DNA from: Tricholoma matsutake | Lineage: Eukaryota; Basidiomycota; Agaricomycetes; Agaricales; Tricholomataceae | NCBI GenBank assembly: GCA_026075535.2 | Contig: AP026544.2 | Location: 2,046,001 to 2,110,000, forward strand | DNA length: 64,000 nucleotides | Direction: 5' to 3' | Part shown: one piece after another, positions 1-64,000 of the stretch | Layout: every line of letters begins with the position of its first letter | How positions within the stretch are numbered: position 1 is the first letter of the stretch | Position numbers and translations under genes: made by a program | The notes under the pieces: model-generated | The model's input: only the letters and a program-made list of their open reading frames with translations | The model's database searches: none | What the model was told of the DNA's origin: nothing

Positions 1-1003
1 TCAAACAAGCATTTTGGCTGCTGTGAGCTGAGAAAACTGAGGTAATGTTACTGGGCAGCAGTAGCACTGCCACAAGTTATCTGCCAGTTATTAGCCATTC
101 ACTAATGCTATTGTTCCACACTATGGATTCACAGTTGTATCCTCCAAAAAATACTATAATTCATTTCCAATGTCTTTATGCCAATATTGTTGATCCCCTG
201 CTGTAATCCAAAGATGACATTAAACTGTGCTCAAAGACATGTTTTGTTCTGGTACCCCTCAATGATTTGCACACATTATTTTTTACTAGGACAAGTGCTG
301 GAAAGGGGGCCATGGTGCATAGTAATTACATGTAATTACAGAATCTCAGGCAATTGCTAGCTTCTCCATGCATAAACTCAAATAATAGCCTGAATATTTC
401 TGAGAAGACTAGGCTTAGACTTTGCCTGTACCATACATTGCAATATGCATATATTTCTAGGAGAATTGATCCACTTGTTCAGCAAAAGTACTTGTTACTG
501 GCTTATTATCCATACTCAGGGGCACAAAAAAAGCCATACTTATTGTGTTTTGCATGTGACTTTGCCAAAACAAGAAATGCTTGCATTACAGCCCACAATT
601 TTGCATTTTCAATAAGTCAAATGTTCGGTGGGTGGGGAGGGAGCACAGAGCATCGAAGGACTCTAGCACATGCAAGGCTGCTGGGAATGCTTTGGGATTT
701 TTTGGGTATGCTCTTTAGTATATCCTCTAGGTGCTCACATCTATTCAACTAATACAGTCTTTGTTTTGGGCCCCAACACCCCATATAAAAACTGAGCCCC
801 ATCTTCTTATCTCACACACATGTTGCACTGCCCACATGCCATCTTACACTCACAGAGCTGACATGGATCATATTCAGAGGAGGACATACTTATTTCAGTA
901 TGAACAATGCTGAGTTTGAGTTGGGGGGGGGGGGGGGGGGTGGCTTTCATTGGCAGGTTATTTGTATAAAACATCGCATGTAGCTACTGCCAGTATACAA
1001 TCA
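1..1003. other. No recognisable gene
   Basis: Only short, stop-interrupted frames are seen on both strands, and no domain or repeat unit is recognised. The single landmark is a run of 18 G at 923-940. Confidence 0.5.
923..940. repeat. G18 homopolymer
   Basis: Uninterrupted run of 18 guanines. It may be length-polymorphic or a sequencing-sensitive site; no gene context explains it. Confidence 0.95.
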
Positions 1004-1528
1004 CTAGTTTGCCAATTTCATCGAGAATGAACCATTTTTGATCAACATGACATCTTCCTCAGCATATTGAATCAACAAATCTGCCATACCACCACCAATA
1101 GAGAGCCATTCTGACAGCTTCTCAATGGTCATCTGGGGTCCTGTGAGTTGGTTCATGTGTCGGTAGCCATGCCTATTGAAAGCTGCAATGTGACTCCTGA
1201 AATCTTCTCCAGCATGATCTGGGTGGCTATTGCAGTAGTTTAGCCAGTTGGAAATGTCAGGGTATACAACTGCAGCAGCAGTGGGCACTGGCTGTAGCCT
1301 GGCAGGTAGCCCAGGCACCTCCATAGGTTGACTGTAACATATAGGCTGGATGGTGGATGGGGGATAATAGAATGCTGGTGCAGCTGGATATTGTGTGGGG
1401 AATTGCTGATCAGTATATGGTTGCTGACCGGGCAGATGATGAGCTGGAGCCTGAGTGTGGGGTTTATTTCTGGTGATATTGAGCTCATCAGGCTTGCAGT
1501 CAACACTATATTTCTCAGGATCCTTGCC
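1004..1528 (-). CDS. Unrecognised protein, C-terminal exon with Pro/Gln-rich linker
   Basis: Open minus-strand frame that begins just after a plausible 3' splice site (CAG, about 1529-1531) and ends at TAG at 1004-1006. The first half is rich in P, Q, Y and H. The second half is a compact, mostly helical stretch with motifs such as DISNWLNYC, NQLTGPQMT and WLSIGGGMADLLIQYAEED, resembling a small SAM-like helical domain seen in many Agaricomycete hypothetical proteins. There is no in-frame ATG at the left edge of the exon, so the 5' exons lie upstream or are lost. No catalytic residues or membrane segments are visible. It may be a host gene remnant or a transposon passenger gene; function unknown. 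Confidence 0.45.
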   Translation of the reverse strand, partial: GKDPEKYSVDCKPDELNITRNKPHTQAPAHHLPGQQPYTDQQFPTQYPAAPAFYYPPSTIQPICYSQPMEVPGLPARLQPVPTAAAVVYPDISNWLNYCNSHPDHAGEDFRSHIAAFNRHGYRHMNQLTGPQMTIEKLSEWLSIGGGMADLLIQYAEEDVMLIKNGSFSMKLAN

Positions 1529-4121
1529 CTGACATAGTATCTAAGTACTGACTAAATTGATGAATAAGTAAACCAAACATACACATAGTGTTGCCCAATA
1601 ATTCAAATTGTTCTCCATGATTGGATAGCAAATGTCATTTCCTGGTGCCTTCCAGCATAGCATGGGTTTATCTGGAAGGCTATGGATGTCACATGTGAAA
1701 TTGTTTGTGATCTCAGCATGGAAGGCAATTCAGTTTTGGCAAAGAAGATGTCATTTTTTCTGGTCTCCTTTCTATCAATGCAAGCATTACAAAGGCTACA
1801 GGCCTGGATGGAGAAAACAGCATCTTACAAAGACCACACAAATCACCTATGTCAAATCAGGCCAATAAAACAAGGCTGGATGGCTGCCAATTGTATAATA
1901 AAGGATCTCCCTCAGAAGTGCGTTGCAGCCAGGGTAAGGAGCCTGTCTGGAGGGATGGCAAGGTGCACTGTGGAGATGTGGTGGAGGTCAAAGAGTATAA
2001 GAAAAAGAATGGCTACCAAGATGTGCAAGACATGAGTTGTACTCTCTTTCCCTAACCCAGGCCTTAACTAACAGCAATCTACCTAGAATCAGATGAAACT
2101 CATATGGGGCATGCATCATGTTATGAGGACTGATCCCCACTGTCGATTTGTGTTTGGATCATCAATAGAAAATTCAGAAATGCATTTATGGTTTTTCCAC
2201 CATAGTCATGGCATGGTTACACATGCCTTCAACTTCATTATGGTATGTGCCCTCAGATGCCTGCAGGCTCTCTTCTCACCAGTCATCTAGGAACATGACA
2301 AAATAATTCAACTGGTCTTGTTTCTATCCTATGCCAATAGTGAAGAGCTTGGTTATGACAAGACATGAGACTATTTGAAGGCAACAAATACGAATTCGAC
2401 ATAGGCTCCTTTACTTTCGTATCATCTTGAATACTTTGTGATCTTGCTGCAGATTGACTTTGCAGTCAAGCAACAAGAGTTTTCAAAGTATCTGAAAAAT
2501 TGGGTTCACTGCAGCATTTTCCCCTCAAGGATCAATGGATCGATGACGATCGGGTTGCAGAAGGATCTGTTCTCAAAGATCTGCATGTCATGAAAATTTT
2601 CAAGATGCAAAAAGGTCTCTTTGATGATATGGATCTGACCAGAGATCTGTGGATTACTTCTTGTCTGTGAAAGCTCACAGTTGTGTCCAGCTTAGCAACA
2701 CTTTTCAAGACAATACCAAGATGATTATGCATGGCCTTTCTCTTCTGGATTCCAGCCCCAGTCTATCCATTCCTTTCTTGGACAGGAACTTTTTGTCATC
2801 CAATGTACCTGGCTGCCAGCACCAACAGTGAGAGTGCCAGCCATATTCCTTACCCCAGCACATCCATTACTTCAATCTTACCAATAAAGTGATCCAACTT
2901 CCATCTGTGCCGGCATGATCAATCAAACTGTATTCAATGAAGTCAGAATGCCATTACATGTAGTGCTGTTCTGGCCTAGCTAGGCCTGAAAGCTGCGGCT
3001 TTGGCCCAGCCTGAGGTGGCTCTGGCTTTCTCAACACTCAGGCCAGGCCAAATCCATCAACCATGGCCAGCTTAGGCCATGGCTTTTGTATGAAAAAGCT
3101 TTGATTTTTGACTACTTACATGCATGAAGCTTAGGGTAAAGCTGACCCCCTCACATCCACCCATGAAGCTGGTGAGTAGAAGAAAACTGTAACACACCTA
3201 TTAAACTCTCGCGAAGGTGTAGTAGATACATAATTGAAGTACAAAATTCAGTCCCAATCATCATTGTTCCCATCCCAGAGCAGGAGAACAGTGGTGTTGG
3301 TTATAGAAGGGTAGGACTCAGAGTGGGAGGCATGAAATTAATCTAGACAAAATAGGATGATATTTTCTGGTAATGGGGGCAGTAAAATTACAGTTGGTAC
3401 AGTAGATTGGTGTGCAGCATACCTCGTTGAAAGCAGTTGTTAATGCCTTGAGCCACTGTCCTCGACAGTGTCATCTTCCTGTTGCTGTTCATGGTCTTTC
3501 TTCATCTGATCACCCCCAACTTCAATCTGTTCATGTATTAACATACTATTCACATTGTCTTGGCATGTTGTTCGCAAATTGTATGGTGACATGCAATTTG
3601 TTGTTGTTGTTGATGCGCTCTCCTGGTGTTGCCTGTTGCCCATTTCCTGTATGTTGTCACTGTGCCATCCAGTGAGAGTAAATGCTTGCAGTGACTTAAG
3701 GGTCAGACATGGAGTAGAGCTAGGGCCATCGCCAAATGTTTAGATCCTAAATATGAATGAAGACAGTTAGTTGAAAAAAAATGTAGAAGAAAACTTAACT
3801 TGGTCCCCAACCAGATGTCCAGTCTCCAGTGTTGTTCTCCTGTGTGCGTGGTGGTTGGGGTTTGGGTTGTGGCTTTGTCAAGAGTACAGGGTCATGTAGC
3901 TTTCTTGTCAGTCCTCACAGCAGGGGGTGTGTTATCCTAAAAATGATTGTTTCTTGCCCACCCTCCAAATGGGCTATATTTGCTGCATACACTGACACTC
4001 AATGTGTTCCCTACCAGATGATCGATTATATACTAGTCAGCCCAAAACACTGCCCCTCCAATTCCCACCCCTGGCTACTGTAATAAGGAATAGCATGGGT
4101 ATGGGTAACACTGCAGGTTTC
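1529..4121. other. No assignable gene; weak coding-like frame near 2.5 kb
   Basis: No domain is recognised. A plus-strand frame at about 2484-2669 is free of stops and has a protein-like composition (motifs FPLKDQWIDDDRVAEG and KGLFDDMDLTRDL), possibly a decayed exon, but nothing identifies it. About 2975-3085 is unusually rich in GGCC/GGCCTG words. The remainder is AT-rich unique-looking sequence. Confidence 0.35.
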
Positions 4122-4445
4122 CACCATACATCCTTATTACCCTTCTATCCACATCCAACAGTGCCAACATTATCCTATTGATGTGGTACCTTCTTATTAT
4201 GTCACTCCATGCGGCCTTCCCAAATCACACACTATACTTGATGCAGCCTTTTACTTACATGGTTGATCTTTTTCTTATATATTACTTATTTATTACTTAT
4301 TTTTTATTCCTTAACCTTCATTGCTACTTCCATGCAATGAAGGTATAGTAACTTCCTATTCTTTTATTTGTAGTAACTTATGGTTCCTACTTCCATGCAG
4401 TGAAGATAATTTGATCCTGTCTTTTAGTAAACTTAAGTCTACTAG
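4122..4445 (+). repeat. Left arm of long inverted repeat
   Basis: About 320 bp that recur in reverse complement at 5339-5656 with scattered mismatches (matching ends CCACCATACATCC... and ...TCTTTTAGTAAACTTA). The arms enclose about 890 bp. Each arm holds its own short near-palindromic direct words (TACTTCCATGCARTGAAG occurs twice). This could be the long TIR of a non-autonomous DNA element or two head-to-head repeat copies. Confidence 0.75.
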
Positions 4446-5338
4446 TAGTGTATCGAGGTCCAGTTGGGTTTCAGTCTTTTGCAGTCTTTTTAAAATTTAA
4501 ACTGCCTCCTACTACCTCGAACAATAAGATAAAATCATGAAAATATTTGAGCAGATAGATCTGGCCAAAGACCAGGGGGTCACCTCTGGAACATAAGGAT
4601 TTTGGTCAGTGATTGTCAATATACTCACAAAATTTATTCATGGATAGAGAAGTGAAAATAATGGGGGGGTCCTCTCTTTGACAAAATGATTTCATCCAGT
4701 CATTGCTGAGATACAGCAAAACAGCAAAAGACCGGACCTTGAAACACCAAAGTCTAGTGTAGGCTGCCAAACTGGGCATCCTTCCAAGTGGGTGGTGTGG
4801 TTGGATGTTGATTGTTTATTGTTTATTGTTGAATTGTTGAGTGATGTTTGGTCACATTGATCAACAATCACTTACCAAACTCAGTTATGACTGGCCTAAC
4901 TGGTCTTTGTATGGTTCTTTAGTTTAGCTAATAATAAATAACTGTGGCCATAACTGATTGTGAATGGCTGTAACCATGACCATGGTTGTGGTTGCATTGG
5001 TTACAGTTTGGTTCAGTCATAAGGTATTTTCCAGTCTTAGCAACTGGACTTTCAAGCACTAATTATTACCGAGTGTGCAGTGGTTTTGCTGGTGCTCCAG
5101 ACAATGTGAAAACAGTTAAAGGTTAGCTTCCACCTTTTCATCAAAATTTTCTGGTGTGATACAACACTCTGGGGTGCAGTCTTAGACTTTTATTCCATTT
5201 CATGTGCCATTTCTGATGAAGGTCTGTCATTCACAATGAGGCCCAAGTTTGTGCTGTTTGCATCCTCATCATGTAAGTCTGTCCTTGATCTCTTGTGACT
5301 TTCTTATCATATTGGAAGGATGCTGAGTTTGGGAGCCT
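4446..5338. other. Spacer between inverted repeat arms
   Basis: AT-rich, no open frame of note. A short internal segment near 4750-4795 (AGTCTAGTGTAGGCTGCC) is again complementary to 5310-5345, so the inverted homology extends discontinuously beyond the main arms. Confidence 0.5.
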
Positions 5339-5656
5339 ACACTAGACTTAGGTTTACTAAAAGACAGGATCAAATTATCTTCATTGCATGGAAGTAGGAA
5401 CCATAAGTTACTACAAATAAAAGAATAGGAAGTTACTATACCTTCATTGCATGGAAGTAGCAATGAAGGTTAAGGAATAAAAAATAAGTAATATATAAGA
5501 GAAAGATCAACCACATAAGTAAAAGGCTGCATCAAGCATAGTGTGTGATTTGGGAAGGCAGCATTGGGCATAGTCACATAATAGGAAGGTACTGCATCAA
5601 TAGGATAATGTTGGCACTGCTGTATGTGGATAGAAGGGTCATAAGGATGTATGGTG
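5339..5656 (-). repeat. Right arm of long inverted repeat
   Basis: Reverse complement of 4122-4445. It abuts the GT-rich tandem array that starts at about 5657, so the array may be flanking or internal to a larger element. Confidence 0.75.
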
Positions 5657-6110
5657 CTGTTGCCAGGATGGATGTCACTGGTTGTTGTTGTCATATTTGC
5701 CAGTGGCTGTGCTGGTGGCGAGGGTGATTGTGTCAGCGATGTGTGTGGCTGTGTTGGCACTGTGGGAGTGTGTTGGCAGCGTAGGGTGGCCATAACTCAC
5801 TGTAATACAGACATGGTATATCTGGTGTTGGTGAGTTGTTTATGCACCATAGGGGGCTATGCTATCGCCATTGGCTGTGCTGGCGGCAAGGGTGGTTGTG
5901 TCAGCGATGTGTGTGGCTGTGCCAGCACCATGGAAGTGTGTAATGGTGGCATAGTAATGTAACACAGACATTGGTATGTATGGTATTGGTGAGTTGTTTA
6001 TGCACTGTAGGTGGCTGTGCTATTGCCAGTGGCTGTGTCAGCAGCGAGGGTGGTTGTGCTGGCAGTGTGTGTGGTGTGCTGGTGCCATGGAAGTGTGTAA
6101 TGGCAGCATA
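5657..6110. repeat. Tandem array of about 165-174 bp, three copies
   Basis: The words GTGTCAGCGATGTGTGTGGC, GTGAGTTGTTTATGCAC and GAAGTGTGTAATGG recur at roughly 165-174-bp spacing, with decay in the third copy. The sequence is GT/TG-rich and is not convincingly coding. Confidence 0.7.
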
Positions 6111-6407
6111 GGTAAATTAACTTGTCATAATGTCATGAGTCTGTGGGGCCAGACTTACACATATGTTACATAGCTGGATCTGCACTGTCCTCTCCCCTGA
6201 CAACTATGTTACTGCCCATACATTTGATCAATGAGGTACTTGATGTTGGATTAGGTAATCTGACACATGTGTGAATGGACCATCAGGTGGCCTCTTACCT
6301 AAGCAGTTATTTGTATCACAGGGTTGAGCATGATATAAGTCTTTCAAGGAGTATATGGTTACTCTGAGGGTAGAGCTTATCAGTTAGAAAGTGAATTCTA
6401 CTGGTAA

Positions 6408-6480
6408 GGCCTGATAGCTCAGTGGTTAGAGCATCTGGTATATGTCTGAAAGGTCCTGGGTTCAATCCCCAGTCTGGTCA
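6408..6480 (+). tRNA. tRNA-like sequence, degenerate (pseudo-tRNA or SINE head)
   Basis: Exactly 73 nt fit the tRNA layout. The acceptor stem GGCCTGA pairs with TCTGGTC apart from one T-T mismatch and a G-T pair. The D arm is GCTC...GAGC, and the T arm CTGGG-TTCAATC-CCCAG is perfect. A-box and B-box like promoter words are present and TTTT follows at 6485-6488. The anticodon stem is poorly paired and position 33 is A instead of T, so a functional tRNA is doubtful. No CCA or intron is seen. Confidence 0.45.
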
Positions 6481-6894
6481 TCCTCTTTTCAGAGTTTAAT
6501 ACTTGACACTTCCATGTTCTATTTTACCTTTGAGTTAACTCTGGTTGCTTGTGTAGTTCCTATCTATGATAGTCATTCTGTCAAAGGGCAAAGACATTTA
6601 CATTCTTGGATGCAGATTTTGCCAAGCTTACCAGCTGGCCTCTGTATGAATAGGGCCTTCAAGACCTTCCTTATGATGCTGTTGTATCTGTCAGCTAGGG
6701 CATGGCATGGGTATGGGTAACACCATGTGTTTCTGGTCATGGGTATGCATGGGTATGGGATTGCCATACCTGGGCAACACCGTACCCTTTTCCCACAGTG
6801 TTACAGGTATGTGCCTATATGCTAGTACCTGGATTTTGGTCAGGTGAGTGAACATCTGACCTTGTTGATTACTCACTAATTTTAAACTATAGGA
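6481..6894. other. No gene; CATGGGTATGG-rich stretch
   Basis: About 6700-6790 carries repeated words of the type CATGGGTATGGGTAACACC. These recur at 4094-4112 and 7590-7700, suggesting debris or termini of a small repeat family. No coding evidence. Confidence 0.45.
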
Positions 6895-7560
6895 CAATCC
6901 AGGTTACCACCACCAGCACCCCAACCACCACTGTGAGCAACTGCTTGCAGAGTGGAAATGGGGAGTGAGGATGATAGCAAGCAACTACAATGGCTGCACC
7001 ATGTAGGATATGGGCCCAAATGATGTCTATTGTCATTTGGGCCCTATGTGTTTCTATATATCTTTCATTCTTGTTTTTTTCTAACTAACTAATGGTTTTA
7101 TTCAATTTTTAGGTTCTAATAGTGACATGACAATGAGACAACACCCTCAGCAGCAACCCCCCCCCACTGTTGCAAGCCTCTGCTCACAAGGTGGAGACCA
7201 ACAGGGATGGGACTGGCACAAACAAGAAATGACACACCACCCGCCCCCAGCCTCATGAGCAACTGCTCATGGGGCGGATAGTGGGTGGAATGATGATGAC
7301 GACCAGGAGGAGATGGCAACCCAACTGTTCTTGGTGACTACAGGCAGCACCCACCCCCTCTCTCACTGCAAATGCAAGCAGGGCGGTTTCTCATTCCATT
7401 TTCAGTGACTACAGGCATGTTCCCCCCCTCTCTTGCTGCAAACATGAGTGGGGGGGTTATACTCATTCTGTTCTTGATGACTACAGGCACCACCCCCTCT
7501 CCCTCACTCCAAACACCAGAGGGGGGTTTCACTTTCTATATATTAATTTAGTGTAATTAT
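6895..7560 (-). mobile_element. Fragment of the hairpin-rich TIR element (internal part, inverted)
   Basis: Contains, in reverse order relative to 30743-32747, the same internal modules. They are a GGGCCCAAATGA...TCATTTGGGCCC hairpin (7012-7044), a T-rich block with CTAACTAACTAA, a CATGAGCAACTGCTCATG palindrome (7255-7272), and three C-run/G-run hairpins with CTGCAAA-type loops (7330-7540). Neither TIR nor the tRNA-like modules are recognisable next to it, so this is an internal remnant. Confidence 0.6.
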
Positions 7561-7574
7561 ATTATTAAAATACA

Positions 7575-7711
7575 TATTAATGTTAATACCCATGAATAAC
7601 CATGGGTAACCCGCAGTAACACCATACCCCTACCTGTGTGGGTATGGTGTTCATGGGTACAGGTATGGGTATAAGAAAATATACCTGAGGGTTACCTGTG
7701 CTGTGCCCTAG
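7575..7711. repeat. Short CATGGGTAAC-type repeat patch
   Basis: Palindromic words around ACCATGGGTAACCC and GGTATGGTGTTCATGGGTAC, related to 4094-4112 and 6700-6790. It marks the point where the Helitron coding homology stops. Confidence 0.4.
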
Positions 7712-8857
7712 ACCCTTGGTGATGCACAGCTCAGTTGCAGAGTTATTTCTAATCATAATTGGCATGCCTATGCATATTGACAATCTTGGAGGAATACACT
7801 TAGTGTTAGCACATGCAGATTGTGACCAAAGTGCATTTTGGATCTTTTCAGGGATTTTCATATGTTTTATGACTCGTCTGTGTTTTCTATTGGCACAGTT
7901 TTGTTGTTCAATGCTGCCTGACTCATCTGATGATATGCAGTCTAAAGATACAAAGTGGTTCAATTCTTGTTTTGATTCAGCAGCAAATCTTAAGCTACCA
8001 AGGCGGCTGATCTCGTCCTTCTGACAGTTCAGTGCAGTTATAATGGAAACATTTCTAAACTCTGGTTGTGTAATGTGGACCTGCCCTTTCATTTTGCTAG
8101 ACACTAATGCATTCAGGAAAGCAATGTCTGCTTGTGTACAAGCCTTGTATCACATATTTGACAATGCAGTATGGAATTTAGTGTCTTCAGCAGACTCATA
8201 TTTTTGTCTCATGTTCTGTTGGAGGATGACAACAGTAGTTATCCGATCCCATAATGCTTCCCCCATTGCTGCCTCCTGGCTATGAGTTGTTTTTGCATTA
8301 ATTCCAACAGTATGACCATACAGTGAAGCATTTTCTCCTCTGATTGCTGGTGGAAGCTGTGCAAAGTCACCAGCAAAAATCATATTGATACCTCCAAATG
8401 GACTTTCAGTATTATTCATGATTTGGGCTAGTCTGGCACTTATCAAATACATGTCATGAAAACATAGCATAGACACCTTATCCATAAAAACATAGTCTAC
8501 ACCCTGTAGATGGGTTTTTACTTGGGCAATTTGAATAGCTGAACTTGCACAGTCATGACTAATTCCAAACATGTAATGGTAAGTTGATCCACCTAATAAA
8601 GAAGCTGCATTTCCTGTGGGAGCCACCACTACTAGTCTGTGTGATTCCTTCTTTTGCTTGAAAAATTCAGTGAGAGCCTTTATGACACATGTCTTTCCAG
8701 TGCCTGCCATTCCTGCAAGGTTCATTGTAAGCTGATCAGGGGTTTCACTGCAGCAATGATTTGCTATAATATGGTATGCACATTCCTGCTCTTCAAATTT
8801 CAAAGCCACCCTGTCAATTACATTTTGCCATTTAATAGAGGTGAATGTTTTTGTCAA
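7712..8857 (-). pseudogene. Helitron copy 1: PIF1-like helicase domain, truncated
   Basis: Two overlapping frames encode a PIF1-family SF1B helicase, the strand-unwinding half of a Helitron RepHel transposase. Visible motifs are Walker A GMAGTGKT, the motif PTGNAASLLGGSTYHYMFG, a Walker B region VFMDKVSML in which the usual DE reads DK, and GGINMIFAGDFAQLPP. A frame change near 8100-8150 joins to the downstream part (FAAESKQEL, then GMPIMIRNNSATELCITKG). Homology stops at about 7712, so motifs V-VI and the C-terminus are missing. The altered Walker B acid and the truncation argue that it is dead. Confidence 0.85.
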
Positions 8858-9920
8858 ATGGGACTTTCACAATTTTGACTTCATTTGGGGCAAAATTTGA
8901 AGGGGTATTGGATACACAGCCATGCTGGGTAGAAGGCATCATGTAAGCTTTAGCTGCCAAAATCTCAGCATGCTTAGATATTACAGCTGCATTCCACTGG
9001 CTTGGAGGATGATGTGTTATTGATGCTTGGTCATCTTTAGATGCCTGTTGTTACAAAAGCAGGCCTGGGTTGTGAGTTGTCCATTCAGCATCTATTAATG
9101 TTGTTCTTATAGAGGTCATCAAATTCATCTGTCTATTTTGGACTTTTCCAAAGGTTGTAGCCACAAACATTTCTTCCACAGGGTTGGTACTGTAATGGCT
9201 ATCAAATGAGTCATCCATAATTGTCTGGTCCATGTCCTGCCATGTGTTAGTTTCATCCACACCAGACCTTTTTTCATTTGAGCATGAAAATCATCTTGAG
9301 CATCTAGACGTTCATAGCATATGTTCATATTGCTCATGATTTGTTTGTGAGACTGAGAGAATTGATAGTTGTCAAAAGCATCACTCCATGTCCCAGCATC
9401 ATCTTTCAAATGCAAGCCAGACCTCCAAGGTTTAAACAATGTCAACATTGTAGTACAGTAGTATTCATGATTACCTTGGTCTCTCTTAGGCAGTGTTGGT
9501 CCTATAAATGCTGGCACATGAGATTTTTGAGGTGGAAGCCATCTAGTGGCATGAGATGAAGCAAAAGGGTGGCTGGGCAGAAATGTTAGCAAACTTGTTT
9601 TTTTCACTGGTATAGTTTGTTCAGTATCTGAGGTTGAATCAATTCATCTACTGTTACATTATACTGTGTAGTCCATTGATCTAATGCTTCACACTTTGGG
9701 CAGCTACTGCATTTTCCATCAGTGCATGGATCAGGTTTTGGCATTGGCAAGGTTTCAGTGGGGTTTTCATAGCCTGAATGCACAGATGCTGCATCTACAT
9801 TGGCTGCTACTGTTTTCTTATCACCTGTCAGAAATTCTCCTGCATGACAGCTTTCTAAATATTTTATCAGGCTTTGGCAAAATTCTGACTCAGGGTCTTT
9901 AATTCTATCTCTGGAAAAAG
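8858..9920 (-). pseudogene. Helitron copy 1: linker between nuclease and helicase, with internal deletion
   Basis: Upstream of the helicase lie frames matching the family linker (HPFASSHATRWLPPQKS, FKPWRSGLHLKDDAGTW, ERLDAQDDFHAQMKKG) and, further up, a cysteine-bearing stretch CSSCPKCEALDQW. Compared with copy 2, the segment carrying the two-tyrosine motif is absent: the sequence jumps out of frame from ...TVDELI to ...TIPVKKTSLL near 9640. This removes the catalytic tyrosines expected between these blocks. Confidence 0.75.
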
Positions 9921-10553
9921 GGCCCCTTTAATCCATACTAGCATATGCATATGCAGTGTTAGCTGGCCCTGTTGTTCTACAGTACCATAATAGCCTGATG
10001 TATCACCATATAAGCCTTTGTGCTCTGATCCTACACCTAAAATATGTTGATGAACATTTGAACCATAAAATGGAAGAAGCGAGCTCCTGCTACAGGATTT
10101 TCAGCAATCTGTCATCTGGAAAACAAATAAAGGGGCGAAATGCTTCCTTGGTGTCTGCAAAATACAAGCAGATTGAATGCTTGTTATCTGCTGGTGATAA
10201 TGTTATATACCAAAGTGGGGCCCCTAAGTATGATATTAATGACCAGATCCCATTACACATGTACTTTTTGCTGGTAGTAGATCCACTTACTTTTCCATTA
10301 ACATGGTCAAGATCATGAATCACTTGAAAGAAAAGCTCCTGATCACTATTAGCTGGTTGCACAATTTCACCCTCTGACATTCACTTTGCAATATTTTCTC
10401 CACTAGATTGGTCAACATTGAGCAGTCTGTCAGCACTATCATTGAATTCTTCTGTTTCTGCCAATATATATCCACTAGTGGTTGATGCCTTGATTTGCTC
10501 ATGGCTAAATGCAACAAAAGAAAAGATGGTATCATGCTGAAATTGCTTATCAT
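9921..10553 (-). pseudogene. Helitron copy 1: HUH nuclease (Helitron-like N) domain
   Basis: Reverse-strand frames carry SDQELFFQVIHDLDHVNGKV, TSKKYMCNGIWSLISYLGAP, LWYITLSPADNKHSICLYF and, after a frameshift near 10030, the histidine motif TLHMHMLVW at about 9930-9960. In Helitrons this HUH motif binds the divalent metal for single-strand nicking. The domain follows the DUF6570-like module directly, the usual order in fungal Helitrons of this clade. Several frameshifts break it. Confidence 0.8.
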
Positions 10554-10569
10554 GGTACATTAGTAGATA

Positions 10570-11364
10570 TCATTTGTGAGCTTTGTCAGATATAGTACTT
10601 GCACCAATTCCTCCCAAACCATAGGGAAACAGCCATGGAAAAATTTGGGGATACAAGTTAGGATTATTATAGATTGACTGGGCATCTGCAGCATGACTTA
10701 CAGATAAAGCACCTCCATTATTATTCCAGTGCCAGAGAGCAAGTCCTTTAAGAGCTTCCACTGTTTTAGTTGTCAATGATTCCCCTGTAATTCTATGAAC
10801 TATAAAAGGGCATTCACCATTTTCAACACCGTCATCTATTGACTGGTCAAAGTTACTCATCCCCTCTTCTACTTTATTTGTCAATGAGTGTTGATATTCT
10901 ATTGTTACAGGGGTTACATCCTCAGGATATTTTTCAAGCTCATCATATGCAATATCCAAATCTGCATAGTCATAGTGATTTAGTTTTAGCCACTCCAGGG
11001 CATGGGCTACCACTTTCCACCTAACAAGCAAAGGGGTATGTTTGGTTTCACTGTGAGTAGGCTTACATGGGCCTATAAACAGCACTGCAAGAACTTCATC
11101 CAATTCTTCAGTTGGTGGGGGTAAAGTATTGTACATGTTTGCTACTGGAGATTCAAATGCAATGACATGAGCCACCATTTTGTGGAGACCAGAGGAGGCA
11201 ACACAAACAAAACAACCATTTACATGGACTTGTTGAATAAGGTGCCTCTCTACAAATCTAAGCCCAGCTAATTGCTCTGGGACTGCTCCTAACCAAACAC
11301 CATTTGCCAAGGCATACCAGGGAATTTTGGCTGCATGCAGATGCTGCTGGCATTCATCCCACAC
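10570..11364 (-). pseudogene. Helitron copy 1: DUF6570-like module
   Basis: A 264-codon open stretch starts with MWDECQQHLHAAKIPWYALA and contains NGVWLGAVPEQLAGLRFVER. This is the hallmark of the DUF6570 domain that precedes the HUH domain in many fungal and animal Helitron proteins. It ends with YPQIFPWLFPYGLGGIG, also typical just upstream of the nuclease domain. It is the best-preserved part of this copy. The listed start is an internal Met; the real protein begins further upstream. Confidence 0.85.
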
Positions 11365-12319
11365 ATGATCACAACCATTATCAAGTACTGGTCCTTGGCA
11401 TTCCTCAATTTTATCTAATGCTTCTTGTGTTCTACTCTTGTAACCCCAGGCACATTTAAAATATGTAACAGATTCCCCACTGACTTGAACTTTGTCAGTT
11501 CCTTAACACATGTCAGCCTGCTGCATACAGCACATCCAGCCTCCTCCAAAACAGCTGGATCAGAATCTGCACAAAAATTATTAATTATCTTGTGACTTAA
11601 TGTGCTGTCCAATGGTGTAGGGGGAAATAAAGTTGGTTGCTCAGGAATTGTATGTGCAAGAGGAAATAAAGCTGGCTGCTTAGGAATCTTATGTTTCACA
11701 GTCCCCTTGGTTTTTGGAGCATCAGGCAGAGTGCAAGACTTTGAGTAGTGCATTCAAATACAGAGCAGTATAAGTTATGAGAAATACAATCATGGTGATC
11801 AAAATATGTTTGCATGTGTTTTCTGAGAGTGTGAGATCCCATTGCAATTTCATGAATTTGGGCTATATTGAATATGGTTGGGCCCAACAGCAATGATATC
11901 AACTGCTGGTCCAATATTTTCTGGGTAAACACATGAGATCTGCCACCTCCTGATGGTGTAAGATGAGTTATTGGTGGCAGTTTACACCTATAAGTTGATG
12001 GTAAAATATTTGTTATAGGCCTTGTTTGAAGTGTGTATTTTGTAATCAATGGTACAAGCTCCAAACTAAGGAAGGTGCATGAAAGGGCAAAGCAGGATAT
12101 AATTGAGGGGTCCAAAGACAAGACACTCAGGCTGTGTAGTTGGCACCATTCAAATTTGAAAAGGTTCAGTTGGCTCATCACAAATGGCATGGCCAAGGAT
12201 TGAATATGGCATTTTGCAAAAACATTCAAGAAATGATGAACTTGTGTTTGGTTCTGCTTATAATAGGTGCTTGCCAGTTTTAGTGGCCTCCATAATATGA
12301 GCTTGTGTATCTTGCTCAA
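11365..12319 (-). pseudogene. Helitron copy 1: N-terminal region with zinc-cluster cysteines
   Basis: Two frames (11415-11753 and 11696-12319) together carry IAQIHEIAMGSHTLRKHM, then ADSDPAVLEEAGCAVCSRL followed by CDHVWDEC just downstream, a likely Cys zinc cluster. The region around 11880-11960 encodes LTPSGGGRSHVFTQKIL. The same block recurs at 23533-24065 on the plus strand. The true start is not identifiable. Confidence 0.65.
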
Positions 12320-14259
12320 AACTGAAACATTTTAAAATAAAGAATAGCCAGGTCATTGAATAAAGTGGGTGATGTTATAAGGGCAACCTTAGCCTCTAGC
12401 AAAGGGAAATCCGAAGAAAGAATTCTAAAGATCCTTTTTCCAGTGCCCAGTATATGTGAAAACTGCAAAAATCAAATAATAACTAAAAATAGAAAAGGCA
12501 GAGATATGCTGATCAAGGCCGCCGCATGACGTAATACAAAGGGACAAATGTCAGGAGGGTACTCCGTCCCTAAATATAAAACTGTCAACATGCACAAATG
12601 CAGTAGAAGGGGAAATTAGTAATAAAATAAGGGAAAAATCATAGAAAATGAAGAATAGAAGGAAATGAGGCAAGAAAAAATATAGGATGAACATAAAAAA
12701 TAGGAGAAACACATGGGACATCCTCTAGTCCCCTTACAGATGTGGCCCAACAAAGGAAAGTACAGATATCTGTTGCAATTGAGATGACTGTTTAACAACA
12801 GTTCGAAGTCATCTGAAGACAAGTCTTGGGGGTGGCCTTGAACAGCAAAGAAGCTTAGGTATGTAGTCATGCTTACATGTGCTGTTACATTGAAAGCAAA
12901 CGGTTAGCTGTGATATGTAAGTTGAAGGCTGGATGATCAGATGGTAGCTGCAGTGCAGCAGTATAGCATAGGTGTAAAGTGTAAGAAGGTGTTTGTGGAC
13001 AAGATGCCAATATGGGTGTGGGGCTAGATTGTATATAAAGTTTTTTATTGCATATAAAGCAGGTGTTATCACATCATCATTTGTATGGAGCATATCCATG
13101 GTCATGAAAGCTGCAGTGCCATGACATAATTGTAATCCAGTCAGATCATTTATGTGGATGTCCACATTTTCAGAAAGTTTATGGACAAAGTCCACACCGT
13201 AGTCCAAGTCACTATTGGTATGAATGCCCAAGGATGTATGACCTGCAGCATCATGATCAGGCTGGAAGGTTGATGTGATTTTAGAGCTGATGAAGAAGGG
13301 AGTTAAAGAGGATAAGGCTGTATTAATTGAGGTGGTAGCAAAACAGGGATTCATGTCTTTCAACATTGTGTTGGAGATAGACTACAATGGTGGTTAATTT
13401 CATCATAGTTGATGTTCATTTCAACCTACTTGGTGTGCTGGGTCATTAAATTCCCTATGCTATTGTCACGAAATTAGGGTGACTAATGCCAGTGGTTACT
13501 AAATCCACATACACAGTAATAGTAGCAGGTTTTACCCAAGTTTGAAAGGCCAACATGGCCATAAAGCCATAGGCATAAAGCCAAAGCAGGTTGAATATCC
13601 AGTTTAACATTGTGGTGGGAGCAGAAGTGCAAAAATAGGGGCCATGATTCATCCATGGAAAAACAGCCATAAAAGGTCATCCCACTTTGATGAGATGAAC
13701 TACAGGCCATTTTTTTGTTTTCACAAACTGTTTTTATATACTATGACACATACTGTACTTGTGCTAGAAGGCCAATGCTTTGCATGTCATGTCCGAGTTC
13801 TTAGGGGTTAGAGGTTTTAGATCCAGGATTATTCCCACTGGCACATTGCTTGATTCATATTTAGTATATATATATTGCTAATATTGCATGAGAAAGTTGT
13901 GGTGATATTCTGGATTCCTTTCTAAGAGTGACTCCAGTCAGTATTCCATCATGAAACCACCACTGATCTTCATGATCTAAGCAATGGCTGGTAAAGTGTT
14001 CATGAGTTAGATATATGATTCCACACAGATGGTAAGTGTGATATATATCTTCAGCAGCTATGTGCAGTGTTACTCAGAGTTGGAGTATTTATTCCCCATT
14101 CAAATGCTAGCTAGTAAAGGTTGGTGGGACAGTATTGTTGTTGATCTTAGTTGATGCTGATTGCAACTCCGGCATCTTGATGGTAGAAGTTCTTGGAAAT
14201 GATTCATAATACTTTGAAGAGATTGGGATGGCTCAGTTGCAAACACCTTAATCATTGCA
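12320..14259. other. No assignable gene
   Basis: Low-complexity AT-rich flanks and a 185-codon minus-strand frame at 12809-13366 of unrecognised, unconvincing composition. No repeats with known partners in this window were found. It separates two same-orientation Helitron copies. Confidence 0.4.
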
Positions 14260-15183
14260 TTACAGTTGTCTCATGAAACATTGCACATTCATACATTGTC
14301 TTGTGGTTTTTGTGACTGCAGTTTCCCTTTGTAATAAAGTTAAAAAAATGTTATGTACACTTGTATAGTGCCCATAATGATATGAAGAATCTGATAAGCT
14401 GGCAAAATGATGTCTCATGTGTTCTCTGATAGTTTCCAATAAAACCTGTGGATTATTTGTTAGTTGATTAAATCCTGCCACTAGCATGTTTAACTCAGTG
14501 TTTACTATTTGCTGCCAAATTGTTGTGTAGTAAGTTGGGTCTTGGTGCCAGGTGTTAAATAAAATTGCCAGGACAGCATCGTAAGAACTGCTGTTGTTCT
14601 TCCACCTGGTTCCTAGAAGACTGTTCTCTGGTTCTTCCTGCATCACATGAGGCTTGCTGTGTACTCCTATTTTTGTAGTCTTTTTAGCTGGCAGCTGATC
14701 ATGCTTAAAGTCTTCTGCTTTTCTTTTGAGTCTGCAATTCACTTCTTTATCTATAGCCTGTCGCTCTTTTGCCTTTATGATTGCCCATTCAATATTTGCA
14801 TGATTCCATTCTAAATAAGGATCTTCCTTGCTCCATGCAATTGCAGGATGTGTAGTCAATGGGACAAAGGATTCTCCTTTCCATTTCTGAAAATTAGATA
14901 TCAGAGTGTTTTGTCTGTCTGCTGTTACAATATGAGTTGGAAGACAACCTTCATATTGCAATGTGGTAATCAAATCTAGTAGCTCTTTTTCTCTGAATTC
15001 TTGATGTAAAGCACCTGAGGCACCACCTGTTATCTTATTGCTATGGATTCCTGACAAGATCAAAGTGCCTTTAGCAGTTGTGCCTCTTGATAAAGCAGTA
15101 TAATAGCCTTGATGTGTTCTAGTCTCTGCAAGATCAGCAACATTTTTCTGTTGGGTTTTGCCTTGTGAAGCATAATGTGTCAT
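14260..15183 (-). pseudogene. Helitron copy 2: helicase motifs V-VI plus C-terminal protease-like domain
   Basis: The frame begins with THYASQGKTQQKN and YYTALSRGTTAKGTLIL (SF1B motifs V and VI). A basic linker (NCRLKRKAEDFKHDQLPAKK) follows, then a C-terminal domain starting WKNNSSSYDAVLAILFN. Family members usually read NSCxYD here, resembling the catalytic-cysteine box of a papain-like/ubiquitin hydrolase fold. In this copy the Cys position is Ser. The matching histidine box is visible in copy 3 (32752-33246). The stop at 14260 truncates the domain before that box. Confidence 0.75.
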
Positions 15184-16736
15184 AGCAAAATTTAGTAAAG
15201 CTTCAACTTGGTTTCAAGATATCACTAAAGAAGTATCATCTGTGAGTTGGCAGGAAGTATTAGTTGTAGTTTTAACCAAAGGTACTACATTAAGAGGTAA
15301 GTCTGGAAGCTGCACAGATTGAGTCGGGTTCACAAGTTTGAGAAATAATGTTTCTAGATGCATATCTTCTTTGGTGCCTTTGCTATATTCCCAACCATAA
15401 ACAGTTGCTTCTTGACTTTTTGTCATACATAATTCTGTTGCCACATTATGTCAAATCATAATTGGCATGCCCACACAAATTGATAGTTTAGCAGGAATCA
15501 ATTTAGAGTTTCTGCATGGTGGCTGATTCCATAAACTCTGTTGTATTTCTCTGGTTAATTTGGTATGGTGTACAAGTCATCTTCTGCCTGCTGCTCTTTT
15601 TGTTGTCTCATCATCATCACTAGATGGAATGGTGTCTTGAGACAAGAAATGGTTCAATTGCTGGCCAGTTTCTGCTGCAAATCTAAGGCCACCTAATCAG
15701 TTGATTTCATCTTTCTGAGAATTAAGTGCTGTGATGATTTATACATTTCTAAACTCTTTTTGTGACACATGTCATTGTCCTTTGATTTTACTTGATACAA
15801 GTGTGTTTAAAAATGCAATATCTGCCTGAGTGCATGCCTTGTACCCCATATTTTGCAATGCAGTTTGAAACTGCAAATCTCTGTGGGAGTCAGCAACTTG
15901 TCTCTGATTCTGCTGTAAGATTATAACAGTAGTCACTTGGTGCCATAATGTCTTTCCCATGGCTGCTTCTTGACTTTGTATTGACTGTGCATTAATACCA
16001 ATTGTCTGACTATACAAGGAAGAATTTTCACCTCCAATAGGTGGTGGTAATTGTGCAAAATCACCAGAAAAAATCATATGCATACCACCAAAAGGAGACG
16101 TTGGATTGTTCATAAGCTCAGCCTGTCTTGCACTAATGCAATATAAGTCTTGGCAAGATAGCATGGACACTTCATCAAAAAAAATGTAGTCTACTCCTTG
16201 TAGTCATGTTTTTGCTTGTGCTAATTGAACAACACTTGTTCTTCTTCCTTCTGAGTGAATTGCAAACATGTAATAGTAGGTTGAGCCATTTAGTAAAGAT
16301 GCAGCACTTCCAGTAGGAGCTACAATTACCAATTTTGTGTAAATAAATGTATTAGTGCATTTAGCACCCTGGTTTTCCCTGTACCTTCCATACCAGCAAG
16401 GTCCATTTTCAATTGTTCAGGATTTTCACTACAGGAATGATTTGCTACAATTGGGTAAGCTCTTTCTTGTTCAGTGTTCAATCCAAATGTTTTTACTATG
16501 TTGTCTATCAAAGGTTGCCATTTCAGTGTTGCCCTTTTTCTTTCTAAATGAGATTTGTCTACTACTTTTACTTCATTTGGTGTCCAATTTACTGCATGTC
16601 CTTTTTTCTGTTGTACTTGGTCCTGAGGCAAAAATTGAGCTCTTTCTTCTAAAACATGAGCATGTGCTGCCATTACATCAGCATTCCACTGTCCTGGAGG
16701 CTTACTCACTGACACAGGCTCTGGTGCTAATTGCAA
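15184..16736 (-). pseudogene. Helitron copy 2: PIF1 helicase core
   Basis: Frames carry AGMEGTGKTRVL (Walker A), IFFDEVSMLSCQDLY (Walker B with DE retained), MHMIFSGDFAQLPPPIGG and MATELCMTKSQEATVYGWEY. Stops and small indels interrupt it at about 15.2, 15.7 and 16.2-16.3 kb. It belongs to the same family as copy 1, which lies 2 kb to the left in the same orientation. A tandem or nested history is possible. Confidence 0.85.
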
Positions 16737-17966
16737 ATCTGAAGGTAACAGTTTTGCATTACAGTTTGTCCATCCTGCCTCAGTCAGTGTTTTCTAATTG
16801 AAGTCATCATACCTTGCATTCATAGCTGAGCCTTACCAAATGTTGATGAAATGTGAATGTCTGCCACAATGTCTGCATACTCTGCTGTATCTAAATTATT
16901 ATCTGCAATTGTTTGATCAAGATTGGTCCATACTGTGTTGTCTTCTTCTGCCCAACTTGGTATTGAGACTGCTCCTTTTTTCATTTGAGCATGAAAATCA
17001 TCTTGTGCACCTAAACATTCATATTGTATGTTCATATTAGCCATAATTTCTTCTTGACATTTTGAAAAGCTGTATTTTATGAAGGCATCATTCCATGTGT
17101 CATTTTCGTGTTTCAAATGTAAACCTGTTCTCCATGGCCTAAACAAAGTGAGCATGGCACTGCAATAACATTCTCGATCTCCTTGGTCACATTGTGGAAT
17201 AGCAGTTCCAATAAAATTTGGAATTTGTGCTTTACTAGGTGCCAACCAACAACTTGCATGTGTTGTTGAAAAGGGATGCTCTAGTAAAAATTTGAGCAAA
17301 GAAGCTTGTGGTTTAACTTGTATTTTTTCTTCATCATCAACTTCAGAGTTTGAGTTGTTATCTGGAACCACAGTATAATGAGAGAGGTTGTTAACCTTTG
17401 ATTTTAACATGTTGGCAGTGAGATATCCAGTCATATAAGCAGACAGACTCTAACTCTGGTGCATGCAAAAGATAGTCATCTACTGGTGAAAACCCAACTA
17501 TGTTGTGATGCTGTCAAAGTATTGCTACCTTCTCTGGCATCTTGTCTGTTGGATGTTCTTGAGATATTGTAGGATCAGTATTCCATGCAGCATGAGCTTT
17601 TGATACAAATGATTGCCAGTAAAAAGGAACAAAAGTATAATTGGTGTAGTGGCCTGGATTATCTAAAAGATATAAACATATCATTGGTGATCCCATTTCC
17701 ATCTTTGCAGATAAACAATTAACAATCTTGGTCATCAATTGATGTGCCTTTGCCTGTCAGACTTCTTCTCCTGCCATCAATTCGGCATTCTTCTGAAATA
17801 TGGCTCTGACTGTATCAAATATTATATGAGTTTTTAAAGTTGGTTTTGTGATGTAGTTAGAAATGTACAATAACACAGCCTTGATAGCAGTTCCAGATTG
17901 CAAACTAGTGACATCAGTATTGCTTCTGAACAGATATGTTATAGGATATGTAATTGTATTTAGCAT
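16737..17966 (-). pseudogene. Helitron copy 2: two-tyrosine motif and linker; HUH domain missing
   Basis: Starts at about 17966 with YLFRSNTDVTSLQSGTAIKA and LLYISNYITKPTLKTH; the YISNYITK segment is the expected two-tyrosine nuclease motif. It continues with CLYLLDNPGHYTNYTFVPFYW, HPFSTTHASCWLAPSK and CLGAQDDFHAQMKKG. Everything N-terminal to it (zinc cluster, DUF6570, HUH) is absent; homology fades by about 18000. It therefore complements copy 1, which has HUH but lacks this segment. Confidence 0.8.
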
Positions 17967-18111
17967 TCACTCTTTTTACTTGTTGATTTTTCATGAGAAT
18001 AGTGGTCTCATGTAGGTGATGTATAGTATGAACTGTGTTCATGAGTAGTAGCTTATGAACTGTGTTCACTCTTCCATATGATACTGGTAGCACCTGGCAT
18101 GTCCTGATAAG

Positions 18112-18500
18112 TAAAAAATGCTCTTCAATGAAGCTTCATAAATAATATCTGAGTAGAGTAGAACATACTGTGAATCTAATGATAAATAGCCAATTCTCTT
18201 TATGCTGTTTGTCAGCAGAGAATATTGCCTAGTATTGTTGTTTCTATATATAAGTGTTGTGATCAAGCTTCATGAATAAGCTCTGAGTAGAGCAAAACAA
18301 ACTGTGAATCTAATGATAAGCAGCCAATTCTCCTAACACCGTTTGTTGGCAGAGAACATTGCCAAGTATCATTGTCTCTATTTCAGTGTTTCAACAAAGG
18401 TTTGTGAATAAGATTTGAGTAGATCAGAACCAACTGTGGATCTAATGATAAGCAGCTAAGTATACTAATGCCATCTGTCAGCAGAATTTGTTGTTCAACA
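18112..18500. repeat. Tandem array of about 136 bp, three copies
   Basis: Words such as CTGAGTAGAGYARAACA, TGTGAATCTAATGATAA and TCAGCAGAGAAYATTGCC recur at about 136-bp spacing starting near 18131, 18267 and 18402. Copies diverge by scattered substitutions. It is not coding and sits just upstream of the truncated 5' edge of Helitron copy 2. Confidence 0.8.
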
Positions 18501-18879
18501 GGTCTCAAGTCACTGCTAGATGACATTTCACAGCTTTAGTTCAATTGTCTTGTTGCATAAGAAGTGTTTTAACTTACACACTTGAGTTCATTGCACAGTC
18601 CCCATTGTCTTTTTTTGAAATCATGTTGTCTTGTAGTGCATAAAACCAGGAAGCAAACAACTAGAGAGAACTTCATACAGTGGAGGATGATTTGCATGCT
18701 GGTAGAAGTTAAAGACAAGAAGTCTTGCTCTAGTCTCACAAATGTGTCGCTTAATTAGCCATGTGACACCAAGTTGAACGTGTCCAAGACCAATTTTGTC
18801 TCGAATCATCCTATGAGAAATTGATTGTAGGTGTGGTGGCAAACACCATGTCGACTCTACCCTCCCTCTCTTGTCCTTC
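18501..18879. other. No gene seen
   Basis: Unique-looking AT-rich sequence between the satellite array and hairpin-element debris. No open frame of recognisable content. Confidence 0.4.
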
Positions 18880-19632
18880 AGCATCATTCCCTCTCCCCGC
18901 TGGCATTGGCTCATATGCACCAGCCTTTCTCCCTATGAGCAGTTGCTTGTAGTGGAGGGGTCTGGTGCTGTGGGCATCATCGTCCAGTGTTGAAATGGCT
19001 GGGTCATCATTGTCAATTGCAGGAAAAGGAAAATGAAAAAAAAAAAAAACTTACTTATGGCCCAGGAGATGTCAACATCTCCTGGGCCCTTGTTCTTGCC
19101 TCTCCATTGTTTCCTTGTCATTCCCACCTGCCATCATCATTGTCATCATCATCCCCATTCGCCTTCTCTTTGTCATCGCCACCCCTGATGCATAGGGTGT
19201 GTGTCATCATTCCATCTTCATGGTGGGGTTCTGAGGCTATCATCCAAGCCCACCATTGTCCATTTACCCTACCCAACCTGCAAGCAGGTGCTTACAGTGG
19301 TGGGGATAGGTGGCAGTTGGCATTGTCATGTGAGCGCATGTATACAGGGGTTTCTGGGTACTTTACAAATAAATATCCACCTTGTAGGGTCTCCCTGTGT
19401 TCTTCTGCATCCTCCCAGCTCGTGTTGACTTCCTTTCATCTCGTTTGAATGGGGAGGAGAAAATCAGGTGGCTGCAGTCCTGCATTGCACGTTTCCTGTC
19501 CTCATTAATCATCGCCAGTACTGTACAATCCAAAAAACAATAGGATACAATTAGTTTATTGATTAACCTGATAAACAAAAGGAAAAAACAACTTATCTTT
19601 GGCTCAAATGACAGTTGTCATTGTTCAAGCCT
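18880..19632 (+). mobile_element. Internal debris of the hairpin-rich TIR element
   Basis: Holds a TATGAGCAGTTGCTTGTA palindrome (18933-18950) and a CAAGCAGGTGCTTACAG one near 19280. Two A-rich blocks are each followed by ACTTA and a GGCC-type hairpin: GGCCCAGGAGATGT/ACATCTCCTGGGCC (19059-19088) and GGCTCAAATGACA/TGTCATTGTTCAAGCC (19602-19632). These are the same modules and order as inside 30743-32747. The TIRs were not found. Confidence 0.55.
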
Positions 19633-20047
19633 GCAATCTGTCTTGTTGGCATGTTTGCAGGTGATGACAGTAGTGAAGTGGAGTGTGGATGCTGTCTCAT
19701 AGTAAATAACATAGATAAGTCATCTTCTGCCTGTGTATCGTCCAATCAGATCATTTGCAGGTGGATCAGCATGCTGGTAAACACCTGTGTGACACCATCA
19801 AACCTACTACTTAGTAAGGGAACCAGGGTGCCTGCTTCATTACTAACTAGCTAGGTTTAGCTACTGTGGATAGATTCACATCAGGGAATACCACATTTGC
19901 CAACTATCAGTAAATTACACATATTCCAGGTATTCCAGTAACTTCTCATAATCCATGATATTCTTGGGACATTTGTCAATCCTGAAATGAGCTTCGACAT
20001 TTCTTCGGTATTGTGAAATAATCAAAACACTTAGAAACAATTGTGTA
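19633..20047. other. No gene; weak ATTCCAGG words
   Basis: About 19925-19945 has ATTCCAGGTATTCCAG, the sort of word seen in the subterminal zones of the TIR elements, but no terminal TTTACA...CCCC sequence was found. Confidence 0.35.
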
Positions 20048-20126
20048 TGTCAGGATTCAAACCCTTGGTGCCAAAATAATTTAAGTTAGTCTGGCACACT
20101 TAACCATTAAACCACATGGACAACAT
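20048..20126 (-). promoter_or_regulatory. tRNA-like module with Pol III A and B box words
   Basis: On the minus strand a D-arm/A-box like word TGGTTTAATGGTTAAG is followed about 30 nt later by the B-box like GGGTTTGAATCC. Pairing of an acceptor stem is weak. It resembles the tRNA-like heads found inside the TIR elements and may be a SINE head or a remnant of such an element. Confidence 0.4.
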
Positions 20127-20559
20127 GAATGCATCTTCTTGGCAAACTTTATTGTGCCTGAGGTGGGAAGTGTGAAACTAAAATCTTGTGCAAGGCAGTT
20201 TGAACTCCACCATGATGAAAATTTCATTCGAATTCATTTTCCAACCATCCTTTCTTCCTTCCCCCCCACCATCATCAATGATGATTCATTTTTCTGCCCC
20301 TCATTTTTTCTTAACTTACAGTTTGTGCTGACCTGACATCAAGAGTTCCACATACCACAAGTTTTATGAATTATGACCTCTGCCCACAGTGGAAATCATT
20401 GCACGATGGAATATGTTTCTGTTTGTCATATCACGCAAAACTTCTTGTAGGGCATTCCACCAGATCCATTGCTGTGTACGTCCACCATTCTTCATCATTA
20501 AATACCTTTTCATCAGTATTACAGTCAGGTTATCTACTTGAATCTGCAATGATGACCCA

Positions 20560-21600
20560 TGCTGCATGCCCACCTCCTCCTCCCCATCCAAGCAGGATGT
20601 GAATGACTTGTTTGGGCTGGATTGATCCCAGGGGAGTACTGGGAGGCTGTCCAGTGGGCTATTCATGAGGTATGTACCCAAATGAATTGGGTCACCCGCT
20701 ATGTCACCGCTAACCACCCATCCTTTGAAACAGGAAATGTCACCAGAAGAGCAACAGCACGTTACAACATGGAGGCCCTGCCCTCTGACTAGCAATGTGT
20801 TCAGTCTCTGTTGAGCTATCCTCAGTTTATTGCCTTTTTGGGACTACTTGGTTGAACACACCCTCTTGTGTATCCTATTGCCTCAGCTCCTATCTGGATG
20901 GTCTCCAATCTGAGGGAACCTGTCTGACTATAGTATGGTACCATTATCTCTGCACTATATGCAAGTGTAGAAGCCCTGCAGGCTGTAGGTGAGTAACTGT
21001 ATTCCAACTCACTACATTGATCCTCCTCCTCTTTTGTACAGACTCAAGGACCATTACCATGGTCCAATACTACTCAATGTAACCTGGTATGTATGTCTAT
21101 AGAGCCCCTATGAGCTGGCATGGTGCAACAAAGAGATTAGGTGAGTGTGTGAAGTTCCTACCTTGTAGGGTGAAGTATTGACTATATGGATCACTTTTAG
21201 GCTATAAACAAGGGGAACAGGAATGCTCTAGATGTGTAGGAGGAGTTTTGGACAGCAGGGGAAGTGTGTGATGCAAGGTGAGCAAAGTTCACCTCTTCTG
21301 ATGGGGAACCCATGTCCTGGTGAGTCAGGACCTTATTCCCCTGGCTTAACCTTTACTAACCCTTACTCTAATTTACTATTAGGCCTAGGAATCGAAGAAA
21401 GTGAACGTTTTGGTGCCACGGATCTCACAGGGTAAGCATACCTTCTCCTGTATACATGTACTCTCTTATGTCTCTACCAATAACTGCAGGGCCTTTAAAG
21501 GTCTATCAAATCGTTTATTAGGACTATTATACCCTATTTCCATGCGCATTTGGTAAGGGGAAGGCCTGGGAATGCAGGTAAGTAACAACCTCTCCTACCT
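20560..21600 (+). pseudogene. Unrecognised intron-bearing coding remnant
   Basis: One plus-strand frame reads GEYWEAVQWAIHEVCTQMNW, TRYVTANHPSFETGNVTRRA and SLLSYPQFIAFLGLL with only a few stops, then reaches EALQAV before a GTGAGT...TTGTACAG intron-like segment (about 20988-21043). Further intron-like pairs follow (GTAAGC...CTGCAG 21434-21489; GTAAGT...ATACAG 21569-21609). The protein-like composition and repeated splice borders suggest a decayed multi-exon gene. It is not clear whether it is host, captured or part of the element whose LTR-like block starts at 21906. Confidence 0.35.
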
Positions 21601-21905
21601 CTTCATACAGGTGCATTGACAATAAGTTCCTTGTTACAAGCACTTCCTACATCACTCCCCACTTCTACATATATCCCTCTACCCCTCTACATATATATCT
21701 TTGGTTCTAGAGGGTGTGCAAGCCCAGTAGATGGTACCCTGTCTCACACTCCTCTCACTTCTCCTTACTTCACCTCTTCCCCACTCCTGTACAGCCTTCC
21801 CCAGTCATGTATTGAGCTAAATAAATCATTTTAGAGCCATGTATATGTAGTAGAACCCCTCAATAGCAAGAAGAGACCCCTGCTCATCCCTTGTTCAAGG
21901 GAGAA

Positions 21906-22489
21906 TGTTGATTGCATGCTTAAATATAGGTGAAAAAGCGAAAATATATGTTTATAATCACTATATATACATGTATAAGTATCGATATACAAAAAAAGCG
22001 AAGACAAATGGTCAGATATGAGTGGAAAGGCATGCTCATCATCCGGGTTGCATCCGGGATGACGAGCGCGATGTTAGCCGAAGCTGTGGCGCGCGTTGAT
22101 GAACCGTGGGAGGTATTGATTAGGTGTTGATCGGGGTGTCCAAGTCGGGTGGGTTTGTGTATTTGTCGAAAGCTGATAATTTTTTACTTCCCTGACTAAA
22201 GTCATTTGTCAATGCATTTCTGGTGTCGGCAGTATCGTAGACGTGGTCGGCGACGGTCGGCGGCATTAGTTGACGCGAGACCGGGCGTGGGGATGGAGGC
22301 GGCGGGTGACGACAGTTTCAGAGACCAGATGGTGAGGCCAAGCAGTAATTGTCATCTTCGGCAGTTGCCACATCGATAGCTCTGAGTCTTACTTGAGCTC
22401 AGGATGTAATCTATATATAGCATATGAACTAGGGCTCGGAGATCCCCGCACTAATAGATTTGAGACATTCCCTACTCCTCAGTCTAACA
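21906..22489 (+). mobile_element. Candidate LTR (Copia-like), CpG-rich
   Basis: Preceded by a purine tract CAAGGGAGAA like a polypurine tract, it starts TGTTGATTG and a plausible end is CAGTCTAACA at 22489 (TGTT/AACA inverted ends). The interior from about 22040 to 22340 retains many CpG, unlike the rest of the window. There is no second LTR, no primer site and no target duplication in view, so the boundaries are tentative. Confidence 0.35.
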
Positions 22490-23532
22490 TAACCTCGTTC
22501 TATAAATAGAACTCGGAACAAAGTTTAGGACAATCTACCAAAAATGTTCAAGGTATGGGGGAAGTTGGGAAGGTATGGAAAGGGGGGATCATTGGCATAG
22601 GGGTATTCTACTCAAGACAGGGAGTTGCAAGGATAATTACAAACTGGATGTTAGAAGACAGGATGTGGCTGGTGGGCACAAGGTATGTACTTAGAGTGTA
22701 ACCAACCAATACAACAGACTCCAGAGGCAGTTCCTCTTGTCCATCCTTGGACTGCAGCCAAAACAACAAGTGCCTGAAGTCTGCATCAGAGAATGAGAAC
22801 ACTGGCCAATTACTTGTTGCATGGCCATCATATATGAGGACTGTAAAAGAAAACTGATATTACATTTGGTATGGGCATTATGAGGTTCCACTTGCCATGG
22901 TCATTGAAACCCTTAGAAATGGCATAACCCCCCACTACACTCCTGGCAAGCAGTGGAGATGAAATGGACTTGAGGACCTTTGACTTCAATAACAAGGTGG
23001 AGCTAGAGGCAGCACATACTGTTTCCCATTCATGTTTAGTTGCTTATGGACCAACACCCGGTTCAGCAATCCCCACAAAAATAGATTTTGGAACACTGCC
23101 AGGGAACATAACCTCATTCTCAATACTGAGAACTTGGAACTTCCATTGCATCCTGCTTCAATAACCTGTTGTTGTTTGGCCCTTAGTTTCATGGAAAACC
23201 AATTTCTTCCTCATGATTATGCTGTTGCTTATAAATCTGTAATACCTTGGGCTGGTATGTTGTCTTCTGCCTATCATCAATATGCACATAGCCTAGATGG
23301 GAAGCACTATGGAATGACACTGCTTATGTTGACAAGTGCTGTTCCCCTCCATGCTTGCCAAGTTACACTCCTCTTTTCCGGTTCACCCTGGTATGCCCAC
23401 TTACCATAGGAAGATATCTGAATTTTATCCACTTTGCCTGCTTACAATTCTTCCTTGGCACCTGTTGGTGGAGAAAGGCTGTACTTACTCTTGTATCTGT
23501 TAGTTGCATCATTTATTAAAAGAGGTAATTGT
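22490..23532. other. No assignable gene
   Basis: Plus-strand frames at 22611-22960 and 23032-23409 have moderately protein-like composition but no recognised motif. The right part may be the degraded 5' end of the Helitron fragment that becomes recognisable from about 23533. Confidence 0.35.
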
Positions 23533-24065
23533 TGAGTGTCCACTGATCATGTGTTTTGTCATGTAGATCATGTTGATGAAGTGGGATGCCTGAGGTATCT
23601 GATAGAACACTTTGTATATGCTGACTTGCCCCTCCATAACATAGTACCACATATTTCCAAGCAGATGATTAAACAAATTGCACAGATCCATGAGATATCA
23701 CTTGGCTCTTCCTCACATCTCTCTAAAGATCAGCTTATACAGGCTTTTGATTGACACAATTGTGTCAATTGCAATTTTTATACATCTGTTCTGGAAGATC
23801 AACTTTCACCTCCCTCAAAAAAAAATTAGCATCAGCAAATACATTTGCAAACCTCACAAAAGAGGATAGGATTCAGTGCAACAACAAAAAGAAATGAAGC
23901 TGCAGTTTGATCAGACAAAGAGTACCTTTCTTCCTACTGCCTTTCCTCCTCCTGCCTTGACAAAAGATTTAGGTGAAATTGTTGTCAGAGATTGGTGCAC
24001 AGCAACCCATCCATCACAGCTTGAGGAATCTGGTTGTGCTATATGTGGTTAGTTGACACCCATGT
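23533..24065 (+). pseudogene. Helitron copy 3: N-terminal fragment, cut by a Gypsy LTR
   Basis: Carries KQIAQIHEISLGSSSHLSKD, then DTHNCVNCNFYTSVLEDQLS and ATHPSQLEESGCAICG, matching the N-terminal zinc-cluster block of copy 1 (IAQIHEIAMGSH, LEEAGCAVC). Homology ends exactly where an LTR begins with TGTCAAG at 24066. The rest of a same-strand Helitron reappears at 28161, so one Helitron was probably split and partly deleted by nested insertions. Confidence 0.7.
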
Positions 24066-24770
24066 TGTCAAGAACCAATCCTCATCAGCTTGGCACCTGA
24101 CATCCTCACACACTCATGTTCTCCACCCACTTGAGACTCAATACCCTGACTATTCCCCACACCTTTCTCCAGTTGCCTTGCACTGCCCACACAGCTGTGC
24201 ACCAGGTCACCTTGTACTGTGCTCACAGCTGCCTTCTCAAGGCCACCATCTATTTTGCAAATTTGACTGGAACACTCCTGTATGGCTCCCACTAGTAATC
24301 TATCTCTGCAGTCGAGACACTACCACAGCTTCCACTTCTCTTCCATATTCCACTATTTAAGCTTAGTTAGTTTCCACTTGTACAGTTTGTATATTGACAT
24401 AGACTTGACACAGACAATCAATCTCATTTTCCTCCTACCTCTGTTCCTGCTAAGAGTCTGAACTCCTTCTGACTCTACCTCAGTCCTCACCCTCAAGTTC
24501 TGGTTCCATCCAAACTTACCTAAGTCCACCCACACTTGTCTTCCCATATTTGCCTGCACTTACCCACTCCTGTCTCTGATATCTTTGTCTGGAAGTTAGG
24601 ACACTAGACAAGGTGAAGGGCGCAACTTCTTATAAGTTGAACCCAAGTCCTTTCCATTCCCTCTGTTCTCCACCTGCTGGATCTGCTATGATCCAACTTT
24701 CTTCTGCCATCAATGCCCACTGAATCTGACTGGATTCCAATGTAACTTGAATTAGGTTCAGTTCTTAACA
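24066..24770 (+). mobile_element. Gypsy 5' LTR
   Basis: Starts TGTCAAGAACC and ends GGTTCAGTTCTTAACA, with the internal block GAAGTTAGGACACTAGACAA and the GGTGAAGGGCGCAACTTC segment shared with the LTRs at 34815, 49592, 56619 and 58672. About 705 bp. It is followed at once by a gag leader and gag frame on the same strand. Confidence 0.85.
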
Positions 24771-24813
24771 GTATATACAAACTGAAGCTTCACTCATCTA
24801 ACTCCTCATTTAC

Positions 24814-26225
24814 ATGACACCAACTGAAACTTGCCAGTGCACTACCAGAAATTCTCAACATGCTGGCACCATCCCAGAGATCTCTGCAATTCAGCAATCC
24901 ACTCTCTTGAACTCTCAACCCACCTCAACTTTTGGAGTGTCTACTAGACCTTCAAATATTTCCCAACAAATTGGTTCAGGAGCACCCTCAATTAGTGCCA
25001 ACCTTATGGCTGCTTGTGCCCTGCACTCTCATGCCAACCCAGAGGATTTCTGACCCACAACTTCCTTAGACTATGTAGGGGACATCGACCAACCTGAACA
25101 CTTTGGCAAGGATGGTCCTGGTCAAGAGGATGGACCTCCTGGTGGACCTGATGAACCTAATGGCCCTGATGGCCCCAGGGGTGACCCCAATCCTGAAGAT
25201 CTGGATGACCAACCTCCAGCTGCAGGAAAGCCTGATCCAGGGGATAGGTTCATAGATGTGCTCTACAACCTCTCAGAGAGTCTCCACAGCCTTTGACAGA
25301 ACTCTATGCCCAAGCCCAAGAAGATCAAAGTTTGTGACCCCAACACTTTTGATGGCACCAACACAAAGAAACTTCAAGACTTCCTAGTCTCTTGCAACCT
25401 ACATTTCTGTAACCATCCACATGTATTCTCCTCTGATGAGAAAAAGGTCATATTTATCCTTTCTTATCTCAAGGGATCAGCACTTAGTTGGTTTGAGCCT
25501 GGTCTCAATGACCCAACAGATTCTGCACACTGGATGTGGGATTATAAAGCCTTCCTTAGTGAGCTTGAAAGCAACTTTGGCCTGCACAACCTGGTCAGAG
25601 ATGTGGAAAAAGCTCTCTCTGATCTTGCCATGATGAAAGGTGGTTGTATCACCAAATATAATGTTGGCTTTTGGGAGTTAGCTTCTAGGGTCAGCTGGAA
25701 CGAAGCTGCTCCTCCGACCACTATTTCTGTGGTCTTCTGCTCCAACTTTGCATAGAAGTCCTATGGGGTGGTAGGCCTTACACTCTTGCAGAACTGCACT
25801 TGAAAGCACAGGGGTGTGATGACATATACTGGATGCAAGAGGACAAAACCCACCTTGAGACCAAGAACTCCAGGAATTCCACTAATTCTGGCTGGAAAGA
25901 TTCATCTAAAGGTTCTCCATCTACATCCAACTCTAATCAGTCCTCTTCAAATTCTGCCTATGGCAACTTTTCCAACCCGCAGTCTTCAGCAACAAAGAAC
26001 ACTTCCCAGGACAAGCCTAAGTTGTCTATCTCCAACAAGTTGGGGGAAAATAGTAAGCTTACCAGGAATGAGTGAGAGTGTCGCATGAAAGAGGGACTTT
26101 GTCTTTACTGCAGGGAGAAAGGGGATGCAGCAGCAAACTGCCTAAAGCCTAAAGCTGTGAAAGCCAAAGCTTGTGCAGTCACTTCTGCAGAAACCAAGTC
26201 CAACTCTGTGGACTTGGAAAAATAG
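24814..26225 (+). pseudogene. Gypsy gag polyprotein with several nonsense codons
   Basis: A frame from ATG 24814 runs through a Ser/Thr-rich N-terminus, a Pro/Gly/Asp-rich stretch and the retrotrans-gag core (KIKVCDPNTFDG, YLKGSALSWFEPGLN, HWMWDYKAFLSELESNFG). It is interrupted by TGA at about 25051 and 25294, then by a frameshift near 25755. A Ser/Asn-rich linker and a zinc knuckle CLYCREKGDAAANC follow; the histidine of the CCHC pattern is replaced by Asp. The remnant at 48312-49478 keeps the His. TAG ends the frame at 26223. Confidence 0.85.
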
Positions 26226-27055
26226 TCCACAACCCTCAGGAAACAGCCACTGGGGCTGGTTTGTGTTGACCTTACCCACTTGGCTGCCTATGTTTGTCTC
26301 AATTCATCCACTCTTTCTGACCCTGACTCCCTCACCATTCTCTTGTCCTTTCCTGACAATTTTGTTCCTGTCTGAACTCTTATTGATTCTGGTTCATCTC
26401 ATTGCTTCCTTGACTCCTCTTTTGTGTTGGATAACCAACTCAACATGGAACCTATACCTCCAATTGGATTGAAACTCTTTGATGGATCTTGCAACTCCAC
26501 AATAACCCAAGTCATCAAACCCCTGATCACTTTTTCTACTGGTGAAGGGTTCAATTTGTCATTCTATGTAACCTCACTCGACTCTTCCTGTTCCACCATA
26601 CTTGGTCATAACTGGCTGAAACAATACAATCCATTGATTGACTGGTCTTCAAGCCAAATCACTTTCTGCTCTGCAGATCATAGAGGTCAAGCCCATTTGA
26701 CATCACCCCTGTCCCCAAACTTTCCAGTAGAAACCTGTGTTCCACCCACACATTCTGAATCCATTATCCTGCCTAAGCTCTCCCCTCCTGACACTTTATT
26801 CATTAATGCTGCTGCTTATGCATATGCTAGCAAACTTCCTGGAGCAGTAGCTTTTTGGATGGCCTTTGCTCTGGAAGGGTTATCAGCCCACTCTACTCAA
26901 TCCACAAACCTGACCAATCTTTCCAACATTTCAGCCATAAGACTAAAGCAGATACCCTTCCTCCACATTGCTCTTATGACCTCAAAATAGGGACAAAAGA
27001 TAATGCTCCCCCTCTGCCAGGTTGCATGTATTCCCTCTCTCCCTCTGAACTGTAA
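26226..27055 (+). pseudogene. Gypsy protease and start of pol
   Basis: After an upstream TGA, the frame shows TLIDSGSSHCFLDSSFV, the aspartic protease active site (D-S-G), and TILGHNWLKQYNPLIDW typical of the retropepsin-like domain. A frameshift then leads to KADTLPPHCSYDLKI and GCMYSLSPSEL, the conserved entry into the reverse transcriptase. It stops at 27055, where a foldback element begins; RT, RNase H and integrase are missing. Confidence 0.8.
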
Positions 27056-27079
27056 GGCATGGCAGGGGTATGAAAAATG

Positions 27080-27429
27080 CATGGCAGGGGTATGGCCATA
27101 ACTTCAAATATTATTACTAACTGCCTATCAAAAATTTTATCCCAGCTGGGCAATATATAAGGCTTTGAGAAACCTCAAGTTTTTAAGCCATAAAGTAAAA
27201 TTTGCATTCAGCAGAAAGGTAAGAGTATGGAAAAGCCCATGAAAAAATCAAAAGGTCGGATTTTCATGGATTTTTCCATACCCTTACCTTTCTGCTAAAT
27301 GCAAATTTTACTTTATGGCTTAAAAACTTGAGGTTTCTCAAAGCCTTATATATTGCCCAGCTGGGATAAAACTTTTGATAGGCAGTTAGTAATAATAATA
27401 TTTGAAGTTATGGCCATACCCCTGCCATG
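27080..27429. repeat. 350-bp foldback (MITE-like) element
   Basis: Two arms of about 150 bp are near-perfect reverse complements (CATGGCAGGGGTATGGCCAT at the left end, its complement at 27410-27429), with a short loop around 27235-27275. A partial duplicate of the terminal word (GGCATGGCAGGGGTATG) lies just outside at 27057-27073. It abuts the truncation point of the Gypsy pol fragment. Confidence 0.8.
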
Positions 27430-28160
27430 GCTTAGTGGGCAATGACACCCACCCCAGACTGCATTCCCCAACCCCCCTTCCCCCACATTTTGCGTGGGGA
27501 GGGGTCTTCATTATTTTTAATTCATATTATTTCTGCCCCCCCTTCCACTGAATCTGAGGGGTATATATATTGTAGTACTTATAAATCCCCCCCCTCACAC
27601 TGAACATGAGGGGTTTAGTTTTTTATGTACATAGTAGTAGTAATCCCCCCCCTCTTGCAAGATGCAAGAGGGGTTTTTTCTTATTATTATATTGTACCCA
27701 CTCCCTTGTGTAGAACACAAGGGATGTTGTTAATTAAAATTTTTTGATCTTAATTGTTTGAAAAAAGCCTCCTCAAAGAATATGAAAAGTTGAGTCATAA
27801 ATAAACCTTATATTGATACCTAATAATTCTCCTGTAGCTCAAGTGGCTGAGCATACTTGTTTGGTTTGTCATGTGATTCCTTATTGTGAGGTCTTGAGTT
27901 CAATTCCTGCACTACACAAATTTATTTTGTGGGTACTTTATGAAATTCACTAAGTCTGAAGGCCTTTGAACTCAGTATCTAATTGACTTATTGTTCAGTT
28001 GAAATGCACTCCACTCAGACTCCACTCAGACTCCAGTGGGGGATTGAACTCTACTTGACTTAGTGTAGTTCAATTGGACTCCACTCAGACTCCACTCAGA
28101 CTCCACTTGGACTCTGGTCAGTCCAGTTGGAGTCCACTAGGACAGGTGGGGGACTGTAAA
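27430..28160 (+). mobile_element. TIR element, end-1 fragment (copy A)
   Basis: From left to right: a hairpin array (27450-27725), a type-1 tRNA-like module (27829-27910), a subterminal zone dominated by ACTCAGACTCCACT-type words (28010-28135), and the terminus GGGGGACTGTAAA ending at 28160. The sequence resumes in the Helitron helicase frame directly after it (ACTGCTGCTTTGCTGGG encodes TAALLG). The other end and the internal palindromes are missing, so it is truncated on the left. Confidence 0.75.
27829..27910 (+). promoter_or_regulatory. tRNA-like module, type 1 (copy A)
   Basis: CTCCTGTAGCTCAAGTGGC includes an A-box like GTAGCTCAAGTGGCTGAGC, and GGTCTTGAGTTCAATTCC is B-box like. About 85% identical by eye to the module at 30971-31053. 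It faces outward toward the element terminus. Confidence 0.55.
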
Positions 28161-30742
28161 GTACTGCTGCTTTGCTGGGTGGATCAATTTATCATTATAT
28201 GTTTGGTATTAATGATTTAAAACAGGTTGTAAGGCTGTGAATTTGCAGCTTGCAGAAATGAAACAAAGATTGGAAGGAGTCAACTATATTTTTGTGGATG
28301 AGGTTTCAATGTTGTCCTGGAAAGATTTGTATAGAATCAATGAAAGGCTTGCAAGAGTAATGAACAACACTGATGAACCCTTTGGAGGCATGGCCATGAT
28401 TTTTGCAGGTGATTTTGCTCAGCTTCCTCATGCAATAGGTCAAGAGCATGCATCCAAATACAGCAGAACAGTGGGCTCAAATCCAAGGAGTCTGCATGAC
28501 CAAGAGGCTACAATTGGAAAGGCACTCTGGCATGAAATTACTACTGTTGTCATTCTACATGAAAATATGTGTCAGACAACCCAGACACCTGATGATGCAA
28601 GGCTGCATGACTTGGCAGTGTGAGGCCTTAAGCAACATGCAGTACAAGGCATGCACACCTGATGATATCACATTCTTGTGTTCCTGCATATCGAGTGATC
28701 TTGAAGGTTGATCTTCTGTAAACCAAAACAATTTTGCAATACATCTATCATAACCACACTTAATCTACCAAAAGATGTTATCAATGACCTTGCTTCACAA
28801 AGATTTGCAGCTGAAACAGGCCAAAAGTTAATGAATTTCTATTCTGAAGACACTATTAGCTCAAGTGATGATTGTGCCCTACCAACAACCAAAAAGAAGC
28901 TGGTTGCCTCATTGAAAAATAAGTGGATCCAAATACCCTCACTTTCAATAGCTCTGCAGCAGCCTGTTTGGGATTTGCTGCCATGTAGCAATACAAATAA
29001 TATTCCTGGAGAACTGTCACTTTGTCAGGGACTGCCTATAATCATTCACTTGAATAGTGCAACAGAATTATGGGTCAGGAAGCAACAGTATATGATTGGC
29101 AAGCAATGAAGGGTTCTAGAGGGCAGTGGATGCTTGACACTCTGTTTGTCAAGCTCACAAATTTCCCCCAGTCTGTACAACTGGAAAACTTGCCATTGAA
29201 TGTTGTACATTGACTAGAACAATCACTAACACCTGATGTCTTCTTCCTAGTGATGAAACCATCAACCACTGGCTGCACAGCAAGGTACTTCTGAGAAGGT
29301 ATGATGTCAGTATTCTGGAAGTACTCCTAATGCTACCACCATACTCACCAAGGGATATTTTGCCAGTATGCATACCAATCTAGAATACTACTTCAGTACC
29401 TTCAGTACTATCAAGGTATAGTACAATACTCTCAGAATACCTCTAGAGAAGTATGTTGACAATATTAGGAATACTGTCAGGATACTTTCACAGCACTTCT
29501 CATGCAGTATTGTGCCTTGCACCCAGTGAACATTTCCAGGAGTCAAGTTGAGGTACTCCCAAATTTTGCCATGACCAATTATACATTGCAAGGTAAACCA
29601 TGACCTTTCAATGTTGTAGATCTATCCAATGCAAGGAGCCACCAGTCATTCTACACAGCACTGTCTAGGAGTGTATCAGCAGCAGGCACAGTGATATTGC
29701 AGGGATTCAACACATATAAAATGACTGGGGTGCTTCCAGTGCACTGCAACAAGAGTTTAGAAATCAAGATGCTGGATGATATAACCACAATGGAAAGTTG
29801 CCAGTGTCTGTAGGAGGTGATCGTAGAAATGATCTTATATCATCCTTTTGACTGGTTAGGGGAGAGCAATATGTGCCTTCAAAGGTCCATTGAGCAATAT
29901 GCTGGAAGAGTAATGATCCCAGTACTGAGATCAATTGGAGAATTGTAGCAAGCCAAAGCCCACCATATGCCCCAAGAACCAAAAAGTGTCTTGGTTTGTA
30001 CCTGCAAGAGATATGCAGATTAATGCACCAGAACTTATAAAGAAATGAAAGTTTAGTGGAGATCCAGATATGAATATTAATGAGACTGCAGCAAAGAGAA
30101 ATAAAACAGAGATAAATGGAACTACTGAAGATGAGCCTAATGTTGCTTGTCCATCAGCAAGAGCACATTTTGATTGCTGACTTTCGGACTTTTTGAGCTT
30201 GTGGAGGATTCACTGTGCATGAAAGAAGCCACAAACTGGCAAGGTTGCAAGGTAGGAAATGTACTGTTTCAGGTCCACTTCCGATACAAAAAAACTTGGA
30301 GCTCCAGGATTTGAATTTGAGTTGCTGTAATGATGCAAAATTTGCCAACTTGTGGCTTTCTAGACATGGCTTGTGAGCTTATGAAATCTCATCAAAATTG
30401 CACAATAAAAGCTTGGACAAGCTCACTGTCAAAACACTGATGTCCACAAGGGTCACAGTGGAGCAATAATAGCTGGGTGTGTGATGCTGTGATGTCTGTT
30501 CTGTATAATATTTGGTTAGATACACAACATTGCTAACTACTCAGTTCAGAGATGTCAATCATCATCAGTATTTAGGACAGATTGCAAACAACTTCTCACA
30601 AACTCAACCACATGCAGGCACATACAGTCTTGAAGATGTGCATGATTATATATGGCACTGTTTGCAGAGGGTTGATCCTGTAAACTTTGCTTGGGGCCAC
30701 TACACAAGTACTCAAAACATACTAGATGCCTTCTTACTGAGC
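28161..30742 (+). pseudogene. Helitron copy 3: helicase and part of C-terminal domain
   Basis: Begins mid-motif (ALLGGSIYHYMFGIND), then MNLQLAEMKQRLEGVNYIF, VDEVSMLSWKDLY (Walker B intact) and GGMAMIFAGDFAQLPHAIG. After frameshifts come FAAETGQKLMNFY, GLPIIIHLNSATELW, TNYTLQGKP and HQSFYTALSRSVSAAGTVIL (motif VI). The C-terminal domain resumes at about 30512 with QPHAGTYSLEDVHDY and GHYTSTQNILDAFLLS. The frame is cut at codon level by the TIR element at 30743. Walker A is missing because of the insertion or deletion on the left. Confidence 0.85.
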
Positions 30743-30970
30743 TTTACACTGCCCCACATAGTCCTGGTAGTCCTGCCAGGAAGACCAGGAATCCTCCAGG
30801 AATCCAGTAGGACTCACCAGGACTCACCAGGAATCCAGTGGGACTTACCAGGATTTCTGGTATGTTACCAAACATCCAACCATAATGGAAAGTCAATTTG
30901 ATATCTTATGAGTTCAAGTGCCTCAACTTCAGAAATTTCACAATGTGCCCACAAAACAGATTTGTGCAAA

Positions 30971-31053
30971 GCAGGAATTGAACTCAAGACCTCATGATGA
31001 GGAATCACATGACAAACCAGACAAGTGTGCTCAACCAGTTGAGCCACAGGAGA
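30971..31053 (-). promoter_or_regulatory. tRNA-like module, type 1 (copy BC)
   Basis: Minus strand: CTCCTGTGGCTCAACTGG, GGTTGAGCACACTTG and the B-box like GGTCTTGAGTTCAATTCC. It is oriented outward toward the left TIR. It is shared with 27829-27910 and 50608-50688. Confidence 0.55.
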
Positions 31054-31145
31054 ATTATTTGTTATCCATATAAAGTTTATTTATGACTCAAACTCAAACT
31101 CAAGCATGTAATCTCTCTTGAAGTCACTATTAAGATCAAATAATT

Positions 31146-31420
31146 TTAATCAACTACACCCCTTGTGTCTAACGCAAGGGATACAATACAATTAACTACA
31201 TAAAAAAAAGCCCTCCTATGCACCTCGTGCAAGGGAGAGCCCTAAAAATATTTACAGATAAAACTAAATCCCCTTGCGTTCGATGCAAGGGGAGGGCAAC
31301 AATTATGAATAAATAAAGAAAATCCCCTCACTGTTGTAAAATGTGGGTAAGGGGGAGGGCATTAATATGAATGAAAAAAAAATGAAAAAAACCCTCCCCA
31401 TACAAAATGCAGGGGAGGGA
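31146..31420. repeat. Array of five C/G-run hairpins
   Basis: Hairpins at about 55-60-bp intervals with stems CCCTTGTGT/ACGCAAGGG, CCCTCCTATGCAC/GTGCAAGGGAG and CCCCTTGCGT/ATGCAAGGGG, then two decayed ones (CCCCTCACTG... and CCCTCCCCATAC...). Three-base loops (CTA, CTC, TCG) in the intact ones. A-rich spacers separate them. Confidence 0.75.
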
Positions 31421-31540
31421 GCAGCCTGGTGGTGTCTCATTGTGGTGTGGGCACATGGGTCCCACTCCCCATCCTCATCCCTGTCCCTGTCCCTGTCCAC
31501 ATCTCCCCATTGTCCCCATCCCAATAGTTCCCCATTTCTG

Positions 31541-31790
31541 CCCCATGAGCAGTTGCCCATGGTGGTGGATTGGGGTGCTGCTGTGGTGGTGGCTGTCATT
31601 TCCATTCCACCTGCAATCTACCCCATGAGCAGTGGCTCATGGGGCTGGAGGTGGGTGGTGTGTTGTTGGCCCCATGATTGGTGGCCATGCTTCGCATTCT
31701 GGGGGTTCTGGTGCTGGTAGGCAGTGGCATCATCATTGTCATTGACTGCACACACTCACAATCCACCCTATGAGCAGAGGCCCACAGGTG
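31541..31790. repeat. Three GAGCAG palindromes
   Basis: CATGAGCAGTTGCCCATG, CATGAGCAGTGGCTCATG and TATGAGCAGAGGCCCACA at about 31544, 31624 and 31770. The GAGCA...GCTC core is kept while outer stem bases vary between copies of the element. Confidence 0.7.
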
Positions 31791-31839
31791 TGGGGTGGGT
31801 GTGTTGGGTTGCCTCATGTCCGGCCATCATTACCAGTAG

Positions 31840-32188
31840 AGTAGAACCTATAAAACAAAAGATACAAGTTAGTTTATAAAACAAAAAGTAAACAAAAAAA
31901 AACTTATGTAGGGCCCATCCAGTTGGCTTGTTTGCAGGTGGTTGTGTCGTTACCAGTAGATTATAACCTAGAAAACTAAAGAAACAGGTTAGTTAGTTTA
32001 TAAAAGCAAAAAGCAAACAAAAAAAAAACATATGTAGGGCCCATCCAGTCAGCTCGTTTGTGGGTGGTGGTGATGCCCGAGTGGGCATGGGAGTGGTGGC
32101 AGTGGGTGTTAGAACCTTATAACCTAAAAAATAACAAAAAAAAACTGATGTAGGGCCCAAACGATGCAGCAGGTTGCATTGTTTGGGC
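31840..32188. repeat. Three A-rich direct repeats, the last ending in a GGCCCA hairpin
   Basis: Three blocks share GTAGA(T)TA-type starts, AACCTA, AAACAAAAA runs and TTATGTAGGGCCCA or TGATGTAGGGCCCA. The third continues into a hairpin GGCCCAAACGATGCA/TGCATTGTTTGGGCC (32154-32188). Equivalent blocks lie at 51733-51836 and 19020-19088. Confidence 0.7.
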
Positions 32189-32423
32189 CTGCATCAGCTC
32201 ATTTGAAGGTGGTGGTGATGGTGGAGTGGGCATGGGAACAGTGGTGGTGGGTGTCCACACAGTGGTGGTGGTGGTGGTAGAACAGAGAGGAGGGAGGTGG
32301 CAGCATTGACAAGAGTGGTGGTGATGGTTGATGAGCAGGCAGTGTTGATGATGTGGCTGTGTGCTTTGTCATGCATGGCTGCCCCAATGGTACCTAGAGC
32401 AGTTAGTGGACACACCTTGTAAG

Positions 32424-32500
32424 TCTATGTGGTGTAGTGGTTATATTGGCTGTGCTGAAATGTTGTTGTCTGATGCCTAGGGTTCAATTCTGTCTTGTGT
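32424..32500 (+). promoter_or_regulatory. tRNA-like module, type 2 (copy BC)
   Basis: ATGTGGTGTAGTGGTTATAT (A-box like) and TAGGGTTCAATTC (B-box like). Similar to 58053-58132 and more distantly to 52081-52162, and different from the type-1 modules. It faces the right TIR. Confidence 0.5.
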
Positions 32501-32751
32501 CATTTACTTTATTACTTAGTAGTAAGGACTCCTGTATCAATCTTACTGGATTCCTGGTCCATCCTCCTGGATTCTTCATAGTCCAAGTCATGGGGAATTC
32601 CTAGAATAGTACCAGGAAGAGCCCAATTTACCAGAATTATACCAGGAATCCACCAGAATCCTACTGGAAGAGAAACTGCCAGGAATAAACCATTTGGTGG
32701 ACAATGGCTGAAGCAGGGACTACCAGGAATACATGGGGCAGTGTAAAGAGC

Positions 32752-33380
32752 TCTCTTCTTAGCTACAAGTTGCCCTACCACATCATTGTCAATGTCCTGT
32801 CCAAACAAGCACCCACTAATGATAAAAGACTTGCCTCAAGCTGTCACATTGTGCTCTTGCATTATTGCCCATCCATACAAACATTTGTCAATGACCAATT
32901 CATTGAATGTGCATCATGCTGCCAAAGTTGTCAGTCATATCTGATAAGAAAACATGTTTCTGAACATGCTCCAGCAATTATCACTTTTGATATGTCCCAG
33001 CACAGAACATTTTTTCTGCCATCTTTAGTTTTGAGTACAGTTGATGGGCAATGCACAACTTACAAGCTTAGAGGGGTGATGTATCATCTGCAAGATCATT
33101 TCACATCATGCTTCATCACAGAAACAGGATCTGTGTGGTATCATGATGGTTTGGGCACAGAACACCAGATGGAGCATGAAGGAGATGTAGCACAACCAAT
33201 TTTGGGACATGTCAATTGCATGTCACAACATGTGCCATTCACATGATACCCTCTCAGGAGAGCTCAGATCTGCCATGCAGACAGCAACAGCCCTCTCAAA
33301 CCAGTGGGATTTAGTAGATTTTGTCAAGCTGTTGGTCAGTCTGGTCTGTTTCTGTTTTGTCTTTATGATACTGTTATGCA
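32752..33380 (+). pseudogene. Helitron copy 3: C-terminal protease-like domain, downstream half
   Basis: Continues the domain interrupted at 30742: NDKRLASSCHIVLLHYCPS, then two Cys pairs in ECASCCQSCQSYL, and finally YKLRGVMYHLQDHFTSCFI followed by GSVWYHDG. The latter resembles the histidine box of C19-type ubiquitin hydrolases (Y-L-...-H-F-...-W-Y-x-D). With the NSCxYD-type box seen N-terminally in copy 2 this suggests a cysteine-protease fold at the Helitron C-terminus. The frame shifts at about 33246. Confidence 0.6.
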
Positions 33381-33559
33381 AGCATAATCCTGAAATCTAT
33401 TGGAAGACTGGGAAAGTACAAATGACTTGTTGTCCTAAGAGATGTAATGTGTTTGGGAGGAATGTGAGAAAGGATAAGGAGAGGAAGGAGAAATAACATC
33501 TGAGGAAGTATTCTGTAATGATGGAGGAAGTGGAGGATGAGGATATGTGGAATGGGGAG

Positions 33560-34470
33560 GTTCTGATCATGATCAAGAAAGAATAGCAGGAGCAAACATT
33601 CTGAGAAGTTTGTGGAGGACAGTCATGAGATAGGAATGCTGTGAATATAGAGAAGCCAGTAGAGGAGTGGGAACCAAAGGAATATCACAAATATTTGTCA
33701 GTCCTTCAGAAGAAGGAGTCTGAGTGAATGCTTGTGTGGAAGCCATGGGTCATGTGATCAAGATGAAGCCAGGGTTTGTGCTGAAAAAGTCAAAAGTGTA
33801 TCCATTATCTCTGAAGGAACAAGAAGAAGTTGATGCATTTCTAAATGAGCAATTATGCAAGGGATACATCTGACTTTTGAAATCCCTGCAGATGTCACCA
33901 ATATTCTTTGTACCAAAGAAGGACCAGAGAAACAGAATGTGTATTGATTATAGGTATTTGAATGAGTGGACAGTAAAGACTGTGTACCCCCTACCCTTGA
34001 TCTCAGAATTATTGACAAAGTGGGGAAAGTCAAAGTCTTCACAAGATTGGATCTATGATGGGGATACAATAATGTATGCATTAGGAGAGGAGATGAGTGA
34101 AAGGCCACATTTTCCACATGCCAAGGATCCTTCAAGCTGCTTGTCATGTTTTTTGGGATGAGCAATAGTCACCCAACTTTCCAAAATATGATGAACATTA
34201 TTTTCAAGTATGTAATCAACAAAAGTGTGGTAATAATATTACTGATATTTATGGAAGATGAAGAAAATCATGGTAGAATAGTGCAGGAGGTGTTATGGAT
34301 ATTAGCAGAGAATGATCTATTTTTGACACCATAGAAGTGTGTATTTGGTGCAAGCAAGATTGAGTTCCTAGGATTATTGATCAGCCCTGATGTAATTAAG
34401 ATGGATCCAATCAAGGTACAGGTGATCACTGGCTGGCCTGCACCCTCCCGCATCAAGGAGGTTCAAGTAC
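33560..34470 (+). pseudogene. Gypsy reverse transcriptase fragment
   Basis: Shows the pol entry ([38 protein letters not shown]), then [57 protein letters not shown] and a degraded catalytic box where YMDD is replaced around ILLIFMEDEENH. It ends with LISPDVIKMDPIKVQVITGW, after which homology is lost at about 34470. Multiple frameshifts. It represents a different Gypsy lineage or copy from 24066-27055. Confidence 0.85.
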
Positions 34471-34814
34471 ATCATAATACACCAACTGCCAGACACCCAG
34501 GGAGATGCCATTTTCAAGCAGTCCTTTGTCCCAACATGTGTTTGGCATTACTTCCACACACATTTCATTCTCTGTCCCTGGATCATCAAAAATGGTTAAG
34601 AATTGGTTGAGATATGACCAAAAACATTTTTGTACAAGTATTTTGTTGTATTAGAACTTTGATTGCATTGCTTATTACCTGAGCTATAATTTTTTTTGTA
34701 CAGCTATATGATGTCATAAACATAACAACAACACACCTAACCATATGTACCATGTAATTCTAATGATTTAACAGCCCAAATGAGTTGTGACTACAAGCTA
34801 CAAATTACAACCCC
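34471..34814. other. No gene seen
   Basis: AT-rich stretch between the RT fragment and the recognisable part of an LTR. It may include the degraded 5' half of that LTR. Confidence 0.35.
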
Positions 34815-35050
34815 CTCCCTTACCCTTGTCTTAAAATTAGGACCCTTGACAAGTAGAAGGGTACAACTTCTTACAAGATGAAGCCAAGTCCTTTCTGTCC
34901 CCTTTCACTTGGGGTGTTCTACCTAGTGGACTCTGTACTGGAACTCAGCCAGATTCCCTCTCCCTTTCTGTTTCCTCTTACAACCTCCAACAACTGGTGA
35001 CTAGGTCCTGCCAGAATCCAACTTCATCCTTTTGAGATCAGTTCTTAACA
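34815..35050 (+). mobile_element. Gypsy LTR, 3' part
   Basis: Matches the common 3' half of the family: TAAAATTAGGACCCTTGACA, AGAAGGGTACAACTTCTTAC and the end GATCAGTTCTTAACA at 35050. The 5' half is not recognisable. Confidence 0.7.
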
Positions 35051-35299
35051 GATGGGCAGACAGAGAGAATAAACCAGGAGTTGGAGCAGTACCTGTGCAT
35101 GTTTGTCAACTACTGACAGCCCAAATGGCTGGCAATTGCCAGATTTTCCCACAATAACAAATTCCATTCAGCTACTTGGATGTTGCCCTTCTGTGCTACT
35201 TATGGGTATCATCCCTGCATGGGAGTAGAACCCTGAAGGGAAATCAAGGTACAATTGGTAGAAGACTTGGTATCTAAGATGCAAAAGGTACAGGAAGCA
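35051..35299. other. No gene seen
   Basis: Short unique stretch after the LTR end; no primer-binding site with a recognised tRNA match. Confidence 0.35.
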
Positions 35300-35850
35300 C
35301 AGGCAGCACATAGGTAAGCTACATTGTATCAAATGATACAACCTATTGAATGCATACATTGTATTGAATGATATGGGTTTGATGGATGCTGTCGAACTCA
35401 CTATACAAATTCACTACTATATTGACCAATGACTACATTGTACACTGATTATTATAACTTACAATAGACATGCACTAGGAGTGTAATACAGACATTAGTA
35501 ACATTTGAAATGCAATGGGCACAGACATGGCCATGGGGACAGCCAGGGCATCACCATTGGGCACAGACATGGGAATGGGCAATATTAACCTATGAATACT
35601 ATTGACTGTATACATTGTATTATCTGTTTCAATGGATGGCATCGAACTCACTATTTGTACATACTCTATTAACTAACCAAAGACTACTTTACTACTTTAC
35701 TTGCTGTACCATACAGATAGATGTGCATTAAGAACATAGTACAGACATTAGTAATGTTTGAAATGCAATTGCAGGGAAGGGGACAGGGATGGGGATGGGG
35801 ATGGGGATGGGGATGGGGATGGGGATGGGGATGGGGATGGGGATGGGGAA
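35300..35850 (+). repeat. Two about 200-bp repeat units with G-rich tail
   Basis: Units share the order CCTATGAATACTATTGA, TCAATGGATGGCATCGAACT, TTTACTTGCTGTACCATACA, CATTAAGAACATAGTACAGA and TTTGAAATGCAATTGCAGGG, followed by a GGGGAT tail. Two further units are at 37665-38140. The second tail is a (GGGGAT)n run of about ten copies at 35786-35849. Confidence 0.7.
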
Positions 35851-35988
35851 GCAGCACTGACATTGGAGCTTGACAGGACCACAAAAACAATGATATTACT
35901 ACAATGATGTGCATTAAGAATGGAATACAGACAAAAGCTACATAGATGTATATATAATGAGTAAGGAATTAATTATCCTTCCACATAA

Positions 35989-36716
35989 CTAGGAATTGGC
36001 AGGGGGATCAGCCATAGTGTCTGAGTGGGATGATGGCATAATTTCGGAGAACCTCCTTTCAAATGATTTCAACTTATTTTCAACCCTTTCCTTCAAAATG
36101 GCATATGTTTTCAATGTTATATCTTGTTGTTTGAGCTTCTCCACCTCAGCCATGTACAGACAATGACTGGCATCCTTGTATGATATGCCAAGCTGGTCTT
36201 GAAGGGCCTTCACTTCAGCATGGCAGCTCAACAACTCCCTGTCTGTCAAGTCCTGCAACAGGATGAACTAATGTAGAAACACAAATAAGGATGACACTTA
36301 CTGGATTGGCAGGTAGGGTGAGCTGGTTGTGGGCCACCAGGTAGTATGGCGGTGCAGTCATGTTGCCAGACTGCAAATTGATCATGATGTCAGTTGGGAT
36401 AGACAAGACATGGGAGTGGATAGAGAAATGGGAGCAGTGAGGATATGGCAGCAGCCCAGACATGGGAGTGGCCAAGACACAGCAGTGGCCAGAGACATGG
36501 CAGCAGCCTTTAACTTCAATCTGACTTGAAATAAACAAAGCTTACCCCTCCATCTGCATTATGGACATCAAGTTCCAACTTCTGGCGATAGGCATTCATG
36601 GCCTGATGAGTGGCGGGAATCATAAAGTGGGGCACTAAATAGTGGTGCCCATCGTCAGCTCGGAAAGGGACATAGCCATCTAGAACATTGCCTTGCGTTT
36701 GCTGCTGGTTGCTCAA
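35989..36716 (-). CDS. Small three-exon gene, function unknown
   Basis: Exons 36716-36546, 36370-36302 and 36252-35989 join in phase 0 through introns with GTAAGC/TTTGCAG and GTAAGT/GTTGCAG borders, giving about 167 residues without a stop. Motifs: NVLDGYVPFRADDGHHYLVP, PPYYLVAHNQLTLP, then a helical, probably coiled-coil C-terminus LTDRELLSCHAEVKALQDQL, GISYKDASHCLYMAEVEKLK. No ATG is certain: the frame stays open upstream to about 36777 and the marked 5' end is the most 5' part I could follow with a starting codon (TTG). Similar small proteins are commonly found beside KDZ transposases, so it may be an element passenger gene. It is one of the few undamaged frames here. Confidence 0.5.
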
Positions 36717-36903
36717 TGTGGATGGATCAATGTAACAGAGGTTATAATGTGCATCTAATCTAGTGATCGGATATTGATGTTATTTGTTTGGCCTTGATCA
36801 ACAAACACACATGATGGTTGATTTTCATCCTTCCAACTTTTGTTGACTTTCAAACCCCATCACTCCTGTCCCATCGCCATCCCTGCCCCAACTCATCTCA
36901 ACA

Positions 36904-37534
36904 TGAATGTTACAGCTCAACAAGTCCTCAGCCACATCAGCCAGATCGAGCAGGCTGTTCAAAATGGCCTTCAAACATGAAACATCAAAGCCATCATGAA
37001 GGAACAAAAATGGGCACTTGTAAGTAAAATACTATCAGGATGACAGTGGGACTAATATACTGCAGAACACATTATTTTCATGGCAAAGACAGGATCTCAG
37101 GGAGGATTTGAAAGTGGAATTTGGTGCCAAGTCTTTCTTGTGGGGTTTTTTTGGTAGCATCGGGAAGTTCTGATAGAATGGGAGATGAGATTTTCATGGA
37201 AGGTCAGCTGCACACGATGAAGAAATTTGACGAGAAAGGTGGGATTGTGGGAACCTCAGGGGTTTTGGCATCAGGAGCAGGAGGTGGAGCAGCTACTGGT
37301 CCCTCAAGATCAGGAGCAGGACCACACAGAGTGGGAGCAGCAGGTGGGGGTGCGAGAATGGGAATGGGAATGGGAGTGGGACGAGGGAGGGGAGCGGGAA
37401 TGGGAGCAGGAGTGGGAATGGGAATGGGAATGGGAGTGGGAGTGGGAGTGGGAGCTCAAGGGGAGACCAGGCGAAGGAAACCACAGGTGCCAGTGGAGCC
37501 ATTGGGATCCAGGTCACACCAGCCAGAACATTGA
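36904..37534 (+). pseudogene. Unrecognised coding remnant with Gly/Arg/Met low-complexity tail
   Basis: ATG 36904 opens VTAQQVLSHISQIEQAVQNG, hits TGA, and a GTAAGT donor follows at about 37020. A second frame (37121-37534) has FMEGQLHTMKKFDEKGG and then a G/M/V repeat encoded by GGGAATGGGAGTG-type DNA (37345-37455). The repetitive tail is probably microsatellite expansion rather than protein design. Function unknown; likely broken. Confidence 0.3.
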
Positions 37535-37664
37535 TGCCCAGATGCGTGCCCATCGGCACCACCCACCCCAACACTCCAGCAAGACCAAGTGGGAGTGGCA
37601 GGACCAGGCAACTTCAGAGCAGCAGTGGGAGCTCTGGTGAGGATTTAGAAAATGATGGGGAATC

Positions 37665-38140
37665 AGTAACCTATGAATACTAATGACTTTTGATGGACAC
37701 CATCAAACTCACTATATATATGCACATAGGTAAGCTAGTGATATTTGTACATACTCTATTAATTAACCAATGACTACATTACTACTTTACTTGCTGTACC
37801 ATACATATAGACATGCATTAAGAACATAGTACAGACATTAGTAATGTTTGAATGCAATTGAAGGGAAGGGGATGGGGATGGGGACAGGAGCGGGGACAGG
37901 AGTGGGGATGGGGACTATTGACTGTACAGATGGTATTATCCATTTCAATGGACGCCGTTGAACTCACTATATATTTGTAGATACTCTATTAATTAACCAA
38001 TGACTACATTACTACTTTACTTGCTGTACCATACAGATAGACATGCATTAAGAACAAGGTACAGACATTAGTAATGTTTGGAATGCAATTGCAGGGAAGG
38101 GGACAGGGACAGGGACAGCGATGGGAGTGGGGACAGGGAA
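37665..38140 (+). repeat. Two more about 200-bp units with G-rich tails
   Basis: Copies of the 35.3-35.9 kb unit at 37665-37915 and 37917-38140 (shared words ACTCTATTAATTAACCAATG, TACTTTACTTGCTGTACC, GTACAGACATTAGTAATGTT). Both end in GGGGATGGGGACAGG-type tails. Both pairs are followed by GAGCTTGACAGGACCACAAA, at 35866 and 38157. Confidence 0.75.
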
Positions 38141-38236
38141 GTGGCACTGACATCAGAGCTTGACAGGACCACAAAAACAATGATATTGACTATGTACAAT
38201 GTACTACTACCTACAACACTATATATACATGATGCA

Positions 38237-39572
38237 TCATTCAATGTCAGTGTCCATCATCTCATCAGGGCTAGACAACCTAGTCCCATTGACATAACTG
38301 AAGTCTGCAGGAGTGTAGATTGGCAGAGTGAAGTCCATAGGAGGGTAGGATGGCAAAGTGATATGAGAAGGAGTGGGGTTCTCTATCTGTGATGTGGTAA
38401 TGGAATCTTCAGAATTGGCCTCAGCATCAGATTCACCATTAAATCCAGTCTCTAAGGATGACAGAAAATCATCTGCAGCATCAGATGCAGTGGGGAAAGC
38501 AGCCACATCTGTTGAAGTTGGATTGGCAGCTGGAGATGAGGAGGTAGAATCGGAAAGATAAAAGGGAGCAGCATCAAAGCCAGTCAGGGATCCTGTAGGG
38601 GAAGACAATGACTGATCATTGTCACCCTGTCATGCCATGAGTGCCTGAAAGGCAGTGGGCTGATCAGCATCACTTGCTGCATCATCTTGGCCTTGCCAAA
38701 CCATGGCAGTGGGCTGGCTGGCTTCTGCATCGCACAAGGCATCGGGAACATAAGTGGGAGTGGGAGTGGGAGGAAAAGTGGGGCCAGGAGTGGGGCTGGG
38801 AGGCAATGAATCATCTGCTCCATCGCCTGATACCATGGGTGGTCAACCATAGGCATTGGATGTAACTGTGGAGACCGTTGGTGTGCTCGACCACAGCCTT
38901 TCTTCTCTTTGCACCATCAGGCAGAGACAACCGATACCTGGAATGCTGTTGTTTGCCCTTGGTCTTTGTCTTCTCATTAGCACCCAAAACATCACTTTCT
39001 GTGATGTCAACACCCCAGGTCCACTTGTAGGAGCTGGAGAGAAGGGACTTCAGGTGCTCAAGTTCTGCCTGTGCATTTGCTGCCACCAGTTCTGATTTTC
39101 TTCTTACTGCTGTTTGCCTTGAAGGTCGCCCAGAATGTTGAGGGGGTTTTGATCCTGTTGCCAAAGCCTGTGGTGCAGCCTGGAGCTCCATCAGCAGGGC
39201 AAGCTCATGAACTCAGTGTAACGCTGCTGGTTTCCTGACATTGGCATTCAATGCAGCATCTGCTGATGATTTGCAGCCATCTATAAACTGAAGCGTATGG
39301 CGTGTTTCATGCAGCATATCATTCAAGAGACCCTGGAAGTTGATGCAGGATTGGAAATTGGCAGCAGGAGCAGCAACAGCTTGGGAAGCAGGAGCCAGTG
39401 AGTCAGACTCAGTGAAGTACTGCTTATGGTGATCAAGGCAGTGATCCAGGGTGTCAATGCCCATAATGCTGTCTGCTGCCAGTTCGCTATGATGTCTCCA
39501 GCAGTCCAGGGCATATGAGGGCACTAGACTGCTTGTAAGTTCGGGGGGGACACCATCATCCAACATGGCCAA
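38237..39572 (-). pseudogene. Second ORF of the KDZ element, left copy
   Basis: One frame runs 39572-38811 with a single TGA (at about 39212): WRHHSELAADSIMGIDTLD, NFQGLLNDMLHETRHTLQF, then a basic stretch KPPQHSGRPSRQTAVRRKSE and LSSSYKWTWGVDITESD. A one-base shift near 38836 continues as a Pro/Thr-rich, acidic tail (GADDSLPPSPTPGPTFPPTP ... DEMMDTDIE) with one more stop. It lies directly downstream of the KDZ transposase. The role is unknown, perhaps DNA-binding or regulatory. Its first third is duplicated at 47883-48311. Confidence 0.55.
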
Positions 39573-42124
39573 GAGGGATGGATGGAATCTAGTGGTAGGT
39601 GGTCGAAGTTTACCTCAGCAAGACTGTCAGCCAAGGGACGAAGCAGGATCAGCACCTCGAACACCAGGCAAATTGATGTGGCAAAGCCAATTTGAGACAT
39701 GATGCACAGCTGCAATATTTTTGAGTGATGAATCTCTTACTTGATTCATAAAAGATCCTGCTTACAAGCTCACAATATAGAACCTTTTGCATCCATTTTT
39801 GCTTTAAGACATTTGCCCCTTGCATGTGCAACAGGACTTGATGGAAACAGGACTCTGCATACCAAATGATCTGCTGTGTACACATGTGGAGTGGACCTTT
39901 TGGCCCCAATTGTAAAGAAAAAGGGTTGAAGACTGAGAGACATTTATTTGACATGTTGATTGTGGTTAGAGATAAAGATGATTGAGTTTATGTAGTAGAG
40001 GGTCATAGAGGGGGAGATGTAATCGATGTTTGCTGATATAAATGCGGTGTCAGCCCTGAATGCTAATTCATGCCATAAAGCCCGCTGGTGGTTAGCATAG
40101 GCTAGGGGGCCAGGCAAGGTATTCTCTGAGTGCAAGGCTGACTGCCACCATTCACTGTGATAAATGAAATACCACACAGTCCACTGCATTTCATATGTGA
40201 CCAGCAGAAATTCCTCCTTCCATCTATGTCTCTGAGCCTGCAAGCGAAGCCAATGTACTCGCCTGACTATGCAAGAAGTTCAGTGCAATGCAAACAAATA
40301 GCCACAAAATAGATGTACATTCCCAGAATTGATCGGCGGGATTGGGAGCGGGGCCGTTAAAGGAAGCAGGAGTGGGAATGGGAGTGGGAGCGGGTATGGC
40401 AGTGGGTATGGCAGTGGCAGTGGCATTGGGGAAGGCAGTAACACCAGTCCAAATGTGAGAATTATGCCAAATCCAGGACAGATGAATATTAGTGGAGCCA
40501 GGCATATTTGGGTTCAGAATAGCTGTGCTAGCATTGAGGTCATCCTTTTTTAACCACTGAAACATATTTAAGGTGTCAGTGTCACAATCCAGTGCCACCA
40601 ATCTGCTTCAGCAATGGTTATACATTTGGGAATGCAGGGCAATTTTGTTAACCAACTCCTGGACAGTGGCTTGTGCTCATGTGCAAACTACCTTTCTTGG
40701 GGCCGCTCAAATAATGTGTGAATATTGAAACAACTTGTCCACCATGAGCTCCCACAGCCAATGCAGCAGTCGGCTTGCTTGATTCTTCCTGAGCTGAATC
40801 TCCACCTCTGCCAGATGGCCATTAAATGGGAGGTATACTTGTTGCTCCTCAACTGGAATAGCATTTCTGTCAGCTGGAAGATGTGAAGGCCCCAATGCTG
40901 TAAGTGTGTCTTCATCTGAAGGGTCTAAGTCATCAGAGTTGTCAACATTGTAATGGCTGATTTGTGATGGAGCAATGTCATGGTCAGCAACATTGGCAGC
41001 ATTTTGTAAATCTGTTAAGGTTTCCATGTGGGATTCGAGAGCTTCCCTTTCCATTTCAACAGATTGCATGTCAGAAACATTTGGTGATGTACCAAGTTGG
41101 CGGACTTTGTCTCATAATTCAATACTGGTGTATGCCAACAATGAGTTGTGATATATGAGTATGTTAGGCAGTACTTACTGCATTTGTTGAACATGATTGC
41201 AAAATCAATCCAATCCTCAACCGCAGATTGAACCAGTGCAAGTGCCGCTCCTGTTGCCATTGCCAATGCCAATGCTGTTCCCACTCCCACTCCTGATCCC
41301 AGAGTGGCATAGATATCCATGTCCTTAACATCTGTCAGCCTGAGCAATTCTGCTGCAGTCACTTCATCCTCCCATCTTTGGACCACCTGTTGACCAAATG
41401 CTGCTGTAAGGTCAGCATGGTGCTTGCCGAGTTGCATGGAGATCTCAAGGGCTTCTTGAGATTTTGCACACAGCATAGTGGTCATGCCAAGCATTTTCTT
41501 GTGATTTGAGTCTGTAGCATGATCATCGAGCATTTCTGCCCAATGTGGCAAGGTCGCTGTCCTGACTGTTGGGGAAATGGAATTTAGTGATGACCACAGG
41601 GACTCTAATATTTCTCCTGCTACAACAATGCCAGAGCCTGGAATGAAAGATGGAGCATAACAAAAAAAGCATTTGTCCTTGTGACCATGTACATGCATAA
41701 GCCCAATGGCCTGGTCAATGGTGAGGTCAGCTGGAAGATGTGGACCAATGTGCTCCAGAAGGTAGATGATGTACTGGCAGACAATGTCGTAAATCAGCAT
41801 TACTCCCTGTTGAGGGTCAACCCTGGTAGTCTTCAGTGCTTGAAGGAAAGCAAAGTCAATGTTCTTTTGCTGTTCTCCCTGGAACAAGTCTACCAATGCA
41901 TTGGGTGCATAACATCCATGTCGCGCACATGCAATGGCAGCTACTCTAGTCCTATCACATGCCTTCGATGCCAGAAAAGCATTCACAATGGCTAGATATT
42001 CATTTTCACAAGGTGCCTTCTGCAAAAGGGGCATGGATCAGATCAGATCAGATCAGGAGCGGGGGTGGGAACAGCCACAGCCACAGCCACAGGAACAGCA
42101 GTGGCAATGGCAGTGGCAGCGGCT
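39144..42124 (-). repeat. Inverted duplication IR1, left arm
   Basis: Mirror image of 45331-48311 about an axis at 43727.5, with no length difference. Translations of every frame compared are identical across the arms, so identity is near 100%. The inner edge falls in the KDZ intron; beyond 42124 the two sides diverge. Confidence 0.95.
39944..42034 (-). pseudogene. KDZ transposase, catalytic and C-terminal part, left copy
   Basis: Frame 42034-41015 contains the Kyakuja-Dileera-Zisupton core: LIYDIVCQYIIYLLEHIG (Asp of the first acidic motif, residue 83), HVHGHKDKCFF (HxxxC, 118-122) and GEILESLWSSLNSISP (Glu 141/144). Downstream frames 41069-40707 and 40601-39944 supply the C-terminal region, with a frameshift or intron between them. 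The N-terminal CxC2 half is absent from this arm, so this copy cannot encode a full transposase. The arm duplicates 45435-47511 base for base, including its defects. Confidence 0.8.
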
Positions 42125-42366
42125 GGCCTACACTGCACCTGATGGTTTGATGGTTGTTGACATGTGAGTGAAAAAAATCTTCCACTGCTGCTGCTGCTGC
42201 TGATCCTGCTGCTGATCACAGCCACAAAAACGTTTCATTGTTGATGGCCACCCCTGCACGATCCTTCATAGACACATATAATAATGAGATCACAGAGCTC
42301 AAGCACCACTTCATGGGCTATATCAAGGCTTTATGTGCATCAGACATTGCTTCAAGGTCAACAGTG
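42125..42366 (+). repeat. Inverted repeat IR2, left arm
   Basis: Begins at the base after IR1 ends (GGCCTACACTGCACCTG) and is the reverse complement of 42620-42861 with a few mismatches (axis 42493). It includes a CTG-triplet run and the start of the frame at 42244. Confidence 0.85.
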
Positions 42367-42663
42367 CATGGTGACTCAATGCAAATCCAACTTGAGATGA
42401 CTAGCGATGGTTTCCCCATCTTACCCACACCATGGAAAGGCTCACTGTACAAGAAAAAAGAGCTGGAGGAATGGTTTAAGTTGTATGTTGGGCAGCATTA
42501 CAGTATGATCACTTCCTTTTCAATGAGTTGTTACTTATCTGCATGCAGAACTAGTGAACAATGGTTGTACTTGCCATGTCCCATTCACAGCAATTGCCAA
42601 GCACACATCGACATTCATGTGCTGTTGACCTTGAAGCAATGTCTGATGCACATAAAGCCTTGA
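42244..42663 (+). CDS. Small unrecognised ORF spanning IR2
   Basis: ATG 42244 opens 139 codons: FIDTYNNEITELKHHFMGYI, then TSDGFPILPTPWKGSLYKKK and ELEEWFKLYVGQHYSM, a helical, lysine/glutamate-rich stretch similar in feel to small proteins encoded next to KDZ genes. The last third is read from the opposite IR2 arm and is therefore probably not authentic. No domain is recognised. Confidence 0.35.
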   Translation: MATPARSFIDTYNNEITELKHHFMGYIKALCASDIASRSTVHGDSMQIQLEMTSDGFPILPTPWKGSLYKKKELEEWFKLYVGQHYSMITSFSMSCYLSACRTSEQWLYLPCPIHSNCQAHIDIHVLLTLKQCLMHIKP

Positions 42664-42861
42664 TATAGCCCATGAAGTGGCACTTGAGCTCGGTGATCTC
42701 ATTATTATATGTGTCTATGAATGATTGTGCAGGGGTGGCCATCAACAATGAAACATTTTTGTGGCTGTGATCAGGAGCAGGATCAGCAGCAGCAGCAGCA
42801 GTGGAAGATTTTTTTCACTCACATGTCAACAACCATCAAACCATCAGGTGCAGTGTAGGCC
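42620..42861 (-). repeat. Inverted repeat IR2, right arm
   Basis: Reverse complement of 42125-42366. The spacer is about 253 bp (42367-42619). Confidence 0.85.
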
Positions 42862-42994
42862 ATGAATGTCACAGAAAGCACCCCCATTTCTAGCCACTGT
42901 TGTCATGCAGTCTCCTCCACATGCTTAACCAGGTTCTTCTCTGCTTGACTGTGAAACATCAATAACATCATCAGCAGCAGCAATGGCAATGGCA

Positions 42995-43650
42995 ACAGGT
43001 TAACATACATTCACTTTGTTTTCTCTGGATAACCTTCCCCCTCCATTTTCTCCTGCTCAGCCTCAAGCACTGCCTTTTCCTCTGCAGTCATGCTTTCAAA
43101 AACCCTCTTGATGGCTGGCAGTCAGTTCTGGAACCATCCAGGCATACTTGTGGACGCATCCTGAACACCTAACATATCTCCAATCTCTTTCCAAATTCAG
43201 TCCTGGTGTAAGCTCCAGATCACTTCTGATCACTTCACTTTGAAGTTGTTTGACTTCCCTGAGGAGCCTTTCATCATTCGCCAGTTTTTCAAAAGCCAGT
43301 TTGTTAGTTCCTGGCAATGTGATCAATAATACAACATTGAATGGGATGATACCCCACCTTGGCATGCATGCAACTCTCCTCTGGATCTATTGGGGTCATC
43401 TCAATTGAAGCCCAGTAATTAAATATGGTGGGGAGAATGTCAGTCTTGAGTATTTGCAATCGGGCAGCTTTTGATTCCTGAGATCAGAATCCATCTTTAT
43501 AAGGCTCAATGATCTTCCACTCTTTGACTGTACATCGGCTCCCCTTCTGGTACCATCTGTGTCCTGGGTTCTCTGATGGCTCAGGTGCCATTGGAGGGGA
43601 TTGATGTGGAGGAAGGAATTGTCCTTGCCATTGGGTTTCACTTGTCATTT
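42995..43650 (-). pseudogene. Unrecognised decayed coding region
   Basis: Reverse-strand frames combine into WYQKGSRCTVKEWKIIEPYK, ILKTDILPTIFNYWASIEMT and PEESCMHAKVGYHPIQC, a pattern resembling uncharacterised fungal proteins found near KDZ genes. Stops and frame changes follow (about 43.0-43.35 kb). It is divergent from the KDZ gene that begins at 43733, with about 80 bp between them. Confidence 0.35.
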
Positions 43651-43732
43651 GGCATGAGGATCACATGAGGATAACATGAGGTCAATAGTACAATAAATAG
43701 CCCATCAATGCAATTGATTCCCCCCAATCATC

Positions 43733-45314
43733 ATGAGCCTGAGAAGAGCTCCTTACAAGCAAAAGAGATTATCAAAGAACAATGCCACCCTGTGTGAGGA
43801 CAATGATGGTGCAGTGGATACTGTCACACATAAGGAAGTTGAGGTCAACATGAGACATGGACCAAAAATGAAGCGTATCAAGGTTCCCTTGCCTCCAGTT
43901 ACAGAAGAATGTGGTGAATCAAGTTCAGCTGGTATCCATGACAATCTAGGTCTTGCTCTAGAATGGGATACGCAAGAACCTCAGGTGGCTGATGAGCCAG
44001 TTTGGCCACAGATCAGCATAGTCAGTTTCTGACATTGATTGACTTACCGAGGCTCATGTACAAATAACGGAGGCAGCGAGACTATGTCTTGGAGTTTGTC
44101 GGATGAATAGATGAACTGCTGCAAGCATCCCTGTCTCAGCAGGCATGGTCAATTGACAAACAAGTTTGCAACCACTGTTCATTCAATAAATGGGCAATTT
44201 GGAGATGCATCGACTGTTCACTAGGAAAAATGCTTTGCCAAACATGTATGCAGGTAATGCACAGGCAAAATCCCTTCCATCGCTTTGAATCTTGGACTGG
44301 CATGCACTTTCACAGGGCCAAGTTATGGGAGGTTGGCACATACCTCTTAGTTCAGCACCAGACAGATCAGCCAATTTGCAAGGCTCTTCAGTTCCAAATG
44401 GAATATCTGGAAACATTTGAGGACATTCAAGTGCACGATACATATGATGATGATAGCCTACAAGACTTCTTTGATGGCGATGATGCACATGAAGTTGAAC
44501 ACGCTGAAGAAGACATCCATGGGTTTGATCCATATTTGCCTAATGCTACTGAAACAGCTGAATGCATGAGGACCGATGCTGCTCCCGCTCCTGATGCCAA
44601 TGCTGATATTACATTCAGACCACCCACTGCCGATGCCTTGAACAACAGGTACATCTGTGTGGTGCATATGAATGGAATACATCACTTGGCAATGGTTACC
44701 TGCCAGTGTCAAGGGGAGCACAGAATTCCCTTGGACCTGGTAAGCAGTAACTTGCTACCCACCAGCTTCAACAAAATATGCACTCTTTTCACCATGCATG
44801 TCCTGGATCATTTTTGTCTCTGTAATCTTGATTTGAAGGCATCAGCCTACCAGTTTTACCAATTGATTCAGCACATCACATTGCCAATGAGGCCTGCAGA
44901 AGTGGTCAACCTCTCCCACGAGCTTTGGCGCATGTCCTGCTTATGGTGTTGGATGAAAAGATTAAAGTGGGCTGGGTATGGTCACAGTCAAAAAGATCCA
45001 TTGAAACCTGAACCAGGATCACTTGCCAAGTTCTCTCCAGCTTGTCCTCAAGTAGGCATAAATATACCAGAAAATTGGAAGGACGATGAGAACTGGTGGG
45101 TGATTAAGCACCTGCTTTGTGCAGTGGTCTCTAAAATGATATTACACCTTAGATTTGTTTTTAAACATGTATTTGTGGCCAATGGTGATTTCAAAGCTGA
45201 CCATGTTTGGCAGAAAAACTCTGATGCTGATATATGGCTATGGGATGGAGCTGGGATGGCCCCAAATCAGGCTGAATACAAGCAGTTTCTCCAGATGCCA
45301 TAGAACAATTAATA
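43733..45314 (+). pseudogene. KDZ transposase, N-terminal CxC2 half
   Basis: Opens with SLRRAPYKQKRLSKNNATLC, characteristic of KDZ N-termini. A second frame from about 44080 (RDYVLEFVG then TGA at 44104, where Arg is expected) carries the CxC2-type cysteine cluster CNHCSFNKWAIWRCIDC and CQTCMQV. The 357-codon frame 44230-45303 continues with GIHHLAMVTCQCQGEHR, LLPTSFNKICTLFTMHVLDH, WMKRLKWAGYGHSQKDPL and ADHVWQKNSDADIWLWDG. It ends in a stop a few codons before the intron donor GTAAGT (45315). It belongs with the catalytic exon at 45436. Confidence 0.8.
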
Positions 45315-45435
45315 GTAAGTACACTTCCCTAGCTGCTGCCACTGCCATTGCCACTGCTGTTCCTGTGGCTGTGGCTGTGGCTGTTCCCACCCCCGCTCCT
45401 GATCTGATCTGATCTGATCCATGCCCCTTTTGCAG

Positions 45436-47511
45436 AAGGCACCTTGTGAAAATGAATATCTAGCCATTGTGAATGCTTTTCTGGCATCGAAGGCATGTGA
45501 TAGGACTAGAGTAGCTGCCATTGCATGTGCGCGACATGGATGTTATGCACCCAATGCATTGGTAGACTTGTTCCAGGGAGAACAGCAAAAGAACATTGAC
45601 TTTGCTTTCCTTCAAGCACTGAAGACTACCAGGGTTGACCCTCAACAGGGAGTAATGCTGATTTACGACATTGTCTGCCAGTACATCATCTACCTTCTGG
45701 AGCACATTGGTCCACATCTTCCAGCTGACCTCACCATTGACCAGGCCATTGGGCTTATGCATGTACATGGTCACAAGGACAAATGCTTTTTTTGTTATGC
45801 TCCATCTTTCATTCCAGGCTCTGGCATTGTTGTAGCAGGAGAAATATTAGAGTCCCTGTGGTCATCACTAAATTCCATTTCCCCAACAGTCAGGACAGCG
45901 ACCTTGCCACATTGGGCAGAAATGCTCGATGATCATGCTACAGACTCAAATCACAAGAAAATGCTTGGCATGACCACTATGCTGTGTGCAAAATCTCAAG
46001 AAGCCCTTGAGATCTCCATGCAACTCGGCAAGCACCATGCTGACCTTACAGCAGCATTTGGTCAACAGGTGGTCCAAAGATGGGAGGATGAAGTGACTGC
46101 AGCAGAATTGCTCAGGCTGACAGATGTTAAGGACATGGATATCTATGCCACTCTGGGATCAGGAGTGGGAGTGGGAACAGCATTGGCATTGGCAATGGCA
46201 ACAGGAGCGGCACTTGCACTGGTTCAATCTGCGGTTGAGGATTGGATTGATTTTGCAATCATGTTCAACAAATGCAGTAAGTACTGCCTAACATACTCAT
46301 ATATCACAACTCATTGTTGGCATACACCAGTATTGAATTATGAGACAAAGTCCGCCAACTTGGTACATCACCAAATGTTTCTGACATGCAATCTGTTGAA
46401 ATGGAAAGGGAAGCTCTCGAATCCCACATGGAAACCTTAACAGATTTACAAAATGCTGCCAATGTTGCTGACCATGACATTGCTCCATCACAAATCAGCC
46501 ATTACAATGTTGACAACTCTGATGACTTAGACCCTTCAGATGAAGACACACTTACAGCATTGGGGCCTTCACATCTTCCAGCTGACAGAAATGCTATTCC
46601 AGTTGAGGAGCAACAAGTATACCTCCCATTTAATGGCCATCTGGCAGAGGTGGAGATTCAGCTCAGGAAGAATCAAGCAAGCCGACTGCTGCATTGGCTG
46701 TGGGAGCTCATGGTGGACAAGTTGTTTCAATATTCACACATTATTTGAGCGGCCCCAAGAAAGGTAGTTTGCACATGAGCACAAGCCACTGTCCAGGAGT
46801 TGGTTAACAAAATTGCCCTGCATTCCCAAATGTATAACCATTGCTGAAGCAGATTGGTGGCACTGGATTGTGACACTGACACCTTAAATATGTTTCAGTG
46901 GTTAAAAAAGGATGACCTCAATGCTAGCACAGCTATTCTGAACCCAAATATGCCTGGCTCCACTAATATTCATCTGTCCTGGATTTGGCATAATTCTCAC
47001 ATTTGGACTGGTGTTACTGCCTTCCCCAATGCCACTGCCACTGCCATACCCACTGCCATACCCGCTCCCACTCCCATTCCCACTCCTGCTTCCTTTAACG
47101 GCCCCGCTCCCAATCCCGCCGATCAATTCTGGGAATGTACATCTATTTTGTGGCTATTTGTTTGCATTGCACTGAACTTCTTGCATAGTCAGGCGAGTAC
47201 ATTGGCTTCGCTTGCAGGCTCAGAGACATAGATGGAAGGAGGAATTTCTGCTGGTCACATATGAAATGCAGTGGACTGTGTGGTATTTCATTTATCACAG
47301 TGAATGGTGGCAGTCAGCCTTGCACTCAGAGAATACCTTGCCTGGCCCCCTAGCCTATGCTAACCACCAGCGGGCTTTATGGCATGAATTAGCATTCAGG
47401 GCTGACACCGCATTTATATCAGCAAACATCGATTACATCTCCCCCTCTATGACCCTCTACTACATAAACTCAATCATCTTTATCTCTAACCACAATCAAC
47501 ATGTCAAATAA
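45436..47511 (+). pseudogene. KDZ transposase, catalytic and C-terminal part, right copy
   Basis: Follows the acceptor CCCCTTTTGCAG (45424-45435) with KAPCENEYLAIVNAFLASKA and the same catalytic motifs as the left arm (DIVCQY, HxxxC, GEILESLW). It continues at 46386-46748 (acidic linker, RKNQASRLLHWLWELMVDKL) and 46854-47511 (RHRWKEEFLLVTYEMQWTVW). In-frame stops between these blocks and the upstream TGA make the gene non-functional as it stands. A Gly/Val/Ala run in the ORF is encoded by GGAGTGGGAGTGGGA DNA, as in nearby microsatellites. Unlike the left copy it is preceded by the N-terminal half. Confidence 0.8.
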
Positions 47512-47754
47512 ATGTCTCTCAGTCTTCAACCCTTTTTCTTTACAATTGGGGCCAAAAGGTCCACTCCACATGTGTACACAGCAGATCATTTGGTATGCAG
47601 AGTCCTGTTTCCATCAAGTCCTGTTGCACATGCAAGGGGCAAATGTCTTAAAGCAAAAATGGATGCAAAAGGTTCTATATTGTGAGCTTGTAAGCAGGAT
47701 CTTTTATGAATCAAGTAAGAGATTCATCACTCAAAAATATTGCAGCTGTGCATC

Positions 47755-48311
47755 ATGTCTCAAATTGGCTTTGCCACATCAATTTGCCTGGTGTTCGAGG
47801 TGCTGATCCTGCTTCGTCCCTTGGCTGACAGTCTTGCTGAGGTAAACTTCGACCACCTACCACTAGATTCCATCCATCCCTCTTGGCCATGTTGGATGAT
47901 GGTGTCCCCCCCGAACTTACAAGCAGTCTAGTGCCCTCATATGCCCTGGACTGCTGGAGACATCATAGCGAACTGGCAGCAGACAGCATTATGGGCATTG
48001 ACACCCTGGATCACTGCCTTGATCACCATAAGCAGTACTTCACTGAGTCTGACTCACTGGCTCCTGCTTCCCAAGCTGTTGCTGCTCCTGCTGCCAATTT
48101 CCAATCCTGCATCAACTTCCAGGGTCTCTTGAATGATATGCTGCATGAAACACGCCATACGCTTCAGTTTATAGATGGCTGCAAATCATCAGCAGATGCT
48201 GCATTGAATGCCAATGTCAGGAAACCAGCAGCGTTACACTGAGTTCATGAGCTTGCCCTGCTGATGGAGCTCCAGGCTGCACCACAGGCTTTGGCAACAG
48301 GATCAAAACCC
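47755..48311 (+). pseudogene. Second ORF of the KDZ element, right copy, truncated
   Basis: Same sequence as 39144-39700: FEVLILLRPLADSLAEV, then after a shift WRHHSELAADSIMGIDTLD to the TGA at 48241. It is cut at 48311 by the Gypsy LTR terminus, so the basic and acidic C-terminal parts present on the left are missing here. Confidence 0.6.
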
Positions 48312-49478
48312 TGTTAAGAACTGATCCATAAGAGCTCGTCAAACCCAGTGGGTGTCGATAGCTGAGTTGGTTATTCAACACGAAGGAGGAGTCAAAGAAG
48401 CAATGGGCGGACCACAATCAATAAGGGTTTGGACAGGGGTGGAATGGTCAGGCATGGTTAATAGAGTGATTAGGGAGTCAGGGTTGGACAGAGCAGACAT
48501 GTTGAGACAAACATAGGCAGTCAAATGGGTAAGGTCAATGCAACCCCCAGTTCCAATGGCTGTATCCTGAGGGTTGCAGACTATTTTCTGAGTCTGCAGA
48601 TTCAGGAATCACAGTGGAAGCATGGGCTCTTGTCGCTTTAGATTTTGGGCAGTTTCCTGCTACATGCCCTTCCTCACCGCAATAGAGGCAAAGTATTTCC
48701 CTCATGTGACGTTCTTGTTCTTCCACAGTAAGCTTCCCATTCTTCCCCAACTTATCGGAGATGGCCAACTTGGAAGTGTTCTTTGTTGTGGAAGACTGCT
48801 GGCTGGAGGAGCTACCCTGGGTGGAGTTTGAAGAGGATTGATTGGTAGACTGGGAGGAACTTTAGGGAGTGTCCTTCTTGACAGGGTTGGAAGAGTTACT
48901 AGAACTCTTAGTTTTGAAGCGGGTTTCATCCTCTTGCATCCAGTAGATATCATCGCAGTCCTGTGCTTTCAAGCACAGTTCTGCAAGACTATCAGGTTTA
49001 CCACCCCAAAGGACTTCCATGCGAAGTCGGAGTGGAAGACTGTGGAAATAGTGGTAATGGAGGGCTGCATTCCAATTGACTCTAGAAGCTAACTCACAGA
49101 AGTCAATGTTATACTTTGTGATACAACCACCTTTTTTCATTGCTAAGTTGGAAAGGGCTTTTTCTGCATCTCCGACTGTGTCGTGTGGGCCAAAGTTGCT
49201 TTCAAGCTTGGCAAGGAAAGCTTCATAATCCCACATCCAGTGTGCAGAATCAGTCGGGTCATTAAGACCAGGTTCAAACCAACTGAGAGCTGATCCCTTG
49301 AGATAAGAAAGGATAAATATGATCTTTTTCTCATCAGAAGAAAATACATGTGGGCAGTCTAGTATTGCCACTGGCTCAGCTGAGGTTTTTCAATAAAATG
49401 GCTATAGCATGCCAGATAAATTTCCTAAATTCACCAAGATATTTGAGCATATGGATGGGCCCATAAGCTGAGGGGTTG
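48312..49478 (-). mobile_element. Internally deleted Gypsy remnant (gag, protease, LTR tip)
   Basis: Reading on the minus strand: a gag N-terminal piece (AYGPIHMLKYLGEFRKFIWH, 49470-49365), gag core (HVFSSDEKKIIFILSYLKGS, LSWFEPGLNDPTDSAHWMWD), an intact CCHC knuckle [14 protein letters not shown] and a protease start with LIDCGPPIAS. Then it fuses straight to about 45 bp of LTR 3' end (ACCCACTGGG...TTCTTAACA). Pol, most of the LTR and part of the protease are deleted. The LTR tip forms the junction with the KDZ right arm. Confidence 0.8.
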
Positions 49479-49591
49479 TCTGCAACATTAGTTGAACTGA
49501 TCAATTGTCCCTGAGTTATTTAATAAACAAAATTTGGCTTGATGGCTCAGCTTGAAATGAAAGCCGAGTGAATAAGTCAGGAATGGGGGAC

Positions 49592-50188
49592 TGTCAAGAC
49601 CAATTCCTCCAACTGGATTTCTGATCATTTCTGCCCCAATTTCCAGCTGCCTTGCAACACTGCCCACCTCCTATCAGCAGCACTGCCTAACAGGCAAAAT
49701 TCCCTCATTTCCAATTACATGAAACAGTTTCAGGAAATGCCTCAGAAGCTGGTTTGCAATTATCACAGCCTTGGAAACCCCTATCATCTCCGGACTTTAG
49801 TATTTAAGCTAGCTACCTTCATTTTGTATCACCAGTTTGTAAATCAACAAAGTCACCCATTTAATCCAACAAAGTTCAACCAAGTCCCTCAGTTTAATCC
49901 AATTCTATCTTCACCTCCCTTCACCTCTTTCTAAGTCTTCTCTACACCTATACTTGTCCTCACCAGATAACCTCCAGACCTCCAATCTTCCCTGCTCACC
50001 TTCATTTGAAATTAGGACACTTGACGAGGAGAAGGGCACAGTTTCTTATAAACTGAAGCCAAGTCCTTTCTGCCCAATTTAATCTTCATCCCGGATTTCC
50101 TTCAGGATCCCGCTCCTGCCAGTCAGTTCTACCGTTCTGGGTCCAACTGGAATTCCGACATCTTTCCCTCCCGACTCAGAACTTAACA
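49592..50188 (+). mobile_element. Gypsy LTR, opposite orientation to its left neighbour
   Basis: TGTCAAGACC...AACTTAACA, 597 bp, preceded by the polypurine-like GGAATGGGGGAC and containing GAAATTAGGACACTTGACGA. Flanks GGGAC and GGGAT agree at four of five bases, so a solo-LTR insertion with a decayed duplication is possible; the polypurine tract instead suggests a 3' LTR. Confidence 0.75.
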
Positions 50189-50337
50189 GGGATTCAATCA
50201 AATAATGTTGGCAGAAGACCCCTTGGCTTATGGGCTTGTCCATATGCTCAAATATTCTAGTAAATTTAGGAAATTTATCTGGTATGCTATAGCTATTTTA
50301 TTGAAAAACATCGGCTGAGCCAGTGGCAACACTAGGT
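50189..50337 (+). pseudogene. Gag N-terminal fragment
   Basis: Encodes AEDPLAYGLVHMLKYSSKFR and KFIWYAIAILLKNIG, the same peptide as the minus-strand piece at 49365-49470 (about 85% similar). The two copies form an inverted pair around the LTR, i.e. two Gypsy remnants lie head to head. Confidence 0.55.
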
Positions 50338-50607
50338 AAACTTTGCACTCCCCCCCGTATTCCTATCGGAGTCCTAGGAGGTTTTCCGATAAGAGTCCAA
50401 TCAGAGTCCTACTAGTCTGACACTAGTCCTAGGAGTCCAATAGGAATCCGATCGGAATGTATCTTGATGACCATGTACTTTTATTTCCAAGAAATTCCTA
50501 GTAAATTCCGAGTAAAGTCCTATGCAATTCCAACAGGTAGTAGTCGGAATACCATACCATTTCGGAAGACTTAACTTGATGAAAGTGCTTACAAAATAAA
50601 TGGGCAG

Positions 50608-50688
50608 AGCAGGAATGAACTCTAGACCTTGGGATATAAGTGACATGACTACCAAACAAGTGCTCAACCAGTTGAGCCACAGGAGCAT
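50608..50688 (-). promoter_or_regulatory. tRNA-like module, type 1 (copy DE)
   Basis: Minus strand GCTCCTGTGGCTCAACTGG and GGTCTAGAGTTCATTCC; same type as the BC and A modules, facing outward. Confidence 0.5.
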
Positions 50689-50773
50689 TAATAAATATGT
50701 AATATAAAGTCCATTTAAAGCACTTAGGATTAGTTCACTTATTTTTAACCTCTCTCACAAGAGCTCGAAAAAA

Positions 50774-50930
50774 AATTGTTGAGCCCTCGCATCTTTGCGA
50801 GGGAGTAGATAAATATAGATTTAAAAAAAAACCCCATGCAAACACGAGGGGGAGAATTAATTATACTATTTAATTATACTATTTTAAATTCTACAAAAAA
50901 AACCCACCCCCCTGTGAAACGGGGGGGAGG
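50774..50930. repeat. Three C/G-run hairpins (copy DE)
   Basis: CCCTCGCA-TCT-TTGCGAGGG (perfect), a decayed CCCCATGCAAACACGAGGGG, and CCCCCCTGT-GAA-ACGGGGGG. Stems differ from those in the BC copy while pairing is kept. Confidence 0.7.
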
Positions 50931-51072
50931 GGGTGGTGGTGCATTGTGTTGGCTGTCTCATCAGCCCTGTCCCGTCGTTTCCCCTCCCTCTTGTCTCTGT
51001 CGTGTCTCGCCTCCCTCACCTTGCCTCCCCCGTGGCTTCCCTCCCCTCCCTCATCGTTCCACCCACCGTCCA

Positions 51073-51505
51073 CCCCACGAGCAGTTGCTCGCGAGGCTGG
51101 TGGTGGGTGGTGCGTCGTATGTTGGTGGGGGCATTTGTCCATCGTCCCCTCCCTCCCTCCCCCTCCCCTTGAACACCCTACAAGCAGATGCTCGTAGGCG
51201 TGCATGGGGTGGGTGCCGCCGTTGTCTCCCCTTCTGGTCGTCGTCTCCATTTCCCCTTGTTGTTTCGTCACCCTTGTCGTTCATCCCCCTCGTCGTCTGC
51301 ACCCACAAACCACCCTACAGGCAGCTGCTCATAGGCATGTTGTTTGGTGCCATCGTCGTCCCTCCATGCCGTTCCCGTGTTCTCGCACCCCATATACACC
51401 CCGCGAGCAGTCGCTCACGGCGGTGATGGGGGGTGCTGGATGTCATTGGTGTTGTGGGGGGTCCATGCACTCACGATTCACCCTACGAGCAGCAGCTTGT
51501 AGGCA
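51073..51505. repeat. Five GAGCAG palindromes (copy DE)
   Basis: CACGAGCAGTTGCTCGCG (51076), CTACAAGCAGATGCTCGTAG (51178), CTACAGGCAGCTGCTCATAG (51314), CGCGAGCAGTCGCTCACG (51402) and CTACGAGCAGCAGCTTGTAG (51483). They are spaced about 80-135 bp. Outer stem bases covary between units. Confidence 0.8.
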
Positions 51506-51732
51506 TGGGGTGGGTGCGTTGTCAGTTCGTCAGTGACATGGCTCGAGGGGAGGGGTCAGGTGGTGCTTACCGGGCAGGTATTCCTCTTCTGGGGTCTCCT
51601 AGTGTTGCTCCTCATGCTCCTGACCATGATCAATACCCTCACATCCCATTTTGATGGGGAGGAGGCGGGTTGCCAGGGGCATCGTTGGGTGTGGGTTTGG
51701 CTCGCGTCAGTCCATCATTACTCATGTAGATT

Positions 51733-51836
51733 AGAACCTAGAAACAAAACAAATGAATTAGTTAGTTTACAAAAGTAAAAAATGAATGAAAAAAAAAAAC
51801 TTACTATGGCCCAAATGACAATTGCATCATTTGGGC
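51733..51836. repeat. A-rich block with GGCCCA hairpin (copy DE)
   Basis: GATTAGAACCTAGAAAC, TTAGTTAGTTTACAAAAG and a run of A lead into GGCCCAAATGACA/TGCATCATTTGGGC (51808-51836). It is the equivalent of 31840-32188, present once here and three times there. Confidence 0.7.
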
Positions 51837-52080
51837 GTTGTTCGGCGTCGAAACCAGTCATTTCCGGTCTTGGGGGCTCGTCTAGAGATGGGGGTGAAGT
51901 GGTAGTGGTGGGAGTTGCTGGGTTGAGGTGGTTGAGGTGGGGGGATGGAGGTGTTGTGCTTATCGTCGTTGGTGGTGGTGGTGGGAGTTGATGAGCTGGC
52001 AGGTGTGATGACGTGGCTATGTGCTTTGTCATCACACCCGTGGGAATGGTATGTAGTGTAGTATGATCACTTACCTGTAA

Positions 52081-52162
52081 TGACTGTTTAGCCTAATGGT
52101 ATTGTAGTCAGTTTACACTTACATAATCTTCTGTAGTCAAGTGTTCAATTCTCGTCTGTGCG
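52081..52162 (+). promoter_or_regulatory. tRNA-like module, type 2 (copy DE)
   Basis: TTTAGCCTAATGGTATTGTA (A-box region) and AAGTGTTCAATTCTC (B-box like). Weaker than the others but in the same position and orientation as 32424-32500. Confidence 0.4.
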
Positions 52163-52474
52163 TTTAATTTTTCATACTATATTACTAAGCAAGGCTGCTT
52201 TCATTCCTATTGGAATCCTATGTTGTCTGATGTCTTAGCATAACTTTGGACTAGTCCTATGTGATTTATATGATCAGAAATTCCTAGGAAATTCTGATAG
52301 TCCAATCGGACTCTGATTGGACTACATCGGACTGGACTAGGACTAAATGTGCCATTTCATGTCAATTTGGCTGGTGAAAATGACATCGGAATATGGTTGG
52401 ATTCCAATCGGAGTCCGATCGGAATCATCGGAATCATCAGATTCCTATAGGAATATGGGGGGGAGTGTAAAGAC

Positions 52475-54430
52475 CTCGTTGGTGTAATGATAGGAGTTGA
52501 CAATAAATCTGTTTGTTTTAGCCCATGATTCCCAGCTACCATCAGCAATACTATGGCTCAGCACCACACAGGCTTTGTCAATGCATATATAATTAGGGCG
52601 TGATTCTTCTGTTGGATATACTGTCTCCAAAAAGTGCATAATATTAGTGGGTGATTCTGATTTCACAAATTTTGCCCAAGCAATGACAACTCCACATGGT
52701 GCACATATTGTTTCAACACAGTAAAAGTGGCGTGGCATGAAGTAGGTTGCATACTGCACATCAGGTGCTGGTTGGTCATCAGGTTGTCCAATTGAGTCTT
52801 GAGCAGGTTGCCATGGTAGATTTTCACCAGGCCTATGCAGCATCCTTCAAAAGCCAGACAGCTGTTTGCGAGAATGGTTACTGAGATATCTCTTCCACAT
52901 TTCCTCATGATCTTGACATGCATTTGTCCCATGAACTTTCTGGTTTTCACATCCTTGAACATGGCATGTGGCCCCATGTTGTTGTTCATGCAGAGCACAA
53001 AAACCCCCACCTCTTGCATTTGCCAACTCTGCAGTGCAGTCATCATATGCACAATGCTAATTATCAAAAAAATATTATAAGTGATCAATTTGTATTTGCC
53101 AGTAGATGTTCCATACCGGGGGTCCAAAGACAATTCCATCAACAACAGCCATTGTCACATCTCGAGCAGTTGAATCCTCCACTTCCATTCTTTGTCCAGC
53201 TGATGAACCCTGTTGCAAATTATCACCTGCACTCTGTGATACAGGTATATTATTGCTTTCAAGAGTTGCAGTTGGATCACTGATGGCAGTGAGATCAGAT
53301 GTTTGTCTGTATGGATGAGTGCAATCTGAGCAGTGGTGGTCTTTGGCTGCCAGAATAATTCCATCTTGTCCCAGAGATAAGAATGCCTCCCTGGTCACTT
53401 CATCAATTGCTAAGCCATCACGAAGTGTGAGATCAGTTCCATATGGAGAAGCAACTGTCCAAATAGACTCCTGAACAAATGCTTGCCACACCTGGTGGCA
53501 TGTCACCCTATTGAAATTGACAGTTTGATGCTTTTCAAAGCTGTTATTCCAATATTCTGCATATGCTGAAGCTGATGCATGGAAATTGTAGATGCCATTC
53601 AAGACACCATGAGAAAATGCCTGGTCCACCCATACACTCTGACTTATCTTGAGGTATCAGGCAGAATTCAGATAAACCCTGCTATATTGATGTGCCTCCC
53701 CAACTTCAACTGCCCGTTCATGGTCTGCTGAATATTTGGTCTTGCAGGTTAAGCATTCCCCAGTCAAAACAAAAACATTTTCATGTATTACTGAATTCTT
53801 GATCAGTGTGACTTGAGGAATATCCTGTGTTTGGATGGCCTGGTGTAGTGCCCTTGAATTGCAATTTGCTGTTTCACATTCCATTGAGTTGGGACAAAGA
53901 ACATGTACTGGCTGGATCAATTTATGGGATATGGGTTGTAGTTGCTTTTGCAGATGTCCATGTGCATTGTATGGATGCAAATTCAAAAGTTTTGCAGCTG
54001 CATCAAGCTTGAGGCTGAGTGCAGTAATTTCTTGTTCAGCATCCATGTTTTTGTCAACCTCCTTCATCTTCAAAGGCCTTTGCTGATTGTTATCCATATT
54101 TTCTTTGATTGCCCATGCAAGACCCTTGATCCAACCTGATGCCATGACACGATTTTCTCCTTCACATTGAATGTATTGCTGCCAGGCATGGAGATTCAAC
54201 AACTCAGGATTTTCAGTCAATGAAAACAATAGGACAAGCACTGCTGATAGTGATGTTTTAGAGCTGAAGTGTTGGCTGATAAATTGACTGAAGACTTTGA
54301 ATGTGATATTTGGGAAAGGATCCTCTCCTGCTGGCATTGCAGAGGCAATAGGAATAAATGCTGACAAAACCACCCAAGTCCAGATGTGCCAGGGTACAAG
54401 ATTTATGGCCAATACAAGGATTTTGGAAAC
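52475..54430 (-). pseudogene. KDZ-type transposase with CxC5 and CxC6 clusters, truncated
   Basis: Frame 54412-53657 has the CxC5-like cluster CPNSMECETANCNSRAL and GECLTCKTKYSADH. Frame 53629-53075 has the CxC6-like HHCSDCTHPYRQTSD. After an intron a further cluster CAYDDCTAELANARGGG, FCALHEQQHGATCHVQGCE, ACQDHEEMW leads to a TGA (52847-52849, Arg expected) and HRPGENLPWQP. It then continues with SRPNYICIDKACVVL, GSWESWAKTNRFIVNSYHYT, a catalytic-core stretch of this KDZ branch. The gene is cut at HYTNE by TIR element DE, losing its C-terminus. It is a different KDZ lineage from the CxC2 gene at 43.7-47.5 kb. Confidence 0.8.
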
Positions 54431-54521
54431 CAGAGCCAGGATGTGGCTTATAATCCAAGTTGATACTATCCAAGTACTGCAAAGAGATCATATAATTATT
54501 GATCATTTTGGTTTATCATCC

Positions 54522-55200
54522 CTACTTACTGGGCCTTTTTGCTGGTATTCTTTTTTTTATGCACCCTTTCCTTCCCCTTCCCCTTTCCCATTTCCATTTC
54601 CTTTTCCATCTTCTTTTCCTTCCTCTTTTCCTTTCCTTTCTCTTTTCCTTTCCTTTCTCTTTTTCCATCTCTTTTGCTTTTCCCTTCCCCTTTTTCTTCT
54701 TTTTCACCAATTTCCCATCCTCATCCTCATCCTCAAACTCCAAGGGCCCACCATTCAACAGCCAAGTATTCAAATCAGTGAAGGTATATGAAATCTTCTT
54801 GAACCACCAAATGCCAATGTCTTCCTCATCAGTCTCCCCCTCCAACCATGCCACCATCTGTGGATAAGCAGCTACCTTTGTGAAATATCGACGATAGTGA
54901 GAATGGAAATATGATTTGGAGACGAAGATTTCAATGAGGTCAGTTTTTGTTGGTCACTTGATTTCCCAAGTCCCATTCGCCACCATGTCATTAACAGTAT
55001 GACTGGCAACAAGAAATGCCTTGTACTTTTGATATGCAATCTTGAGTGACACATCACCAGTACCTATCAGGTTGGAGGGAATATCAAGGATGCGAATAAG
55101 CTGCAACTTGAACATGTCGACTGTGGGGGCCATACGTCCAACATATGGAGGGGGTTCTGAGGTTGATGCAGACACAGGACCCTGAGATGCTGAAGAAATT
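54522..55200 (-). pseudogene. KDZ-neighbour protein remnant with Lys/Glu-rich tail
   Basis: Reverse frames give PPYVGRMAPTVDMFKLQLIR, LKIAYQKYKAFLVASHTVND, then by frame change DLIEIFVSKSYFHSHYRRYF, TKVAAYPQMVAWLEGETDEE and ISYTFTDLNTWL. A long K/E/R run follows, encoded by polypyrimidine DNA on the plus strand (54545-54710). The motif order suggests one protein broken by at least one frameshift. Similar proteins occur beside KDZ genes; function unknown. Confidence 0.4.
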
Positions 55201-55673
55201 GGTTCATCGTCAGTCTAATTTAATGGTGAGAAGAAGATTTTCAAATCAAGAATAAAATCTCACAATCAGTAACCTCAAACAAAATTGATTATTGATAACT
55301 TTCCACTGCCACTGCTGTGTTGTATCATCCTTTAACAGCCCAAAAATCATCCTCATAGACAAAAATCCACTGATTTTTCTCTAAAAATCCCAAAATAAAT
55401 TTATCCACCAAATATTTATTTTAATTAATGACTTACTGGAAACAGGAGAATATTGAATGCCAAGTTTCTTCAAAACTGGCCCCAAGGTTGGTGTTACATG
55501 ATGGCTAAGGGTCATGTATGGCTCAGAAGTATCAGGGTTACCATGTGACCAGAACACAAAAACTTTCCCTATTATTCTAGGTTATTATACTTGGGTATGA
55601 TGATATTAATAAAGAAGAATTCACCAGTAGTTGGGGAAATATCCCCCTCATATTCGATATGATCAGCAATGTT
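55201..55673. other. No gene; possible intron or spacer
   Basis: AT-rich sequence separating two same-strand coding remnants. No splice pair was followed with confidence. Confidence 0.35.
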
Positions 55674-56618
55674 TTACACATTACCTTGGGCATGCCCACA
55701 TAGAATTCCCCCTGTTATGCGAGAGGCACCCTGAAGTTCATGGTGCAAGGGGGTGCCAGGTGGACTGGCCATGACGATGTTGGTGTGAGCATCAGGGGCG
55801 GTCGCAGCAGTTGGTGCACCTTGGTTTCCTGGAAGGGTGGTGGTGGCAGTTTTGTTATCAGTAGCGGTAGGTTCAATCCCCTCATTAACAGTGGGGGTAG
55901 TGGGAATGGCAGTAGGTGTGGCAGGGAGGGTGGGGCTGCTGTCGTTAGTGTCCTTATTTGTAGAGGCCACCACTGCGATGGTAGAGGTGGTGAGGGTGAG
56001 GGGGGGTCCATTGTTGGCATCCTCGATTGTAGAGGTTGCCACCACGGTGGTAGAGGCAGTGGCAAAGGTGGGGCCATGGTTGTTGGTGTCTTTGTTTGTG
56101 GAGGTCGCCGCCGTCGCAGCATTGGGGGCCCTGGTAGCGTCGTCATCATTGCATGTGCCCTCACCCTCGCCCTCATTGTTGTCCTTGCCCTTGTCGTCGT
56201 TGTCCTTGCCCTTGCCATTGTTGCCCTTGTCGTTTCCATCCTTCTCCTCATCCCTGTTCTCACCGTCATTGTTATCGTCGTCCTCGTTGTCATCCTCGCT
56301 GTCGTCACTCCCGCCGTTGCCAGTCCCCGAGGTGCTGTCGTTGCTGCTGCTATGGCTGTCATCCTGGTCCTGGTTTCTCTTCATGTTGCCCTCACTGCTC
56401 TCGTCGCTGTTGCTTTGGGAGCTGTTGGTCTCCTCCGTAGATTTCCTGGCTGTGTTTTTGCTGGATGCTGAGGCCACCATTGCCACGTTGGCATGGCGGA
56501 GATGGGTTGGCTTCGGGAGAGAGGGTGGAGCTGTGGGGGTGGAGGATGTTGCCTTGGTACACTCGGGGGGAGCTATAGTGATGCCGCTTGCCTCTAGCAC
56601 AGCAGCACTCCTAGTAAT
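55674..56618 (-). CDS. Acidic, Asp/Asn/Thr-rich low-complexity protein, 5' end lost to a solo LTR
   Basis: The open frame carries VLEASGITIAPPECTKATSS, a Ser/Glu/Asp-rich centre (DDSEDDNEDDDNNDG, GEGEGTCNDDDATRAPN) and an Ala/Thr tandem region with units like TSTNKDTNN and TSTIEDANN. No stop for over 300 codons. The 5' end merges into the LTR at 56619, so the true start is lost. Probably the N-terminal part of the gene whose remains lie at 54522-55200. Nuclear acidic proteins have this look but no function can be assigned. Confidence 0.4.
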   Translation of the reverse strand: MTRSAAVLEASGITIAPPECTKATSSTPTAPPSLPKPTHLRHANVAMVASASSKNTARKSTEETNSSQSNSDESSEGNMKRNQDQDDSHSSSNDSTSGTGNGGSDDSEDDNEDDDNNDGENRDEEKDGNDKGNNGKGKDNDDKGKDNNEGEGEGTCNDDDATRAPNAATAATSTNKDTNNHGPTFATASTTVVATSTIEDANNGPPLTLTTSTIAVVASTNKDTNDSSPTLPATPTAIPTTPTVNEGIEPTATDNKTATTTLPGNQGAPTAATAPDAHTNIVMASPPGTPLHHELQGASRITGGILCGHAQGNV

Positions 56619-57314
56619 TGTCACAATCCATTTCTCGCCCGCTCGGAACCCGCAACCTTCCGATCTTTTCCGCTTTTCCTAACTCAACTCCTTCCGCCTT
56701 CGTTCTGGCCCCCTTGCACTGCCCACACTGCTGTGCACCAGGCCGCCTTGTACAGCAACCACGGCTGCCTTCCAAGGCTGCCGTCTAGTTTTGCAAATTT
56801 GACTACGGATTCCTGTGCGGCCTCTGCTAGGCAATTTATCTATGCAGTTGTGACACTGCCGCAGTTTCTGTTTCCGTTCCGCTCTTGTTCTGGACTCTAG
56901 TATTTAAGCTTAGTTAGTTTCGCTTTGTATTCCTCAGTTCATATATCGACATAGACTCGACTTTACCCTGTCAATCTAAAACCTCCTTCTACTCCAACTC
57001 CTGACCTCTAAGAGTCTGAACTCCATTCGACTCAACCTCTAGTTCCCCTCTGAAGTTCTAATCTCATCTGAACTTAACCTAAGTCCCTCCGTACTCCCTC
57101 CCGCATTTACTGCACTCTCCCACTCCTATCTCTAAAACCTCTACTCGAAATTAGGACACCAGACGAGGTGAAGGGCGCAGCTTCTTACAAGCTGAAGCCA
57201 AGTCCTTTTCATTACCCATCCACATAATCGTCTACGACCCGACAATCTTCTGCTCTCAAACACCCACTGGGTCCGACCGGATTCCGACGAGCCCTTTTGG
57301 ATCAGTTCTTAACA
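56619..57314 (+). mobile_element. Solo Gypsy LTR with 5-bp TSD
   Basis: TGTCACAATCC...CAGTTCTTAACA, 696 bp. GTAAT precedes it (56614-56618) and follows it (57315-57319), a clean 5-bp target duplication. It is closely related to the LTR at 58672. It splits the acidic ORF from its upstream sequence. Confidence 0.9.
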
Positions 57315-57545
57315 GTAATATAGAAAAGAAGTGAATAAAAGAAGAAAAAAAAAGAAGAAAAAAAAAAGAGAAACATACCTAGTGATGCGAGACAGATAGA
57401 AAAGAAATGAATAAAACAAGAAAGAAAGGAAGAAAAAAGATAAAACATACCTGGTTGCATGAGATGGATAGAAAAGAAGTGAGTAAAACAAGAAAAAAGA
57501 TGAAAAAAAAAGAGAAAACATACCTGGTGACACGAGACGGGAGAG
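57315..57545. repeat. Three tandem units of about 80 bp containing a splice-donor-like word
   Basis: Units share ACATACCTGGT(G/T) and GATAGAAAAGAARTGA followed by A/G-rich sequence. On the minus strand each begins CACCAG/GTATGT, so an exon-intron junction has been amplified. Confidence 0.65.
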
Positions 57546-57569
57546 CGGCAGCTGCATCCTCCTGTGCTT

Positions 57570-58045
57570 GCATCATTGAAGTTTTCCTGTGAAAAAAGGG
57601 GGGGAAAGGGTAAGGGGAGAGGCTGGAGATGGAGCGGGCAGCTTACCTCGCCTTTGTACCCCTCTTCCCCTGTCCTCCCTTCTCCTTCTCCTTCTCCTTC
57701 TCCTCCTTTCCTCTGCTTTTCCTCTTCTCCTCCCCTTTCTTCTTCCCTTTCCTCCCCTTCGGCACATCTGTTTCGTCATCACTACTGGCGATCTTTTTTT
57801 TTTTTTGCTTTGGCAGCCCCTGCATCAGCCGATGACGTGGCGCATTTGCAGCTGCATGGATTGTCCTGTTTGTGGCCGCTATGGGTGGTGGGGACGGTCG
57901 AGCGAGTATTGAACATGTTAATCATTTGATCTTGAGGCTTTGGGGTTGTGTCGATGTCATGGCGATGTGGTTGCGGCTGAGGTTGATGTTGATTGTGGCT
58001 AAATGTTCTCATGGTTCTATGGTGACATAATGCAATTGTTTGCTT
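57570..58045 (-). pseudogene. Cys- and Lys-rich protein remnant
   Basis: Reverse frames contain NPCSCKCATSSADAG, AKKKKIASSDDETDVPKGRK and a long K/E/G/R run. This resembles the Cys-plus-basic region of uncharacterised proteins whose N-terminus is a coiled coil like that at 58405-58538. The two pieces flank TIR fragment F and may be one interrupted gene. Confidence 0.35.
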
Positions 58046-58052
58046 GTTTGAC

Positions 58053-58404
58053 AATGGCTCTGTGGTGTAGTGGTTAATTGCTGCTATTTATGCTTGGTGA
58101 TAAGGCTTGGAGTTCAATTCTCCTTTATTACATAATTTTTTCGTAGCCTCTGCTATTTATCCACGGACTCAACTCAGACGACTCGGACATGTATCCATCT
58201 GAGTCCGAGTAAATTGATGTTGCTTGGACAAAGTCTGTGTGCACTCCAAGTAAAGGTGCAAAAACAGCTCGGACTCCACGAAAGTCCATGCAGAGTCCAA
58301 GCAACTGCTATACAGGACATTTGAGCCAAATGAGTAAATGCCAGTCCGTGCGGAGTCCACCAAATTCTGCATGGACTGGCTCAGAATACGTGGGGCACAG
58401 TAAA
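58053..58404 (+). mobile_element. TIR element, end-2 fragment (copy F)
   Basis: Type-2 tRNA-like module (GTGGTGTAGTGGTTAATT, TTGGAGTTCAATTC; 58053-58132), then a zone of CGGACTC / GAGTCCGTG words, ending GAATACGTGGGGCACAGTAAA at 58404. The subterminal vocabulary differs from copies A, BC and DE. No matching left end is found; the right flank is GACC. Confidence 0.65.
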
Positions 58405-58538
58405 GACCTCTCCCTTGCCACCTCCTCCAGTTCCCTCACCTCCCATTCCATCTGCTCTTTCATCTCCTGCTCCCTCTGTTTGTACTGAGCCTTCATTGCG
58501 GCCAATTTCAGTTGAGCAGAGCCTGCTGGGGGGGACAT
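58405..58538 (-). CDS. N-terminal coiled-coil fragment, interrupted by element F
   Basis: ATG 58538 opens MSPPAGSAQLKLAAMKAQYK and KQREQEMKEQMEWEVRELEE, a charged heptad-like helix, then VARERS. After that the frame enters the TIR terminus. It is the first exon part of an unknown protein; see 57570-58045 for a possible continuation. Confidence 0.45.
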
Positions 58539-58539
58539 T

Positions 58540-58671
58540 TTGTATAGGTGATGGAAGTAGGAAAACAACAAAATTTTTCAACCAATTGCTGCATTCAGGA
58601 GTTCAATCAACTTCCTCATTTGGACTCAAACCCTCACGTGCCTCGTAGGCTTGGCACTAAGGGGGAAATAC
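58540..58671 (+). pseudogene. Possible Gypsy pol C-terminus with polypurine tract
   Basis: Ends in PHVPRRLGTKGE-type coding and the polypurine tract CTAAGGGGGAAATAC just before the LTR at 58672, the arrangement expected at the 3' end of a Gypsy element. Too short to identify a domain. Confidence 0.4.
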
Positions 58672-59369
58672 TGTCACAATCTGTTCCTCATCCGCTCGGA
58701 ACCCGCAACCTTCCGATCCTTTTCCACTTTTTCTAACCCAACTCCTTCTGCCTTCATTCTGGCCCCCTTGGACTGTCCACACTGCTGTGCACCAGGCTGC
58801 CTTGTACAGCAACCACGGCTGCCTTCCAAGGCTGCTGTCTAGTTTTGCAAATTCGACTATGTATTCCTGTGCGGCCTCCACTAGGCAATTTATCTACGCA
58901 GTTGAGACACTGCCACAGTTTCCATTTCCATTCTGCTCTTATTCCAGACTCTAGTGTTTAAGCTTAGTTAGTTTTGCCTTGTATTCCTCAGTTCGTATAT
59001 TGACATAGACTCGACTCTAATTTGTCAATCCAAATCTCCTTCTACTCCTACCTCTGTCCTCTAAGAGTCTGAACTCAACTTCGACTCGACCTCTAGTCTC
59101 CCTTTGAAGTTCTAGTCTTATCTGACCTAAACCCAAGTCCCTTTGTATTCCCTTCCGCATTTACCCACCACTTTTCTGCTTCCACCTCTAAACCTTTGTC
59201 TTGAAATTAGGACACCAGACGAGGTGAAGGGTGCAGCTTCTTATAAGCTGAAGCCAAGTCCTTTCCATTACCCATCCACATAATCTGCTACGACCTGACA
59301 GTCTTCCACTCTCAACACCCGCTGGGTCCAACCAGATTCCGACAAGCCCTCTCGGATCAGTTCTTAACA
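58672..59369 (+). mobile_element. Gypsy LTR (3' LTR or solo)
   Basis: TGTCACAATCTG...GGATCAGTTCTTAACA, 698 bp, near-identical in layout to 56619-57314. There is no target duplication (AATAC versus GATGG). The polypurine tract upstream suggests a 3' LTR of a mostly deleted element. It abuts a fatty-acid synthase fragment. Confidence 0.8.
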
Positions 59370-59640
59370 GATGGTAGCCAAGGAAGTTCATACCAGTCCT
59401 TCAGTTGAGGATCTCATTGCCGTAGCGCCTGGCATTGATGACAGCCAATAGGAGGGCACCCACACCAAGCCTACCAGTGATATTCTAAATATTCGATCAG
59501 TGCTGGGAGAGCCCATCCATCAGGGTGCCACACGAGTTAAACTCTGGAAAGAGTTCAGCCACCCTGTTGAAGGAGAAGGCTGTGTGGTTGTCAGAGCATC
59601 ACAATGAGGTTGGGAAGCTCAATAAGGATTTCCTCTCCTT
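59370..59640 (+). pseudogene. Fatty-acid synthase beta-subunit fragment
   Basis: Starting one base after the LTR, the frame reads MVAKEVHTSPSVEDLIAVAP, GIDDSQ, TAG, EGTHTKPTSDI, IRSVLGEPIHQGATRVKLWK and EF. A one-base shift then continues LLKEKAVWLSEHHNEVGKLN and KDF. This matches, from memory of the family, the fungal FAS beta (FAS1) segment that reads APG.DD.QWEGTYTKP, SELGEPIHK, GVKLWKEFD, KEKR..WL..HRDEV and LNKDF. The TAG stands where Trp is expected. The homology is lost after LNKDF. A type-I FAS fragment in this setting is a captured or broken host-gene piece, clearly non-functional. Confidence 0.75.
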
Positions 59641-59879
59641 CTACATTACATGTGTTCACCCATTCTATCCTTTTCTCATGTTAAACGTTAAACACTATTA
59701 CAGTATTTAAGCAGATTTCAATCTAATCCTCACAGAGTGATAATTCAACTATACTCCTAATGACTGAGGAATGACCAAATATCTGCCCCAACACTGGTAA
59801 CACTATTGTTTTGCAAAAAGTCTAACAACCAGACACAAGGCAGTATCACCAGTGTTGAGGCAGATTGCAATATTTCAAT
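59641..59879. other. No gene seen
   Basis: AT-rich link between the FAS fragment and the satellite array. Confidence 0.35.
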
Positions 59880-60490
59880 CGTCAGCATAATTAAATTATG
59901 TGACAAGCAGCCAAATTCTTCCAACAGACGTGTATTCAATTGTATTTGAAGATCTATTTGTACCAGCTTGTTTTCCCCTTACAGATTCTATCTAGTTATA
60001 CCGATTTCCTGATGCTTCAACCTTTGGTCAATCCTGAATTGAAAGCATTATTAAATTGTGCGACAAGCTCTCAGAATTATTTGACTGGTCTGATACTCAA
60101 TTATATGGGCAGATCTGTCATCTGTTGGCCTGTTTACTAATTATAATATCTATCTGGCTATGCCAACATACCGCTGATTTCAGGAGGGAACAGAGCCACA
60201 AGAATTGGGGCAGATTCCAACCTTTGGTCAATCCTGAATTGAAAGCAACATTAAATTGTGTGACAAGCTCTCAGAATTATTTGACTGGTCTGATACTCAA
60301 TTACATGGGCAGATCTGTCATCTGTCGGCCTGTTTACTGATTATAATATCTATCTGGCTATGCCAACATAGTGCTGATTTCAGGAGGGAACAGAGTTACA
60401 AGAATCAGGGCAGATTCTAACCTTGGGTCAATCCTGAATCAAAAGCAACATTAAATCGTGTGACAAGCTCTCAGAATGATTTCAATGGTT
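59880..60490. repeat. Tandem array of about 203 bp, three copies
   Basis: TGGTCAATCCTGAATTGAAA, TGACAAGCTCTCAGAATTAT, TCAGGAGGGAACAGAG and TATCTATCTGGCTATGCCAA recur at about 203-bp spacing (near 60025, 60228 and 60425). The first copy is the most divergent at its 5' side. Confidence 0.8.
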
Positions 60491-60569
60491 AGATATTTAA
60501 TTATATTTACTGATCAAAGTAATGACAGCCTGTTTGCTGCTTACAAATTCTGTCTGGTTATACCAACTT

Positions 60570-61200
60570 GCCCTGGATTTCCTGATGATTGCGAGCCCCT
60601 GCTTGCAAGGTGGATCACTGGTGCTCCATGATGAACCAACAACAATGGGAGGGGAGGGACAACAACAATGATAGTGGACAACAATGACAACAGGGGACAG
60701 CGATGGTGGCAGGGACAACAACAGGGACAACAACAGGGGATGATGACAGTGAGGGGGAGGGGGGAGAATGACCATGACAACAGGGGATGATGACAATGAG
60801 GGGGAGGGGGGAGAACGACCATGACAACAGGACAACAACAGAGACAAGAGGGGGGGACAATGACAATGGAACACACCACCCACAGCCTCATGAGCAACTG
60901 CTCGTGGGGTGGACCATGGGTGGAATGACAATGAGGCCCCTGGAGACAAAAAGGGGGAAACAACAACAGGAGGGGGAACAACAACAGGAAGGGGAACAAC
61001 AACAGGAAGGGGAACAACAACAGGAAGAGGAACAACAACAGGAAGAGGAACAACAACAGGAAGAGGAACAACAACAGGAAGAGGAACAACAACAGGAGGG
61101 GGAACAACAATGAAAAGGGGAGGGGGGAATGATGAAGGGAAATGACGAAGGGGAGAGGGGAACGATAATGGAGGAATGACAATGAGGGGGGGGGACTTTT
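60570..61200 (-). mobile_element. Internal debris of the hairpin-rich TIR element
   Basis: In inverted orientation: CATGAGCAACTGCTCGTG palindrome (60890-60907), a decayed one at 60596-60612, and G-run/C-run stretches expanded into AACAACAAC-type microsatellites. Parallel to 7160-7300. TIRs and tRNA-like modules are missing. Confidence 0.5.
60957..61110. repeat. 18-bp minisatellite, about eight copies
   Basis: Unit AACAACAACAGGAAGAGG with GGAGGG and GAAGGG variants, head to tail. Confidence 0.9.
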
Positions 61201-61289
61201 TGTATTTTTTGTCCTTTGATATCTATAGTTATATTCAATTAAACTATTCATAAAAGATACCCCAAAGAAATTAGTAGTTTGGATATCTG

Positions 61290-61500
61290 TGAAGGTCTGT
61301 AATGAGGTCAGGAGAATTTGCCAATTATAAGAACATCAGTAGAAGTTTGTAATGAGGTCAGTAAGGTTTTGTAATGAGGTCAGTAAAGTTTTGTAATGAG
61401 GTCAATAAAGTTTTGTAATGAGGTCAGTAAAGTTTTGTAATGAGGTCAATAAAGCTTTGTAATGAGGTCAGTAAAGTTTTGTAATGAGGTCAGTAATGAG
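61290..61500. repeat. 22-bp minisatellite that truncates a Helitron ORF
   Basis: Unit GTTTTGTAATGAGGTCAGTAAA with CAATAAA variants, about seven or eight copies. It begins where the Helitron helicase C-terminus loses homology after NCSGLPLA. Confidence 0.9.
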
Positions 61501-61683
61501 AGCTGTCTGAGCCAATGGCAGTCCTGAGCAGTTGATTGAGTTCAGGTACTCCACAGGGTACATGAGCTCTCCCTGGTCTGGTGTGTTGTTTGGAATTGAG
61601 TCAGCACTGTGAAACACCCTCTGCTGTCCAGGGAACTTGTGAAGGATATAAGCATTGAGGTCATCCACATCATCGTTGTGGCT
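61467..61683 (-). pseudogene. Helitron RepHel: read-through C-terminal piece
   Basis: Directly in frame after the TGA that ends 61684-64000: SHNDDVDDLNAYILHKFPGQ, ADSIPNNTPDQGE, YPVEYLNSINCSGLPLA. This is the normal helicase continuation between motifs III and V. Past GLPLA it reads into the 22-bp minisatellite; motifs V and VI are gone. Confidence 0.8.
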
Positions 61684-64000
61684 TCACAGGATTGTCCAAT
61701 CTGAGAAGTACTGGTCTGAGTGCTGTTGTGGATGATGGATGTCAGGATAGATGGCATCTATGAGGGAGGGGACCAAGTTTTCTGGGCACTTGAAATGGTC
61801 AGGAAGATGGATGTTGGCCTCATTGTCTGTGTGCATTCCATGACCAACCTTGAGCTGCCACCTTGCAAAGTTGCACTCCTCTGGAACATCTCCACTCAAA
61901 TGCATGTTCTGCTTGAGATAGAGCACCTGGATATTCCCCCAAAGAGCCAAGCACTGCATGGAGGCACTGACAGTCTGAGGATGCGATCCTCTGATGATAA
62001 CAGGCAGAATCTGCTGAAAGTCCCCTCCAAAGACAATGGTGAGCCCACCAAATGGTTTGTCTGATCCACAGACATCACAGAAGGTGCGATCAACAGCCTC
62101 ATAGATGTGACGATGCTGCATAGGGGCCTCATCCCAAATGACCAAGTCTGCTGCACATATGAGCTCTGCATGCTTAGATGTCTTTGAGAGGCTACAGGTA
62201 GAGGCCTCATGAATGGGAATGGGAATCTTGAATGTAGAGTGTGCAGTGCAACCACCTTCGAGAAGAAGGGCAGCAATGCCTGAGGATGCAACACAGAGAA
62301 CAATCTTAGCCTGGGAGCGAAGCCTGTAGCACAGAGTATTGTAGACATATGTCTTGCCAGTGCCTCCAGGGCCATGAAGGAAAAAGGTCTGGCCAGACCG
62401 AGCATTGACTGCAGCAAGGATTTCATCAAATGCCACCCTCTGATCCTGATTCAACCTTGCCTCATGCTCAGCTGCCAGCACTGCTTGCTCCTCAGCATTG
62501 TACAACCTCTGCTCATTGATGAGGTGGTTGCCAACCATGGCTTGCCAGTCCTGGGTATACTGAGGCATAGTGGGCCAATCAGCGAGGGACTTGTTGGTAT
62601 GAGAGAGAAGCTGGTCAATGAGGAAGAGGCCATAGTCCTGAACATCACCATTGGTGGGGTTGAGGCAGTTATAGTCATGCTGAAGGTGGTAGCACAGGTC
62701 ATCACAGATGTGAATCCAAAAGGTGTTCCAGAGTGCAGCAGGGTCAGAGGGCAGACAGTCGCAAAGGATGGTCATGAACAAATGGCAAAGTTGCTGACCT
62801 GTCTGCATAGACCTGGCCTCCTCTAGACACTGATGCCACTCCTGATCATCTTCCAACAGTCCATGGGCAAGGCAGGCCTCTCTAAAAGATGGTGCCTGCA
62901 CATTTTGGAAAGTGAGGAGGCTCTCAAATGATGTTGGGCCCCTAACAGAGGTGAGGAGAAGGCAGAGATAAAGCGCTCGCCAGCAGTGGCATGGACATAA
63001 TACACCCAGCCAACTGCAAAGCCACATTGCCTGGGTTTCCACTTGCCAGTACTCTTGTGATACACAAACTTGGAGGGACAGAAGGTCACCTCCAACCTCT
63101 GGATATTCCAGGTTGGCCTTGAAGAATGCAGTGAGAGTGGTGTCTTTTGTGGCTGCTTGCTCAATGACCTGCTGCACAGTCTCCACTCTATCCTCACTCC
63201 ATGTGATATTTTGCTCATTGGGAAGGTGGACATGGAGGCAAACAACATTGGGAGAGGCACCATGCATGACAAAGTGGAAGAGACGCCAGAAGGACTCGCA
63301 TGCAGATACAAAGCAGGCATCCAAATACTGCTTAACCTCATTATCACAGGTGCCAAACTGCATAGTGACATGATCATGACCCTTGTAAACGTACTTGTAG
63401 ATGTACTTCAAGGCCTTGATGGAGGAAATGACCTCGACATTGATGTGGCAGTGATACTTCCATATGAGATAGGCACAGTAAGTGATGACCCAGCAATTGT
63501 CAACCTGCTTCCCCTGGACCTCAAAGGTCTGGCCAGTGTTGCGGCGCCTTGAAGAGGCATAAGAATCATCAGAAATGGTAGTGTGCTCTCTGAAGGGCTT
63601 GGGAAAGTTCTTGGAGCACTTGACATTGACTAAGCATGGGGCATCAGGATTGTCATTTTCAGCACCGCAGGGCTTGTGGACCATGAGCTGCTTGACCAAC
63701 TTGAGGAGCTCAGGATCATCAGTAGGGAACTCGCAGGAGAGAAGACTGTCCACATCCTCTGGGGTGCAGAGCTTGGAAGCCTCATCAAGGAAGATGATGC
63801 AGTGCATGTGGGGAAGGCCACGCTTCTGGAACTCGATTACAAAGACCTGACCAACAGCTTTGCCAAAGATGCCATGCTCAATGTCCTTGATCAGCTCCTT
63901 GCGCTTTGCCTCAAAAGCCCAAACTGCCAAGTCAGGACAGTCTGCTGGATCCTGACCTGGCAACAGGGCATTCTGGATCTCTGGCCAGTTGGGGTTGGCA
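61684..64000 (-). CDS. Helitron RepHel transposase (HUH nuclease plus PIF1 helicase), partial
   Basis: The gene runs off the right edge; inside the window 759 codons from the first Met are open to a TGA at 61684. Rolling-circle nuclease: GLPHMHCIIFL (HUH, residues 49-59) and KYIYKYVYKG (two-tyrosine motif, 186-195). PIF1 helicase: GPGGTGKT Walker A (531-538), VIWDEAPMQ Walker B (608-616), IVFGGDFQQILPV. Residues 291-335 are out of register: the expected FVYHKSTGKWKPRQCGFAVG is found in the next frame at about 63095-62960, so two compensating frameshifts are present though no stop results. It is a different Helitron lineage from the copies at 7.7-33 kb (no DUF6570 seen in the window). It is the best-preserved transposase here but still damaged at both its centre and 3' end. 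Confidence 0.9.
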   Translation of the reverse strand, partial: ANPNWPEIQNALLPGQDPADCPDLAVWAFEAKRKELIKDIEHGIFGKAVGQVFVIEFQKRGLPHMHCIIFLDEASKLCTPEDVDSLLSCEFPTDDPELLKLVKQLMVHKPCGAENDNPDAPCLVNVKCSKNFPKPFREHTTISDDSYASSRRRNTGQTFEVQGKQVDNCWVITYCAYLIWKYHCHINVEVISSIKALKYIYKYVYKGHDHVTMQFGTCDNEVKQYLDACFVSACESFWRLFHFVMHGASPNVVCLHVHLPNEQNITWSEDRVETVQQVIEQAATKDTTLTAFFKANLEYPEVGGDLLSLQVCVSQEYWQVETQAMWLCSWLGVLCPCHCWRALYLCLLLTSVRGPTSFESLLTFQNVQAPSFREACLAHGLLEDDQEWHQCLEEARSMQTGQQLCHLFMTILCDCLPSDPAALWNTFWIHICDDLCYHLQHDYNCLNPTNGDVQDYGLFLIDQLLSHTNKSLADWPTMPQYTQDWQAMVGNHLINEQRLYNAEEQAVLAAEHEARLNQDQRVAFDEILAAVNARSGQTFFLHGPGGTGKTYVYNTLCYRLRSQAKIVLCVASSGIAALLLEGGCTAHSTFKIPIPIHEASTCSLSKTSKHAELICAADLVIWDEAPMQHRHIYEAVDRTFCDVCGSDKPFGGLTIVFGGDFQQILPVIIRGSHPQTVSASMQCLALWGNIQVLYLKQNMHLSGDVPEECNFARWQLKVGHGMHTDNEANIHLPDHFKCPENLVPSLIDAIYPDIHHPQQHSDQYFSDWTIL

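Follow-up and report, generated by a model that had tools for sequence, protein, structure and literature searches.

What are the two hairpin-packed stretches, each closed by inverted repeats and each holding a pair of tRNA-like pieces, that lie within a single 64,000-nucleotide portion of the genome of the fungus Tricholoma matsutake? That portion, called the window here, is C7:2046001-2110000 of a genome searched as 161,040,721 bases in 13 contigs; PMC10211490 describes a telomere-to-telomere assembly of the species of 161.0 Mb in 13 sequences. The best explanation overall, and one that as a whole we consider probable, is that the two stretches, copies A and B, are members of dispersed families of non-autonomous, terminal inverted repeat (TIR) DNA transposons in the T. 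matsutake genome, equipped with Pol III units and an RNA cassette. The mobile unit itself is of a known kind, a non-autonomous class II element; the unusual part is its cargo. Copy A and its borders comprise the following features, in window positions:

30729..30736, unstranded: left target duplication CCTTCTTA, matching 32754-32761 at 7/8 positions; uninterrupted paralogs of the joined flanks
30737..32753, plus strand: copy A, whole element of 2,017 bp, ends CTGAGC...GAGCTC, from genomic copies
30737..30773, plus strand: left TIR, outer CTGAGC, then TTTACACTGCCCC (inverted repeat 30742-30773 / 32717-32748, 91%)
30774..30860, unstranded, approximate limits: left subterminal word zone (inverted word repeats with 32541-32733)
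30942..31065, minus strand: tRNA-like type 1, toward the left end (profile match 125 bits; its cluster has the A box, the B box and TTTT)
31159..31420, minus strand: C/G-run hairpin array, T runs after hairpins on the minus strand (sequence, strand bias)
31540..31805, unstranded: three GAGCAG palindromes (self-comparison and palindrome criterion)
31827..32189, minus strand: A-rich blocks with GGCCCA hairpins (repeat 31827-31946 / 31947-32072)
32421..32526, plus strand: tRNA-like type 2, toward the right end (profile match 49 bits)
32540..32716, unstranded, approximate limits: right subterminal word zone (inverted word repeats)
32717..32753, minus strand: right TIR, ending in GGGGCAGTGTAAA and then GAGCTC (inverted repeat with the left TIR)
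32754..32761, unstranded: right target duplication TCTTCTTA (7/8 match to the left duplication)

Copy B is laid out in the same manner:

50336..52477, plus strand: copy B, whole element of 2,142 bp, without target duplication at its site (genomic copies, flanks)
50336..50373, plus strand: left TIR, GTAAAC, then TTTGCACTCCCC (inverted repeat 50341-50373 / 52440-52472, 88%)
50582..50698, minus strand: tRNA-like type 1, toward the left end (profile match 92 bits)
50783..50930, minus strand, approximate limits: hairpin array, T runs after hairpins on the minus strand (sequence, strand bias)
51056..51512, unstranded: GAGCAG palindromes, four by the criterion used
51738..51804, minus strand: intron-like block GTAAGT ... 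CTAAC ... TTTCTAG
51808..51836, minus strand: exon-like GGCCCA hairpin, immediately upstream of the intron-like block
52077..52194, plus strand: tRNA-like type 2, toward the right end, TTTTT stop (profile search and signal scan)
52440..52477, minus strand: right TIR, ending in GGGGAGTGTAAA and then GACCTC (inverted repeat with the left TIR)

Both copies and their TIRs had been picked out in a preliminary description made from the window alone, although comparison of genomic copies moves the true ends 6 bp further out. Copy A thus runs from CTGAGC and TTTACACT to AGTGTAAA and GAGCTC, and copy B from GTAAAC and TTTGCACT to AGTGTAAA and GACCTC. The left outer 6 bp read CTGAAC in family A (CTGAGC in the window copy), GTAAAC in B, CAGTAC in D and E and CAGTAA in F, while the right outer 6 bp, reverse-complemented, read GAGCTC in A, GAGGTC in B and D, and AAGGTC in E and F; TTTACACT-type sequence adjoins them at every listed family end, so that the two ends are unlike in their outer 6 bp and have an inner core in common. 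The dispersed, hairpin-rich, non-autonomous TIR family with tRNA-like modules that had been proposed is borne out by many full-length copies and by the abundance of the TIR core TTTACACTSCCCC, found 2,876 times across the 161 Mb of the genome whereas a reversed control pattern is found 102 times. Three end queries gave 2,120, 809 and 963 first-look candidates, of which 40 were scored for each, and a 20-mer of the type-1 module, GTGGCTCAANTGGTTGAGCA, occurs 709 times against 0 for its control. Most copies examined span roughly 1.8-3.3 kb without nested insertions. The suggested lack of coding capacity holds in the elements examined: no protein of their own was found, and each protein family found inside them is part of a nested transposon. 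Families A and B are young, lying 3.1% and 2.8% respectively from their majority sequences (first 650 bp, 17 copies each). The commonest changes from those sequences are C>T and G>A (161/335 listed changes in A, 208/305 in B), the pattern that cytosine methylation or a RIP-like process would leave.

The record of insertion is written in the flanks. Abutting flanks agree at 7/8 positions or better in 10/17 A copies and 14/20 B copies, against 2/272 and 1/380 of the mismatched flank pairs that served as the respective controls; the duplication is exact over 8 bp in 4 A copies and 12 B copies, with 9 bp repeated in three more of the latter. Exact 8-bp duplications also flank the D element in L057 (CATATGAC), the F element in L055 (GTTCTCGG), the outer element at C12:6478724-6483874 (CTATAAAC) and a short relative, element G (CCTACCTT). 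The target duplication is 8 bp. Window copy A has it in the imperfect form CCTTCTTA/TCTTCTTA; the site of copy B has no duplication (1/8 positions agree), and none was seen at the pair L054/L061, whose flanks are common to both members. The 4-bp duplication first suggested is an error of boundary: GAGC is element sequence, part of the right end, and it is 8 bp that the flanks repeat. When flanks were joined, minus one duplication, and an uninterrupted paralog was sought within the examined loci, such an empty site was found for 9/37 copies, the clearest being a B element inserted in an A element (L020): 22 loci were matched, and 20 alignments among them run through uninterrupted. For window copy A, a genome-wide search with the joined flanks returned 25 matches besides its own flanks, 22 of which cross the join by at least 30 bases on each side; the best, C9:4484125-4484382, is 81% identical over positions 1-257 of 260. 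These paralogous empty sites confirm insertion, that of window copy A included, and aligning copies with their flanks, as had been recommended, supports a mobile family. Because TIRs, a duplication of fixed length and empty sites together define a class II element, the opening verdict that the architecture matches no element class was too strong.

Within these ends the interior keeps a fixed order. In 45/45 end-to-end copies all palindromes sit between a minus-strand type 1 ahead of them and a plus-strand type 2 behind; this set includes nested pairs (L020, L056, L058) and the duplicate pair L054/L061, similarity of the left end guided the choice of its A and B loci, and L055 has no palindrome meeting the criterion. 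Intron-like units lie on the minus strand between the tRNA-like modules in 40/45 copies, the other five (L021, L042, L048, window copy A and the C12 element) having none by the pattern used. The internal order claimed at the outset therefore stands for the outer modules, but not throughout the middle, where palindromes and intron-like units are interleaved in some A copies. Nor do the modules wander through the genome in unrelated orders, the finding that would have told against a family: on C1:1-5.0 Mb, 21/29 type-1 units have an exact TIR core no more than 2.5 kb away (2.6 on average and 8 at most for random positions), although the cassette does occur by itself in element G.

The tRNA-like modules were traced by profile searches, which found 60 type-1 and 44 type-2 instances at 30 bits or more in the sequence examined, each type forming 8 clusters at 85% identity. 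The A- and B-box consensus of Pol III promoters and the T run at which the polymerase stops are established knowledge, and it is at these signals that the modules are best kept. Across 7/8 type-1 and 8/8 type-2 cluster representatives (one short row was dropped), pairwise identity between clusters of type 2 is 0.79 in A/B-box columns against 0.45 in the other columns, and conservation over 11-column windows peaks at the boxes; for type 1 the figures are 0.78 and 0.67, with the TTTT region highest. Among the 14/16 representatives with a recognised B box, TTTT starts 7-19 nt past that box in 14/14 (shuffles: mean 3.2, max 8), while AAAA occurs in 0/14 of the same 45-nt stretches; TTTT is absent within 45 nt of the B box in the type-2 module of window copy A. 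In A box, B box and TTTT the families thus have the signals of a pair of Pol III genes directed outward and ending short of the word zones, and both units are putatively transcribed by Pol III in that direction. ARAGORN reported no tRNA in 48 loci, neither module is a tRNA by ARAGORN or by Rfam gathering score, and Rfam gave only weak matches, below curated cut-offs, on the two elements searched; the modules are therefore read as promoter-bearing tRNA-like units. If the signals are used, every insertion would deliver a pair of Pol III promoters belonging to the transposon itself, making it a source of new small RNAs and a natural experiment on whether chromatin is opened or insulated by mobile Pol III units.

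Between the modules lies the second part of the cargo. Read on the minus strand, the A-rich blocks resemble short fungal introns, with AG/GTAAGT, a T-rich tract, CTAAC and TTTTAG, and the intron-like block follows directly after a hairpin ending in TTTGGGCC. A search that kept only hairpins followed by T-rich sequence found 102 such units, 92 of them distinct, in 12 clusters at 82%; a single cluster holds 78/92 distinct units, and its representative has AT in place of GT. The full intron pattern is present in 8/12 cluster representatives (shuffle mean 0.15, max 3) and GTRNGY within 8 nt in 7/12 (shuffle mean 0.10, max 2), while the 92 units divide by splice start into 49 of GT type, 32 of AT type and 11 of neither. 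The A-rich blocks of window copy A are relatives of these units in which the splice signals are degenerate, and no unit there meets the pattern. Hairpins followed by a T run favour the minus strand over the plus by 44:6 in A, 28:0 in B and 10:2 in the others; a generic terminator scan of the two window copies gave 2 and 4 sites against 2.1 expected, no clear excess. As for the palindromes, 166/427 GCAGNNGC cores have at least 5/7 Watson-Crick arm pairs, against 27/343 control cores, self-complementary cores being counted on both strands, and because decay of CG could give the same pair types we do not claim covariation for them. Together, the intron signals and T-run hairpins point to a putative minus-strand RNA, which would be spliced.

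Other parts of the window hold pieces of the same system. Three of them are the following:

27430..28166, minus strand: left-half fragment of a D-type element, with its end at 28166, type 1 at 27817-27939 and a hairpin array
58052..58410, plus strand: right-end fragment of another family, with type 2 at 58052-58154, words and its end at 58410
6915..7545, minus strand: related cassette with palindromes, hairpin, intron-like block and hairpin array, without TTTACACT-type ends

The first two had been noted as end fragments at 27430-28160 and 58053-58404; they are indeed one-ended, but their limits shift slightly and they come from related families. The three sites listed as internal debris, at 6.9-7.5, 18.9-19.6 and 60.6-61.2 kb, do contain cassette modules, yet none has a TTTACACT-type end or a convincing pair of ends with an 8-bp duplication. 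At 6690-7720 the cassette is bordered on both sides by ACCCATGGGTA-type words and CTAGGGCA...-like sequence, as if it sat in an element with other ends; an exact 8-bp duplication was looked for there and not found. About 0.5 kb outside this cassette is an ordinary-looking tRNA-Ile (anticodon TAT, 6408-6480); ARAGORN and Rfam find no other tRNA in the window. At 61687-63999 is an open frame of 771 codons that has Helitron and PIF1 helicase domains, and a cassette-like palindrome lies at 60876-60934, some 0.8 kb past the C-terminal end of that frame. The window also contains inverted arms (39144-42124 / 45331-48311) of 2,981 bp and 99.97% identity; a KDZ transposase frame lies in each (41018-42037 minus strand and 45418-46437 plus strand), and the arms are either a recent palindromic KDZ arrangement or a matter of assembly. 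Elsewhere, element G (C1:14912265-14913603), set in sequence that reads like a LINE RNase H frame, has the hairpin cassette, and no tRNA-like module was seen in it. Cassette and modules can therefore separate, and not every relative needs the modules; of the two, the cassette may be the more ancient.

An autonomous relative with the same TIRs, which had been suggested as something to look for, was sought without success: no coding relative with the same ends was found in the sequence examined. Myb-like and DDE_Tnp_4 frames do lie inside two relatives, L054 and C12:6478724-6483874, as would suit non-autonomous PIF/Harbinger elements, a reading we regard as very improbable. The C12 block is bounded by a TIR of its own, GAGGGTGGTCGGTAAC, and by a TAA duplication, with L057 as the exact empty site; the L054 block has the matching right TIR and lacks the left; L063 is a Harbinger standing by itself, with ends of that kind and TAA. 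The block thus belongs to a nested element, and PIF/Harbinger was rejected as the autonomous partner; moreover, duplications of 0, 2 or 3 bp are published for PHIS elements, against 8 bp here. In both relatives the nested block lies immediately before tRNA-like type 1, a spot for which nested Harbingers possibly share a preference. L059/L060 and L046 were dismissed as coding elements, as they hold insertions of Ty3-type or other gag-bearing retroelements, and Merlin was dismissed on 0 matches in the genome to the IS1595-type transposase PF12762. The 8-bp duplication makes hAT or Zisupton/Dileera the first candidates, PMC12730594 giving 8-bp duplications for hAT, Zisupton and Dileera alike, and the elements have duplications of that length. 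Mobilisation by a transposase of one of these types would refine the best explanation, and we judge its chances to be even. Among the matches listed, KDZ, hAT, Plavaka and MULE domains are present in the genome, KDZ and hAT commonly; against this, none of the 24 listed KDZ/Plavaka/hAT/MULE matches on C1:1-5.0 Mb, over which the list of TIR cores is complete, could be placed inside an element, and one KDZ match (L052) lies inward of a TIR core by 7.5 kb, with no second end seen. Two listed Plavaka matches near C1 TIR cores were also set aside: one is outside by the orientation of the core at 4917987, and the other, C1:4597560, lies inward of core 4600446 but beyond the type-1 unit at 4598607, which by coordinates puts it outside the element if the left end is in its usual place. 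Retrotransposition of composite SINEs, finally, would account for tRNA-like heads whose A/B boxes and T stops resemble those of tRNA-derived SINEs, but is barely credible for units with TIRs and a duplication fixed at 8 bp, in which the Pol III stops come ahead of the ends, within the element.

What the cargo does is a separate matter from how it moves. On the explanation that we prefer, a transposase supplied in trans would recognise the ends and insert the element. The tRNA-like module near each end, a complete Pol III unit by its signals, would read outward and stop before the word zone, and bound TFIIIC/Pol III may hold the two ends open, or shield them from silencing, for the transposase to find; such opening or shielding is the role we favour for the module pair, albeit tentatively. 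The middle would be a minus-strand RNA cassette of one to several units, each an exon-like hairpin with a short intron, followed by GAGCAG hairpins and then by T-run hairpins. A bolder and doubtful possibility is a lineage with a non-coding gene set of its own, in which the two outward Pol III units would act at both ends as portable chromatin boundaries or anti-silencing sites alongside a spliced, hairpin-rich regulatory RNA, served by a transposase not yet linked to such ends; were that so, some of the quarter of the matsutake genome that is unclassified may be accounted for. It is likewise unlikely, though worth weighing, that all of this is passenger cargo: an ancestral non-autonomous element would have picked up two pieces, tRNA-derived or SINE-like, along with part of a spliced gene, none with a function for the element, their signals kept by descent. 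Element G manages without tRNA-like modules, the families are young, at about 3% from majority sequence, and many units have lost the GT, all of which would suit mere inheritance; yet the surroundings of type 2 have fallen to that 0.45 between clusters while boxes and TTTT were kept, and intron signals persist in the eight clusters of twelve noted above.

Set beside known systems, the matsutake elements are familiar at their edges and strange within. With tRNA-derived SINEs, whose heads carry A and B boxes and T stops, they share an internal Pol III promoter with both boxes and a T-run stop; they differ in having two opposite units within a TIR element, an 8-bp duplication and no signs of retrotransposition, whereas SINEs are marked by absent TIRs and duplications of variable length. 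With MITEs and other non-autonomous TIR elements of the 8-bp superfamilies (hAT, Zisupton/Dileera) they share TIRs, subterminal repeats, an 8-bp duplication, high copy number and a lack of protein, but depart from them in a length of about 1.8-3.3 kb, two outward Pol III-like units, an intron-like hairpin cassette and a fixed order. The overlap with PIF/Harbinger (PHIS) is one of nesting: a Harbinger inside two relatives, its 3-bp TAA duplication and different TIRs marking it as a separate element. In the open-access literature searched, we found no description of a cargo in which a pair of outward Pol III units and an intron-like hairpin cassette keep a fixed order, although an entry in Repbase or a subscription paper may exist. 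The megB1 repeat, also non-coding and from the same genus, is dimeric, Alu-like and mainly in the rDNA spacer according to PMC10627285. According to PMC10211490, unclassified repeats make up 25.4% of the T. matsutake genome in 111,844 copies, against 13 SINE copies, and it is part of this unclassified fraction that the elements described here would classify.
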